From assembly GCF_029867415.1 (NCBI RefSeq), contig NW_026705157.1:806001-870000 (forward strand): DNA of 64,000 nt. Reading direction: 5' to 3'. A program made the translations under genes and the position numbers. Every line of letters begins with the position of its first letter. Position 1 is the first letter of the stretch. The DNA comes from Vicia villosa (taxonomy: Eukaryota; Streptophyta; Magnoliopsida; Fabales; Fabaceae). Positions 1 to 64,000 of the stretch are shown here, in pieces. The notes below the pieces were generated by a model. It worked only from the letters and a program-made list of their open reading frames with translations, was not told the origin of the DNA and made no database searches.

Positions 1-23
1 AGAGTTCAAGTGAAAATTTAGAT

Positions 24-83
24 ACAACAAACAATCAAGCCTTATCCCACTAAACGGGGTCGGCTACATGGATCAACAACAAC
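24..83 (-). mobile_element. 5'-truncated SINE tail with target-site duplication
   Basis: Read on the minus strand, this short piece contains GTAGCCGACCCC and GGGATAAGG and runs out into a TTG-rich tail. That is the 3' end style of plant tRNA-derived SINEs of the Au/TS type. It is flanked by a 17-bp direct repeat (7-23 and 84-100, one mismatch), which I read as the target-site duplication. The insertion lies in an intron of the helicase gene. The family name comes from memory of the motif and is less certain than the duplication. Confidence 0.55.
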
Positions 84-204
84 CAAGTGAAATTTTAGAT
101 GCTCAACAAAAATCTGAATTTCAAAAAGGATATTTCATTATAACACAAGATAGATAAAGCAATCTTATGATGATAGGAAAGATAAGATTTGGTTAGTCAC
201 TTAC

Positions 205-3200
205 TGCATATAATAAAACCTGGCCATCGTCCATTGTCTTAAATGACATGGATGTCTCCCTGTGCTGTACATAGGAAGAAATAAATTAATAGATAAAACA
301 ATAAAGGCTCAACTAGTAAGAAAGGTCTGGTAGCTACTGAAATAACATTATAAGAAAGAGATAGCTCACCACCACTGATGCTATTCCAGGAAAGAGTCCA
401 GAACATATGACAGCACGTACAAGAGATTGATTATGACTCAATTTGTTATTAATGCTTGCATCTGTATCTACCAAGCCAGCTTCTTTCAAAATGAAGCTGA
501 ATTGCTTCCGAAGAGAATGAATTGCCTGAAGAGTTTGGGCAGAGAGAAAATTTCTCCAGCAGTATTCATAAGCTGATCCTTCTCTTTCAGCATCTTTCCA
601 TCCTTCATATGCTCGAACAAGAGCCATATGATCGCTGTAATCTTTAGCAGAAAACCTAGACTTTGCAGTTCCTGCTAACTGAACGCAAAAGATAATTAGT
701 TTCCACTGACAGTTTTAAACTTAACTTTTTATCAGTTCTCCCGGTCCAAGCAGTAGCCTCTGACTAGAAAAAGTATACATGGCAAGTAACACAAAAGGTG
801 ATTAAGTTCAAAGACTGGATCCTCATCGATGGTGCATTATCAGACCGGACTAACACAATATCAGATTCCAGGATGAAATGGAAATTATATGTAGCACTAG
901 TTTTCACACCTAAATCAAATTGACATATACACAATCAACTAAAGGAAGAGGAAAACAAATTAAAAGTTACTAAACTGAAAGTCAACATTTATTTCAATAT
1001 TAACAAGTACACTTTCTAATACATTCCATATTTTTAATAATAGAAATCTTGAAACCTCGCATTACCCAAATAAAGCTTTCAAGGATATAATGATGCGATT
1101 ATTATCACTCCATCCTGTTAAAGATGAGATTAGCTGTTCTCCATTAAAAGGTTTTCCAATCACATTAAGAGCATTCTAATTAGTAATTTAAAATTTCATA
1201 TGAAACATTTATCAAAAACATAGTATAGAAATTTATTGAACAAGTTTGTATTTACTGCCTTGCTACATAACCAAATGCATATATACAACAAAGATTGGAT
1301 TCAAATGGGCACCAAATTTGGCTTACATCTCTTTTGTCTTGGGGCAAGAGGAAAGGATCTCTGACACTAAGGCCGGCAACTATCGTAAGAACAGGATCAA
1401 AGCACCGAAATATAGCTCCCATTATTAGCATTTTTCCCAGCTTGGGATCTACAGGAAGTATGGAGAGAAACTTCCCTGATTGAAAGAAAACGAAAATAAG
1501 TCAAGGAATCAAATAACCGAGAAAATAATGAGACTCTTATGCAACCAACTGAATAGGACAGAAAAACAGACTCACCGAGATTGGTAAGATTTTCTTTTTC
1601 ATCTAATGCTCCAATCATCGTGAGAAAATCAATAGCATTTTGAACCTGTTCCATTAAATTGTGAAGATATGGTATATCTACAAAAATCCTAACCAATTAT
1701 AAGGTCTCAAAAATGTGAAATAATTTTCATTTCCTTAATACTCGTTTTCTACGGTCAATACTACTTATAGGAAGATAGCTCTCAATTCAAATGAGTTTTA
1801 TAGGCATCTGTGGATTACTATATCCAAACTTCTGTGCAGTGCTTTTAGGATAACTGATATTATCGTTAAAATATACAGGTAAAGATACAAGAAGGATTGA
1901 AACATGGAATATTTACATTGTTGAAACCACTTCCAATTTATGAAAATCTAACCACTCAAGCGGTTAATTAAGTCAACGACGCATTCGATTCATACATTTT
2001 TTGACAAGTACTTTTTATTACCAAAAAAGTCCTTTTAATCAAGTCAATGACGTAAATTATTAGCAAGGAAGTCTTTTTCTGTCATTTAATTTTTACTTTT
2101 GATATATACATTTCTTGACATAAGATTTCCTTTAGTAGAACTTATAATTGGCACAAATATACAATTGAAGAGCTTCGATACTTACGGCACGTGGCTTTGG
2201 TGCCTGCAAAGCTGATGATAGAAATTCTCCAATGCTCTCAACCTGCAAACTTTTTATTTGCAAGCAAAGAGAGTTCAAGGGTGTTCTCAAAAGTTCAGGA
2301 AGTTGGTATTCAGAAAAGGCTTCATAAACACATTTGGGGTAAAGGTGGTAGGATTCTCCTGGCTGAACACGACCAGCCCTACCTCTTCTCTGCAAACAAA
2401 GAAGTCAATACAGGAAAAAACAATTACTTACATGTTTAGATTAGATGTATAATAAAATCAAGAATGTTGTTTGAACATGTAGTATAAAATAGAAACATAA
2501 GCAATTGAAGGCAACCTAAAATTTTCAAATAAAACAATTTCAGCACCCAAACAATTCTAGAATACAGAAAAAAATGACAAAAAAGGAGGAATACAAATGG
2601 AGAAAATCTAGCTTAAGTAAAAACTTAATGACCTAAAGACAATAAGAGATACTAACTAGTTGTTGTTTCCACTTGAAATCTTCAAGCTCAAAACCTATGA
2701 ACTCTACTCTCAAACAATCAACTTTGAGCAAAGTTAACATAAACATTACACCTGAAGAAGTGGGAATCCAAATTTACAGCAGATTTGCTGTTTAAAATGG
2801 AAGAAGTGGGTTGACCAATCTATCACTAGAGGAGCTAGACTGTGGTGCATCAAAATAATAGATTTATTTCAAACCAAAATGCAAAAGAGTACTGAGCAAC
2901 AGTAGCTACCTTGAACCTTTACCTTCCTCGCATTTGAAATAAACATTTAACTAAAGATTGAGGGAGAGATGACTAACAAATATTATCTTCTTCTAGGACT
3001 CTTGAAACAAATGACAGGAAAGAGTTGAGCATTTTTGGCTCCTTAGAAGTTGGACATAAAAAGAAATATAATTTCAGAGGAAAATAGAGAAGAGACGGTA
3101 AGAAATCATCCAAAATAAACCGACAAAATAGGAAACATTTGCACAAATTCCGAAACATAGCAGAAAGCAATTTGCCACAGAAAAGATAGGAAAGAGCTGA

Positions 3201-6200
3201 TCATATTTATTCTTTTGGACCGAGAGAAATATAATAAGTAATTACAAAGGAAAAAAGAAGAAGAGAGGGTAGGAAATCCCCCAAAAGAAAACACATGACC
3301 AAAAAGGAAACATTTGCACAAGAGTCCAAACACAAGCAAAAAAAAAAGTTAATAATCTATTCCTTTGATATCCTCTAAATTTGATCCAAAGGGTGTCACC
3401 GTTTCTGGAATCTTAGCAGTCTAAACCAAAGTACCTCCCCAACTCTTTGCTAGGCATTGTCCATGTGACAAGCAAATGTCGAAACTAACTACGCCAATCA
3501 TTTTGCTATAAACAGATGGAATCTCCATCTCAAATGTACCCTGAAAATGAATCTGTGATGCTCTCCACCTGACACGGCTGATTTATTTTCGATAGGGTTT
3601 TATATTCATATATGCCTTCACCTATTTTATGATGGAAGAAGAATTTACCAGGATAAAGAAATGACAATTGAAAAGAGTAGAAAGACAAGAGATCTTCCTT
3701 AGAAAAGAAAAAATAGTCAATTAAAAAAGCTCGTTACTTCGTTGAGAAAAATTAATCAATCAAGTAAATAAATTCATGCATTTCTGAGGGCTTGAACTGA
3801 AAGAACTGTAGAAGAGGAAGATGCAGCCATGTGATTATGAATACTAGAAAAGTTAAAAGTAAACATAGTACAAGATTAGGATATGCATACTCGCCTGCCG
3901 TGCAGATGCTTGTGAAATCCAAGACGGTAGTAGACATGGTGTGTTATTCAAAGCATCATAAGTAGTCTCTTTTGCTTTTCCACAGTCGACGACAAAAACT
4001 ATGTCATTGATCGTAATACTTGCCTCTGCCATGTTTGTAGCAAGTACTATTTTCCTTACATTTGGAGGTGCTTTGTCAAAAATGAGTTTCTACAAAGAAT
4101 GTAAAGCAACAATAGTAAATGATTTATATAAATACAGTCAGATAAAGTCAAATTAAGTAACATCAGAAAAGATATAATCATCGGTGCTCTTTGTTAGAAG
4201 CTAGAGTAGGTAATGAGATTTTCATTTCTCTAACTGATAACTGAATTCTGTTAAAATGGAAAGTTAGTTACATGTGAGGTGGCACCATGTTACTTATAGT
4301 GGTAACAAGGTGACCTGCTACTGTAGATAATATTTCTCTAGACTGACAGCTGTCAGTAACAGTACATAAGAGGGCTATCTACTAACTACACTAATACTCT
4401 TAGAAATTAAACATGCGAATAAGGTTCTACCATAATTATAGAACACCAGTCTAAGTAAAAATTTAACTTCGGTATTGTCTACCATTAACTACTTTTAGTT
4501 TAGATATTAATGAAAAAAAGCTTATGAAAAAGAAATTCGTTTTTATGTCAAATAAAAGATAAAAGAAAGAGATGTTTTTCTATTTTAAGAGCAAAAAAAT
4601 GAACAAGGGTAAAAAGCTAAGGAATCCCTCAAAATCTATAAGATTAGTTTTGAACGTATAATAAATGATACTGGAAAACATACTCATTCATATTTTTTGT
4701 TTTATCTCTACTTCATCTTCCCAAAATGGTGCCAGTTATTTTCTTTCTAATCAAAATGTTTCTATCAAAAAAATGAGATGTGACAATGGAATACCACCAA
4801 AATTTAGCTTCTATTACATATGTATCAAACTATGACACATTAAAATAGCATCTGAACAAAGGTTTGTAAGTACATTACAATGTTATTACACGTCCATAAA
4901 TAAAAAATAAACCAAGAAAATGACCAACCTGTTCAGAAGTTGCCATTGAACCATGGCATGTTTGAAGGAGAACCCTATTGGGATCCCCTAAGAGAGGATG
5001 TGCTTTAAGCTGATCTCTTAAACAGCTTATGTCCTCCCACCCAGTCATAAATACTAAAACAGCACCTGGTCGTTCCTTCCGACATATATGGCATAGAACA
5101 GCCTCAATGAGATTGAATCCTATGCAATCCGGTGTCCAAGAAGATAATGAATCACGTGTCTTGGGACTATAGTTCTCGAAGCTTGATTTAGAAAGAGCAT
5201 CCTATTCAGAAGTAGGAAAATGGAAAATTCCTTGTCAACATAATGCACTTAAAAGAATCTAATTTCATTTTAAAGGTCAAACCAGAATATCAAGACAATT
5301 CATTTGATTTAAACATTACATGAACTGATATAATGAGCTGTGTTATTTTGACACAAAATGGGACAACAATTTTAAGTTAACAAATGGGTAATCTATGTTC
5401 AGCCGATATTTGATGAATAGAACTAGGTGTCTCAATCCATTAATCATCCAGTAAATACAATTAACCACAATTTTGAATGTCATTAACCAAAATTTTCTTT
5501 CATGTGTATGTTTGAACACAAAGCATGGTTATATCATGAATATTCGTATACCACAAAATCATGTGCAGTTGAACACAATTTGGATGGTTAATGGAATTAT
5601 GAATATTTGAAAACCTAAATATCGTGGTTAATGACATTTAAAATCATGATTAATTATTGTGGATACATGCTTGTTATATTTATTAACCATATGCTAAACG
5701 TAATTAACTACATATTTGAACTGCATTAACCATCCAAATTCTTGTCGAAGTTTGTTGTCAAATTTGTGTTAAAATATCATTTTCTATTATAAAATATGAT
5801 CTCAAAAAGGATAAGAGGAATAGCAAACAAGGCACAGCTTTATATTCAAGTTTGAGTGGAATATATACAATCCTAGTAAAAAATATTTAAGAATAATAAC
5901 AATGCAGCAAGACACAACATCAAGGTATCAGTATGCATTAGAAAGATGACGTCTGGCAAAACAGCGGAACCTAAAATCCCTCAAGTACAACAGAAATTTA
6001 ACTTATACCTAACTAAACTAGACACTACATAGCCACTAAAATAAGGAATTAAAGGAAAGATATCAGTGGCCAACACAATGCGGGGATAATCAACATGTTT
6101 GGCACCAAATTATGCCATGACTGATGCAGGGAAATGAACCAACAAATTAATCAGAAGTAAATACGAAATAAGAAAATATGCTCCCATGCACAACATTAGG

Positions 6201-9200
6201 ATTTTGATTGGGCCTAACTCAACATTACAGAACCGGCTGCCTACTCTAATTTATAATCACATGTATGCCTCTTTATTAGCGTCTGACTCTTAACACACAC
6301 CCTCACGCCCAGAATTGAACATCTAGAATGTGACCCGAGTAGCCCGATCGAGGTGACCTGATACCAAGTAGTCCAATGTATCTTGTATAGGTTCTAATAT
6401 CATATTAGAATTGTAATTGGATCTAATTCAACCTTACAAAACTGACTTGCAAGGTATGGACCACCCTCACTTATAAACACATGTTTATACCTTATCTCAT
6501 CCAATTTGAGAGTTGAAACTCTTAACAGTTGGCACTAAAGCTCTAGATTTGAGAGACTTTTCTTCTCCGCACATACACAACCTTAAATTACCTTCACTAG
6601 AACATGTATGCGAATTTGGTTAAAACAACCACACGAAGAGCTTCATTTTGAAGAGACAAGATCAATAACGCTAATATGTGATAATCAAATTGCATTACAT
6701 ATTTCCTCAAATACAATTTTTCATGAGAACCAAAATTATTGAAATAGACTGTCATTTTGTCAAACACCATGAGCAATTATTGATAAAGATCGTATTGGGT
6801 AACCAGAAAGTAAGGAATGGGAGTCCTGTGAAACTGTGTTGTGCGAACAAATCGGGTATCAGCATTGCTCACAGTCTAATTGGGTATGGGAAGACAATAG
6901 ATTGAGATAGGCATGTGCTTTATTAAGGAAAAGAAGTTGGATGGTGGTTTCAAAACAATTGCTTCTAGCACCAACTACTAGATATACTAACTAGGGGCTT
7001 GTAACTAAGAGGACTCAAGAACATACTTAAAATTTGGGAATGAATTATCTATGCTTGCCAATTTAAGGGAGTGTTATAAATAAATGTGAATTACACTATT
7101 TTAGGATGGGATATTTCATGAATTTATTTTCTTCTTTTGTAAACATCAAGGGATGGCAATGGTACTCATGGACACGGGAATAATAGAGTAGCTCCTTATA
7201 TAGTAGCTTATTATATAAATGCTTTTGTATTATCTTTCTCTTTCTTTTTGTTATGCTGAGCTGTCAGTTTGTTACAACTGCATCAGCTAGTTTGCTAGTC
7301 CTACTTTGCTATATATAGCAAAGCCCTTTGTATCGTTCAAATCATCCAATACAATGAGATTTTCTTCTCTCACTTCAATTCTCTCTCTTATACCTAATTC
7401 CATCATGGTATCCAGAGCTTGATTTTTTTTTTCGATCCATGGAATCTCTTTTTCCTTCTTCTCAGGTGAAGCTCTCTCACCTTATTTCCGTTAAGCTTGA
7501 TGACAAGAATTTCAAACAGTGGAAGCAGCAAATCGATGGCGTTGTTCGTGGTCATCGTCTCCAACGGTTTGTTACAGTTCCGGTGATTGTGCCACCGTCT
7601 CCCTCAGATTCTGCATCTCACAGTGCGTTTCTTGAGTGGGAACAACAGGATGCTCTCATTTGCACCTGGCTTCTCTCTACTATCTCTGATGCTCTTCTTC
7701 CTAAGCTTGTTGAGTGTAAGCACGCGTGGCAAGTTTGGACGGAAGTCCACCGTTACTTTGATACTCTTCTCTCCACCAAAGCACGTCAGCTCCGGTCGGA
7801 ACTCCGTCGTCTTACGAAAGGAACACTCACGATTGAGGAGCTCATGACTCGCACACGTGAGATCAGTGAGTCGCTGGTCTCGATTGGTGATCCCGTTCCT
7901 CTTCGTAACCTAATCGAGATTGTTCTTGATTCGCTTCCTGAGGAATACGACTCAATCGTTGCCGCCGTTAACAGTAAAGATGACGTAGGTTCTCTGGACG
8001 AATTGGAGTCGTCTTTACTCGCTCATGAGTCGCGTTTGGAGAAACATCGCAAGGCTGCGATTACAGAGCCGGCGACGGCGACGGTGAATCTGGCTCAGGC
8101 GACACCTTCCCCTGCACTGGTCGCCTCCGATCAAGCTGTATCTGACTCGTTTCCTCAAGGAACAAGTCATGTCACCGCTAATGCTGAAAATCACACCTAT
8201 GGAGCCCGTGGTGGTCGTTTTGGTCGTGGCGGTGGTCGTTTTGGTCGTGGTGGAGGTCGTTTTGGAAAATCCACATGTCAGATTTGTCACAAACATGGTC
8301 ATGATGCTTCAGTGTGCTACTATCGCTATACAAATTCCAGTGGTGCTGGTTATCCACAGCAAAGAGCTCCATTCAATCCATTTCTTGTGGCTCCTCGAGG
8401 TGTCTATCCTGTTCAGTTTGCGTATGCCTCTCCTAGAGCTGCACCTCCCAGATCCTCTGCACCACAGGCCTTTTATGCAGGCACTGAAGCTAGTAGCACC
8501 AATCAATGGTGGTATCCTGACTCCGGAGCTTCTCACCATGTCACTCCTGAGGCCTCTAACGTGTCTGACTCTACTTCTGTGCCTGGATCTGACCAAGTCT
8601 TCATAGGAAATGGCCAAGGTTTGTCTATCAACTCTGTTGGTTCTATGTCCTTTCCCTTACCTCACAAACCTCACCTATCACTTACCCTTAGGAATCTCTT
8701 ACATGTTCCTCACATCACCAAAAATCTTATGAGTGTGAGCAAATTTGCTCAAGATAATGCTGTGTTTTTTGAATTTCATCCTAAATTTTGTGTTGTCAAA
8801 TCTCAGGCTACTTCTGAAGTCTTACTCAGTGGCCTTGTTGGAGATGATGGCCTCTATAAATTTCCCAATCCTGCTGCTCCTCAACTGTCCAAGTCTCTTC
8901 ACACTTGTAGTACTAGCTTTAGTTCCCCTGCTATTAGCAGCTGTAATAATTCAAATTGTATGACAAATTCTGTGTCTCAATGTACTGAGCCTTTCAATAG
9001 TAATACTACCAATATTATGTCTCAATGTAATGAATCTTACAATAATAATATTACAAGTTCTTCTTTCAGTCCTTCTCTAAATTCTGCCACTACTAGCACT
9101 GTTTTATCCTCACCACACTCAAATAATTCCACTTCTATAGCAACAAATAAGTATGTTCTTTGGCATACTAGACTGGGACATCCTAATCATCATGCTCTCA

Positions 9201-12200
9201 TTGAAGTTTTTAAACTATGTAAACAGTCTTTTCCTCTTAAACCACCTGCAGATTTGTGTCATGCATGCTGCATTGGTAAATCTCATAGATTACCATCCTC
9301 CTTGTCTGCCACTGTCTATTCTCATCCTTTTGAGCTTGTCGTGTGTGATCTTTGGGGTCCTGCCCCTATGCAATCATCAAGTGGCTATTCTTATTTCCTA
9401 ACATGTGTTGATGCCTTTTCAAGGTTTGTTTGGGTTTTCCCTCTCAGACTTAAATCTGACACCATGGTTCAGTTTATTCAGTTTAAGAAAATGGTAGAAC
9501 TTCAGTTCAACTGTCCCATAAAGTGTGTCCAAACTGATGGAGGTGGAGAGTTTAGGCCTCTCACCAAGTATCTCACTAATCTAGGGATTGTCCATAGGTT
9601 CACTTGTCCTCATACACATCACCAAAATGGCCTTGTTGAACGCAAGCATAGACACATTGTTGAGACTGGTCTCACTCTCCTTGCTCAATTCTCTCTTCCT
9701 TTAAAATTTTGGGATCATGCCTTTGTTACAGCTGCGTATCTTATTAACAGACTTCCCAGCCCCACCCTTGACAATGTTTCACCTTATTTCAAATTGCTTA
9801 ACAAACCTCCTGATTACTCCAATCTTAAAGTCTTTGGCTGTGCTTGTTATCCTTTCCTCCGTCCCTATAACACTCATAAATTAGCCTATAGGTCTCAACA
9901 ATGCATATTTCTTGGATATTCCACCTCTCATAAAGGCTACAAATGCCTTGCTTCAGATGGCCACATCTACATTTCTAAGGATGTTATTTTTCATGAAGCT
10001 AATTTTCCTTATTCCTCTCTATTCTCTCCTCCTTCCAAGTCTGCCTCTTCTTTTCTTTCTCTCAATGTTAGCTCTGTCCCTCCTGTATCTATTTCCTCTG
10101 CTAACAGTCAATCTCATCTCCCTTCATCCTCTTCCAATTCCTCTTTTACTCAGCCTGGCAGTACTAGTGTCATTCCCAGTTCTCCTTCCTCTGAGCAGTC
10201 TGATGCTCAGTCTGATAACTCCATTCAGCCCTCTGGTCAGCCTTTTTTCTCTTCCAATCAGCAACCTGTTTCATCTGTTCCCCAACCTCTCACTGCCATT
10301 CCTCCTGTCCCTTCTCCTTCTCACTCTCCAGCTCTAATTCTTTCTGACCTGGCTGAAGCCAGCACCATATCTCCTTCTTCTTCTCATAATAGTTCACCTC
10401 CAGCTGACCCTAGCCCTAGTCCTAGTTCTGCCAACACTACTCTCCCTTTTATTCATCCTCAAAACATCCATCCTATGCAAACTAGAGCCAAAAGAGGCAT
10501 TACTCTCCCTAGACTTCACCCTACCCTACTGTTAGCTCACATAGAACCATCCTCTGTTGATCAGGCCCTGGCTGCTCCTAATTGGTGTCAGGCTATGAAA
10601 GAAGAGTATCAGGCACTGCTGAGAAATCAGACCTGGACTTTGGTGAAAGCTCCTGTTGGCAGGAAACCAATTGGCTGCAAGTGGGTTTTCAGAACCAAGG
10701 AAAATCCTGATGGTTCCATAAACAGGTACAAGGCCAGATTGGTGGCCAAAGGTTTTCATCAAAAGGCTGGCAGTGACTTTCAAGAAACCTTTTCCCCTGT
10801 TATCAAGCCTGTAACTGTCAGAATTGTTCTCACTATTGCAGTTACAAACAAATGGACCATTCAGCAAATTGATGTTAACAATGCTTTCCTCAATGGCATT
10901 CTTGAAGAGGAAGTATTTATGCAACAGCCTCCTGGTTTTGAAGCAGCTGACAGGACTCTAGTGTGTAAATTGAACAAGGCAATTTATGGTTTAAAACAGG
11001 CTCCTAGGGCCTGGTTTGACAAACTCAAGAGTGCTTTAGTTCAACTTGGTTTTCAAGCTAGCAGATGTGATCCTAGTCTCTTTTTGCTACATCAAGGCAA
11101 GCTTCAGATTATGATTCTGGTTTATGTTGATGACATAATCATCACAGGCAGTTCTGCTTCCTTTATTGCTTCCTTAATCAAGCATCTCAATGACAAATTC
11201 TCTCTCAAACAGCTGGGACAACTTGATTATTTCTTGGGCATTCAAGTTACTCATCTCTCCAATGGATCTCTGCTTCTCTCTCAAACCAAGTACATTACAG
11301 ACTTGCTTTCCAAACTCAATATGCTGAATGCTAATAGTATGCCAACTCCCATGGTCTCCAGCAGTAAGTTATCTAAAGTTGGGTCAGCTGCTGTGGATGA
11401 TCCAACCCAATTTAGGTCTGTTGTTGGTGCCTTGCAATATGCTACTTTGACTAGGCCTGAGATATCTTTTTCTGTCAACAAAGTTTGTCAATTTCTGTCT
11501 AATCCTTTAGAGGATCATTGGAAGGCTGTCAAGAGAATTTTAAGATATTTGAGTGGTACTTTACACCATGGTCTTCTCCTTCAACCTGCCTCTGTCCAGC
11601 AGCCCATGTCCTTGTTAGGATTCTGTGATGCAGATTGGGCATCAGATCCGGATGACAGGAGGTCCACTTCAGGGGCCTGTATCTACCTTGGTCCCAATGC
11701 TGTTTCATGGTGGTCCAAGAAGCAACAACTTGTTGCCAGATCCAGTGCTGAAGCAGAATATCGTAGTATGGCCCTGTTAGCTGCAGAACTTCTTTGGATT
11801 CAGTCTTTGCTCAAGGAACTCCACTGTTCCTCTCAAATGCCCAGGATCTTGTGTGATAATTTGAGCACTGTCACCCTTGCTCATAATCCTGTTCTCCACA
11901 ACAGAACTAAGCATATGGAATTGGATGTTTTCTTTCTAAGGGAAAAGGTGCTCAGCAAGAATCTGTCAGTAGCTCATGTTCCAGCCCATGATCAGTGGGC
12001 GGATATTCTCACTAAGCCATTGTCTGCTGCCAAATTTGTGCCGCTTCGTTCTAAACTGCGTGTGTTGGACAAGGCTGGTTTGACAAACCCACCAGCAGTT
12101 TCTAAGGGGGACTAATAGAGTAGCTCCTTATATAGTAGCTTATTATATAAATGCTTTTGTATTATCTTTCTCTTTCTTTTTGTTATGCTGAGCTGTCAGT

Positions 12201-12623
12201 TTGTTACAACTGCATCAGCTAGTTTGCTAGTCCTACTTTGCTATATATAGCAAAGCCCTTTGTATCGTTCAAATCATCCAATACAATGAGATTTTCTTCT
12301 CTCACTTCAATTCTCTCTCTTATACCTAATTCCATCAGGGAACTAGTCCCCCGCTACCTGCCCCGTTTAGTAAATATAATACCCATATCCACCCTATATT
12401 TGTGCTGAGTATCCGTGGATTTTGAGATACCCACGAGTATTTACGGATATCCATGAATACTAATATTTAAATAATTTTAAAAAAAATAGAATTAATTAAA
12501 TTTTCTATATCCCTTTTAAAGACAAAAAAATAGTTTTAAATTTAACACATAATAATAATAACAAAAATAAATCACATTTATTTTATTTCTTCTTTTATCA
12601 AATAATTATACTAGATTCAACAA

Positions 12624-12669
<46 letters not shown>

Positions 12670-12711
12670 TTATTAATAATAATAATAATAATAATAGTTT
12701 CTATTTAACAA

Positions 12712-12748
<37 letters not shown>

Positions 12749-15700
12749 TTAGATTAAACAAAAATAATTTTGTTAATTATTAACAGATACCCACGGGTAC
12801 GGGTACCATCAAATTCGTATTTGTGCCCGTAAGGAGACGGGTAACTAATTACCCGTTTATTTTACCTGTGGATACCTATTAAACTATCCAACTCGTACCT
12901 ATGACGGGTTTTACCCGCGGGTACGAATTTTTTTGCCATCGACATAGCGTGAATTAGTATAAGATATATTTCATTTCATCTATTCTAACTATCACTTATG
13001 AGGATTCAGTTCAGGTACAACAGTCTATATGTTCGAGTTTATACTTGCCAATTAATCAATCAATAGTGTTCAAATCATTTAGTATTTAGCCCATAGAAGT
13101 GTATCTAATTAAGATTCATCAAGGATTTTTGCTTAGTTATAAATCCCCTATATGTACCACTAGTAATTGAGACTTTGGACTATTTATAATATTCACTCTT
13201 TCTTCTTCAGTTCAAATAACTTGTGTTAAGAAATGTGGTTGGACCAGAATTGTTAATCCCGGATAACGGAGCGGAGCGGCCGACCTCCGGGAATGGGAAT
13301 AGTGGGAATAGCGGCATCCCGGATGGCGGGATAAATTTTTGTATACTAATAATTATATAATAATCTATAAAACATATGTCATATAATAAATTAATTTCAC
13401 AACACTCATAAAATATGTATAATAAATTAATTTCACAACACTCATAAAATATTTATAAAATATAATGTGAAACAAAGAATAATGCTTAATTAAGATTCAA
13501 AACTTAAAGATTCAAATTCAATTTAATTTTAATAAATAAGTTAAATATTTAATAAATAGACTCAAAAAAATATATAATTTGTTTATATATTTTCTTAAGA
13601 TAATAGATAGATACAAAATTAGTTATAAAAAATAGGAAATAATATAAGATATGATTTTTTTGAATAAATATATAATAAGATTGATACTTAGTTAGTACAC
13701 TACCACTACCCGTCAAAAACATATACAGTATGTTAACCTAATTATCTCTAACTCCACGGCGGCGTAGATCTCATTTCTTCAACCCTAATTCACTTCTTCT
13801 TCAACCTCTCTCTCACTTTGCGTCTCTCTCTCATTCTCTGTCTATGAATCATATCTTGGGAAACCCTAATTCACTTCTTCAACCTCTCTCTCTCTCACTC
13901 ACTCTCTCTACGAATCAGATTTCACTTCTTCAACCTCTCTCTTGCACAGGGGTGTTTTGTTAATTTTGCCCAGAAAAATGTAAAAAAAAGGTAAAAAAGA
14001 ACCGGAGCCGCTCCGCCCGGGAATTTTCCACGACTCGCGACCCAGTATAGCGGCTGAAGCGGCCGCTTTCTCATCTCCGCCTCCGCACCCTTCATATCGC
14101 GCGGCAGGGTACCGCTCCGCTACGGAGCGCCGGGATTAATAACTCTGGGTTGGACCTAACTCAACCCTACAAAACCGGCTTGTAGGATGAGGATTGTCCC
14201 CACTTATAAACACTTGTTCAGACCACATATTGTCCGATGTAGGACTCTTAACACACCCTCTCATGCCTAGGACTAGACATCTGAAGCGTGGCAATAAATG
14301 GTGGGAGTTCTGATAGCGAAAACTTGATAGCAAGTGGCTCACCGGATTTTAAACGAGGCTCTGATACCATATTAAGAAATGTGGGTGGACCTAACTCAAC
14401 CCTACAAAACCGGCTTGTAGGATGAGAATTGTCCCCACTTATAAACACATGTTCAGACCATATATTGTCCGATGTAGAACTCTTAAACAACATGAAAGAA
14501 TTGAGCCAACGGATCACTTCATCCTAAAAGAGCACTCCAGGTTTAACAGGTATCTACCAAGAGAAAAACTCCATACTACCAGTGTGCCCTACCAAGAGGA
14601 ACGAGGTTACCTATCCCACAAGATAGGGGAGGAAATAGTAAGAAAAAGTATGAGCAGAAATTGCCAAGAGATGGGACTTTCATTCTTTATGAACAACATC
14701 CCCGTCTCATTCTAATATACCTTGTTCAATGAGGTTTATCACATTGACAACATCAGTATTAAATTTAAAGTATCATTGGATCTTGTTCAACACTTTCAAT
14801 AAGGATTTTTATAACATTTTCATAGTACATATGTGTAACTCCCAAGAATGCACGAACACCACACAAAAACACATTGCAAATAATTAAGAAAGAAATATTT
14901 TTAACCATCATTTAAACTTTTAAGTAAATATTAAGACCAAGTTCTTAAGCCAGCTAGATACCTCAACAAGAGCAGTGATCTGGTTTTTCCTCTTCCGTGG
15001 TGCAAGCTGCTTCTGTGTTTTCCACAATTTATCTTGACCATAATCATCAACTTGGTTGAAAGAAGACAATTTATATCCAGTCATTTCCAAAACATCTTCT
15101 AAAAAGTGAGCTCTTACAGGATAGGTGAAACCCTGGACAACGAATAAATGAATTCAAAATCCCTTGTTAAAAAACATTACAAATATAGTCAAAGCAGCTG
15201 ATGTAATACAATGGCATGTATTGCACAATTCGATAAAATTTGGCAAGCCAGTGTTAAGTATCCTACAATGACTTGCAGAAGACTGAATTGTGTCATACAT
15301 GCATGAACCAGTGCACTATGTATCACTGATACATATCCCAAGTTTTAGCAATTTTGTTTTCTATTTTTTACTTTACTTTCACCAATTACATCAGAGAAAA
15401 TGAAAGGTAAAAAAAGCTTAAACTGCTAAATGAAGAGTATGAAATGCATCCTATTTTTTATTTTTGTTTGTCGGAAGCATGGCTTCAGTCTTCAGACAAC
15501 CACTCACTATTTTACTCATTTGAATGTCCTATAATTTTGTTTTCAATCCTCTGTAATAGATGCTTTACACACTGTTAAATTCAGGAACTAGCTCTTAAGA
15601 CCATATGATTCTACAAGTTTACCTTGTTGTCTGGTCACATTCCTACTAGAGAATGTGAAATGGACAGGTCGTGTAGAATCAATGTGCCAACTTCGAAAAA

Positions 15701-18700
15701 ACACAGGGATCAAGTGTGTCAATTTTGCAAACCACAAGAAAACTGGCCAGGTTGCAGTACCTGATTGGGGAAAAAACTTTTTTTCCTGCAGTTCAATTGT
15801 TCAATTTCAATGCCTTACATCACTGTTGTGCAACCCTTGATCCTCCTTCGTCACACATGAAAGTTATGTATTATTTGAGACTATGGAACATTATTAATGT
15901 TTAGGTATTGAAGCATGTATTTGTAATAAGTGTTAAAAAATATGGTTGGGCCTAACTCAACCCTACAAAACCGGCTTGTAGGGTGAGAATTGTCCAGGAT
16001 TGTCCCCAAATTGAGTTTGGGAGCCTTAGAAAGCTAAGCCAACAGACACTAATCCCTACCTTAAGAAAGGAATATTGAAAATAACTGCATAGCAGCACAA
16101 ATTGGAATGGGACATACAATAGCACGTCACAGTTATCCACCCAATCACTACCCTACCATCCCACCACCACCTCATACACATACAATAGTTTCAGTTGGGA
16201 CACCCAAAACAATTTCAATATCATCGAACATACAATTGCATTTAACATCTAACAATTAGAATAATTCAAGTTCAGTTATCAACACAAATAAACAATCAAT
16301 TAAAACTAGAGAAACACCATACCGGGATATGAAATGTCGGTGCACCTCCAAAATAATTTGAAAAAAGTTCAGCATTCAAAGTGGCACTCATCAATACCAA
16401 TCTTAAATCACGGCGTCGTGGAAGAAGATCCTTCAACACAATCAGTAAGAAGTCTAAGAAGAACAAAAACCAATTATGTAAAGAATAAGTTTACTTGGTT
16501 AATTCCTTAGGACTATACAAGGATAAACTGGCGTTAGCAGAGAATATACCTTCATTCATGCCTCGCTCGTGAATTTCATCCACAAACACATGGGTTATAC
16601 CACTCAGGTTTCGATCACTCAGCAACCTTCGGAGTAATATACCACTGGTGCAAAATAGCAGATGGGTGTTTTTCCCTCTCATTCCTTCTAACCGAACTTT
16701 GAATCCAACCTATCAAAAAACCTCTGTTGTGGTATAGCAGGAAGAACAAAGATATTCCCAATTTTAAAATCTCATTGAAAAGCAAAATATATAATTTATG
16801 AATATTTTATTTTCTTAATGAATAATAATATCTGTATTCATCTTTTCTGTACAACAACATTTGTTTGTGTTTTGGTCTATTTCAAGAATAGGCGACTTAC
16901 TGTTTCACCCAGAGACTCTCCTCTCTCTGCTGACACTCTCTCAGCCACTGCCATAGCAGATATCCTTCGAGGCTGTGTGCAAATAATGCTGCAAAATGCC
17001 CCACGGCCGGACTCTATCTCTGACTCTAATATATATTGAGGAAGTTGAGTTGTTTTACCACAGCCAGTCTCTCCAGATATAACTATTACCTAGATAATAA
17101 TTCAGAGATAAGGTATCAATGATGAATGCATAAGTCATAACCTCAACAAAGTTCGTGACATTTAACTCATTCCTACGGGGAAATCTAGAAACATAGATAA
17201 TGTGTCATTGGATCCATATATAACAATAAAAATAAAATAGAGGATTCGGAATTAATTAAATGACAGTAAGATTTTCAATGAAAAGAAATGTCATACTTAT
17301 AAGAATGTGAAACTGTTGCTCGACACAAGGTTTCTTATCATGGGAAAAAACTATATAAAGAGCATCTATGAATTTTTAGTCAAATGAATACCAAGTAAGA
17401 GTAAGGAAAAAAGAATTTGAAATTAAATTGTTTTTTTAATATTTAATACATGATAAAATAATAATACAAGCTCAAATATCAAACAGAAATTGAAAATATG
17501 GTCAAATTTTGGCATGGAATGTCAATGCAAATTGTCAACAGGGTCTAGTATTCTAAGGACAAATTATAGTATTATAAGTGTTGGTACAGTCAAGTTCATC
17601 TGAACTTTTTCTTCTTCTCAGTTGCAGGTGTTCCTTTCTAGTTTAGTAGACTATGAGCAAGAATTGTGCTTGTTATTAGATTTTGAACAATTTAAAACTT
17701 ACCAAGTTCCATTTCATTATGTTCTCATTAGTATAGTATTCATAACAAATTTCTAAAATATTAGGGGGTTAGAGGTGATTGGGTTTTCATTTTCAATTTC
17801 AAAGTGCTGAAGACATACCAGTAGCAAACATGGCAGGTATCAACTGATAATACAAGTAAGAAACTAGTAGCAACTATACCTGATTACGTGCTATAGCTTG
17901 AAGTAAACCTTCCTTCTCCTTAAATGATGGGAGAGACTTCCGGAATTCCAGCATCTTCTTGCCTTCAGGAGATTCCTATATATAGAAGCCAGAAAATGTG
18001 GATATTACTTTATTAACTTTCTACTTTATAAAATAGAATTATAGAGGGAGTTCCGCTTCGAAAATAATTAGTTGGTATTGTTTTAAAAACCATCCATGAA
18101 CATCAGTTCACTCCAAAATATTAGTTTGTAAAGAGCATTTAAAATTAGAGGTACGTTTAGGCTGGACAATGGAACATATAGAAACCAAATCAAATGTACC
18201 CATATACCTAAAATCAGAGTTGCTACTTGCAAAGCATATAAGCTTTTTCCGAGTCAATAGTATAGGCCTGTGTGCTTGCGTACACCATGCTTTACGTTTA
18301 CGCACTATTACCTTTAGGATGTTTGATAACTTGAATAGATTTTATACTCTTGTATAATTGTTTGTTACAGATTATACGTGAATTTAATATTTAAGCATTT
18401 ATGGATTAATTTTTAGAGATTTTTTAAATTTAAAAACATAAGTTATTTTGTGTTTGTTTACCATAATGAAAATAGTTTTTTTTTAATCATTTATCGTAAA
18501 TGATTTTCAAGATAAGTTACTTAAAACATAGACTTCTGATCATAACTTGCTAATTTAAGCATGCAATACAAATCGAAATATCCAACAACAAAAATCAAGA
18601 AATCAAACAAGAAAAAACAAACCTGCCAAGATCTTTGCATATTACGCATCCTCAAACTCCTCTTCTGGAGAACCTTTTCCATAACAGACTCCTCCACAAA

Positions 18701-20030
18701 AGAATTGGCATTTTCATTCATGTCTATATCTTTAACATGATTGGTGGAATTAACACTATCCAAACAGTCCGATCTCTTTTCAGAATTTAATTGTATCCTA
18801 TCAAGGTACTCCTGCACTAAACCCTCCACCCTCCTTTGCAAGCTTAGTGGAATCACGACCTATGAGAATGGAATGGAGAAGGATTATTTTCGTAGGATGA
18901 CATCAATCTCAATGTTAAACTATTAGGTGAAATGTCCCACCCCACTGGTGCAACCCATACTATTACCTCTCTTTGTGGACGTTTGTCATCCAAATCTGGT
19001 CTGTAGTTAGGAAGAGGCACTTTGCTTGCAACAACTACTTTTCCAAACAGCTCACTATTCATCAAAATAAAAGACAATAACAATCGATGATGGATGAGAA
19101 CGAACAAGGATTCAATTAAAAGTTTCAGCTTATCATTAAAAGTCAATCAAATCAAAGTGAAAATACTTCAAGCAAATAGACATGTTTTATTCCATATGGC
19201 ATAAGGCATACATAGTAAAAAATAAGTACATTTTACCTGTAAAGTCCCATTCTTTTGGCAAGGTTAGCGATTTGTTCATAGTCTCTCCTATCTCTTTTAT
19301 CTCTAGACACAATCTCCTGATCCTTTTCGTTCCGTAACAGCATACTAAGTTTCCATTTCCACTCATCCACATTGGCCACCGTAGACGATGCCTTCAATAA
19401 CAATTACATTTACTTAGAAGGTAGAACCTATGTAGCGCAGACACCAGAAACATGACACTAACACATCGACACCAGTAATAATTTGAAAAAATAATAAATT
19501 AAAACATAATCACAAGTGTCGGTGTCAGTTCAGACTCGTGACACTGGCACACCTTTTTTCAGAGGTGTCAATGCTACAGGGCAGAATTGACAACAGATAT
19601 CAGAAGCTAATTAGCACAAAATATATTGATAGAATATTGAATTTAACTCCATATTTGACACATAATTCCCAAACAAACAATATAACATGTTAGGTTGCAA
19701 TCAAATGAATTCTTATCAATTCAGTATCACAGTTCAATTCAAGCCAAAAACCTAATATCCAAATATGTAAAAAAAGGGGGGGAAAACCTGGTGATTCTCA
19801 AATTCACATTCATATTCATCATCAGAGAACTGTTCGAGATTGTAATATCCAGAGAAGAAGCGCGTGGAGATAAACGGTTTAGAATTCGATAAGAAAGAAG
19901 AAAGCGATGGTTGAAAGTTGAATAAGAGTGACCGTGAAGATGGAGTGAGAGAGCGATAGTTGTAGCGGCGAAGATGAAGAGACTTGGCACGTGCTATGAG
20001 GAAAGACGCGGCAGATTTTGGATTATGCAT
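205..20030 (-). CDS. DExH-box ATP-dependent RNA helicase (DExH1/DExH3-like, DHX36 type), 3' part outside window
   Basis: Sixteen exons (high to low): 20030-19788, 19391-19237, 19054-18967, 18859-18623, 17975-17880, 17089-16901, 16709-16550, 16453-16323, 15132-14962, 5201-4929, 4089-3895, 2389-2186, 1645-1576, 1475-1327, 678-370, 264-205. They keep one frame and give 910 residues. All junctions are GT-AG except the donor after 3895, which is GC. Motifs: Walker A GETGCGKT at 279-286, TQPRR at 311-315, DEIH at 380-383, SAT at 412-414, [11 protein letters not shown] in exon 11, QRRGRAGR at 646-653. The winged-helix/HA2 region follows, and the OB-fold begins in exons 15-16. The family is about 1150-1200 residues long, so roughly 250 C-terminal residues lie left of base 1. 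Family role: ATP-driven RNA or G-quadruplex unwinding. The N-terminus looks like an organellar presequence. Exon edges were placed by eye from splice signals and family conservation. Confidence 0.93.
2985..3340. repeat. Imperfect tandem duplication of about 170 bp in helicase intron 11
   Basis: Two adjacent stretches (about 2985-3158 and 3159-3340) share the order GGAAAGAG, AGAAATATAAT, a purine run, GGTA(A/G)GAAAT, and GGAAACATTTGCACAA. Indels separate the copies. I see no coding content. It is most simply an old local duplication. Confidence 0.5.
5345..5775. mobile_element. MITE-like foldback element in helicase intron 9
   Basis: The ends are inverted repeats of about 25 bp: ATTTTGACACAAAATGGGAC at the left, and at the right the reverse complement starts ATTTTAACACAAATTTGAC; both continue ACAACAA. 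The interior is also inverted: ATTAACCACAATTTTGAATG near the left mirrors a CGTGGTTAATGACATTT run near the right. There is no ORF and I could not define a target-site duplication. A non-autonomous DNA transposon (Mutator-like or hAT-like) is the best reading; the superfamily is open. Confidence 0.5.
6193..6527 (-). mobile_element. TRIM (terminal-repeat retrotransposon in miniature), degraded copy
   Basis: Two related terminal repeats of about 100-120 bp contain (in plus) the GGGCCTAACTCAAC / GGATCTAATTCAAC block, an (A)CCGGCT or ACTGACT block and an end with CTCTTAACA. Between them lies about 110 bp ending at 6390-6404 in a decayed reverse complement of the initiator-Met tRNA primer-binding site (GGTTCTAATATCAT for GGCTCTGATACCA). 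Orientation is minus, like the better copy at 13224-14489. It has no coding capacity and lies in helicase intron 9. Confidence 0.65.
7181..7405 (+). repeat. 5' LTR of copia element
   Basis: This is the 225-bp direct repeat partner of 12113-12337. It has a likely TATA box GCTATATATAGC at about 7309-7320, followed by a CT-rich stretch before the end CCATCA. As promoter of the element it faces right, against the helicase gene. Confidence 0.93.
7406..7420 (+). other. Primer-binding site of copia element
   Basis: TGGTATCCAGAGCTT directly abuts the LTR. It matches the initiator-Met tRNA 3'-end complement TGGTATCAGAGC except for one extra C after TATC. The bulge is unusual for an element that looks young. 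Confidence 0.8.
7439..12115 (+). CDS. Ty1/copia Gag-Pol polyprotein, 1558 aa
   Basis: One ORF carries all parts in copia order. Gag has a UBN2-type domain in the first 200 residues, then Gly/Arg-rich RGGGRFG repeats and a CCHC knuckle CX2CX4HX4C at about 280-293. The protease motif DSGA starts at about 361. A GAG-pre-integrase zinc region (HTRLGHP to CHACCIGK) comes next. The integrase core has D637, D700 and E734 by position. A long Ser/Pro-rich linker follows. The reverse transcriptase has YVDD at 1229-1232, and RNase H runs from FCDADWA to about 1550. The stop TAA (12113-12115) overlaps the first bases of the 3' LTR. The ATG at 7439 is 33 bp after the 5' LTR. No frameshift or stop is seen. 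The product would copy and integrate the element's own RNA. Confidence 0.97.
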   Translation: MESLFPSSQVKLSHLISVKLDDKNFKQWKQQIDGVVRGHRLQRFVTVPVIVPPSPSDSASHSAFLEWEQQDALICTWLLSTISDALLPKLVECKHAWQVWTEVHRYFDTLLSTKARQLRSELRRLTKGTLTIEELMTRTREISESLVSIGDPVPLRNLIEIVLDSLPEEYDSIVAAVNSKDDVGSLDELESSLLAHESRLEKHRKAAITEPATATVNLAQATPSPALVASDQAVSDSFPQGTSHVTANAENHTYGARGGRFGRGGGRFGRGGGRFGKSTCQICHKHGHDASVCYYRYTNSSGAGYPQQRAPFNPFLVAPRGVYPVQFAYASPRAAPPRSSAPQAFYAGTEASSTNQWWYPDSGASHHVTPEASNVSDSTSVPGSDQVFIGNGQGLSINSVGSMSFPLPHKPHLSLTLRNLLHVPHITKNLMSVSKFAQDNAVFFEFHPKFCVVKSQATSEVLLSGLVGDDGLYKFPNPAAPQLSKSLHTCSTSFSSPAISSCNNSNCMTNSVSQCTEPFNSNTTNIMSQCNESYNNNITSSSFSPSLNSATTSTVLSSPHSNNSTSIATNKYVLWHTRLGHPNHHALIEVFKLCKQSFPLKPPADLCHACCIGKSHRLPSSLSATVYSHPFELVVCDLWGPAPMQSSSGYSYFLTCVDAFSRFVWVFPLRLKSDTMVQFIQFKKMVELQFNCPIKCVQTDGGGEFRPLTKYLTNLGIVHRFTCPHTHHQNGLVERKHRHIVETGLTLLAQFSLPLKFWDHAFVTAAYLINRLPSPTLDNVSPYFKLLNKPPDYSNLKVFGCACYPFLRPYNTHKLAYRSQQCIFLGYSTSHKGYKCLASDGHIYISKDVIFHEANFPYSSLFSPPSKSASSFLSLNVSSVPPVSISSANSQSHLPSSSSNSSFTQPGSTSVIPSSPSSEQSDAQSDNSIQPSGQPFFSSNQQPVSSVPQPLTAIPPVPSPSHSPALILSDLAEASTISPSSSHNSSPPADPSPSPSSANTTLPFIHPQNIHPMQTRAKRGITLPRLHPTLLLAHIEPSSVDQALAAPNWCQAMKEEYQALLRNQTWTLVKAPVGRKPIGCKWVFRTKENPDGSINRYKARLVAKGFHQKAGSDFQETFSPVIKPVTVRIVLTIAVTNKWTIQQIDVNNAFLNGILEEEVFMQQPPGFEAADRTLVCKLNKAIYGLKQAPRAWFDKLKSALVQLGFQASRCDPSLFLLHQGKLQIMILVYVDDIIITGSSASFIASLIKHLNDKFSLKQLGQLDYFLGIQVTHLSNGSLLLSQTKYITDLLSKLNMLNANSMPTPMVSSSKLSKVGSAAVDDPTQFRSVVGALQYATLTRPEISFSVNKVCQFLSNPLEDHWKAVKRILRYLSGTLHHGLLLQPASVQQPMSLLGFCDADWASDPDDRRSTSGACIYLGPNAVSWWSKKQQLVARSSAEAEYRSMALLAAELLWIQSLLKELHCSSQMPRILCDNLSTVTLAHNPVLHNRTKHMELDVFFLREKVLSKNLSVAHVPAHDQWADILTKPLSAAKFVPLRSKLRVLDKAGLTNPPAVSKGD
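12113..12337 (+). repeat. 3' LTR of copia element
   Basis: This repeat shows no difference from the 5' LTR in a base-by-base reading. It is followed at once by the second copy of the GGGAA duplication and then by the right half of the split MITE. Confidence 0.93.
12622..12747. repeat. (AAT)n microsatellite blocks inside the hAT-like MITE
   Basis: Three long runs of AAT triplets are separated by short non-repeat words (AACATTATT, AGTTTCTATTTAAC). They sit in the AT-rich core of the split MITE. This is a simple-sequence expansion with no gene. Confidence 0.9.
13224..14489 (-). mobile_element. TRIM element, best copy, split by a hAT MITE
   Basis: Without the inserted MITE this element is 355 bp. 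LTR copies of about 120 bp lie at 13224-13244 joined to 14156-14253, and at 14370-14489. In minus orientation they begin TGTTAAGAG/TGTTTAAGAG and end near TTAACA/TTAATA. The reverse complement of the Met-tRNA primer-binding site, GGCTCTGATACCA, lies at 14357-14369, exactly where an LTR ends. A short purine tract precedes the other LTR. There is no ORF. Flanks ACTTG and ACATG are a possible decayed 5-bp target duplication. Orientation agrees with the helicase gene. Confidence 0.8.
13245..14147. mobile_element. Non-autonomous hAT transposon (903 bp) with 8-bp target duplication
   Basis: The termini are 18-bp inverted repeats, CAGAATTGTTAATCCCGG at the left and CAGAGTTATTAATCCCGG (reverse complement) at the right, two mismatches. 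CAGR is the usual hAT start. The 8-bp duplication GGTTGGAC lies at 13237-13244 and 14148-14155, inside the LTR of the TRIM. GC-rich subterminal stretches rich in GGAGCGG/CCGCTCC lie at both ends; the centre is AT-rich with no ORF. It must use a transposase from elsewhere. Confidence 0.88.
15931..16008 (-). mobile_element. TRIM LTR fragment, third copy in the gene
   Basis: TGTTAAAAAATATGG and TTGGGCCTAACTCAACCC match the LTR end of the TRIM at 13224-14489. The match stops after TGAGAATTGTCC, with a small local duplication (GGATTGTCCCC). It lies in helicase intron 8, in the same orientation as the other two copies. Confidence 0.7.
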
Positions 20031-20056
20031 TGTTGTGAAGTGGGAGGTTGAGGCAT
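19994..20056 (-). promoter_or_regulatory. Upstream ORF overlapping the helicase start codon
   Basis: An ATG at 20056 (minus strand) lies 26 nt upstream of the helicase ATG at 20030 and in another frame. It opens a 20-codon ORF that runs through the main start and stops with TAG at 19994-19996. The main ATG has A at -3 and the upstream one has G at -3, so both contexts are usable. If the transcript starts upstream of 20056, this uORF should lower helicase translation. The transcription start is not visible from sequence. Confidence 0.45.
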
Positions 20057-20230
20057 CGCGGTGTGATGATGCGTTCTTTTGTGATGATTGCTACTACTGC
20101 GACGAGTGTGTTGCTTGGGTTTTTGACGAAATGGAAGAATGGGAATCGTTTTGAACTGTAAACGAAAAAGAAGTAAGAACTAAGAACCATCGATAGCGAG
20201 AGCGGGTCGGGTCGGGTTTTATTTGACATG

Positions 20231-20924
20231 ACCCGTCAAATTCTTAGCGGCTATTCAAATCTTAGTTGTTTTTTTTTTTTTTATTAATTAATAAAAATGT
20301 CAAAGCATCCAAAATAGTCGGGTTGGTGATGAGATAATCTAAAGAGGATTACTTCTCCCACCTTTAGTGGTGAGGAGTCACTGTATGTAAATATATCTTT
20401 GTTATATTTGTTAAGGTTTTAGAGAAGGATGACTTTGGCATTCTCGTCTTAGGGTGTTGTCGCAAAGGCGTTATTTCTACAAAATAAGGGGGTTTGTCCT
20501 GAGGATTGAGGATATGTATAAATACAGTAATCCCCATCAGTAAGAAGGAAAGGAGTCCATCATGATTTCTTGGAGAATAGGTGGTTATCAACCCCTCCCT
20601 AACTATAAGGGAGCAGTTGTCGCCCCTACGTGTTTAATAAATCGTATGTTCAAAAGGTCTCTATAAATACTTTTCCCCAAGGGAAAAAAGAGACATATCT
20701 CTAATGTGCGAGTGAGAGTTATCGAAGGAGACCAGGAGGTCGCCAGGAAATGTTACGTGGAGAGCCTCAAGCTAAAAAGGGCCCACACCTTGAGTGTCAG
20801 AACCAAGAAAATAGGATCAGGGATAACGTCGCCAAAGAGTACCTACAAAAGCGGGGAGGCTCCCCCTCCAACTAGTGACGAGAACAAAGATTGAAGGCCC
20901 AGAAGGAATTCCCCCTAGGATAAA
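20231..20924. other. Intergenic, TE-like: possible LTR remnant
   Basis: After a poly-T tract (20269-20282) this stretch has no credible ORF. A TATA-like CTCTATAAATACTTTTCCCC at about 20660, followed by AAGGG, resembles the promoter/R region of Tat/Athila-type LTRs (compare 31562-31590). The stretch then runs into the target site of the solo LTR. No LTR boundary or primer site could be fixed. Confidence 0.35.
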
Positions 20925-23548
20925 TGTAACAGCCCGATTTTATTAGATATTTTATTTATTAGCTTATTTGTGTGTTTTATTAATTATTTGTTTATTTAAT
21001 TATTATGTGGTATTACTAATTAATTGAAATATCTAATTATATGCATAGTTGTGTTTTATGGTTTAATTAGGTTATTAGTAGCATACTATGTATTGGGCCT
21101 AATTAATAATTGGATGGGTGGGTAATAATATAACTAAGCCCATTAAGAGAAATATAGTAAGAAGAGGAAAACTAGGGTTTTAGAGATAACACAATTTGGG
21201 GAAAAGAAGAGAAGAGAAGAGAGGAGAAAGAACAAGAGAAGAGGAATTGTAGATTTCTTAAAGTTAGAAGGAGAAATTCAAGAGGTAAGGGTTTGAATCC
21301 AAGTTCTTGTAGGTTTATATGATTGGGTAATGTTGTGTATGCTTTCTATTCTTCCATTTCATGAATTTAGAAAATGATAGGGTTTATGTGAAATCAATTG
21401 GATTTTGTGGTTTGTTCATGTTCAATGTGTTGTATGGATGACCCATGGTTAGGAACATGTTTAGGAACCTTGTATATGTGCAAAATTCGTTTTCAATTGA
21501 TGTAGGGATTGTGTATGGGTTAATGGATATTGTATGAGGGGATTAGGGAAGAAAAATGGTGAAATCTGAGTTTTCACGCAGCCTGGGTCGACCTATGCAG
21601 AACCTGAGTCGACCTAAACAGTCCAGAATGCCAAAAATCTATTTTTCCTTCTGTTAGGTCGACCTAGAGGAGTTTTGAGTCGACCTAACTGAGTTTGCGT
21701 CGACCTAGAGGTTCAATTTTGAGCAGATTTTGTAAAGACCATAACTTTTGATCCGTAACTCCGTTTTATGCGTCGTTCGAAGCGTCGGGAAGCTAATGAG
21801 ATTTTCTACATGATAGAGTAGGGTTGATTGGCATTTGTTTAATTTAATTATGATGCTAATTGAAAATAACATGTAGTTATATGTGTATGTTATGGATGAA
21901 TCTTGTATGACTAATGTTCATGGATGCCTTATGAGATGTTAATGTCATGAACTATGTGATTGATTGATAAATGCTAATTGATGTGTGATATTGGATTGAA
22001 AGTCATGTTGTGTAATGTTGTGCAAAGTTGTAAATATGTGATTGTGTAGTTTAAGAGATAGAGAGATCGTCTTAAATGCATGAGTCTTATTTTGTTGCAC
22101 ACGTACACAAGCATGAGTCTTTGAAAGTGGCAATGTCGGGTAATCTTGCGAAGATTATTTGCTTGTCCCAAACCTAACGAGTATGGGGTTTGAAAGCTTA
22201 ACGAGTATGGGGCTTTGAGGTGGTTATCTTGTCCGTAGAGAGTGGCAATCGGCGTGACCGAAAATGATAACGGAGGGATCCACATGCATATCGCATTGAG
22301 TCACACTTGAGTCGCACGTGTCGGTGTGAAATGTTGTTGTTGGTGTGATTTATGTGATATGAATTGTGTGGAATGATGTTGGTGGATATGCATATATGTG
22401 AATTTGTGATTCATTTGATATGAATTAGTTGTTGTGTTATGAATGTGATATATGTGATTGAAACATATGTGATGTAGATGTGAATTTATATGTACTAATG
22501 ATATATGTATATATGTGTGGATATGTGAATCATGTTTGATTGAGGATGATACATGGGTAAGAGAGGTGATTACATGTATACTTGTAATATTAATGACACG
22601 ATTCCAATGATGTAAATATATTCTATGATGTTTCGTGAAATGGGATAGAGATGAATATGTGCATTTGGTGATATATGTTCATACTTGTGATACATCGGTG
22701 AATCTTATACATGTCTATATATTTGGAAAAACATGTGTATGTGATTATGTGATGATAACTTGTATATTTAGAATATGATTATGTTTGAATACAATTGTTA
22801 CTTCGTGAATGTTGTCGAAAAGGATATGTACTTAGAATCTACATGTTGGTGAAATATGATCATATACATTGTTTAGAAATCATGTTTGATTATGTGGAAT
22901 TGAATGAGCTAAGTTGTATGACATGAATATGTGAATCTTGATTAATTGCATGTTTATGTGAAGAGTGATGAATTCTTGAAATGTATTCTTGTTGTGTTTT
23001 ACATTTCCCATATTATGTTTATCTATAAGAAGTTGAATTCTCACCCTTCTGTTTGAATGTTATCCTTTGTTGGTAACGTGCAGGTTTCATGGATAGTGAT
23101 GCTTCGAAGAAGGCTTAGCTTAGAGATTTATATCTTTGTAAGGTGTCGTGACTAAGTAGTCACTTGTGCTATGGTCATATGTAACACATGGGGTTGGGTT
23201 TATATTTTATGACTTGTTGTTATGAGATATTTGTTTACTCGTACTGTATTTTGTATTTGAATACGTTATTTTGTTGATGAATGGCCTTGAGCCGAGATGT
23301 TGAGATATGGTGGATGATGTATGGGAATCATTCGACTTTACCATTTATTTGATGAGATGATTATTTCGCTGTGATTTGCATGTTGTTTTAAATCCCGTGT
23401 TATTTGGAAATGACCATTGCATGTTTAAAGATAAAATGTTTGTTTTATTTTGAAATATGTGTAACGCCCTTGTGAGATGCATGCTTCTTTACTCTGATTT
23501 ACGCAAATGTATGCCTTATTTGTTTAGTATAGAATTGGGGGTGTTACA
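20925..23548 (+). mobile_element. Solo LTR of a Ty3/gypsy (Tekay-like) element, 2624 bp
   Basis: It begins TGTAACAGCCCG and ends GGGGGTGTTACA, the same end style as the LTRs of the intact chromovirus (TGTAACGCCC...GGGTGTTACA). It is flanked by a 5-bp target duplication ATAAA (20920-20924 and 23549-23553). No internal region is present, so it arose by recombination between two LTRs. Five GTCGAC-centred motifs occur at 21587-21704, followed at 21741-21789 by a block (ACTTTTGATCCGTAACTCCG, then GCGTCGTTCGAAG) that aligns with the other Tekay-type LTRs here. The internal order also follows the intact LTR, but primary sequence is well diverged. Confidence 0.9.
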
Positions 23549-23553
23549 ATAAA

Positions 23554-25190
23554 AATATTCCACCTACTACAAAGCTTTTGCAATAGAGTAACATGCATCT
23601 AATGAGTGTGTGTACTCTTTGGCCAAGGCAAGATTCTTAAGACGTGTATCACAAAGTACATCTTCAGCCTTCTTCTGACCTTCCTAAAACTCCTTCGAAA
23701 GGCTTCAAGATTTTGTACCCTTTTGTAAGAAGAATCTAGTGCCCGGTTTGCTTCGGGAATAACGACCTTAGATAGAAATGCCTAGGTAGAAACTAAAGTT
23801 TCATTCTTATTTGTCACTTTCTCAACCAGCATCAGGGTACTCAAAATGCTCCACAACTGCCCCTATTTCCAAAAGCATGATAAACACCCCTTGAAGATCT
23901 TCCAAATATTGATCTCACTCAATGGTATGGGCTTTGATATGTTCTTTAAGCACTCCCTTCTTCCCTTTAAAGACGGTCAGGTAAAAAGGCTTCTCCCTGC
24001 CCAGCAATACCAAAGGCCAAGATTGTCGATGCTTGACACATATAATAAGTAAAGTCTAATAGCTCATCTTGACAAGCTTCTTTGAGTTTATTTAAGAAAT
24101 AAGAGTAATATTCTTTAGATATCAAAGACTAGAACTTTCTAGACATTTGCATACAAGGACTGGCCAGTAGCGTAGCATGCAACTCGGTCGAAATTGATGT
24201 AAAATCCCTTGTTGAGTCATGTCTCCTTAAATATCACGATAGTAGTCAATGACACTTAACGAGTGACCCCTCCACTTGAGACTCTTCAAGCTCAAGAATA
24301 AGGTTTATATTTCCTCCACCATCAGGTTATGACAAACATGGAGCATGTTTCACTGTAACTCAGTCAAATAAATCTCAGGCTTCCATTTATGTCAAATTTA
24401 TTCTGCCATGGGTAACCGAAATGGTAGAGACCCCATTACCGGAACCCCTTTAATGGCTAAAATATTAGTAGAATTGACTTGGAGGGAGATAACCTAGAGA
24501 GTCCTCCTTATTTGCTACATTATTTTCTCATGTTTCATCGTATCTACATAACAAGAATTGACAGGTTACCAAGGCGTTCACCAAAGAATATTTAAAAAAT
24601 AGAAACTTCCGCAATTGGTTTGCCAAAAATAACATTTCTGGCCTTTTTCGAGCCTGCATCCACTAGCAGGCATGTCTCTATGAACCACTTTAGTTGCTTT
24701 TTGGATGATGTGTCGGGAGGGATAACGCCCTCTACTTAAACTAGATCCTGGAAGTAGGATGTCAGCTTCCTCTTAAGGAAAACGACTTCTTGAAATAAAT
24801 TATCTATCTTGTAAACTTAAGACAAGAAGTCTAAGAATAAGTGGCTTTAGCGCCAAAACTTAGAGAATGTGTTTGAGCATTAGTAAGGTGACATAGGGTC
24901 TATGGAGCATATTTTTGCGTGAGTTTTTTTGTTGAGGGGAGTGACCAAGAATAATTGATCCTTAAAGTGCTTCACATTATCCAAATAAACATCAAACATC
25001 CTAGTCTATTGACAAATAGATATCCAGCATTGGTCATTTGTTTAAGTAATTGAGATACACTGAGCTTTGAAAAGAAGAAAAAAATACGTCAAGGTCGGCA
25101 GACTCTTATATTCACAATATTATTAGAATACTTTGTCATAAGTCAAACTCACTAGGTGTAGTAGTGAAGGTTCAATTAACAAGTGATTAA
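23554..25190 (-). pseudogene. Decayed TE-like sequence, no intact gene
   Basis: No long ORF is present on either strand. On the minus strand around 24750-24560 a stretch of about 45 codons without a stop (includes KQLKWFIETCLLVDAG) suggests an old coding sequence now broken by stops and frameshifts. I do not recognise the family. The region continues the sequence into which the solo LTR inserted, so it is probably the body of an older element. Confidence 0.3.
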
Positions 25191-28100
25191 GAGCGCATGT
25201 TGAACAAGTGACTCCAAACACAATAGGGGGTAAATTATGAAGTGTATAAATCGTGATTAATTAAAAAAACATTTTCTAAACAATACTTTATATTAGTTCA
25301 AAGGTAAAGAGGGAGAAAATAGGAAGAAATAACAAATAATAGAATTTAAACAATAGAAAGCAATGAGACAGTGATAGAGAAATTGTTCCAGGATTTATAC
25401 AGGTTCAGTCTAATCACGTTGCCTACTTCTGTCGCCCAAGAATTTATTCTTTAGAGTTCCATTAATAAAAATTCTTGAGATTTTAAGTAAATGTCCATGA
25501 AACTTATTACAACATACTAGACATTTTAAATTGACTGATCTCCCAAACCAAACAAAGCTTTTGATAAGTGAGCACACAAACCAAACGTGGATTTTGATCG
25601 ATTAATCTCAAGAACCAAACAAAGATTTACCACGAAAATCTCAAGAACCAAACAAAGATTTTACCATAATAATCTCAAGAACCAACAAGATAAGTCAAAC
25701 AAGAGAAACACACTTTTGATGAATAACAATGAAGCACGAACATTAGTACAACCAAACTCTCACGTGTATTTTTCACTCACAAGGCACCAAGCCAGTTTTA
25801 GTGGAAGAATATAAAAAATAGAAAAGAGAAAAGCATAAAATGAGAAAAGGATAGTAGAAATCTCAATTCCGTTTGAAATGAGGATAAATCCTCTATTTAT
25901 AGAAGAAATATGTCTAAAAAAAAAAAGGAAAACAATCCACGAGCTTTTTAATGCATCTAATCAATTATGACCTAAGGTTAATCGACTATATAAACTAAAT
26001 ATGAAAAGTTTTCAAATTCTCCGCCACTTAATCGACTATAAGCTTACTTAGACTATTAGAAGGCATTACTAAAAAGCTAATCAATTAACCCTAAGATGTT
26101 AATCGATTATCTAGTGTAAAAGCCAACGATAAAGGTTTAACCAAGCTAGTAACCACTTAGTTGCGCGTATAAAACATTTGCAGGTGATTTTATAAAAAGA
26201 AAGAGGCTTCAAAACATTTGAGTGTGTGCGGGAGAGTTGTCTTACTATTTTAGAAGATACTCATATACTTTTACAATACACTGATCACTTAATCACAATA
26301 CCAAGCGAGCCTTCATCCTTCCTCTCTTTCACAACTTTGAAGCTTCAAAATCCATTGCTAGATTCATCATTGTTTCAACACTTCATTTGGGACTTATTTT
26401 TTATGATGAGGGTTGATATAGCTTCTTTGATATACATCATCATCAATCATAGGTTGCTTGACCAGAGATACTTAAGGGCTCTAACGAACGCTTGACATTA
26501 GGTGTGGTCTTCATCAAAACCGCCAAAATCATTTGCCAACAAGATCATCTTCATATAGTTGAACGTCCTACAAGCACATAGTTCCACAACGCCAACCTCG
26601 AAGTTTTTCAAAGAGAGACATAAACTTTTCAAAGAAAACTGTCACTCGTGATGAGGAATGACGTACCTGTCATATTTGTTACATACCCTCTTATCTTCAT
26701 GGAGAACAACACACATGTTGGTGGAGAATATGAAAAATGAATGCTCTAGAAGTGGGGAGGTTCAATGAATTTCTCTCCTAAAATCATTTTCAAAAATTAG
26801 AATTTTACAAACTGGTGCGCTGATCACAATCGAAAGCGAAAGATAACGGAGGTTTTATCAAACACACAATTAAATGAATATTATAGTTAACTCATATTAT
26901 AAAAAATCACAACAACTAAAAAAGATTAAGTTTCTTAAACAATCAATTCAACAACTATCATAATTCAATTTTCACACAAAGATCAAATTGAATTTGATTA
27001 ATCGAATGATCAATCTAACAACCATAATTGCAAAAAAAATAATATTCAAATGACTAGATCTATCACATGCCTACGCATACATAATAAATCACTATAAGCA
27101 AATAAAATCCATCAACATGCGATTCTAAGAAAGGATACAAACTTAAACATGCAAGCTATATAGAAAATTAATGAGATACCGATAAGTAGGAATGAACCAG
27201 GACTTATAGTGATTCAACAATTTGTCCTCGTTTGTGCATATTACACTCTTCAATAGTTTCCCATTGAAATTTTGTTGTTCTTCTATTATGATTTTGATAA
27301 TATTTACAATGTGCTTTTATTATAATTAAAGAACCAAATGGTGTAATTATATTACAACTTACGCAACTCCAATATGAGTCTTTCCTTCTTCTGTGTTACA
27401 TAACCGTAGTTGAAATTTCTAAGACCTTCTCTCAGTCTTGAATGCTCTATTATTCAAATCCAAAATTTGCTCCAAGCATTTGTTTCACCATAATATTTAC
27501 TTGATCCTATAAGTACATTTTCTAAGCTCTTTGCATTTATGATGGGATAGAAACTCCCATCCTCGTTCCACAACAACCTTTAATCCTATCTACCGAAGTC
27601 TTCCATAGAGATGAGGTCCTTTCTTTTTGCTCTTGCTAGATTGTCAATCCAAACCATACCATAGTATCTGATTTAACTCAAACACTTCACAAACATCAAC
27701 AAAGAATGAACTTCTTCTACATTAGTTCTCACACTCTCTAAAAGTTGAAAAACAACCAAATCACTGTAATCTTCCTAGAGGTTGAAGATAACCACAGATG
27801 TAAAAGAAATACGCGGAAAGAATTCTTTGAAAGCGGGATTCCAGATTTTTAGAAATTTTATGATTATTATCATAATAATGGTGGTGAGCGAGAGAGAAAA
27901 TGATTAATATAGGTGCTTGAGATGATGCACAACAAATGAGTAAAAACACCCTTTTGATTTGAGTCAAAAGCAATGGGTATGATTCGAGTCAAATGAGAGG
28001 AATGATTAGAATATAGAACTTAAAAGTTAAAATCCAAATTCTGCACCTTTGATTCAATTTAAGGAAATCCTTGATTAGAATCACAAAACCAGAATCAAAA

Positions 28101-28490
28101 ACCAAAATTAGATGTACAGTTTTGATTAGAGTCGAGTTTTCATTTATTCAAGTCAACAATGTCGGAATTTGTGTCAAATTTTATCTGATTCGAATCAATA
28201 GTGTCATGATTTGAATCATACTTTGTGTGATTTGAATCAAATACACTATTGATTCAGATCATGAAAATCTGTGACTTGAATCAAACTGCCAAAGACAAAT
28301 TCTGAATTTTCACATTTATTCATTGATTCTAAATCATACATAACCTTGATTCGAATCACATTGTAGAGGGAGCCGTGCAAACACTTTTATTATAACATAA
28401 TAGCAACCAAGAGGTATACATCTTGATTAATGTGGGATTTAAGGAATACAAATAAATTTGAAATGCATATATTCCTATTGCAGTGGTGAA
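25191..28490. other. Intergenic TE-derived DNA with two palindrome-motif clusters
   Basis: I find no credible gene in these 3.3 kb. Visible structures are three tandem copies of an ATCTCAAGAACCAA unit near 25605-25690, a cluster of TTAATCGATTA-type motifs at 25950-26125, and a cluster of TGATTCGAATCA-type motifs at 28186-28358. A TATA-like TCTATTTATAG lies at about 25893. The mix suggests fragments of LTRs, but I could not place ends. Confidence 0.5.
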
Positions 28491-31049
28491 CTAGATTCTG
28501 ACATTGTCAACATAGATTTCGCGCACATGAGCGATCTTTTCCCAATCCTCGCCAGCAATCCTTTGGCATCTTGGGCTTAAAAGAGGACAGCCATCAATTT
28601 GCAAGACTTGTAAAGCAGTAAGGTGAACAAATCCAGACGGTAAATTTAGAAGGTTGGGACAGTACCGAATGTGTATGCGCATCAACGATGATAGATTCCT
28701 CACATAATCAGGCAGTGTCATGAGAGAAACACAGTCTATGATTAACAGAAACTGAAGACTACTTGCATAGAATTCAGGCTTGATTGGTAGAGTTCTCAGC
28801 TTGTGTAAACCTTTGATCGTTAACGAGCGAAGGCTAGAAAGACTTTCGATGCTCACATCCAATGATTCCATCTTAGGACAGTTTACAACTTCCAAATTTT
28901 CAAGTGCAGTGCAGTTTTTCAAATTACTTGGCAATGAAGCTAACTTAGCACAGTTGTGGATCCGTAGCGTTCGAAGGGAAGTGAGATTCTGAGTTACTTC
29001 GGTCAATGACACAAGATTTCTACAATGTTCAATTGTTAATGACCGAAGCGATGTTAAAGTACCAAGTTGTTTCTCAAAAACATTTGGAGAGGTTATCACC
29101 AAATGTCTAAGGGAAACTAAGTGATTAATTTTTTTTGGGAAGGTACTCATTTTTATGCATCCTGATAGCATCAATGCTTGTAGAAAATGAAGGCAACAAA
29201 TTGAATCCGGAAGGAACCGAAGTTCGTTGTTTCCGTTTAGATTTAGATACCTCAGAAGTTTCATGCTACTGATGCTATTTGGAAGATATGTTATTCCCGT
29301 GTAGCTCAAATCCAACGCGCGTAAGTAAGTCAAACCCGAGAGGACAACATTCAAATGATCTCCCAACTTTGCACACAAAAGAAGTGTTCTCAATTTTGGT
29401 AACTTGAGAAACAAACTTGGATCTTCCCTTATTTCTCCTCGATCCCGAAATGAAATGTGTCTTGTGCTTTCAGTCATACTTGAAGTATCAGAGTTAACCA
29501 TCAAATTTCCTGCCACTAAATTAGCAAGATCATGAAATAGATCATGCATTCTGCATTTTACTATTTCAGTTTTGTGATTCTCATGTACTATGTCGAATAT
29601 TGATCTTGACACAAACTCATTTATATACCAAGTTCCAACATCTTCTAATTGTTGATCACTGTTTGATGGTTGAATGAAACCTTGAGCCATCCATAAATGG
29701 ATTAAATCCTGCTTATCAAATTCTTTGCCTTTAGGAATTAATGAACAAAATGCAAAACATTCTTTAAATGGGGACGGTAATTGATCATAGCTTAACTTAA
29801 GAACCGACATTATACCGTCTTCGTTTTCAGACAGGTGACTCATACTCCAAGTATCGCTGTTTTTCACTGACGTCCAATAAGATTCCTCTTTGGTTCCAGA
29901 TAGTAAACCTCCCACGGTGCGTATCGCTAAAGGCACTCCACCGCATTTCATCAATATCTCTTCACCGATTTTAACAAGATTAGGATGTTGGACTTTTTCT
30001 CCTTCTCCAAACGCCCATTTCTCAAACAACGACCTGCATTCGCCAACAGCCAAAGCACCTAATTGATACAAACTGTTTTCATTTTCATTTTCATTTTCAC
30101 CCATCACGGACGCAGTACTTTTGTAGCGAGTCGTCGCTAGAATTCTGCTTCCTTTTGCAAATTTTCCTAACAACAATTTCTTCAGATCAAGCCATTCGAC
30201 TCGGTTACATTTCCAAACATCGTCTAAAACAAGTAAACATTTCTTCTCACTCAATTTATCATTAAGACACGATGACAGGAAATCTATGTCATAAACATTC
30301 TGATCAGAAGAACAATCTACAGCTCTAACAACTTTCTTTTGCCAAATCCTCTCTATATTCAAATCATCCGACACATCGATCCAAAGCTTCAAATCAAAAC
30401 CATTCTTCACTTTATCATCATCAAAAATTAAATTGACAAGTGTTGTCTTCCCTAACCCTCCTATTCCCACGACAGGAACAACAACAAAAGACTCATCATT
30501 ATTACTATTACCACAACCACCTAATAACCTTTCAATCACCCTTTTCTTATCTTCTTCTCTTCCAACAACCTCAGTGTAACATCTAACACTATCCCTTTGT
30601 CTATTAGAAGAATCAACAACTTGTTGTTGATCAAGTTCCTGCAAATGAAGACTACTAATCCGATTTGCTATATCATCAATTCTAACTATAATTTTCTTAA
30701 TTCTATCATCCATATCAGAAAAGAAAAACATGTTTCTTACCCAAGTAACAATTCTCATCTCAGCTTCCACTTTCTGCCTCAAAGCTTCAGCATTTATATC
30801 ATCCAACAGGTCTTCTGCATCGTGCAGTACATCCCGGAGCTTCATCAACCAATCCTCAACCAAGTGATTCTTCTCCTGCTTCTTTTCTGCATCTAGAAGA
30901 ACTGCTAATATTGCTGACATGTCGTTTCTTAGCTTGATGGAATCATCTTTGAAAGCAGATTGTAGATTATACTTGTTCATTAGTATAGTAGTGAGTTCTT
31001 CAAGAATTTTCTTCGCTGCTGATTTGCATACACTCATAGGGATTACCAT
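28491..31049 (-). CDS. CC-NBS-LRR (CNL) disease-resistance protein, RGA-type, 852 aa, single exon
   Basis: The product is an intracellular immune receptor. An Rx-type coiled-coil N-terminus (about 1-130) carries the EDVID-like stretch VEDWLMKLRD. The NB-ARC follows: P-loop GIGGLGKTT at 195-203, kinase-2 LLVLDDVW at 272-279, RNBS-B GSRILATTR at 300-308, GVPLAI at 371-376, RNBS-D CFAFCSLIP at 431-439 and MHD at 501-503. All key residues are present. Leucine-rich repeats run from about 530 to 835. Between RNBS-B and GVPLAI lies a small ENENENEN run (about 319-326) from a hexanucleotide repeat. The family norm is 850-1100 residues, so the LRR part is short but complete to a natural stop. The start MVIPMS is the first ATG; Met5 is a possible alternative. 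By family, ADP/ATP switching drives oligomerisation and cell death. The gene stands alone among transposons. Confidence 0.95.
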   Translation of the reverse strand: MVIPMSVCKSAAKKILEELTTILMNKYNLQSAFKDDSIKLRNDMSAILAVLLDAEKKQEKNHLVEDWLMKLRDVLHDAEDLLDDINAEALRQKVEAEMRIVTWVRNMFFFSDMDDRIKKIIVRIDDIANRISSLHLQELDQQQVVDSSNRQRDSVRCYTEVVGREEDKKRVIERLLGGCGNSNNDESFVVVPVVGIGGLGKTTLVNLIFDDDKVKNGFDLKLWIDVSDDLNIERIWQKKVVRAVDCSSDQNVYDIDFLSSCLNDKLSEKKCLLVLDDVWKCNRVEWLDLKKLLLGKFAKGSRILATTRYKSTASVMGENENENENSLYQLGALAVGECRSLFEKWAFGEGEKVQHPNLVKIGEEILMKCGGVPLAIRTVGGLLSGTKEESYWTSVKNSDTWSMSHLSENEDGIMSVLKLSYDQLPSPFKECFAFCSLIPKGKEFDKQDLIHLWMAQGFIQPSNSDQQLEDVGTWYINEFVSRSIFDIVHENHKTEIVKCRMHDLFHDLANLVAGNLMVNSDTSSMTESTRHISFRDRGEIREDPSLFLKLPKLRTLLLCAKLGDHLNVVLSGLTYLRALDLSYTGITYLPNSISSMKLLRYLNLNGNNELRFLPDSICCLHFLQALMLSGCIKMSTFPKKINHLVSLRHLVITSPNVFEKQLGTLTSLRSLTIEHCRNLVSLTEVTQNLTSLRTLRIHNCAKLASLPSNLKNCTALENLEVVNCPKMESLDVSIESLSSLRSLTIKGLHKLRTLPIKPEFYASSLQFLLIIDCVSLMTLPDYVRNLSSLMRIHIRYCPNLLNLPSGFVHLTALQVLQIDGCPLLSPRCQRIAGEDWEKIAHVREIYVDNVRI

Positions 31050-31124
31050 TATGTTTGCAGCTGGTGAAGAAGGGAAGAGATGAATACATATGTCTCAGAT
31101 TTCATAAGAGATTGCTCTTGATTT

Positions 31125-31211
31125 AAATTATTGGTTGAGAAAAGTATAATTAAAAATTATTGGTTGAGAAAAGTATAATGAAAAATTATTGGTTGAGAAA
31201 AGTATAATGAA
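31125..31211. repeat. Three tandem 29-bp repeats in the NLR upstream region
   Basis: The unit begins AAATTATTGGTTGAGAAAAG and continues TATAATGAA. It occurs three times head to tail from 31125 to 31211, with a partial fourth ATTATTGGTTG at about 31235. The array starts about 75 bp before the NLR start codon on its transcribed side, so it lies in the promoter or 5' leader. It has no coding content. Confidence 0.85.
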
Positions 31212-31539
31212 AATAAACACGTTAACGTTAGTCAATTATTGGTTGGTTATAAGTTGTCATTAAGAAAGAAAACAACGACCCTTCAATGGGTTGTCTTAGC
31301 CATATCGTATCACCATTTTGCACTTGTCTTAGCCATAGTGTCTTATTTGGCAAAAGTTCGAGATCAAGGCGCCCATCGCCTAGCAAATAAGTCGCCTGTA
31401 CGGAATCTAATGTGGTCGCCCATACAGTTCGCCTGATGTGGCAGTTAAGTAAGAGTGAGTCATTGTTGATTTCGGAAACATAGCCAGACCATGATCTCAT
31501 CAATAAAGTGAGTGGTAAAGACCACCTCTAAAGGGCCAA

Positions 31540-31881
31540 AAACCCTAACTCTAGGAGAACTTTTATAAATACACTATCCTCCAAGGGGATAAGGAACAAC
31601 TCTCAAGTAACACTTACTTACACTCATTCAAACACCATTTAGGGAGCACTCTGCTATAAGTAACCCTAGCTATATCATTTCGACCGTCCGTCGGCGACCT
31701 AGTAGCGTCGGCCAGCAGCAGCACCTCTTGCCTCACGTGAGTTAGTTCCTAAAACAGCTTAAAAAACCACCATACAAAACTACTCGCCGTTGTGGACTAG
31801 CCCTCACCCTCAAACGTGTAATATACCCCCAAACGCACACACATGTACTTTTTTGAACAGTATAGTGGCGCCCACCACGGG
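31540..31881 (+). mobile_element. LTR 3' portion and primer-binding site of a Tat/Athila-like gypsy remnant
   Basis: A TATA-like TTTTATAAATACAC at 31562-31575 is followed by CTCCAAGGGG, a long transcribed-looking leader and, at 31866-31881, TGGCGCCCACCACGGG. That is close to the primer-binding site TGGCGCCCACCGTGGGG used by Tat-type elements. It lies just after a CA that could be the LTR end (about 31858). No gag or pol follows. The left LTR edge could not be defined. Confidence 0.5.
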
Positions 31882-32254
31882 ATCCGGTAAAACTAACCTA
31901 GGTCACCCCTCTTCTTAATAATTGTCCCCTTTCCTGTCGTACCCTTGACTCCAACTTCTAACCATTACCAGACTTGGTAAATAGAAGAGCTTCATCCCAT
32001 ACTAGTGAGGATACCGGCAGTACTAGAGACGCCGAGGTCACGGTCGGGATGCGAACCGCCATCGCAAGGAAATATTCTCAACTGGCCTACATACCTAACA
32101 AACTGAATCTAATGCAAGATTTCCTTTTATAAGCATGATCCAATATCACTTATACACTACATTATCTTTAAGCTTCATAGGTAGTTGGATACTCCGTTTG
32201 GGCTTACTATTAACTGGCTCCACCACCGGTTTAGTCCAGTTCGAAAGTCACTTC

Positions 32255-34453
32255 TGTAACGCCCATAAATGTGTTTTTCTGATTAATTGTGATGTTTGCT
32301 ACATTTTCCTAATTTTACCGTTTTCGAATCGAGTCAGTCGGTAAATATTAATTATGTTAATATTTTACTTATTACTTTCTATGTGTGTAATTATTATGTT
32401 TTGGGTGTTAATTGGTTAGAATTAAGGTTTAGTGACATTTGGGCCAAAATTAGAATTTATGAAAGTTGAGTGGGGGAAAATGAGAAGTAGAGAAATAGAA
32501 AGAGATATTTTGATAAAGAGAGAAAAAGAGATATTTTGAGATAGTAAGAAAGAAAGAGAACTTGGGGAAGAGAAGAGAAAGAAGAGAAAAACAAAGAGAA
32601 GAAGAGAGTTGTAGAATCCAAACCAAGCTAGAGCCAAGAATCCAACCAAGGTAAGGGGGATGAATATAGTTTATCTTGATTGTATGGTTCTTGTAGTTTT
32701 GTGTGTTTTGTTCTTGTTCTTACTCTTTTCCAAGCTTGTTCAACAATGGCAAATTGTGTGTTTTGTGAGTTTTGAAGATATAAACTTGATTTTGTGGTGT
32801 GTATGTGTACTATGATGATAGATATTCCCATGGATCATGTTTGTTTTTCATTTCTCCATGTTTTCTTGCTTATGAAGAAATTTAGGTCAAAGATGATATG
32901 TGATGATCCAACCATATGATAATCATGGATTAGGTGTATATATAGCATGTTTGTGTTGTATTGGTGTTGGGATGAAGGTTTAAATGGGTTTTGAATGGTT
33001 TAGAGGGGGCTGAGACGGTCTGTTGCAGAACTGGTTTTTCTGGGTTTACGCAGGTCCGCTGAGCGGAGGGGGTCCGCTGAGCGGAGGTTCTTTTGCAGGA
33101 ATCTCTGTCTGGGTCCGCTGAGCGGAGGTTCTGTATTTTCGTTTGGTGAATTCTCTGTCTGGGTCCGCTGAGCGGAGCTCAAGCGGACTGTGTGGAATTT
33201 TGTTTTTCCAAACTTTGTTTTGTTGTATCTTTTGAACCGTAGGTCGTTTCTACGCGCCGTTTGAAGTATTATGAGAACCCTTGAGTATGCTTTATGATAA
33301 AGAGGAGTGTGTTGGTGGTTGAATGATTTTTCATAAATGTATTTTGTGAAATGATATTTGCTAATCAAGTATGTTTTGACGGTATACGTGTGCTGTGTGA
33401 ATATGAACGCCTGAGTGGCAATTTTGATGATGTATCCGTATAGAATAATATAACCGGTGTGATGTAGATAGGTGACCGAGTTATATTGTTGTTGTTGTTG
33501 TTGTTATGTAATTGAGTCGTTTGTATGCACAGCATGACATTTCATTACGTTAATGGCGGAATGCTATTAACAGGTGGCCTGAATTGGCAATTATTACCAG
33601 TGGGAGCTTAATGCTCGGTAAAAAGGTGTATTTGCCCGAGTGGCAAGAGGTCATCAGTGGGGGCTAGATGCTCGATGACGGTTAGTCGTAGCTTACTGCT
33701 CGACAAAGGTGTATTTTCCTTAGGGAAAGAAGTCCCAGCATAATGCTCGGCAAGGTGTATTTGTCATAATGACAAGGAGGAGTTTTACTCCGGATTTGGT
33801 ACCACATGCATACGCATAGTCGAGTCTCATTCATCATCTTCGGTCTTTATAATTTATGTTATCATCCATGTACCGCATTATTTATATATTGATTGTGGTT
33901 GACTTATTGGATTATCTTGTTATATGACTCTTAATGATATTGTTGGAATTACTATATTGATCATGCTTTCATTATGAATTGTATTCTCACCCTTCTGCCT
34001 TAATGTTACCTACTCGTGGGTAATGTGCAGGTGATCCGCAAGTGTAGGTGCTCTCTTTGTAGTCGTCCGTTTTGGTGTCGTCCGCTCGTGATACGTAACA
34101 CCTAAGGGGGGGGATCGAACACTTATTTTGTAGATAATGCTTATAGGATCCTTTTGATGTATATTTGATCCTTTTTATGTATTCATATTATGTATTTTGG
34201 ATACCTTCTCATGCGATGTATTTTGGAAGGATGTTGTGGATATTTTGTTTACCGATGCATTTATACAAGTATGAATACATTCAGGTGTTTATGTGTATCC
34301 GTCCGCTTGATTATTTGTGTTACGCATCTTTTGCGAGTATGTTATGTTTGGTTATGTGGTTACTTAAGTGTAACGCCCTAATTGTTTTTATGAATTTAAT
34401 TTTTATACTCTGATATTTGTACCTATATGCCTGGGTAGAATTGGGGTGTTACA
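32255..34453 (+). repeat. 5' LTR of Tekay-type element
   Basis: This LTR contains four copies of TCCGCTGAGCGGA (33055, 33073, 33114, 33164), a perfect 6-bp inverted repeat around one G, plus a half site at 33182. A conserved block follows at about 33225-33268 (TCTTTTGAACCGTAGG, then TACGCGCCGTTTGAAG). A GTT microsatellite lies near 33490. Confidence 0.93.
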
Positions 34454-34457
34454 TTAG

Positions 34458-34469
34458 TGGTATCAGAGC
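34458..34469 (+). other. Primer-binding site (initiator-Met tRNA)
   Basis: TGGTATCAGAGC is an exact complement of the plant initiator-Met tRNA 3' end and lies four bases after the LTR end, as is usual for chromoviruses. Confidence 0.93.
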
Positions 34470-34571
34470 GGGTCGGTCTTGTCCGACCAAGTGTCGTGTC
34501 GTTTGGTCTAACAATTCTTGTGTTATTTTTTTTTGGGCTTACTTCTCTTGGTGTTATTGTGAAGTTTAGAG

Positions 34572-37500
34572 ATGGCTGGACGTAACGACGCTGCTATTGC
34601 TGCTGCATTGCAAGCTATGCCTGAAGCTATGCATACGGATGAGAATGCAAGGTCTCGGAGTCTAGCGACTTTCCAGAGGGAGAATCCTCCTGTGTTTAAG
34701 GGAACGCATGACCCCGAGGGAGCCTTGACTTGGATGAAGGAGATGGAGAGGATCTTTCGTGTGATGGATTGCACGCAAGAGCAGAAAGTTAGGTATGGCA
34801 CTCATCAGTTAGCTGTGGAGGCTGATGATTGGTGGCTGGAGACTTTGGCAAGGTTAGAAGCAACCGGTGAAGAGATTTCCTGGACGGTGTTCAAGAGGGA
34901 GTTTTTGAGGAAGTATTACCCGGAGGATGTCCGTGGGAAGAAAGAGACTGAGTTTTTGGCTTTGGTTCAAGGCAGCATGTCTGTGTCTGAATATGCGGCC
35001 AAGTTTAATGAACTTGTGAAATTCTACCCGCACTTTGTTGGTGAGGGAGCAGAATTTTCTAAGTGCATTAAGTTCCAGAATGGGTTACGTTCTGATATCA
35101 AGAAGGCGGTGGGGTATCAGAAGATTCGGGTGTTTCCAGATTTGGTGGACAGCTGTAGGATTTATGATGAGGATAATAATGCTCATCATAAGGTGATTAA
35201 TGAAAAGAGGAACAAAGGTCCGCAGAATCGTGGGACGCCGTATGATGGAGGGAAGGGTAAGCAAAAGATGAATTATGGACCAAGGTTTAGTGGGGGAGAT
35301 GCTCCTGCTAAGATTGTGTGTTTTAAGTGTGGTAAACCTGGCCATAAAAGTAATGTCTGCTTTAGTGACGCAAAGAAATGTTTCAAGTGTGGAAGGGTAG
35401 GACATGTGTCATCCGACTGTGCATCCAAAGGAGTTGTGTGTTTTAATTGTGGTGAAGAGGGACACATGAGCGGTCAATGTCAGAAGAAGAAAGTTCAAGC
35501 TGGTGGGAAAGTGTTTGCTTTGGCTGGAACTCAGACGGACAAGGGTGATCGACTGATCAGAGGTACTTGTTTTATTAATGGCATTCCTTTAATTGCTATT
35601 ATTGATACGGGTGCTTCGCATTGTTTTATAGCCGATGATTGTGTTAAAAGATTAGGTCTTGTTCTATCTGAATTGGGTGGTGAGATGGTTATCGATTTAC
35701 CAGCAATGGGGTCGGTGATTACTTCTCTAGTTTGTAAGAATCGTCCGGTATCAATCTTCGGTAAGGACTTTACTGTTGATTTGATTTGTTTGCCGATGAG
35801 CGAGTTAGACGTGGTTCTGGGAATGGATTGGTTGATGAATAATCGTGTCCATATCGATTGTTATCATAAGTTGGTGAGGTTTCCATTTCTTGAGAAGGAT
35901 GTGGAATTTGATGTCTTATCTACCAAGGAGTTGAATCGACTGTTAGAAGATGGGGCACAATTGTTTGGTGTGTTTGCATCGTTGACTGTGGAGAGTCGAG
36001 CTGCAGTTGGGGATTTTCCAGTAGTGCGAGAATTTCCCGAAGTGTTTCCTGAAGACTTTTCTGATGTGCCGCCAAAGAGAGAGGTGGAGTTTTCCATAGA
36101 TCTAGTTCCTGGTACGAGGCCTGTTTCTATGGCGCCGTATAGAATGTTGGCATCAGAGTTAGTGGAATTAAAGAAACAATTGGAAGAGTTGCTAGCAAAA
36201 CATTTTGTGAGGCCTAGTGTTTCACCATGGGGAGCTCCAGTGTTGTTGGTAAAGAAGAAGGATGGAAGCATGAGGTTGTGTATTGATTATCGCCAGTTGA
36301 ACAAGGTGACGATTAAGAATAAGTATCCGCTTCCTAGAATTGACGACTTGATGGATCAGTTGGTGGGAGCCAGTGTGTTTAGCAAGATTGATTTAAGATC
36401 TGGTTACCATCAGATTCGGGTGAAGGAAGAAGATATTCAGAAGACTGCGTTTAGGACTCGGTACGGGCATTATGAGTTTTTGGTGATGCCGTTCGGAGTT
36501 TCTAATGCACCTGGTGTGTTTATGGAGTATATGAATCGCATATTCCATGATCAGTTGGATAAGTTTGTTGTGGTCTTCATAGATGACATCTTGATTTATT
36601 CTAAGTCTCCGGAAGAGCATGAGGAGCATTTGCGTGTTGTGCTACAGGTTTTGAAGGAGAAGCAGTTGTATGCTAAGTTATCCAAGTGCGAGTTCTGGTT
36701 ATCAGCGGTGAGTTTTCTTGGTCATGTGATTTCAGGTAGCGGGATTGCAGTGGATCCATCCAAAGTAGATGCAGTGCTACAATGGGAGGTTCCGAGATCG
36801 GTTACTGAGATCAGAAGCTTTTTAGGTTTGGCAGGTTATTATCGAAGATTCATCGAAGGCTTTTCGAAGTTGGCACTTCCGTTAACTCAGCTTACTTGCA
36901 AGGGTAAGGCGTTTATTTGGGACATAGTTTGTGAAAGGAATTTTGAAGAGTTGAAGAGAAGGTTGACTTCAGCTCCGGTTTTGGTTTTACCTGATCCTGA
37001 GGAACCGTTTGTGGTGTATTGTGATGCATCGCATATGGGGTTAGGTGGTGTTTTGATGCAGGAAGGTAAGGTGGTGGCTTACGCTTCGAGGCAGTTAAGG
37101 ATTCATGAGAAGAATTATCCCACTCATGATTTAGAGTTAGTTGCGGTGGTTTTTGCATTAAAGATTTGGAGGCATTATCTCTACGGTGCAAGGTTCGAGG
37201 TCTTTAGTGGTCATAAGAGTTTGAAATACTTATTTGATCAGAAAGAGTTGAACATGAGACAACGTAGGTGGTTGGAATTCTTGAAGGACTATGACTTTAG
37301 CTTGAATTACCATCCTGGTAAAGCTAATGTGGTTGCCGATGCTTTGAGTCGGAAATCTTTGCACATGTCCGCTATGATGGCGGAGGAGTGGGAACTTTTG
37401 GAGCAGTTTCGTGATCTTAGTTTGGTATGTGAATTGACACCAGATAGTGTGAAATTGGGTATGTTGAAAGTGACGAATGACTTTCTGTCGACCGTTAGAG

Positions 37501-38960
37501 AGAGACAGAAAATGGATGTGAAACTTGTTAATTTGTTTATGGTGGCAAATCAAAGTGATGATGGCGACTTCAGAGTGGATGGTCAGGGTGTTTTGAGATT
37601 CCGTGGTCGAATTTGTGTACCTGATGATTCCGAGCTGAAAAAGATGATTTTAGAGGAAGGTCACAGAAGCAGTTTGAGTATTCATCCGGGAGCCAATAAG
37701 ATGTATCAGGATTTGAAGAAGATCTTTTGGTGGTCTGGTTTGAAAAGGGATGTGGCTCAGTTTGTGTATGCGTGTTTGGTATGTCAGAAGTCAAAAGTGG
37801 AGCATCAGCGTCCTGCAGGGTTGTTGCAACCGTTGGATATTCCAGAGTGGAAATGGGATAGTATTTCTATGGACTTTGTGACGAGTTTACCAAATACTGT
37901 GAGAGGTTTCGATGCGGTTTGGGTGATTGTTGATAGGTTGACAAAGTCTGCTCACTTTATTCCTATTAACATCACTTTTCCAGTTGCGAAGTTGGCTGAG
38001 ATTTATATCAAGGTGATTGTGAAACTACATGGTATACCGTTGAGTATTGTGTCGGATAGAGATCCAAGGTTCACATCAGATTTTTGGAAAGGTTTGCAAG
38101 AGGCTCTAGGTTCTAAGTTGAGGTTGAGTTCAGCTTATCATCCTCAGACAGACGGTCATACCGAAAGGACTATTCAATCGTTAGAAGACTTGTTGAGGGC
38201 TTGTGTTCTAGAGAAGGGAGGTTCGTGGGATACTTATCTTCCGTTGATAGAATTCACTTACAATAACAGTTTTCATTCTAGTATCGGAATGGCACCTTTT
38301 GAAGCGCTATATGGTCGTAAGTGTAGAACTCCACTGTGTTGGTTTGAATCGGGCGAGAGTGTGGTACTCGGACCTGAAATAGTAAGAGAGACTACAGAGA
38401 AGGTGAAATTTATTCGTGAGAAGATGAGAAGTTCACAGAGTAGGCAAAAGAGTTATCATGACAAGCGAAGGAAAGATTTGGAATTCCAAGCCGGTGATCA
38501 TGTATTCTTAAGAGTTACACCTATGACTGGTGTTGGACGAGCTTTGAAATCGAGGAAGCTTACTCCGCGTTTTATTGGTCCTTATCAGATATCGGAGCGA
38601 GTTGGCAAAGTTGCGTATCGGGTGGCGTTACCGCCAAGTCTTTCTAATCTGCACGATGTATTCCATGTGTCTCAGTTGAGGAGATACATTGCGGATCCGT
38701 CCCATGTGATTCAGATGGATGATGTGCAAGTGCGTGAGAACCTGACGGTTGAGACGATACCAGTGCGTATTGAAGATCGTGAGACTAAGACTCTGCGAGG
38801 CAAGGAGATCGCCTTGGTGAAAGTCGTATGGTTAAGTGCGGCAGGTGAGAGTTTGACATGGGAGTTGGAGAGCAAGATGCGAGATTCCTATCCTGAGTTG
38901 TTTATAGCAGGTAATCTTATTTTCGAGGACGAAAATCTTTTAAGTGGGGGAGGGTTGTAA
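34572..38960 (+). CDS. Ty3/gypsy chromovirus Gag-Pol polyprotein, 1462 aa
   Basis: The order is Gag-PR-RT-RNaseH-IN-chromodomain. The Gag capsid region is followed by three CCHC knuckles (CX2CX4HX4C), the first at 250-263. Protease DTGAS is at 345-349. Reverse transcriptase has FIDD at 669-672. RNase H has D818, E855 and D923 in place, but residue 880, normally the D of the DHKSL motif, is G (codon GGT at 37209-37211). Integrase has its HHCC zinc region, then D1101, D1162 and E1198 with D,D(35)E spacing. A C-terminal chromo-like segment (VRIEDRE to WELESKM) would bind chromatin and guide insertion. The stop TAA (38958-38960) overlaps the 3' LTR start. No frameshift or stop interrupts the frame. 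The altered RNase H residue may make this copy dependent on enzyme from others. Confidence 0.97.
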
Positions 38961-41151
38961 CGCCCATAAATGTGTTTTTCTGATTAATTGTGATGTTTGC
39001 TACATTTTCCTAATTTTACCGTTTTCGAATCGAGTCAGTCGGTAAATATTAATTATGTTAATATTTTACTTATTACTTTCTATGTGTGTAATTATTATAT
39101 TTTGGGTGTTAATTGGTTAGAATTAAGGTTTAGTGACATTTGGGCCAAAATTAGAATTTATGAAAGTTGAGTGGGGGAAAATGAGAAGTAGAGAAATAGA
39201 AAGAGATATTTTGATAAAGAGAGAAAAAGAGATATTTTGAGATAGTAAGAAAGAAAGAGAACTTGGGGAAGAGAAGAGAAAGAAGAGAAAAACAAAGAGA
39301 AGAAGAGAGTTGTAGAATCCAAACCAAGCTAGAGCCAAGAATCCAACCAAGGTAAGGGGGATGAATATAGTTTATCTTGATTGTATGGTTCTTGTAGTTT
39401 TGTGTGTTTTGTTCTTGTTCTTACTCTTTTCCAAGCTTGTTCAACAATGGCAAATTGTGTGTTTTGTGAGTTTTGAAGATATAAACTTGATTTTGTGGTG
39501 TGTATGTGTACTATGATGATAGATATTCCCATGGATCATGTTTGTTTTTCATTTCTCCATGTTTTCTTGCTTATGAAGAAATTTAGGTCAAAGATGATAT
39601 GTGATGATCCAACCATATGATAATCATGGATTAGGTGTATATATAGCATGTTTGTGTTGTATTGGTGTTGGGATGAAGGTTTAAATGGGTTTTGAATGGT
39701 TTAGAGGGGGCTGAGACGGTCTGTTGCAGAACTGGTTTTTCTGGGTTTACGCAGGTCCGCTGAGCGGAGGGGGTCCGCTGAGCGGAGGTTCTTTTGCAGG
39801 AATCTCTGTCTGGGTCCGCTGAGCGGAGGTTCTGTATTTTCGTTTGGTGAATTCTCTGTCTGGGTCCGCTGAGCGGAGCTCAAGCGGACTGTGTGGAATT
39901 TTGTTTTTCCAAACTTTGTTTTGTTGTATCTTTTGAACCGTAGGTCGTTTCTACGCGCCGTTTGAAGTATTATGAGAACCCTTGAGTATGCTTTATGATA
40001 AAGAGGAGTGTGTTGGTGGTTGAATGATTTTTCATAAATGTATTTTGTGAAATGATATTTGCTAATCAAGTATGTTTTGACGGTATACGTGTGCTGTGTG
40101 AATATGAACGCCTGAGTGGCAATTTTGATGATGTATCCGTATAGAATAATATAACCGGTGTGATGTAGATAGGTGACCGAGTTATATTGTTGTTGTTGTT
40201 GTTATGTAATTGAGTCGTTTGTATGCACAGCATGACATTTCATTACGTTAATGGCGGAATGCTATTAACAGGTGGCCTGAATTGGCAATTATTACCAGTG
40301 GGAGCTTAATGCTCGGTAAAAAGGTGTATTTGCCCGAGTGGCAAGAGGTCATCAGTGGGGGCTAGATGCTCGATGACGGTTAGTCGTAGCTTACTGCTCG
40401 ACAAAGGTGTATTTTCCTTAGGGAAAGAAGTCCCAGCATAATGCTCGGCAAGGTGTATTTGTCATAATGACAAGGAGGAGTTTTACTCCGGATTTGGTAC
40501 CACATGCATACGCATAGTCGAGTCTCATTCATCATCTTCGGTCTTTATAATTTATGTTATCATCCATGTACCGCATTATTTATATATTGATTGTGGTTGA
40601 CTTATTGGATTATCTTGTTATATGACTCTTAATGATATTGTTGGAATTACTATATTGATCATGCTTTCATTATGAATTGTATTCTCACCCTTCTGCCTTA
40701 ATGTTACCTACTCGTGGGTAATGTGCAGGTGATCCGCAAGTGTAGGTGCTCTCTTTGTAGTCGTCCGTTTTGGTGTCGTCCGCTCGTGATACGTAACACC
40801 TAAGGGGGGGGATCGAACACTTATTTTGTAGATAATGCTTATAGGATCCTTTTGATGTATATTTGATCCTTTTTATGTATTCATATTATGTATTTTGGAT
40901 ACCTTCTCATGCGATGTATTTTGGAAGGATGTTGTGGATATTTTGTTTACCGATGCATTTATACAAGTATGAATACATTCAGGTGTTTATGTGTATCCGT
41001 CCGCTTGATTATTTGTGTTACGCATCTTTTGCGAGTATGTTATGTTTGGTTATGTGGTTACTTAAGTGTAACGCCCTAATTGTTTTTATGAATTTAATTT
41101 TTATACTCTGATATTTGTACCTATATGCCTGGGTAGAATTGGGGTGTTACA
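38956..41151 (+). repeat. 3' LTR of Tekay-type element
   Basis: Nearly identical partner of 32255-34453. The same four TCCGCTGAGCGGA motifs lie 6701 bp downstream of those in the 5' LTR (39756-39877). The LTR is followed by ACTTC and then by the second half of the split SINE. Confidence 0.93.
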
Positions 41152-41497
41152 ACTTCTAGTATCAAGTGGTTCCAGCCCCTTCCCGATCGCAGTTGCGGGA
41201 GTTCGAACCATGGTTCTCCATACCAAGTCTAGCGCCAATCACCACTAAACCAACTAACAATTGGTATTTTAATATAAAGTTTTATTACTGATAACTCAGT
41301 TATTTTCTTAACACAGTAAAAAATATAAATATAGGGGTGGGGGTGGAAATAGGCCAGGCCGATAACAGGGGCCTACAGGCTAGCCTACACAGGCTCAGGC
41401 CAGGCCACACATTTTTTTAAATAGAAAAGGCCTGGACTTTTTTATAAGCCTATTTAGTTAAAAAGGCTAGGCCTCAAGCCCCTAAAAAAACCTTTTA

Positions 41498-42481
41498 GGG
41501 TCTGTTTGGTTGGAAGTAGATGGAGGGGAGGGGAGGGGAGGGGATCTTTATAAATAAATGTGTTTGGTTCATTTTTTATGAGGGGAGGGGAGGAGAGCAA
41601 ATTCCCTCCTAGACTCACTTTTTGCTCCCCTCCAAATTGGGGGATTTGGAGGGGAGGGAAGATTCATTAATCAAAATTTTATTATTTTCCCTATTTTATC
41701 CTCAATTATTTTTTTTAATTCCAAGATTTTCCTTATTGAATTATTAATGACTAGATTTTTCTATGTAATTTCACGTTTCATTGCAGTTGCTATTTGTGCC
41801 TTGTTGCTCTCAGGTGAATTATTTCCTTTTTATTTTGTTGAATTTTCTTTTTTGATATTATGTTGTTTTTTAATAATAATAACATCCTTATATCAGTTCT
41901 TATTTGTAATATATAATAGTAATAAATTTTTTTTATTATACTATTAATAATAATAACATAATAATAACAATGTGCAAATATATTATGTTTATGTTATAAA
42001 TAAAGATTTTAAGTTTAATATTATTTGTCCAATTTTTTTAACATTATAATATTATTTTATGTATTTTTAATTATAGAAATTGTTTTATTGGGTTAGATGA
42101 ATCATCAAGATGAGATAATTGTTTGATTTGAAGATCTATAGTTCAACTAATGTGTGATGTTGTTTAGTGTTATAGTATGACTTATGAACGAAGAAGTTTT
42201 TATTTGGGGAAATTTACTCAATACTATTGTTATTTAGAATTATTTTTACGAAGAACAAATAACAATATTTATATGGATAAAAAGGTAATTTAATTTTAAA
42301 ATCCCCCTCCCCTTGTGAACCAAACATACATGTTGGTAAAAAACCCTCCCCTTCCCTCCCCTCCCCTTCTTTGAACCAAACATATATTTAGTTAAATTCC
42401 CTCCCCTCCCTTCCCCTCCGTTCCCCTCCCCTCTATTAAATTCCCTCCCCTCCCCTCCCCTCCGTTGAACCAAACAGACCC
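41498..42481. mobile_element. Tourist-like (PIF/Harbinger) MITE with TTA duplication, 984 bp
   Basis: The ends are inverted: GGGTCTGTTTGGTT at the left and AACCAAACAGACCC at the right. It is flanked by TTA on both sides (41495-41497 and 42482-42484), the PIF/Harbinger target. GGGGAGGGG-type purine runs near the left end mirror CCCCTCCCC runs near the right, so the arms extend well inward. The core is AT-rich and has no transposase ORF. It sits inside the hAT-like repeat. Confidence 0.85.
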
Positions 42482-42539
42482 TTAAGCCTATCAGCCGGCC
42501 TATTTAAATAAATATGAATAATTTTTTTATTATCATTAT

Positions 42540-45500
42540 TGTCATACCCCAAAATTTGCCCATGCTATTTCTCATACACAAAACCAAATCAAAAGACAAA
42601 GCTCCAAAACACAGTCTCCCACACAGAAGTTCTAAACTAGGGTTTGAATAATTCAAAGGAAAATCATTGAATCAATGGCTCAAGGTGGTTCCATAGGGTC
42701 ACTAACATCCCAAAGTATCTCCATATAAAGTTTCAAGTCAAACAGAGCAAATTTAGTCCCTCAAATCCTGACTAGGTCAACAGTCGACTCCCAAGGGCAA
42801 AACAGTCATTATACAGTCAAAACTCAAGATATTTGGTCAACAACATTCTCATAACCCTAAAATCATCATTTGATCAAGGGTTGATCATGATGATGCAAGG
42901 AAAGATCAGAGAAGTCAAAAGTCAAAAGTTACTATTTTGGGCATGAACTGAAAAAGTCAACCAAACTTTGAAAATTCGCCAAATATTCATACTTCATCAG
43001 AAAAATTCCCACCAAAGCTCATGTTGAAGGGAATTCATTCCTCTATCCAATTGTCCAAGAATTAGAGCCCATAGATCAATGGTTCAAGAGATATGGCTTC
43101 ATACATTATAGGTCCTCTTCAAAAGTCAACAAAAAGACACTTTCTTCAAAAGATCATAAAATGAGAATGAAAAATGATTTTGATATGAGACCAAAGACAT
43201 TGGTTAGAGGACTCTCTAAGGTTTCCAAAATGTCCTGGAACACTTCCATACCTCAAAAATTGAGAGAGATAGACCTGGTCAAAGTTGGACTATTTTGGAG
43301 GGAAAAATATGAAAGAATTTGAACATTATTGCAAATGAGCCCAAGTTGTTTTGATTCAAGCTTGATCCACAAGTCATCTAAAGCCCAAGAACCAATTGCC
43401 ACGAATTTACTTGAATTATGTGATTTATTATGAGTTTTTATTCATATTAAAAGTGATTAAAAATCAAAATAAATCATGTAAATAACAAGAAATTTGATTT
43501 GATTCTATTTCCAATCAATTCAATCATCATTTAAACACAATATTGGATACAAATTTCGTGCACAAAAGGATTGGTAAAAGAAGATTGAAATTGAGCCATA
43601 ATTAGAAAGATTTCTTCATAATTTCAATCAAATTTTCATCACATTCAAATCAAGATTCAAAAGAGATTTGATCAATTTCTCTTGACCTAATCATTCCCCT
43701 ATATATACATATCAAGTCCATAGCACAAGGGTTACGTTTTTGCAGCCAAAGAGTGCCTATCCCGAGTCCAAAATCCCTCAAATTTTTCAAACTTCAATTC
43801 TGAAATCTAAGCCAATACAGGTGTTGCAAGTGATCAAGAATTGTTCCTCGAGCGTCATAAAACGATTCCCAATCGTTTTCGAGTTACCAAGCACCAAGAA
43901 CAAAGCACTGTAAGTCATACTTGGTCCGATCCTAATCTTCTTCGATTGCGTTGTTTCAGGCATCCACATCATAATCTAATGGGATATTTGTGTTTATCTT
44001 GATGTGTTTATTGTTTCTGGATGATTTGGTACATTGTTATGCCGTTTTGGGTAAACCACCATGTTAGGGTTCATACCTCCGATTTAGGGGTTTTTGATAC
44101 AGGTTTCGATAGATAAAATTGATGCCCTCATCAGGTTCGTAAGGATCGCACGAATTTAATGGTACCATCGCGAAATACTTTTGTCTTGGTTTGCCTATAT
44201 TCGCTATTTGCAGGGAAAGCATTTATAGCGCTTTTTCTTTTAAGCGCTGTAAAAAGAGGCAATCGCAGAAGTCCAAGGTAGGGGACGACAAGCTGGCGCG
44301 TTCTGATTGGCTGGTTCAAACCAGTTTTTGGCGCATCCAGGTTGTTGGAGCGAACGGATCTCATGCAACACGAAACACGCGTTAGCGTGTACCCTCGCAT
44401 CATCAGCCACTGGATCACATCTAAATGCCATCCAACGCTTCAGGCAGCGCAGGTCTATCATGGTCACACGCGTATCTGCCACACTGGAACGAAAGCTAAG
44501 TATTTTGCAATTTTTTTTAATTTTAATTACACAGCCACGTTTTTATATATATATATACTTTTGTTTTATTTATTGAATTTGTTTTCTTATATAAAAACTA
44601 TATAAAATTTTAATAAATACATTAATATCTATTATTTTAACCTTTTCATATATAACATCTAATATATGTTATTTGTAAAATTTTTCTTAAAATAAATGAA
44701 ATGATTATTTAAATTGTAAAAATCTTTAAAAATTCATATCTATTTTATTTTAATCCTAAAAATTTCCTAAAAATTATTTCTGTACTCGATTCTACTTTTA
44801 TCCCGATTTAATTAATTAGGTCGCGAGACCAATAATTGATTAAATCGTAGGCATTTTATTATTTAAACTATACCATAATTAGGGTTTGTGATGAACATTC
44901 CAACACACTAAAAATTTTATTTTCTTTTCTGTGCATTATCAGGGTTAGCAATATAATTCGCCTCGAGTGCGCGCCTTCAACAAACCTCGAAGATAAGTGT
45001 GCTGCTTTATTTAATTTTATTCTTTTAATTGATTCGTTGTTAGGGTTTGCCTTGCCTTCACCTATTTTCTGCCTTGTTTCAGGGTCAATCCTAAAGGCGC
45101 CTAACAACCATATCAGATCAAATTCGAACCAAAGCTAAGTATTCCCTATTTATTCATTATTAGTTTATTTCTCTTTCATTTTATTTACGTTAACCCTGAT
45201 TATCTTCGAATTAATAATACACTCACGCCTTGTCCGTTTCCTTGTCTGTTCTAATGATCAGAGTCAATGTTTCTGATAAACCTTTGCCCTCAACCCTGTC
45301 AGGCAAACACCAAAGCTAAGTACACTCTCTCTGTTTTACCTTTATTTCATTATTTTATTTTTCTTAATTAATGAAGTCTGCCCTCGAACCGATTATGCAC
45401 TCACCTTCAATTTGCTGTTTCTTCTTTTTTTGTCAGGTTTATCAATTGTCAAAGCTACGTTACTGGTAACCCTGTCTTAATATTTTCTCTGTTTTATTAT

Positions 45501-46459
45501 TACTTGTGTCAACCCTATTAAGGGATCCGCTGGTTACAATTCCCCTCTCCTCCGCTGGTTTCATTTTCCCCCTTCCCTTTATTGCTTTATATTATTATGT
45601 ACTGCGTGGTTAGTAATTTAGGGAGTGCAAGATTGTAATTAACCTAGAATCACTAATTTACAAGATAATATAATTTGAATTGAATCACGTGATTGATGCA
45701 CACACGCACGCTTTTTGGGTAACCCTCTCTGTTGCCTTGTTGCCTGTTGCCTGTTGCCTTTGTGTTTTGCAGAATAAGCCATGTCCCTCGAATTCGAGGA
45801 TACCTCAGCCATGTTGCCTCGATAAAAAGGTCACGACCCTAATGATGCTGCCTTCGATACACAAATGACCTCGACCCTCGGATGTTGCCTACGGAAAAAG
45901 GCTGAGGTATCTTCTGGCTGCCTACGAAATGGCTTATTCTGATCCTTGCCTTAGACTACCTGCCCTTCTATGGCATGGGACAGTCTTATGGCAAAGGATG
46001 CTTCGATGACCCTTCAACCTCCAAACGAAAGGCTTCCTGCCCTCTTATGGCAAGGATAGACCCTTTCATTCTGAAAGGCAAAAAGAGACCTATCATCTGA
46101 GTTTAAGGTAATTGCCCCTAATTGCCTTGCAATGCTCAAACCTTTTTATTATATTCTTTCTCATAATTTTTCAAAAGGGCAACGCTTATTCACAAGCTAA
46201 AGTCCCTATCTTTTTCATCTACTTTTTTTCTAAACAAACGAGCAAGCAAAGCAATTAAGAGCCCATGGAAAACCATGGATGCAAAGGGTGCCTTACACCT
46301 TCCCTTTGCATAAATTACCCCCCGAACTCAGTTTTCTTAAAAGGTTTTTTTCTGTTTCTTTTTGCCTTTCTGATTTGGTTTGGATAAAATAAAAGTCGGT
46401 GGCGACTCATGCTTAACCGCGACATTTCGATCAAATAAAAGTCAGTTCACCGTATTACA
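42540..46459 (+). repeat. 5' LTR of Ogre-like element
   Basis: This very long LTR has no convincing ORF. It has a CTATATATAC TATA-like site near 43702 and, at 45770-45941, a nested stem structure: outer arms CAGAATAAGCCAT/ATGGCTTATTCTG, inner arms GATACCTCAGCC/GGCTGAGGTATC, and a 14-bp palindrome CCTCGAATTCGAGG at 45786. Two AGCGCT motifs spaced by a T-rich stretch lie near 44229-44255. Confidence 0.92.
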
Positions 46460-46463
46460 GAAC

Positions 46464-46480
46464 TGGCGACTCTGCTGGGG
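46464..46480 (+). other. Primer-binding site, Arg-tRNA type
   Basis: TGGCGACTCTGCTGGGG lies four bases after the 5' LTR. This is the primer-site form I associate with Ogre elements, which use an Arg tRNA, and it supports the lineage call independently of the proteins. Confidence 0.8.
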
Positions 46481-47191
46481 ATATTTCGATTAAGAGGGGT
46501 TACCTTAAAAGTTTAGGATTCACTTAAATGTTTTCTATTGCTTGTTTTGCTTGCTTTACTTTTGCAGGGCTGTTTTGGGTATTCTGTTGTGTGAAAGATC
46601 CTAACCCGGATCTGAGTACCTTAGGTATGTGGCATGAGACCAGGGAGGCTGTACGACATGTATCGTTACGGTTGAACTGGTGGCCACCGTTAGTGCGACG
46701 CTTTGGTTTGTCCTGATGGCCCTTGAATCTGATCGAGGAGACATTTGGCTACCGCGTGGTGTCATGAGCACTAATTCGCCCTTAGAACCTTAGTCGAACT
46801 TGACTTTGGCTTATAAGAAGTAGCGAGATGGCTGGCTTCGGATTCCTGACTGAAGCCGGTTGATACTCGATGCTACACTCATTGAGATTGGACTCAAGGG
46901 ATGCTTTTGGCTGGCCGATTGAGTGCTATGTTGAGACAATGCCCACGAGAAAGATCAGGGATATGAGCACCATAGAACCTGGTTACTTTTTAGGACAGGT
47001 TGAACCAACTAAACGAAAGGAAGAAGGGTATATACCTATGAACTTCATGCAAGCCTACCCTTAAGGCAATTGTGTGACTTGTTTGTGTTTGTTAATTACT
47101 TGGCATCATAACATCATAACATCATGACATATCATATCCACTAACAAATTTCAAGGACCGAGAAATTTATATTTACACTGTTTTGTAGGAC

Positions 47192-48535
47192 ATGGCTTTT
47201 TCTACCAGAGATTATGTACGACTCAACTTTGTAGGGATACCTTCTGAACTTAAGGAGCTCGCCTTGGAAGTCCCTGGAGACTCTAAGTTTGCTGAAAGAC
47301 ATGGTTACCTTCTTCGACTGGTCACCTCTCAATTTGAAGAAGATATGATGAGAGTCTTATGCCAATTCTTTGATCCCGAACATCATTGCTTCACTTTTCC
47401 GGATTATCAGTTGGTACCTACTTTGGAGGAGTTCTCAAACTTACTTGGTGTACCTATATCTAAGCATATGCCCTTTACTGGATTGGAAAGCACTCCGAAA
47501 CTCGAGACTATTGCTGCTGCACTTCACCTAAAGAGGTCAGACATCGCCTCCAACTGGGACACCAAGAATGGAGTAGAAGGTCTCTCAGCCAAATTCTTAT
47601 TTGGAAAAGCTCGACAATTTCTGAAGGCCATGAGCTACCATGCTTTTGAAGATGTTTTGGCTTTATTAATATATAGTTTGGTTTTGTTTCCTAATCCTGA
47701 TCAATTTATTGATGTGCACGCAATCAAGATTTTTCTGACTCACAACCCCGTGCCTACACTACTTGGAGATATTCTACATTCCCTTCACTCTCGTATCATG
47801 AAGAAGCGAGGGACTCTTATGTGTTGCACACCCTTGCTGGCTAGGTGGTTTATTTCGCACCTTCCACGCTCAGTAGTCAGAAACGATCAAAAGATGCAAT
47901 GGTCTCGAAGAATCATGTCACTTTCTCACTCAGATATCCGTTGGCACGTTATGTCTCAAGAGTACGTCACTATCATCGATCATTGTGGGAAATTCCCTAA
48001 TGTGCCTCTCCTTGGCATTAGAGGAGGAATCACCTACAATCCTTCATTAGCCCTACGAAAATTTGGTTATGCTCGAAGGGATGGTCCTCATCACTTGCTC
48101 ATTGAAGGGGTTGTTTTCAACTATGAAGAAGATGTTCGTAATCAACGCCAAGAGTTCATACGCGCTTGGAACAAGGTGTACAGGGTGGATAGCAAAAGTT
48201 GGGGGCAAAAGAACTCCCTTCCCTCGGAACCTTATCTTAGATGGGTACGCACTCGCGCTCAACGTTTCGTCATGCCATACCCTTATGTTAGACCTGTGAT
48301 TGTTGAACCTGAATGTGAAGAAAAGGTTCCTTTGGTTGTTCTCCATCCAGACATGCCCACTGATCTAGAAGAACTACAAAAGTCATGGGTTCAATTGAAA
48401 GAAGAAAGGGATACTTTTGAGGCTCAATTCCACGCCAAAGAGAAACAAGTGTTAGAACTCACAAGGCTACTTCAAGCAGAACAGAACGTCAACAGCTTCA
48501 TCGGATCAAAGAGGAAGCGTCCATGGGAAGCTTGA
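47192..48535 (+). CDS. Ogre ORF1-type protein (DUF7745 / plant-mobile-domain-like), 447 aa
   Basis: This ORF begins 733 bp after the 5' LTR, where Ogre elements keep their extra ORF1 before gag. The middle (about residues 40-330) carries hallmarks of that family: CFTFPDYQLVPTLEEFSNLL near 86-105, a stretch on NPVPTLLGDI, TPLLARWFISHLPRS, and FPNVPLLGIRGGITYNP near 280. The C-terminal 55 residues are rich in Glu, Lys and Leu and predict a coiled coil. The function of ORF1 is unknown; resemblance to host plant-mobile-domain proteins suggests a domain swapped between TEs and host genes. The frame is fully open. Confidence 0.85.
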   Translation: MAFSTRDYVRLNFVGIPSELKELALEVPGDSKFAERHGYLLRLVTSQFEEDMMRVLCQFFDPEHHCFTFPDYQLVPTLEEFSNLLGVPISKHMPFTGLESTPKLETIAAALHLKRSDIASNWDTKNGVEGLSAKFLFGKARQFLKAMSYHAFEDVLALLIYSLVLFPNPDQFIDVHAIKIFLTHNPVPTLLGDILHSLHSRIMKKRGTLMCCTPLLARWFISHLPRSVVRNDQKMQWSRRIMSLSHSDIRWHVMSQEYVTIIDHCGKFPNVPLLGIRGGITYNPSLALRKFGYARRDGPHHLLIEGVVFNYEEDVRNQRQEFIRAWNKVYRVDSKSWGQKNSLPSEPYLRWVRTRAQRFVMPYPYVRPVIVEPECEEKVPLVVLHPDMPTDLEELQKSWVQLKEERDTFEAQFHAKEKQVLELTRLLQAEQNVNSFIGSKRKRPWEA

Positions 48536-48805
48536 AGAAATTCTAGTATTGTTATTATTATTCCTAGTTGTTTACATATTCATTTTTGTAAGCCAAAGTG
48601 GCAAAGAACCATAACTAAAGAACAATTTAATTATTATTATTATTATTAACAAAGCTTGTTCTTTCTTCCTTGTTTAAAGTAAATTTAAATTTTAAAGTCC
48701 TTGAAAACATTGCATATGCATAATCATATCATTCATAAAACATCGCATCACAGGTTTCATAAAAACAAATGCCTCATCTTTCCGCTGTTTATTTCAGTAA
48801 GAAAG

Positions 48806-49636
48806 ATGGATCTCGAACAATCTGTCAAAAATCTTCAGGCTCAGAATAACCAATTCCAAAAAGTAATCTTTCACTTGGCCAAGGGGCAAGAAGAATTGAA
48901 GGCACTTCTGATCGAGAAGGAGAAGAATCAATACAAGTATCAAGGTGGTCAAGATAATCAGAGATCCAAGCCTAAGCGGTCATTTATTCCATTACATATG
49001 TCGCTGTCTCGAGCTCTGCAACAACTGCTCAATCAGAACTTGATAACTCTATTGCCTCCATATTCACTTCCTACTAATCCCGCTCCTGGGTACAAGTACC
49101 ATGCAAGATGTGCGTATCATTCAAACAGTCCTGGTCACGATACAGAGGATTGTGGACCATTGAAGCACATGATCCAAGACCTCATTGATTGCAAGATCAT
49201 TGACGTCATTTCACCTGAGAAACCTCATATGGCCAATACTGGGTACAATCAGAAAGGTCGCAATGAACCCAACCAATCTGTGGGGACAATTTTAATCTCT
49301 ACACCAGTTCAACAACAAAGACACAAGTCAGATACATCTAAACGTCAGTTTACAAAGATCAACATGTCACTGGCTCAGGCATTACAACATTTGCTGAGAG
49401 AGAACTTGATTACTCTAAGGGATCCTCCTGTAAAGCCTAACACCTCCGCCCCTAGCTACAAGCCCAGTGCGAGGTGCGCATATCACTCCAACAGCCCTGG
49501 GCATGATACGAATGATTGTTGGCCATTGAAGAACAAGATTCAAGACATGATCGATGCTGGTGAAATTGAATTCTATCATCCTAAGACCCCTGTGGTGATC
49601 ACCGCTCCTATGCCTAATCACGACAAGACTGATTGA
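48806..49636 (+). CDS. Short Gag-like protein with two tandem zinc-knuckle modules, no Pol
   Basis: I start it at the ATG at 48806 (MDLEQS), 276 residues. The same frame is open upstream to an ATG at 48701, but that part looks like leader. Residues 1-40 form a coiled coil. Two copies of one module follow, each MSL(S/A)xALQ(Q/H)LL, xNLITL, then ARCAYHSNSPGHDTxDC and PLKxxIQD(L/M)ID. CX2HX5HX4C is the variant knuckle seen at the Gag C-terminus of Ogre-type elements. The N-terminal capsid part and all of Pol are missing. The ATG is preceded by TTTATTTCAG, a good 3' splice-site match. The protein may bind element RNA for packaging into particles made by an autonomous partner. Confidence 0.75.
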   Translation: MDLEQSVKNLQAQNNQFQKVIFHLAKGQEELKALLIEKEKNQYKYQGGQDNQRSKPKRSFIPLHMSLSRALQQLLNQNLITLLPPYSLPTNPAPGYKYHARCAYHSNSPGHDTEDCGPLKHMIQDLIDCKIIDVISPEKPHMANTGYNQKGRNEPNQSVGTILISTPVQQQRHKSDTSKRQFTKINMSLAQALQHLLRENLITLRDPPVKPNTSAPSYKPSARCAYHSNSPGHDTNDCWPLKNKIQDMIDAGEIEFYHPKTPVVITAPMPNHDKTD

Positions 49637-49639
49637 TGT

Positions 49640-51939
49640 CTAGAAGGATGAACTTTTTAGATCATTAGATTTACTTTCATTTGCAATTTCTATTCTGTTT
49701 ATTTAAACATTCGAATTATGATAGACATTATCTGTTTTAATAATCATCATCAGTGCATTGCATATGTTTGTCTTGAATAAATTATTTCGCTATCACTCTT
49801 TTTTAAATTATGTCGTTACTCTGCATATGTTTTGTGATACTCAACTCCGGCTAAGCTGTAAGCTTTTTAAGGGAGGATGACGAAAATGATACCGCAACCT
49901 CATACAGTATGCTTTTGAGCGGACTATGCTGACGATGTACAGGCATTGTTTCAACTCCTAAACAGTGGAGATATAAGGATGGTAATCCCTCGTCAACCCC
50001 TTTGAGCCTAAGGAGTAGAAGTTTCTTTTTGTACGAAACACCCGCATTTTTAACCTGGGGCAGGGTAGTTCTCAGTTATTTTGGCTGTGCATTCTATTTT
50101 AAGAGAATCACTCTGTACACCTTTCAACAAAGGTTTCAATCACAAGCGTTCATCCGTACACATCAAAGAAGTGTTGGAGATGTCAATCAAAAGCCAATGA
50201 TGGTTCATCAATCATTAAGCAAGGCAGTCAATATCTTTCAAAAAAAAATGAATAAATATATGCACAAAGAAAAGCCTGCTAAGTCAAAAAACAAAAAGAT
50301 GACTTAGGCAAAAATCGAGGCATCCCGCTGACTGTAAGCTTAAAATAGACAGTTCAGGCAAAAGTTAGGGATATCAAAAAATGAAAAAAGAGAAGTCAAT
50401 AAATTCCTGGACGACACAATGTTGTGACTACCGAAAGGAAGAAGTGACTGCCATCTCAAAAATTCTCTTTGCTTGCGAATCATCATCATTATCAAAGGTG
50501 CAAACCCAAAAGTCTCTTGGAACCTGAATGCATAAGCCGAATTTACTGAGTTTAGGACTGAAGATCATCACGAAGAGGGGTGGGTACAATCAAATTTTGA
50601 GCCTTTATCCTTTGTTTCTTAAACCGTGAACCAAGCCACGTTACAACCCTTGAAAGTCCTAACTGAAGCATGGTTAGTTCGAAAGCATACTGTCACGACA
50701 AAGGTATCCTGACTCCTTAAGGTTTACCACAAATGCCGAGTTGATATCACGTTTTTACAAACATCACATTGTTACAAATATCATGTTTTTACAAATATCA
50801 CGCCTTTACATCTCCTGTTTTAACGTTTTTCAAAAACTCAAGACAAACATATGCATTGCATCTCATGAATTCATTATTAAGCATATTCTGCTACATAATT
50901 TCAAATGTTAGCAACAGGACGAACCTGCACAGGGTACAACTAATGACTGAAAGTTATCCCGATAGACAAAATTACTCCGAGAAGCAATGTCTCCCATGTA
51001 TACAAGGGGCATGGCACGTTTGCTCAATCAATCAGGGGCAATCAAGTCAAGATTCCAAGAATCTCTCAAATGCCAAACAATCAAAATCATGCATCTCAAG
51101 TGGATTTCAAACTATTTCCCGATCAATCTGGGGCAATCAAGTCAAGATTCCGAGAATCTCTCAAGGATGCCAAAATAATCAGGGGCATGCATCCAAGTAA
51201 ATCTGAAGCTACTTCCCAACCAACATGGGACATTGTCTTTGGCCTATGATTACTAGAGGCATGTCGCTCATGGTTCACATCCCATAAAGTCCTCGCGAGG
51301 CGAATCTTTCCAAAATTCCTACTAACTAGGGCAAATCTATGCAAGTCCAGTTCGACATCTTGACCAATACTCAGTGACGTGTCCTAATCAAATCCAGGAA
51401 CAGTAATCACTATAATACTGGGGGCAACGTTCAAGGCATCCATGCCTTCCCACAGCTCCAATTTCACAAGATCATATCCCCACAGAGCAATTCTCAAGAA
51501 GATATTTACAAATGCTCTCGTCCCGACAAGGACATAGCTTCCCAACAGAGTTTACATCTTCAACACTGTCGCTCTCCTCCAACATGATTTATCAATATCT
51601 TTATCACCAATCAGGGAACATCAAGTCACTGATCATCTCCAAGCAGAAATCATAAATTCCCAGCTGAGCATCTCCAAATAAGATCAAACATTAAAATCAC
51701 GAAGACATAGAGATTGATTTTCTCAAACAAGACAACATAAATCATATTCACATATCATATGTCATAAACATATTCATACATTGCATGCATTACCTCATGA
51801 AAATTCATACATAACATGCAAAGCTCCTCATTTATTTTGAGAGACTCATTATGTAACCCATGCATCATGACATTACATAAATTTAATCTTACCTTTTGCA
51901 GAATACAGGTACAGACAAACGAACAAAATCTCCAACTTT
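49640..51939. other. Non-coding interior of Ogre-like element
   Basis: These 2.3 kb lack a coding sequence I can defend. A roughly 100-bp duplication lies at about 51020-51195: both copies carry GGGGCAATCAAGTCAAGATT, then C(C/G)AGAATCTCTCAA and a CATGCATC word. The region stands where pro-pol would be in a complete Ogre, but I see no RT or integrase motif in any frame, so pol was replaced or deleted, not just frameshifted. Confidence 0.6.
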
Positions 51940-52495
51940 CCAAGGTCTAATTCATTTACTACGAACGGTAATGACACGATCATTTTCAAGATCTAATTCA
52001 GCTACTACGAACGGTACTGACACGATCAACGCTCGAAGATCTAATTCATTTACCACGAACGGTAATGACACGATCACTTTCAAAGTCTAATTCAGCTACT
52101 ACGAACGGTACTGACACGACAAAAGATCTAATTCGGTTACTACGAACGGTACTGACACGGTCAACTCTCAGAGATCTAATTCTATCATCACGAACGGTGA
52201 AGACACGATCACTGACCTTCTCAGTCTAATTCAGCTACTACGAACGGTACTGACACGACAGAAGATCTAATTCAGATACTACGAACGGTACTGACACGAT
52301 CAACTCTCAGAGATCTAATTCTATCATCACGAACGGTGTAGACACGATCACTGACTTTCCCAGTCTAATTCAGCTACTACGAACGGTACTGACACGACAA
52401 AAGATCTAATTCAAGTATCACGAACGGTACTGACACGATCAATTCCCAAGAATCTAATTCATTTACTACGAACGGTAAATGACACGATCAACGCG
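51940..52495 (+). repeat. Twelve-copy tandem repeat in the 3' untranslated part of the Ogre-like element
   Basis: The core TACTACGAACGGTACTGACA followed by CGA recurs 12 times, each preceded by (A/G)TCTAATTC. Spacing alternates between about 45 and 60 bp because the linkers differ (AAAAGATCTAATTC or ATCAACTCTCAGAG). Some copies read CATCACGAACGGTG. Tandem repeats upstream of the 3' LTR are a known habit of Ogre elements. Confidence 0.9.
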
Positions 52496-52682
52496 CAAAC
52501 AACATCTTCTCAAACTTCAACTACCAGATGGCATCCACAAGCCCATCTCCGACAAAAGTCCCTACTTCAAATAGGGCAAATTTCTTGGTATTCTTATGTT
52601 CAATCATCTTCTACCTTCAGATACCGACTGGCGCGCAAACCACTCTACATCTTCAGGTTTAAGATAATTGAACAGGGGCAGC

Positions 52683-55600
52683 TGTCATACCCCAAAATTT
52701 GCCCATGCTATTTCTCATACACAAAACCAAATCAAAAGACAAAGCTCCAAAACACAGTCTCCCACACAGAAGTTCTAAACTAGGGTTTGAATAATTCAAA
52801 GGAAAATCATTGAATCAATGGCTCAAGGTGGTTCCATAGGGTCACTAACATCCCAAAGTATCTCCATATAAAGTTTCAAGTCAAACAGAGCAAATTTAGT
52901 CCCTCAAATCCTGACTAGGTCAACAGTCGACTCCCAAGGGAAAAACAGTCATTATACAGTCAAAACTCAAGATATTTGGTCAACAACATTCTCATAACCC
53001 TAAAATCATCATTTGATCAAGGGTTGATCATGATGATGCAAGGAAAGATCAGAGAAGTCAAAAGTCAAAAGTTACTATTTTGGGCATGAACTGAAAAAGT
53101 CAACCAAACTTTGAAAATTCGCCAAATATTCATACTTCATCAGAAAAATTCCCACCAAAGCTCATGTTGAAGGGAATTCATTCCTCTATCCAATTGTCCA
53201 AGAATTAGAGCCCATAGATCAATGGTTCAAGAGATATGGCTTCATACATTATAGGTCCTCTTCAAAAGTCAACAAAAAGACACTTTCTTCAAAAGATCAT
53301 AAAATGAGAATGAAAAATGATTTTGATATGAGACCAAAGACATTGGTTAGAGGACTCTCTAAGGTTTCCAAAATGTCCTGGAACACTTCCATACCTCAAA
53401 AATTGAGAGAGATAGACCTGGTCAAAGTTGGACTATTTTGGAGGGAAAAATATGAAAGAATTTGAACATTATTGCAAATGAGCCCAAGTTGTTTTGATTC
53501 AAGCTTGATCCACAAGTCATCTAAAGCCCAAGAACCAATTGCCACGAATTTACTTGAATTATGTGATTTATTATGAGTTTTTATTCATATTAAAAGTGAT
53601 TAAAAATCAAAATAAATCATGTAAATAACAAGAAATTTGATTTGATTCTATTTCCAATCAATTCAATCATCATTTAAACACAATATTGGATACAAATTTC
53701 GTGCACAAAAGGATTGGTAAAAGAAGATTGAAATTGAGCCATAATTAGAAAGATTTCTTCATAATTTCAATCAAATTTTCATCACATTCAAATCAAGATT
53801 CAAAAGAGATTTGATCAATTTCTCTTGACCTAATCATTCCCCTATATATACATATCAAGTCCATAGCACAAGGGTTACGTTTTTGCAGCCAAAGAGTGCC
53901 TATCCCGAGTCCAAAATCCCTCAAATTTTTCAAACTTCAATTCTGAAATCTAAGCCAATACAGGTGTTGCAAGTGATCAAGAATTGTTCCTCGAGCGTCA
54001 TAAAACGATTCCCAATCGTTTTCGAGTTACCAAGCACCAAGAACAAAGCACTGTAAGTCATACTTGGTCCGATCCTAATCTTCTTCGATTGCGTTGTTTC
54101 AGGCATCCACATCATAATCTAATGGGATATTTGTGTTTATCTTGATGTGTTTATTGTTTCTGGATGATTTGGTACATTGTTATGCCGTTTTGGGTAAACC
54201 ACCATGTTAGGGTTCATACCTCCGATTTAGGGGTTTTTGATACAGGTTTCGATAGATAAAATTGATGCCCTCATCAGGTTCGTAAGGATCGCACGAATTT
54301 AATGGTACCATCGCGAAATACTTTTGTCTTGGTTTGCCTATATTCGCTATTTGCAGGGAAAGCATTTATAGCGCTTTTTCTTTTAAGCGCTGTAAAAAGA
54401 GGCAATCGCAGAAGTCCAAGGTAGGGGACGACAAGCTGGCGCGTTCTGATTGGCTGGTTCAAACCAGTTTTTGGCGCATCCAGGTTGTTGGAGCGAACGG
54501 ATCTCATGCAACACGAAACACGCGTTAGCGTGTACCCTCGCATCATCAGCCACTGGATCACATCTAAATGCCATCCAACGCTTCAGGCAGCGCAGGTCTA
54601 TCATGGTCACACGCGTATCTGCCACACTGGAACGAAAGCTAAGTATTTTGCAATTTTTTTTAATTTTAATTACACAGCCACGTTTTTATATATATATATA
54701 CTTTTGTTTTATTTATTGAATTTGTTTTCTTATATAAAAACTATATAAAATTTTAATAAATACATTAATATCTATTATTTTAACCTTTTCATATATAACA
54801 TCTAATATATGTTATTTGTAAAATTTTTCTTAAAATAAATGAAATGATTATTTAAATTGTAAAAATCTTTAAAAATTCATATCTATTTTATTTTAATCCT
54901 AAAAATTTCCTAAAAATTATTTCTGTACTCGATTCTACTTTTATCCCGATTTAATTAATTAGGTCGCGAGACCAATAATTGATTAAATCGTAGGCATTTT
55001 ATTATTTAAACTATACCATAATTAGGGTTTGTGATGAACATTCCAACACACTAAAAATTTTATTTTCTTTTCTGTGCATTATCAGGGTTAGCAATATAAT
55101 TCGCCTCGAGTGCGCGCCTTCAACAAACCTCGAAGATAAGTGTGCTGCTTTATTTAATTTTATTCTTTTAATTGATTCGTTGTTAGGGTTTGCCTTGCCT
55201 TCACCTATTTTCTGCCTTGTTTCAGGGTCAATCCTAAAGGCGCCTAACAACCATATCAGATCAAATTCGAACCAAAGCTAAGTATTCCCTATTTATTCAT
55301 TATTAGTTTATTTCTCTTTCATTTTATTTACGTTAACCCTGATTATCTTCGAATTAATAATACACTCACGCCTTGTCCGTTTCCTTGTCTGTTCTAATGA
55401 TCAGAGTCAATGTTTCTGATAAACCTTTGCCCTCAACCCTGTCAGGCAAACACCAAAGCTAAGTACACTCTCTCTGTTTTACCTTTATTTCATTATTTTA
55501 TTTTTCTTAATTAATGAAGTCTGCCCTCGAACCGATTATGCACTCACCTTCAATTTGCTGTTTCTTCTTTTTTTGTCAGGTTTATCAATTGTCAAAGCTA

Positions 55601-56601
55601 CGTTACTGGTAACCCTGTCTTAATATTTTCTCTGTTTTATTATTACTTGTGTCAACCCTATTAAGGGATCCGCTGGTTACAATTCCCCTCTCCTCCGCTG
55701 GTTTCATTTTCCCCCTTCCCTTTATTGCTTTATATTATTATGTACTGCGTGGTTAGTAATTTAGGGAGTGCAAGATTGTAATTAACCTAGAATCACTAAT
55801 TTACAAGATAATATAATTTGAATTGAATCACGTGATTGATGCACACACGCACGCTTTTTGGGTAACCCTCTCTGTTGCCTTGTTGCCTGTTGCCTGTTGC
55901 CTTTGTGTTTTGCAGAATAAGCCATGTCCCTCGAATTCGAGGATACCTCAGCCATGTTGCCTCGATAAAAAGGTCACGACCCTAATGATGCTGCCTTCGA
56001 TACACAAATGACCTCGACCCTCGGATGTTGCCTACGGAAAAAGGCTGAGGTATCTTCTGGCTGCCTACGAAATGGCTTATTCTGATCCTTGCCTTAGACT
56101 ACCTGCCCTTCTATGGCATGGGACAGTCTTATGGCAAAGGATGCTTCGATGACCCTTCAACCTCCAAACGAAAGGCTTCCTGCCCTCTTATGGCAAGGAT
56201 AGACCCTTTCATTCTGAAAGGCAAAAAGAGACCTATCATCTGAGTTTAAGGTAATTGCCCCTAATTGCCTTGCAATGCTCAAACCTTTTTATTATATTCT
56301 TTCTCATAATTTTTCAAAAGGGCAACGCTTATTCACAAGCTAAAGTCCCTATCTTTTTCATCTACTTTTTTCTAAACAAACGAGCAAGCAAAGCAATTAA
56401 GAGCCCATGGAAAACCATGGATGCAAAGGGTGCCTTACACCTTCCCTTTGCATAAATTACCCCCCGAACTCAGTTTTCTTAAAAGGTTTTTTTCTGTTTC
56501 TTTTTGCCTTTCTGATTTGGTTTGGATAAAATAAAAGTCGGTGGCGACTCATGCTTAACCGCGACATTTCGATCAAATAAAAGTCAGTTCACCGTATTAC
56601 A
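52683..56601 (+). repeat. 3' LTR of Ogre-like element
   Basis: Near-identical partner of 42540-46459, offset 10,143 bp. It carries the same nested stem at 55913-56084. The polypurine run AACAGGGGCAGC ends at its first base. Confidence 0.92.
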
Positions 56602-57242
56602 ATTATTATGTTATGTTTTGTACTTTGAATTAAAATACATAAATAAAACTTGGTTATCTTGAAGAACTTGTGAAAATAAGATGAAAACACCTGATGGACA
56701 TTATTTTCATAAGTTCTTTTAAACAAATAGTCTCGCAGAACTTATGCTAATAGATAAGTTAACATAAGTCAATGCAATTTTTTTTTAGTGTCTTGATCTT
56801 TTAGTTAGTTAGTCTATTTAAACATTATTTTAATTGCTTATTTACATATGTCTAAAACAAATAGGATTTTATGAGATTAACAGACTAACCAGGCCTTCGA
56901 AAAGGCCAAACTCAGGCTTAAAAATAAGCCTACGTTAGACTACAGGCTAGGCTTAGGCTTCAGTTTTTTTGATAAGCCAGGCTTAGGCTTGGCAAAGCCT
57001 AGCTCGGCCCAGCATATTTTCACTTCTATATAGAGGATCCGAATTCCCTGCCTTTGTGGCAAGAAAGTCACCTGACTTTCAAGCAATTTCACCCGTGTGA
57101 TGAATCAAGTGGCCTAAATTAAGCCAATTGTCCAACTCTATTTCTAAAAAAATAGAGGAAACAAAATACAAAAATCTTAACCCTCTCCTTCCTCCCTTTG
57201 TTAAATAATGGAGTGTTTTGTGTTTTCTCATTCATGTGAATA

Positions 57243-57245
<3 letters not shown>

Positions 57246-57316
<71 letters not shown>
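57246..57316. repeat. (TA)n microsatellite, about 35 units
   Basis: An uninterrupted TA run of about 71 bp just right of the hAT-like element. It encodes nothing. The surrounding 57030-57450 shows no gene. Confidence 0.97.
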
Positions 57317-57318
<2 letters not shown>

Positions 57319-57450
57319 TTTGGTAAATTGTCTAATTATGATGCAACATAATTACAGGGACAAAATATTCTAATTATAGTAAAATAATTATAACAATAAT
57401 ATTATATTTTATTTCACCCCCGCAGTCGAAGTGGGAGGTTCACGGACGCT

Positions 57451-57743
57451 TCAATTGGTCCAAAAATCATTAAAGAGAATACGATGAAGCCTTTTGGTGA
57501 AGATGTATGCAATCTGATGTCTGTAAGGAACATGAAGAACGCATGGCTGACCATGAGTTACCTTTTCTCGAACAAAATGAATCTCCATCTCAATATGTTT
57601 GGTACGTCGATGCTGCACAGGATTCTCACAATACACCAAGGTGGTATGAGGAATAGGAAAATGGAGCTCCAGTAGAAGATTGTGAATCCAACATGATTTA
57701 TAGGTAACATTGGCAACACCTCTATATCCTACTTTAGCACTAG

Positions 57744-57789
<46 letters not shown>

Positions 57790-57812
57790 TTGCCTTTTAG
57801 AAGTAAAGAAAT
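57451..57812 (-). pseudogene. Ty1/copia RNase H fragment carrying a (GA)n expansion
   Basis: On the minus strand, TSKRQSTLS, then SRSSA and RTKHIEMEIHFVREKV, LHVPYRHQIAYIFTKRL match the end of a copia polyprotein RNase H. The first part is interrupted in frame by a (GA)n microsatellite (57747-57785) that translates to a Leu-Ser run. The segment between VYCEN and NPVQ is missing, and key residues have changed (SSAEAEY became SSAKVGY). There are no LTRs and no upstream pol. It is a dead fragment. Confidence 0.85.
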
Positions 57813-57863
57813 AAGATTGCAACAAGGTGTTGTACCCTAATTTTTGACCCTGAGAACCCACCT

Positions 57864-59823
57864 TGTAACACTCCATTTATCCATCGTGAATTAAATAATA
57901 ATCAGAGTAATTTAAAATATTTAATCAACATTAGATGGGATGCTACATCATCAACGTTACATAATTTTGCTCAGATATTTAAACCAAAAGATACATAACA
58001 CTAGTTCGGATGAACCGATATCACAATCACCATAATGTTCAACTTCAATTTATAAATGCAACAAAATAAATTAATGCATAGTAATCATCATCTTCAAAAT
58101 AACTTAAAACATCGCAACAAAATCAAAGAGTGTTCATAATCCTCTCTAAAACTTCCAAAAACAAATCATAATATAGAATTTGCAAAACAAGCGTTCATCC
58201 CCGGTGTTACGTATCAAAGCAGAACCCGACTCAATCTATGCGATACTAGACGTCGCTCCATACCTCAGTTACTCCAATCTTTGTCACCTGCGCGTTACCC
58301 ACGTGGAGGTAACATTCAAACAGAAGGGTGAGATATCACAACAATATAATAAACCATATAATGGTGACTATACGACATATATCTCGTGCAGGTTATCACA
58401 ATTCAGGCCTCACAAGTTATATAATCATCACCAATTCTAATACACATCAACATACACAAGCACACTCATTTCATCATGCAATTTATGCAATTCGTATTAT
58501 GGGACTGACTCAACTTCATGCATGTGGTACCAATCAGGGCATAAGCCCTCATCATTACGCCAATACAGGCCATCTTACGCCAATACATGCCATCTTAAGG
58601 AACACAAGTCATGGTCAAGAATGCATGCGACAATTGACATGCATCAACATAGAAGGCAATGACATTTCGTCTTAACAATATCACGCCAATATATGACATC
58701 ATCATCTTCATCATACAACACATCGTGCCAAACAATTGCATCAAATCATACAATGTTATTATCGTCGCATATTACACAAAATACGCACGAATAAGCATAA
58801 TTTATATTGAATAATTGACTACTGGTTTCTAATATATTATTAGAAGATAGAAAATAATTTTAGCTTTTCAACGGTCCAAACGGCGCGTCAAACGGACACC
58901 CGAGTCAAAAGATATGTCTTTTTAAACTTTTAGAAATTTTTCGTTTCAACACAGTGGTAACCGGTTACCATAATTGGGTAACCAGTTACTACCTCTAGTA
59001 ACTCAAAAATGAATGCTACTGTCTTTGCTGGTAACCAATTATTCTTTTTAAAACTCAAATTTGCATGCTACTACTTCTCTTGGTAACCGGTTACCATAAC
59101 TGGGTAACTAATTACTCAATTTCAAAAATTAATTTTTACGCCACTGTTTCATTAGGTAACCGGTTACCATAACTGAGTAACTAGTTACTCTGAGTTCAGA
59201 GCCAAAAATCTGCTATTTTTTCTGTTACGAAATTTCAACCTTTTCCATCCAAAATCACTTTCATACACACACTAAAACATGTAAAATCATGAAATCATCA
59301 ACACACATCATATCCAACAATTCTAACACAAACATCATACCAACTTCATCATTCGTAATCAAATTCAACAATCACTTTTTACAACAATCTACCCCGAAAC
59401 TTAACATTTCAACATCTACACATACCCATTATTATACCACCTATTAGAAAGTTGGAACCCCATCCCAACCTTAGCAATTTTCTTCAAAAATCTCTCTATC
59501 AATGGAGGTTCCTCTTTAGCCCTAGCTCTGCTTCTCTATGCTTTCACGATCTCTTAAAACTTCTATAATTTTTTCTATTTTTCTAATTCCCTCTTCTTAG
59601 TTAAGCTTCACTAATTCATTCATACTAGTGGGCTTAAACCACCCCCACTGGTACTCATACTAACACATCATTATGACCCAACTAATTAAATATTCTATAT
59701 TCTATTATTATTAATATTTTTCAACCATATAATATAATTTCATAATACTAATAAATCCTAATTTCACCAAATAATTCATAATAAGGCAATTAAATAATTA
59801 AAGAAAATATAACGGCCGTTACA
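57864..59823 (-). repeat. 3' LTR of the truncated Tekay-type element, 1960 bp
   Basis: This LTR contains three perfect GGTAACCGGTTACC palindromes (58956, 59082, 59155) and related motifs GTAACCAGTTAC (58978) and GTAACTAGTTAC (59177). Left of these (downstream on minus) lies TCTTTTGACTCGGG, then GACGCGCCGTTTGG at 58883-58918. This is the block shared with the LTRs at 20925 and 32255. Confidence 0.88.
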
Positions 59824-59864
59824 ACTCTCCCCCACTTAGAATATTTTCGTCCTCGAAAATTACC

Positions 59865-60178
59865 TCATTCGAACATTCCCGGATAAGACTCCCGCATCTT
59901 GTTTTCCAATTCCCATGTCATACTTTCACCGGCAGCTCCTCCCCAAACTACCTTCACGAGGGAAATGTCTTTGTCTCTCAACTTCTTCATTTCACGATCT
60001 TTGATCCTCACCGGTAAAGTATCGACTGTAAGGTTATCTCGTACTTGTATATAATCCATCAGAATCACATGAGATGGATCCGAAATATATTTTCGAAGTT
60101 GTGAAACATGGAATACATCATGTAAAATTGAAAGATTAGATGGTAAGACCACCCGATAAGAAACATCTCCTACTGTTA
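59865..60178 (-). pseudogene. C-terminal fragment of chromovirus polyprotein
   Basis: The about 100 residues of open frame align with the end of the 1462-aa polyprotein at 34572: [21 protein letters not shown], and the chromo-like VRIKDRE to WELENKMRES. The stop lies just before the purine tract. The rest of gag-pol is gone. Confidence 0.88.
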
Positions 60179-60199
60179 CATGTTTATCATGTGTGTATG

Positions 60200-60800
60200 C
60201 CTGTTACATGTATGTTATCTGATTGTGATCCCGTTCACAGTGTTATACCTGTTCACACACTTCACATGTATTCCCGTTACATGTTTTATTTGTGATTCTT
60301 GTTCGTGTGCATGTCTGTGATTCCTGTTCACATGTCTGTGATTCCAGTTCACATGTTTTATCTGTGATTCCTGTTCACATGTTTTATCTGCGATTCCTGT
60401 TTGCATGTTCTATTTGTGATTCCTATTCACATGTTATATTTGTGATTCATGTTCACATGTTATATTTGTGATTCTTGTTCACATGTTATGTTTGCGATTC
60501 CTGATCGCCTGTTTTATTTGCGATTCATGTTCGCCTGTTATGTTCATGATAGTTATTCACATGTTATGTTCGCGATTCTTGTTCGCATGTTCTATCTGTG
60601 ATTCCTGTTCACATGTTGTATTTGTGATTCCTGTTCGCATGTTGTATTTGTGATTCGTGTTCACATGTTATATTGGTGATTCTTGTTCACATGCTTATAT
60701 TTGTGATACTTGTTCACATGTTCATATGTTATTTTGTGATACATGTTCACATGTTCACATACTTGTTTGTGATGCCTGTTCACATGTCTTACCTGATGTT
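60200..60800. repeat. 26-bp tandem repeat array, about 20 diverged copies
   Basis: The unit is close to TGTGATTCCTGTTCACATGT plus TATATT. Copies differ by C/T and A/G changes (CACATG or CGCATG, GTGATT or GCGATT), and a few are 6 bp shorter. The array is open in several frames by chance because the unit lacks stops; I do not regard these frames as genes. It abuts the break of the truncated chromovirus. Confidence 0.9.
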
Positions 60801-62700
60801 TTTCTAGGATCTTTATGACGTTTCTTGTTTGTTGCATGATCCCTTAGGTTATCGATTCCGTCTTTCTAAGAGACGTGGATTGAGATAGAAACAAAACATA
60901 GTTAGCCGGACTACGACGCTCTAATTTATCCATTGCATGTTGGAGGTACGTAGGCATAGGTACGAACGCCATATCGAGCGACTTTTCTTTTTATCTTGTT
61001 TATCCTTTCATTACATTTTCCCTTAGCACATCGCATGTTACACACACATACACATACACCATTAGATTAGAAACTAGCGCGAATGGATCCTGTGGAGTAC
61101 CACAGACGTGAGTGGTGATAATATCTTCCCCTTGCGTAACTGACACCCTTACCCGTTTTTGGTGATTTGAGTCAAGTAGCAAAGTAGTATGGAACAAGAT
61201 CCACACTAAAAAAAAGACCCTTTTTTTATTCAAGTCAAGAAAAAAGCATGATTTGACTCACACAAGTTATGATTCGAATCATGGTTTGGTCATGATTCGA
61301 CTCAAACTTGGCAGAGGCTGAAGAAAGATTTGTGATTCGACTCATGTACTAATTGTGATTCGAATCACATAGTGCATGATTCGAATCAAGGGCAAGTTAT
61401 GATTCGACTCACAACCTACAACATAACCCTGATTCTTCTCTGCCTTGTTTGATTTGACTTAAGAGAATGTGATTCGAATCACACATCCAAAATCTCAAAA
61501 ACTCAAGTTTTCAAAGATGTTTTGAGATTATACTTTTGACATGACTTGAATCAATCTCAATTATGGTTGTCGTTCTAAAAACTTGACTAATTGACTTAAA
61601 GCATAATGCTCATACTCAAACACAAATAGTTTGAATTATGCATTGCTAAAACACGGATAAGAAACTCGATCTTTAAAGATGCGCAATTGAAAAGGAAACT
61701 CAAATGTAAAACTAAATTCAAAGTAAAGCTTAAGGGAAGAGCAACAAAACCACATATAGGTCTCCTCTTTAATTTATTAGAGACATGTAACTTCAATGGG
61801 GAAAAGATGAATGAGAAAAACATAATCAAAACAACATTATGAAAGAAGAAGAATGAAGATAATAACGAGGATTAGAAGAAAAAGAAGGAAAATTAAGAAA
61901 ATAAGTTATAGCAAGAAAGAATGGAGAGAAAGGGAAAATTTTGAAAGGAGAAAGAAAGAATAACAAAAAGTGAAATCTAAATATTTTGAAATTTAAATTA
62001 AAAAGATGTTGTGACAATTTTTTTTAAAAGAAAATTTAAAAACATGTTTCAAAGGAAAATAATTGTGTGGTAGTGGTTATTTAAAGTGCAATTTTAAAAA
62101 TAATAAAGAATAATTTTAAAAACTATTAGATACATGATAGATTAAGGATAATTACATCATCTTCATTATTTTATAGAGATTAATTAGTATGTATTATCAA
62201 TGTAAAAAAATTTACACCATTAATACATCATAATCATCTAAATAGATGACTTTAATAAAGATTAAAATTAAATATTTTTAATAAATTAATAATTATGATT
62301 CACTAATAGTGTAAAATTTATTTACATTGTGTTTACCCAAAAAAAATGGTAAACAAGCGCTAGTTTCCTTTTTAAAGGTTACTTTTGCGGAATCAACTAG
62401 AATACTCCAGGACTAATTGCTTTATTTTGTTATATTATGTGTATCTGGTTTGTATTGAATGCAACAGTAACTTTAAAATAAAAGTAAACACAGAAATTAA
62501 AGGCTTTAAAGTAAATCAAAGCAATAAAAAAGCAGTAAATATGCACTGAAAGATGAGATATAACGTAAAAAGATTGCATTAATTAAACTGGTACGCATAC
62601 GTACATTCCAAAGTTGCACTCGTTACTCATTTTTGCACAGAGATTTGAGTTTACTTGTGTTTATGTAGAAAATGCGGACCCCTAACTATTCCTATGGAAC
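60801..62700. other. Intergenic TE-like DNA with TGATTCGAATCA cluster
   Basis: No gene is seen. At 61256-61481 there are four exact TGATTCGAATCA palindromes (61270, 61356, 61377, 61470) and several GATTCGACTCA variants. GGAGGTACGTAGGCA at about 60942 is a word I associate with Ogre-type legume elements. From 61850 to 62350 the DNA is plain AT-rich. Confidence 0.5.
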
Positions 62701-63474
62701 TTGCTTAAATAGTAAAAATAAAATAACTACTACTAACGGTCGACTGGTTATCAGTCAACACGTGTCTTCAATTGTGAGACCTCCACGCGTCCTGTAAGAA
62801 CTGCCAGAAAACTGCTTGAAACTGCCTCTTAACTTCTAATACCTCTCGACTTCCACTTCAGTTTCTGCAGCAAAATTCTTAAGTCTTCGCATACTTCTGA
62901 TCGAACGCTGAAGCCTCTGATCATCTTTCTAGTCGAACAGTTTCGACTACTAAGCATTACTTAGTCGAACCACTTCGACCCAAATGACAATGTAATTATT
63001 TAATTGAGGCCCAATTACCAATTTAGGGCCTTTTTATCAAATTGAGGCCCAATTACTAATTTTGAGCCCCAGTTGCCCATTTACTGATAAGTCGAAATCC
63101 TAGGGTAACAAATTGCCCCCCAAGCGACTTCTTTCGACTGACTTTAGGAAAGAGAAAAGATGGCGTTTCAGTTCTTTCTTGGGTTTCGACTTTTGTTAAT
63201 TCCCATTACGCCATGATTACATTTCATTTTCCCAGGCACTAATTATTACCTAAACACTAGGTTAGTGGGCTATAACTGCTCCCAGCTTGCTTGTGTCAGT
63301 TTCCAAGATATTTAATACGACCTTTGATTTTCTAACTTCCTTTCCCACGTTTGTCTTGCTGAAGTAACTACATATTCTCTATATATATATAGCCTAATTC
63401 CTTCTATTTCCTTTTGCATTTCCCTACGCACAACATCTTAAACATTTTCATCCTTCAATCTTTGTCTTCACACC
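62701..63474 (+). promoter_or_regulatory. Upstream region of the edge ORF, with TAGTCGAA/TTCGACTA motifs and a TATA box
   Basis: From 62930 to 63195 the half-sites GTCGAA and TTCGAC recur: GTCGAACAGTTTCGAC, then TAGTCGAACCACTTCGAC, and single copies after that. A TATA-like CTCTATATATATATAG (about 63377-63392) lies some 85-95 bp before the ATG at 63475. The GGCCCAATTAC word repeats three times between 63007 and 63060. It may be the LTR or leader of a TE whose first ORF follows. Confidence 0.45.
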
Positions 63475-64000
63475 ATGGCACAACCTTTAACAAATGCCAA
63501 CATAAGATCCTGCATCAAGAAAGAATTTAAACTTTCTGAAGAAGAGTTTGATGCGAACCACATCAATGTTCGTGCTCTTTATGCTAGTCAGGGACTTGAA
63601 TTTTATCCTGAAATTTTAGATGGTAACATCTATCCCTGCATGCTGATTGAATTCTGGAGATTTGCATCTTTGCGCATAGATCCAGAAGGGAGGACTACTA
63701 TAACCTCTAACATTCGAAGGGCTCATGTCATCATCACTCCCTCAACAATCTCTGATTTGCTGAAATGCAGCAATACCGGTGAAACTTTTGGTGACAATAT
63801 CTTCGACATGAACACTTCTAATATGTTAAGGGACCTCATGGACAATGAACCCTTTTGTGCCAAAGTAATCAAAATTTGGCACCAACTTTTGGTGGGCAAC
63901 TTTCGTCCACGCAACCATGATGAAAATAGCATCATGGTGGGAGACTTGGAATTCATTTCCTGTGCTCTTCAGGGGAAGAAAATCAACTTCCCTCTATTGA
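63475..64000 (+). CDS. Partial ORF, plant-transposon-protein-like, open at right edge
   Basis: From the ATG at 63475 the frame stays open for 175 codons to the last base. The context CACCATGG is good. WRFASLRIDPEGR, then RRAHVIITPSTISDLL and KIWHQLLVGNFRPRN resemble the 'putative plant transposon protein' type domain found in legume Ty3/gypsy and related elements. I could not assign a precise family. There is no signal peptide or membrane segment. It is either ORF1/gag of a further retroelement or a domesticated copy; the downstream sequence is needed to tell. Confidence 0.6.
   Translation, partial: MAQPLTNANIRSCIKKEFKLSEEEFDANHINVRALYASQGLEFYPEILDGNIYPCMLIEFWRFASLRIDPEGRTTITSNIRRAHVIITPSTISDLLKCSNTGETFGDNIFDMNTSNMLRDLMDNEPFCAKVIKIWHQLLVGNFRPRNHDENSIMVGDLEFISCALQGKKINFPLL

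Follow-up and report, generated by a model that had tools for sequence, protein, structure and literature searches.

Palindrome-bearing cassettes apparently exchanged at one slot of long Ty3-type LTRs in Vicia villosa

Long Ty3-type LTRs of Vicia villosa contain, just 5' of a conserved block (TTTTGANYCG), a slot that is rich in short palindromes, and this feature is real and strongly non-random. Comparisons between LTRs give good support to the view that the palindromes are exchanged between LTR backbones as units, that is, as whole cassettes. As to function, the chances seem to us about even that the slot is an exchangeable cis-regulatory module of host-factor sites, a Ty3/Tekay counterpart of the palindromic boxes in the LTRs of Sireviruses.

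LTRs of the window and their conserved block

The window, that is, the whole 64-kb stretch of V. villosa DNA that was analyzed, contains one element flanked by two LTRs, and two further LTRs (Table 1). The domains of the element are, in order, Retrotrans_gag, RVP_2, RVT_1, RNase H, Integrase_H2C2 and SH3_Tf2-1, by which it is a Ty3-type gag-pol element; the name Tekay comes from the original prediction, and a profile search without lineage-specific profiles identified no chromodomain family in the element at E <= 0.001. The element appears to be young, because its LTRs are 99.8% identical. The LTR at 57864 would seem to be the 3' LTR of an element that was truncated, since the adjoining 284 bp (59881-60164) are 74% identical to 38893-38610, the 3' end of the coding region.

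Four TCCGCT-G-AGCGGA motifs had been predicted for the LTR at 32255 and its 3' partner; all of them were found, and within the 64-kb window TCCGCTGAGCGGA is confined to these two LTRs. For the LTR at 20925, the five predicted GTCGAC-centered motifs were recovered, with the correction that their symmetry is limited to the 6-bp core: the prevailing form is G[A/C]GTCGACCTA, and a length of 12 bp is attained by a single copy, at 21655. GTCGAC is also present at five scattered sites of the window (3985, 37487, 42783, 52926 and 62739). For the LTR at 57864, the three copies of GGTAACCGGTTACC and their variants are present as described, but the block ends in ...CGTTTGGA and not in ...TTTGAAG. The central part of the prediction was borne out: in all three LTRs the block lies 3' of the array, and the position is kept while the palindrome differs between families.

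Table 1. Positions of LTRs, motif arrays, conserved blocks and splice-like signals in the window
Feature	Positions	Strand	Remarks
5' LTR, class-A element	32255..34453	+	99.8% identity to 38956-41151 over 2199 bp
5' splice-site-like AGGTAAGGG, putative donor	32649..32657	+	GT at 32651
Exchangeable cassette (putative), class A	32930..33229	+	extent by analogy with other LTR pairs, in which homology is lost at about -400/-300 and is back at -4 from the block; left edge approximate
Four TCCGCTGAGCGGA	33055..33176	+	at 33055, 33073, 33114, 33164; class-A 5' LTR
Conserved block TTTTGANYCG...GCGYCGTTYGAAG	33230..33266	+	right edge of the slot, class-A 5' LTR
3' splice-site-like CTCACCC...GTGCAG/GT, putative acceptor	33986..34032	+	with short hairpin
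Primer-binding-site word TGGTATCAGAGC	34458		supports class-A 5' LTR
gag-pol frame, class-A element	34563..38960	+	gag, protease, RT, RNase H, integrase zinc-binding and SH3 domains
3' LTR, class-A element	38956..41151	+	same cassette as 5' LTR
Four TCCGCTGAGCGGA	39756..39877	+	at 39756, 39774, 39815, 39865; class-A 3' LTR
Conserved block, class-A 3' LTR	39931..39967	+	
LTR with class-B cassette	20925..23548	+	end approximate
Five GTCGAC	21587..21704	+	at 21587, 21608, 21658, 21679, 21699
Conserved block, 20925 LTR	21746..21782	+	
LTR with class-F cassette	57864..59823	-	
Three GGTAACCGGTTACC and variants	58956..59189	-	at 58956, 59082, 59155; variants at 58979, 59178
Conserved block, variant TTTTGACTCGGGTGTCCG...CGTTTGGA	58875..58910	-	57864 LTR

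Palindrome excess and motif classes

LTRs were gathered from one genome assembly (1888 contigs, 2,034,964,285 bases) by the block alone, with palindromes ignored, which yielded 1553 genomic places and none with the reversed control. The main set represents one pseudomolecule plus the window: from the first 100 or so block places, 30 were cut as loci and 40 more were chosen, many apparent near-duplicates being skipped in the choice of these 40. Three loci without the block (L001-L003) were dropped, and later also L004, which repeats L005. A total of 74 sequences, including three window LTRs, were reduced to 39 non-redundant ones, defined as having less than half of their 10-letter words in common over the 300 bp upstream of the block. 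A separate search with the F-type block contributed 18 of 120 places. Some bins close to locus ends may fall outside the LTR.

In the 300-bp slots of the 39 LTRs there are 80 palindromes with arms of at least 5, compared with 24.5 +- 5.3 in dinucleotide shuffles. The excess over shuffles that the original prediction anticipated is also seen for CpG-containing palindromes, with 54 versus 5.6 +- 2.1, none of 150 shuffles having more than 11; elsewhere in these loci, three further regions have 0, 0 and 5 of them. The downstream control has a total of 135 palindromes (51.3 in shuffles), mostly from the single locus L074, whose 106 palindromes are apparently a simple repeat. A count of direct and inverted 8-mers was set aside because it is blind to odd palindromes, and a symmetry-blind test was used instead, in which the top over-represented 8-letter word of each region was scored as palindromic at a score of at least 0.7. 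The top word was palindromic in 21 of the 39 slots versus 1 of 39 in each of three neighboring regions. In single LTRs, the copy number of one 6-bp palindrome, a count blind to odd and long palindromes, is striking at 20925 (0 of 1000 shuffles as high) and weak at 32255 and 57864 (42 and 65 of 1000, respectively). Throughout the genome, TCCGCTNAGCGGA was found at 14021 sites versus 18 for the reversed control and GTTCGCGNCGCGAAC at 3128 versus 0, and GTAACCGGTTAC located 10-150 bp 5' of TTTTGACTCG gave 395 matches versus 0, with several per LTR counted.

The pooled CpG o/e is 0.10-0.30 from -700 to -300, 0.60 at -300 (the 100 bp before the last 200 bp of the slot) and 1.12-1.20 in these last 200 bp (G+C 0.43-0.47). 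The block itself has a value of 1.92, and the parts 3' of it have 0.68-1.12. Because the values are also high 3' of the block, the CpG content sets the slot apart from its 5' side and not from its 3' side.

About six distinct motifs occupy the slot, and seven classes were defined post hoc, after inspection of the sequences: A, TCCGCT[G/A]AGCGGA (9 of the 39 LTRs); B, GTCGACCTA (11); C, GTTCGCGCCGCGAAC (7); D, the class-C dyad with a central G (4); E, CGCCGGGCGA, which is only near-palindromic (4); F, GTAACCGGTTAC with GGAACC..GGTTCC forms (1); and G, GTAATCGATTAC (1). In classes B and E, the symmetry is incomplete. Copy numbers range from 0 to 8 per LTR, with at least three copies in 27 LTRs, two in eight, one in two and none in two; as had been expected, arrays are therefore not absent from most LTRs with the block. 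By eye, 13 of the 18 LTRs with F-type blocks carry F-type or related GGAACC motifs, and two others (L089 and L106) carry class-B cassettes. Non-palindromic direct repeats occupy the slot in L045, L096, L098 and L100, the last three being among these 18; like the incomplete symmetry of classes B and E, they count against a module of host-factor sites. Three class-D cassettes contain pairs of class-C dyads together with their spacer in the opposite orientation (31-37 bp at 86-94% identity, one C LTR compared with three D LTRs), so that the cassette element, if it works, would work either way round.

These arrays could also be the product of neutral turnover, in which a fast-mutating, recombination-prone stretch gains arrays by duplications and hairpin-driven mutation and its cassettes are shuffled without function, an explanation that we regard as unlikely. 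The variable copy number and the non-palindromic repeats in some slots are in line with it, as is the mean repeat score, which was higher in the slot (19.8) than in any other region tested (10.8, 14.6 and 15.6 in the controls). Against it, palindromic words are concentrated in the slot even though the neighboring regions are repetitive too. The conservation of the motifs points both ways. Class-B motif columns are unusually conserved (0.979 versus 0.879 for other repeated words, with 4.7% of 127 controls as high; 23 of 27 sequences), which argues against neutrality, whereas class C fails the same control (39.8% of 118 control words as high, not significant; 13 of 17 sequences). For class A, the value is borderline (p = 0.045, six sequences, without the repeated-word control).

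Exchange of cassettes between LTR backbones

Pairwise alignment of 56 LTRs gave 1540 pairs, in which flanks were considered related at an identity of at least 85% on both sides (the best 150 bp at -800..-300, and 0..+150 from the block start). Among the 58 pairs with related flanks and different motif classes, slot identity was below 50% in 56 and above 80% in none. The 91 same-class pairs with related flanks had a mean slot identity of 0.79, with 63 above 0.8 and 14 below 0.5. The 56 exchange pairs span 27 LTRs (B-C 27, C-D 16, B-D 5, A-C 4, A-E 2 and A-B 2); it counts against the exchange explanation that the 16 C-D pairs involve classes with one common dyad. When centers were slid along pairs with related flanks, the sequences were unrelated in 34% of all pairs at -200 and in at most 15% outside the slot. 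For different-class pairs alone, the values were 46 of 47 at -200 and up to 24 of 78 near +350, which indicates that other parts of the LTR have been exchanged too.

The edges of the exchanged stretch differ in sharpness. The edge on the block side is sharp: identity among the exchange pairs is 98-100% between -4 and +6, and farther inward individual positions vary, falling as low as 58%. Identity 5' of -4 is patchy, and since a few positions there reach 96-100%, the cassettes have some letters near their 3' end in common. The left edge is variable, at about -300 in one displayed pair and about -400 in another. At the level of sequence, the comparisons show a cassette of about 300-400 bp with which the motif class travels. 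In 15 displayed different-class pairs, the -200 and -100 bins are 25-51% identical, and in none of the 15 is the difference confined to the cassette. Each cassette homology group contains one class only, class A being split over three groups. Because of this and of the low identity in the 15 pairs, a change of the palindromes by independent point mutation was rejected.

Cassettes and backbones were also found to dissociate in both directions. For this comparison, backbones were typed by the context of the donor-like site described below, and identity times coverage was calculated with blastn for the cassette, the 5' flank and the 3' flank. Pairs of the same class on different backbones scored 0.51 for the cassette and 0.18/0.03 for the flanks (60 of 71 pairs), and the cassette was the closest part in 51 of these 60. 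Pairs of different classes on the same backbone scored 0.02 and 0.51/0.38 (60 of 154 pairs). The corresponding values were 0.63, 0.63 and 0.58 when class and backbone were both the same (60 of 108 pairs), and 0.01, 0.12 and 0.02 when both were different (60 of 297 pairs). In addition, backbones were typed on the two sides of the cassette, by donor-site context (T) and acceptor-site context (U), which was feasible for 32 of 73 loci. All 32 keep the same pairing (T1-U2 10, T2-U1 16 and T3-U3 6), as do 14 of 14 in the non-redundant set, around cassettes that are B or C on T1, A, B, C or E on T2 and always A on T3. Because the T and U types stay linked around differing cassettes, the cassette is replaced largely as an island. 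The linkage speaks against neutral turnover, in that the two sides are not reshuffled in the typed loci, and the mosaicism in other LTR parts speaks for such turnover. A simple mosaicism with free breakpoints is likewise disfavored by the 32 of 32 linkage, yet other parts are mosaic too.

Within elements, the 5' and 3' LTRs agree in ten comparable pairs, partly judged by eye: those of the window element, L005/L006, L008/L009, L016/L017, L020/L021, L023/L024, L028/L029 (without a class), L030/L031, L032/L033 and L074/L088. The RT domain could be compared over the whole query for five of 12 fetched regions, and its identity to the window element was 97-98% for class A, 85% for C, 79% for E and 74% for L087 (a class-B LTR by eye); these five sequences are too few for a test of RT against class. 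Taken together, an exchange of cassettes as units between LTR backbones is well supported by these comparisons of sequences. The original prediction had considered a concerted exchange of palindromes; exchange is retained, with the whole cassette and not the single palindrome as the unit that is replaced.

Candidate functions and related systems

Under the preferred explanation, the stretch of these long LTRs immediately 5' of the block would be a regulatory slot. The cassette that fills it is 300-400 bp long and carries a short motif, mostly palindromic and containing CpG, that is repeated up to eight times. The palindromes would be candidate sites for dimeric host transcription factors. Exchange might occur if reverse transcription switches between two RNA templates that are packaged together, for which the block could provide a common landing site, and a new cassette would place a successful LTR under the drive of another factor or free it from silencing directed at the old sequence. 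We make no claim of a link between the motifs and the plant factors LBD, MYB, E2F or ARR.

The original prediction offered instead that each family's LTR is read by its own matching factor. A family-encoded factor is known from VANDAL transposons, in which VANC proteins recognize motif arrays and lift silencing, and in which short motif arrays also change between related transposons (PMC5735166, in part). This resemblance is the point in its favor. However, the element of the window has a single long frame, in which gag-pol domains alone were recognized, cassettes reside on different backbones, so that the site would tend to part from its factor, and the VANC21 motif, printed as YAGTATTAY in the accessible part of PMC5735166, is not palindromic. 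The prediction was not supported in this respect, and we consider a factor encoded by each family extremely improbable. Because cassettes move between backbones and only gag-pol domains were recognized in the frame, host factors common to the families are the better fit.

The palindromes may also act in the RNA. Of the 39 LTRs, 28 have an AGGTA[A/T]GG donor-like site between -700 and -250, on otherwise differing backgrounds, and 27 of the 28 occurrences of AGGTAAGG in the 39 LTR loci lie at -700 to -300. In the 150 bp that precede the donor-like site, ATG is rarer than base composition predicts (45 versus 103.7), and after the site it is more frequent (227 versus 106.3). In 31 of the 39 LTRs, one or both of the acceptor-like words CTCACC and GCAGGT lie at +577 to about +1410 from the block. 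A short stem at the acceptor site is changed on both sides in three of its six pairs (16 sequences), and its covariation score was reached in one of 500 shuffles; when one side of the stem was slid by -3, covariation was slightly higher (0.306 versus 0.285) and pairing lower (74.7 versus 89.6%). From these signals we infer that the slot lies within a leader intron of the LTR. Since this reading, if right, places the slot in the transcript, a role in RNA is conceivable. Retroviral dimer-initiation palindromes pair two genomic RNAs for dimerization and packaging. By analogy, the repeats, which in this view lie within the leader and 3' of a splice donor, would pair between or within genomic RNAs for dimerization or packaging; symmetry would be kept while the sequence changes, because any self-complementary sequence would work, and each class would pair preferentially with itself. 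We judge this explanation, including its prediction of self-pairing, to be rather unlikely.

The splice-like signals and the ATG distribution favor such an RNA role, as does folding, with 11 of 15 cassettes at z <= -2.4 (mean about -2.7) versus four of 15 far-upstream controls at z <= -2 (mean about -1.2). However, three of the 15 cassettes (L045, L007 and W_20925) fold no better than z = -0.8. The class-F arms co-vary symmetrically at three of the four outer positions: in 36 sites, which include non-independent copies from single arrays, complementary pairs make up 94, 92, 61 and 56%, compared with 73, 89, 36 and 29% after permutation, the second position being not significant (p 0.09); this covariation favors sites of dimeric host factors as well. 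Among 80 sequences sampled locally, substitutions compatible with G-U pairing (C>T) outnumber those that disrupt it (G>A) by 18 to 7 when A (6/0), C/D (3/2), F (6/5) and F2 (3/0) are pooled. Against this, the excess is absent in class F alone and reversed in the class-B core (0/40, 38 being its own common form); moreover, the palindromes of classes A and C/D have an unpaired central base, and class B pairs over 6 bp only. Genome-wide, class-A forms with C/T number 11759 (control 292) and those with G/A 14748 (control 8584), perfect copies being included in both; many of the G/A forms listed are solitary TCCACTGAGCGGA, apparently another repeat, which confounds this comparison. We think it decidedly unlikely that the cassettes are exchangeable self-recognition tags, which would direct class-specific RNA dimerization and co-packaging, change the packaging or mating group upon a swap and be removed by splicing.

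Hairpins might also serve mainly the host, by feeding small-RNA silencing from which exchange would provide an escape. Palindrome-rich regions of Sirevirus LTRs have been described as highly variable small-RNA hotspots (PMC5311732 and PMC10760457, both in part), which agrees with this notion. Silencing alone, however, should favor the loss of palindromes, yet 37 of the 39 LTRs have a class motif and 27 at least three copies, and such a role is very improbable.

The module of host-factor sites, our preferred reading, has its closest known likeness in Sireviruses. According to the accessible part of PMC2829016, their repeated motif is palindromic, CpG-rich and varies between elements, with the binder unknown, and its arrays of short palindromes are for the most part found in the LTR's upper half; two of the motifs, CGGTCGACCG and ACAATCGATTGT, resemble classes B and G, respectively. 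In contrast, Sireviruses are Ty1/copia elements, whereas the vetch element has the Ty3 domain order. The Sirevirus boxes have at least 8 copies and, with the exception of a single element, a CGG-CCG core (PMC2829016, in part), compared with 0-8 copies in vetch. This core is absent from most vetch classes: class A contains CCG/CGG, and B, F and G are without it. An exchange between related LTRs, as seen in vetch, is not described for the Sirevirus boxes in the accessible part of PMC2829016. Del (Tekay-type) LTRs have a variable 5' CpG island, for which escape from host control has been proposed; the island is absent or rare in the cluster with eudicot elements, and palindromes and exchange are unmentioned in the accessible part of that paper (PMC4029996).

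Exchange itself has parallels elsewhere. In LTR7 of the human HERVH, blocks with transcription-factor motifs were recombined between subfamilies; several blocks are involved, compared with one slot in vetch, the exchange has consequences for expression, which were tested, and no palindrome arrays are described in the accessible part of PMC8912925. The vetch LTRs have in common with LTR7 a module exchanged between LTR subfamilies. LTR recombination in ONSEN, which suggests the likely mechanism in vetch, has been ascribed to two RNAs that are packaged together and reverse-transcribed; it took place within one family during a burst, and no modular cassette is described in the accessible part of PMC5668417. 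LTR elements have also been reported to insert often into palindromes (PMC6911290, in part). Among the titles and abstract beginnings listed in searches of the open-licence literature, none described palindrome cassettes exchanged at one slot, which hints that they may be new.

Palindromic boxes in Sirevirus LTRs and variable CpG islands in Del LTRs were thus already known. The V. villosa genome contains natural swaps, namely near-related LTRs whose main difference is the cassette, and unrelated LTRs that carry one cassette class; L040/L051 and L024/L044 are such natural pairs, with other differences too. Because these swaps permit the comparison of expression, methylation and small RNAs within one genome, the function of the cassettes can be tested directly. 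The exchange of cassettes suggests that old LTR families may renew their control region in one step.

Splice-like elements within the LTR

The LTR contains a splice-donor-like element 5' of the slot (the stretch directly upstream of the conserved block that holds an exchangeable, mostly palindromic cassette) and an acceptor-like element 3' of the block; similar sites of both kinds are present in most of the 39 sampled LTRs, and ATG is depleted 5' of the donor-like element. Taken together, these sequence features suggest that the LTR may contain a leader intron. A short stem lies in the acceptor-like element, and its pairs co-change between families of LTRs, although one slide control scores equally high.

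Variants of the slot and the block

In four sampled loci (L045, L096, L098 and L100), the slot is filled not by palindromes but by non-palindromic direct repeats around ACAG[C/T]ATTTTCG. Three others (L013, L028 and L036) carry a second, in some cases diverged, copy of the block about 200-280 bp 5' of the first. At L074, what appears to be a simple repeat 3' of the block inflates the number of palindromes counted in one control region, which reaches 106.

Other repeats and genes in the window

The remaining features, including a disease-resistance-type frame and a Ty1/copia element, are listed with the elements described above.

Positions of the features in the window
Feature	Position	Strand	Remarks
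Donor-like element	32649-32657
Acceptor-like element with short stem	33986-34032
Acceptor-like element with short stem	58284-58341	minus
Acceptor-like element with short stem	23026-23085
Tandem array, 26-bp	60285-60774		adjoins class-F element
Tandem array, 139-bp	51941-52492
Repeat pair, 10.1 kb apart	42540-52982		encloses ORF with DUF7745 (47189-48535)
Disease-resistance-type frame, NB-ARC/LRR	28491-31094	minus	Rx N-terminal and winged-helix domains
Ty1/copia element	7176-12340		open frame of 1585 aa; terminal 233-bp repeats 99% identical
Near-palindrome array, 8 copies	61249-61481
Near-palindrome array, 4 copies	28186-28358

Two arrays of the near-palindrome TGATT[C/T]GA[A/C]TCA have no block close by. 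As judged from these block-less arrays, further families of repeats may also carry palindrome arrays.
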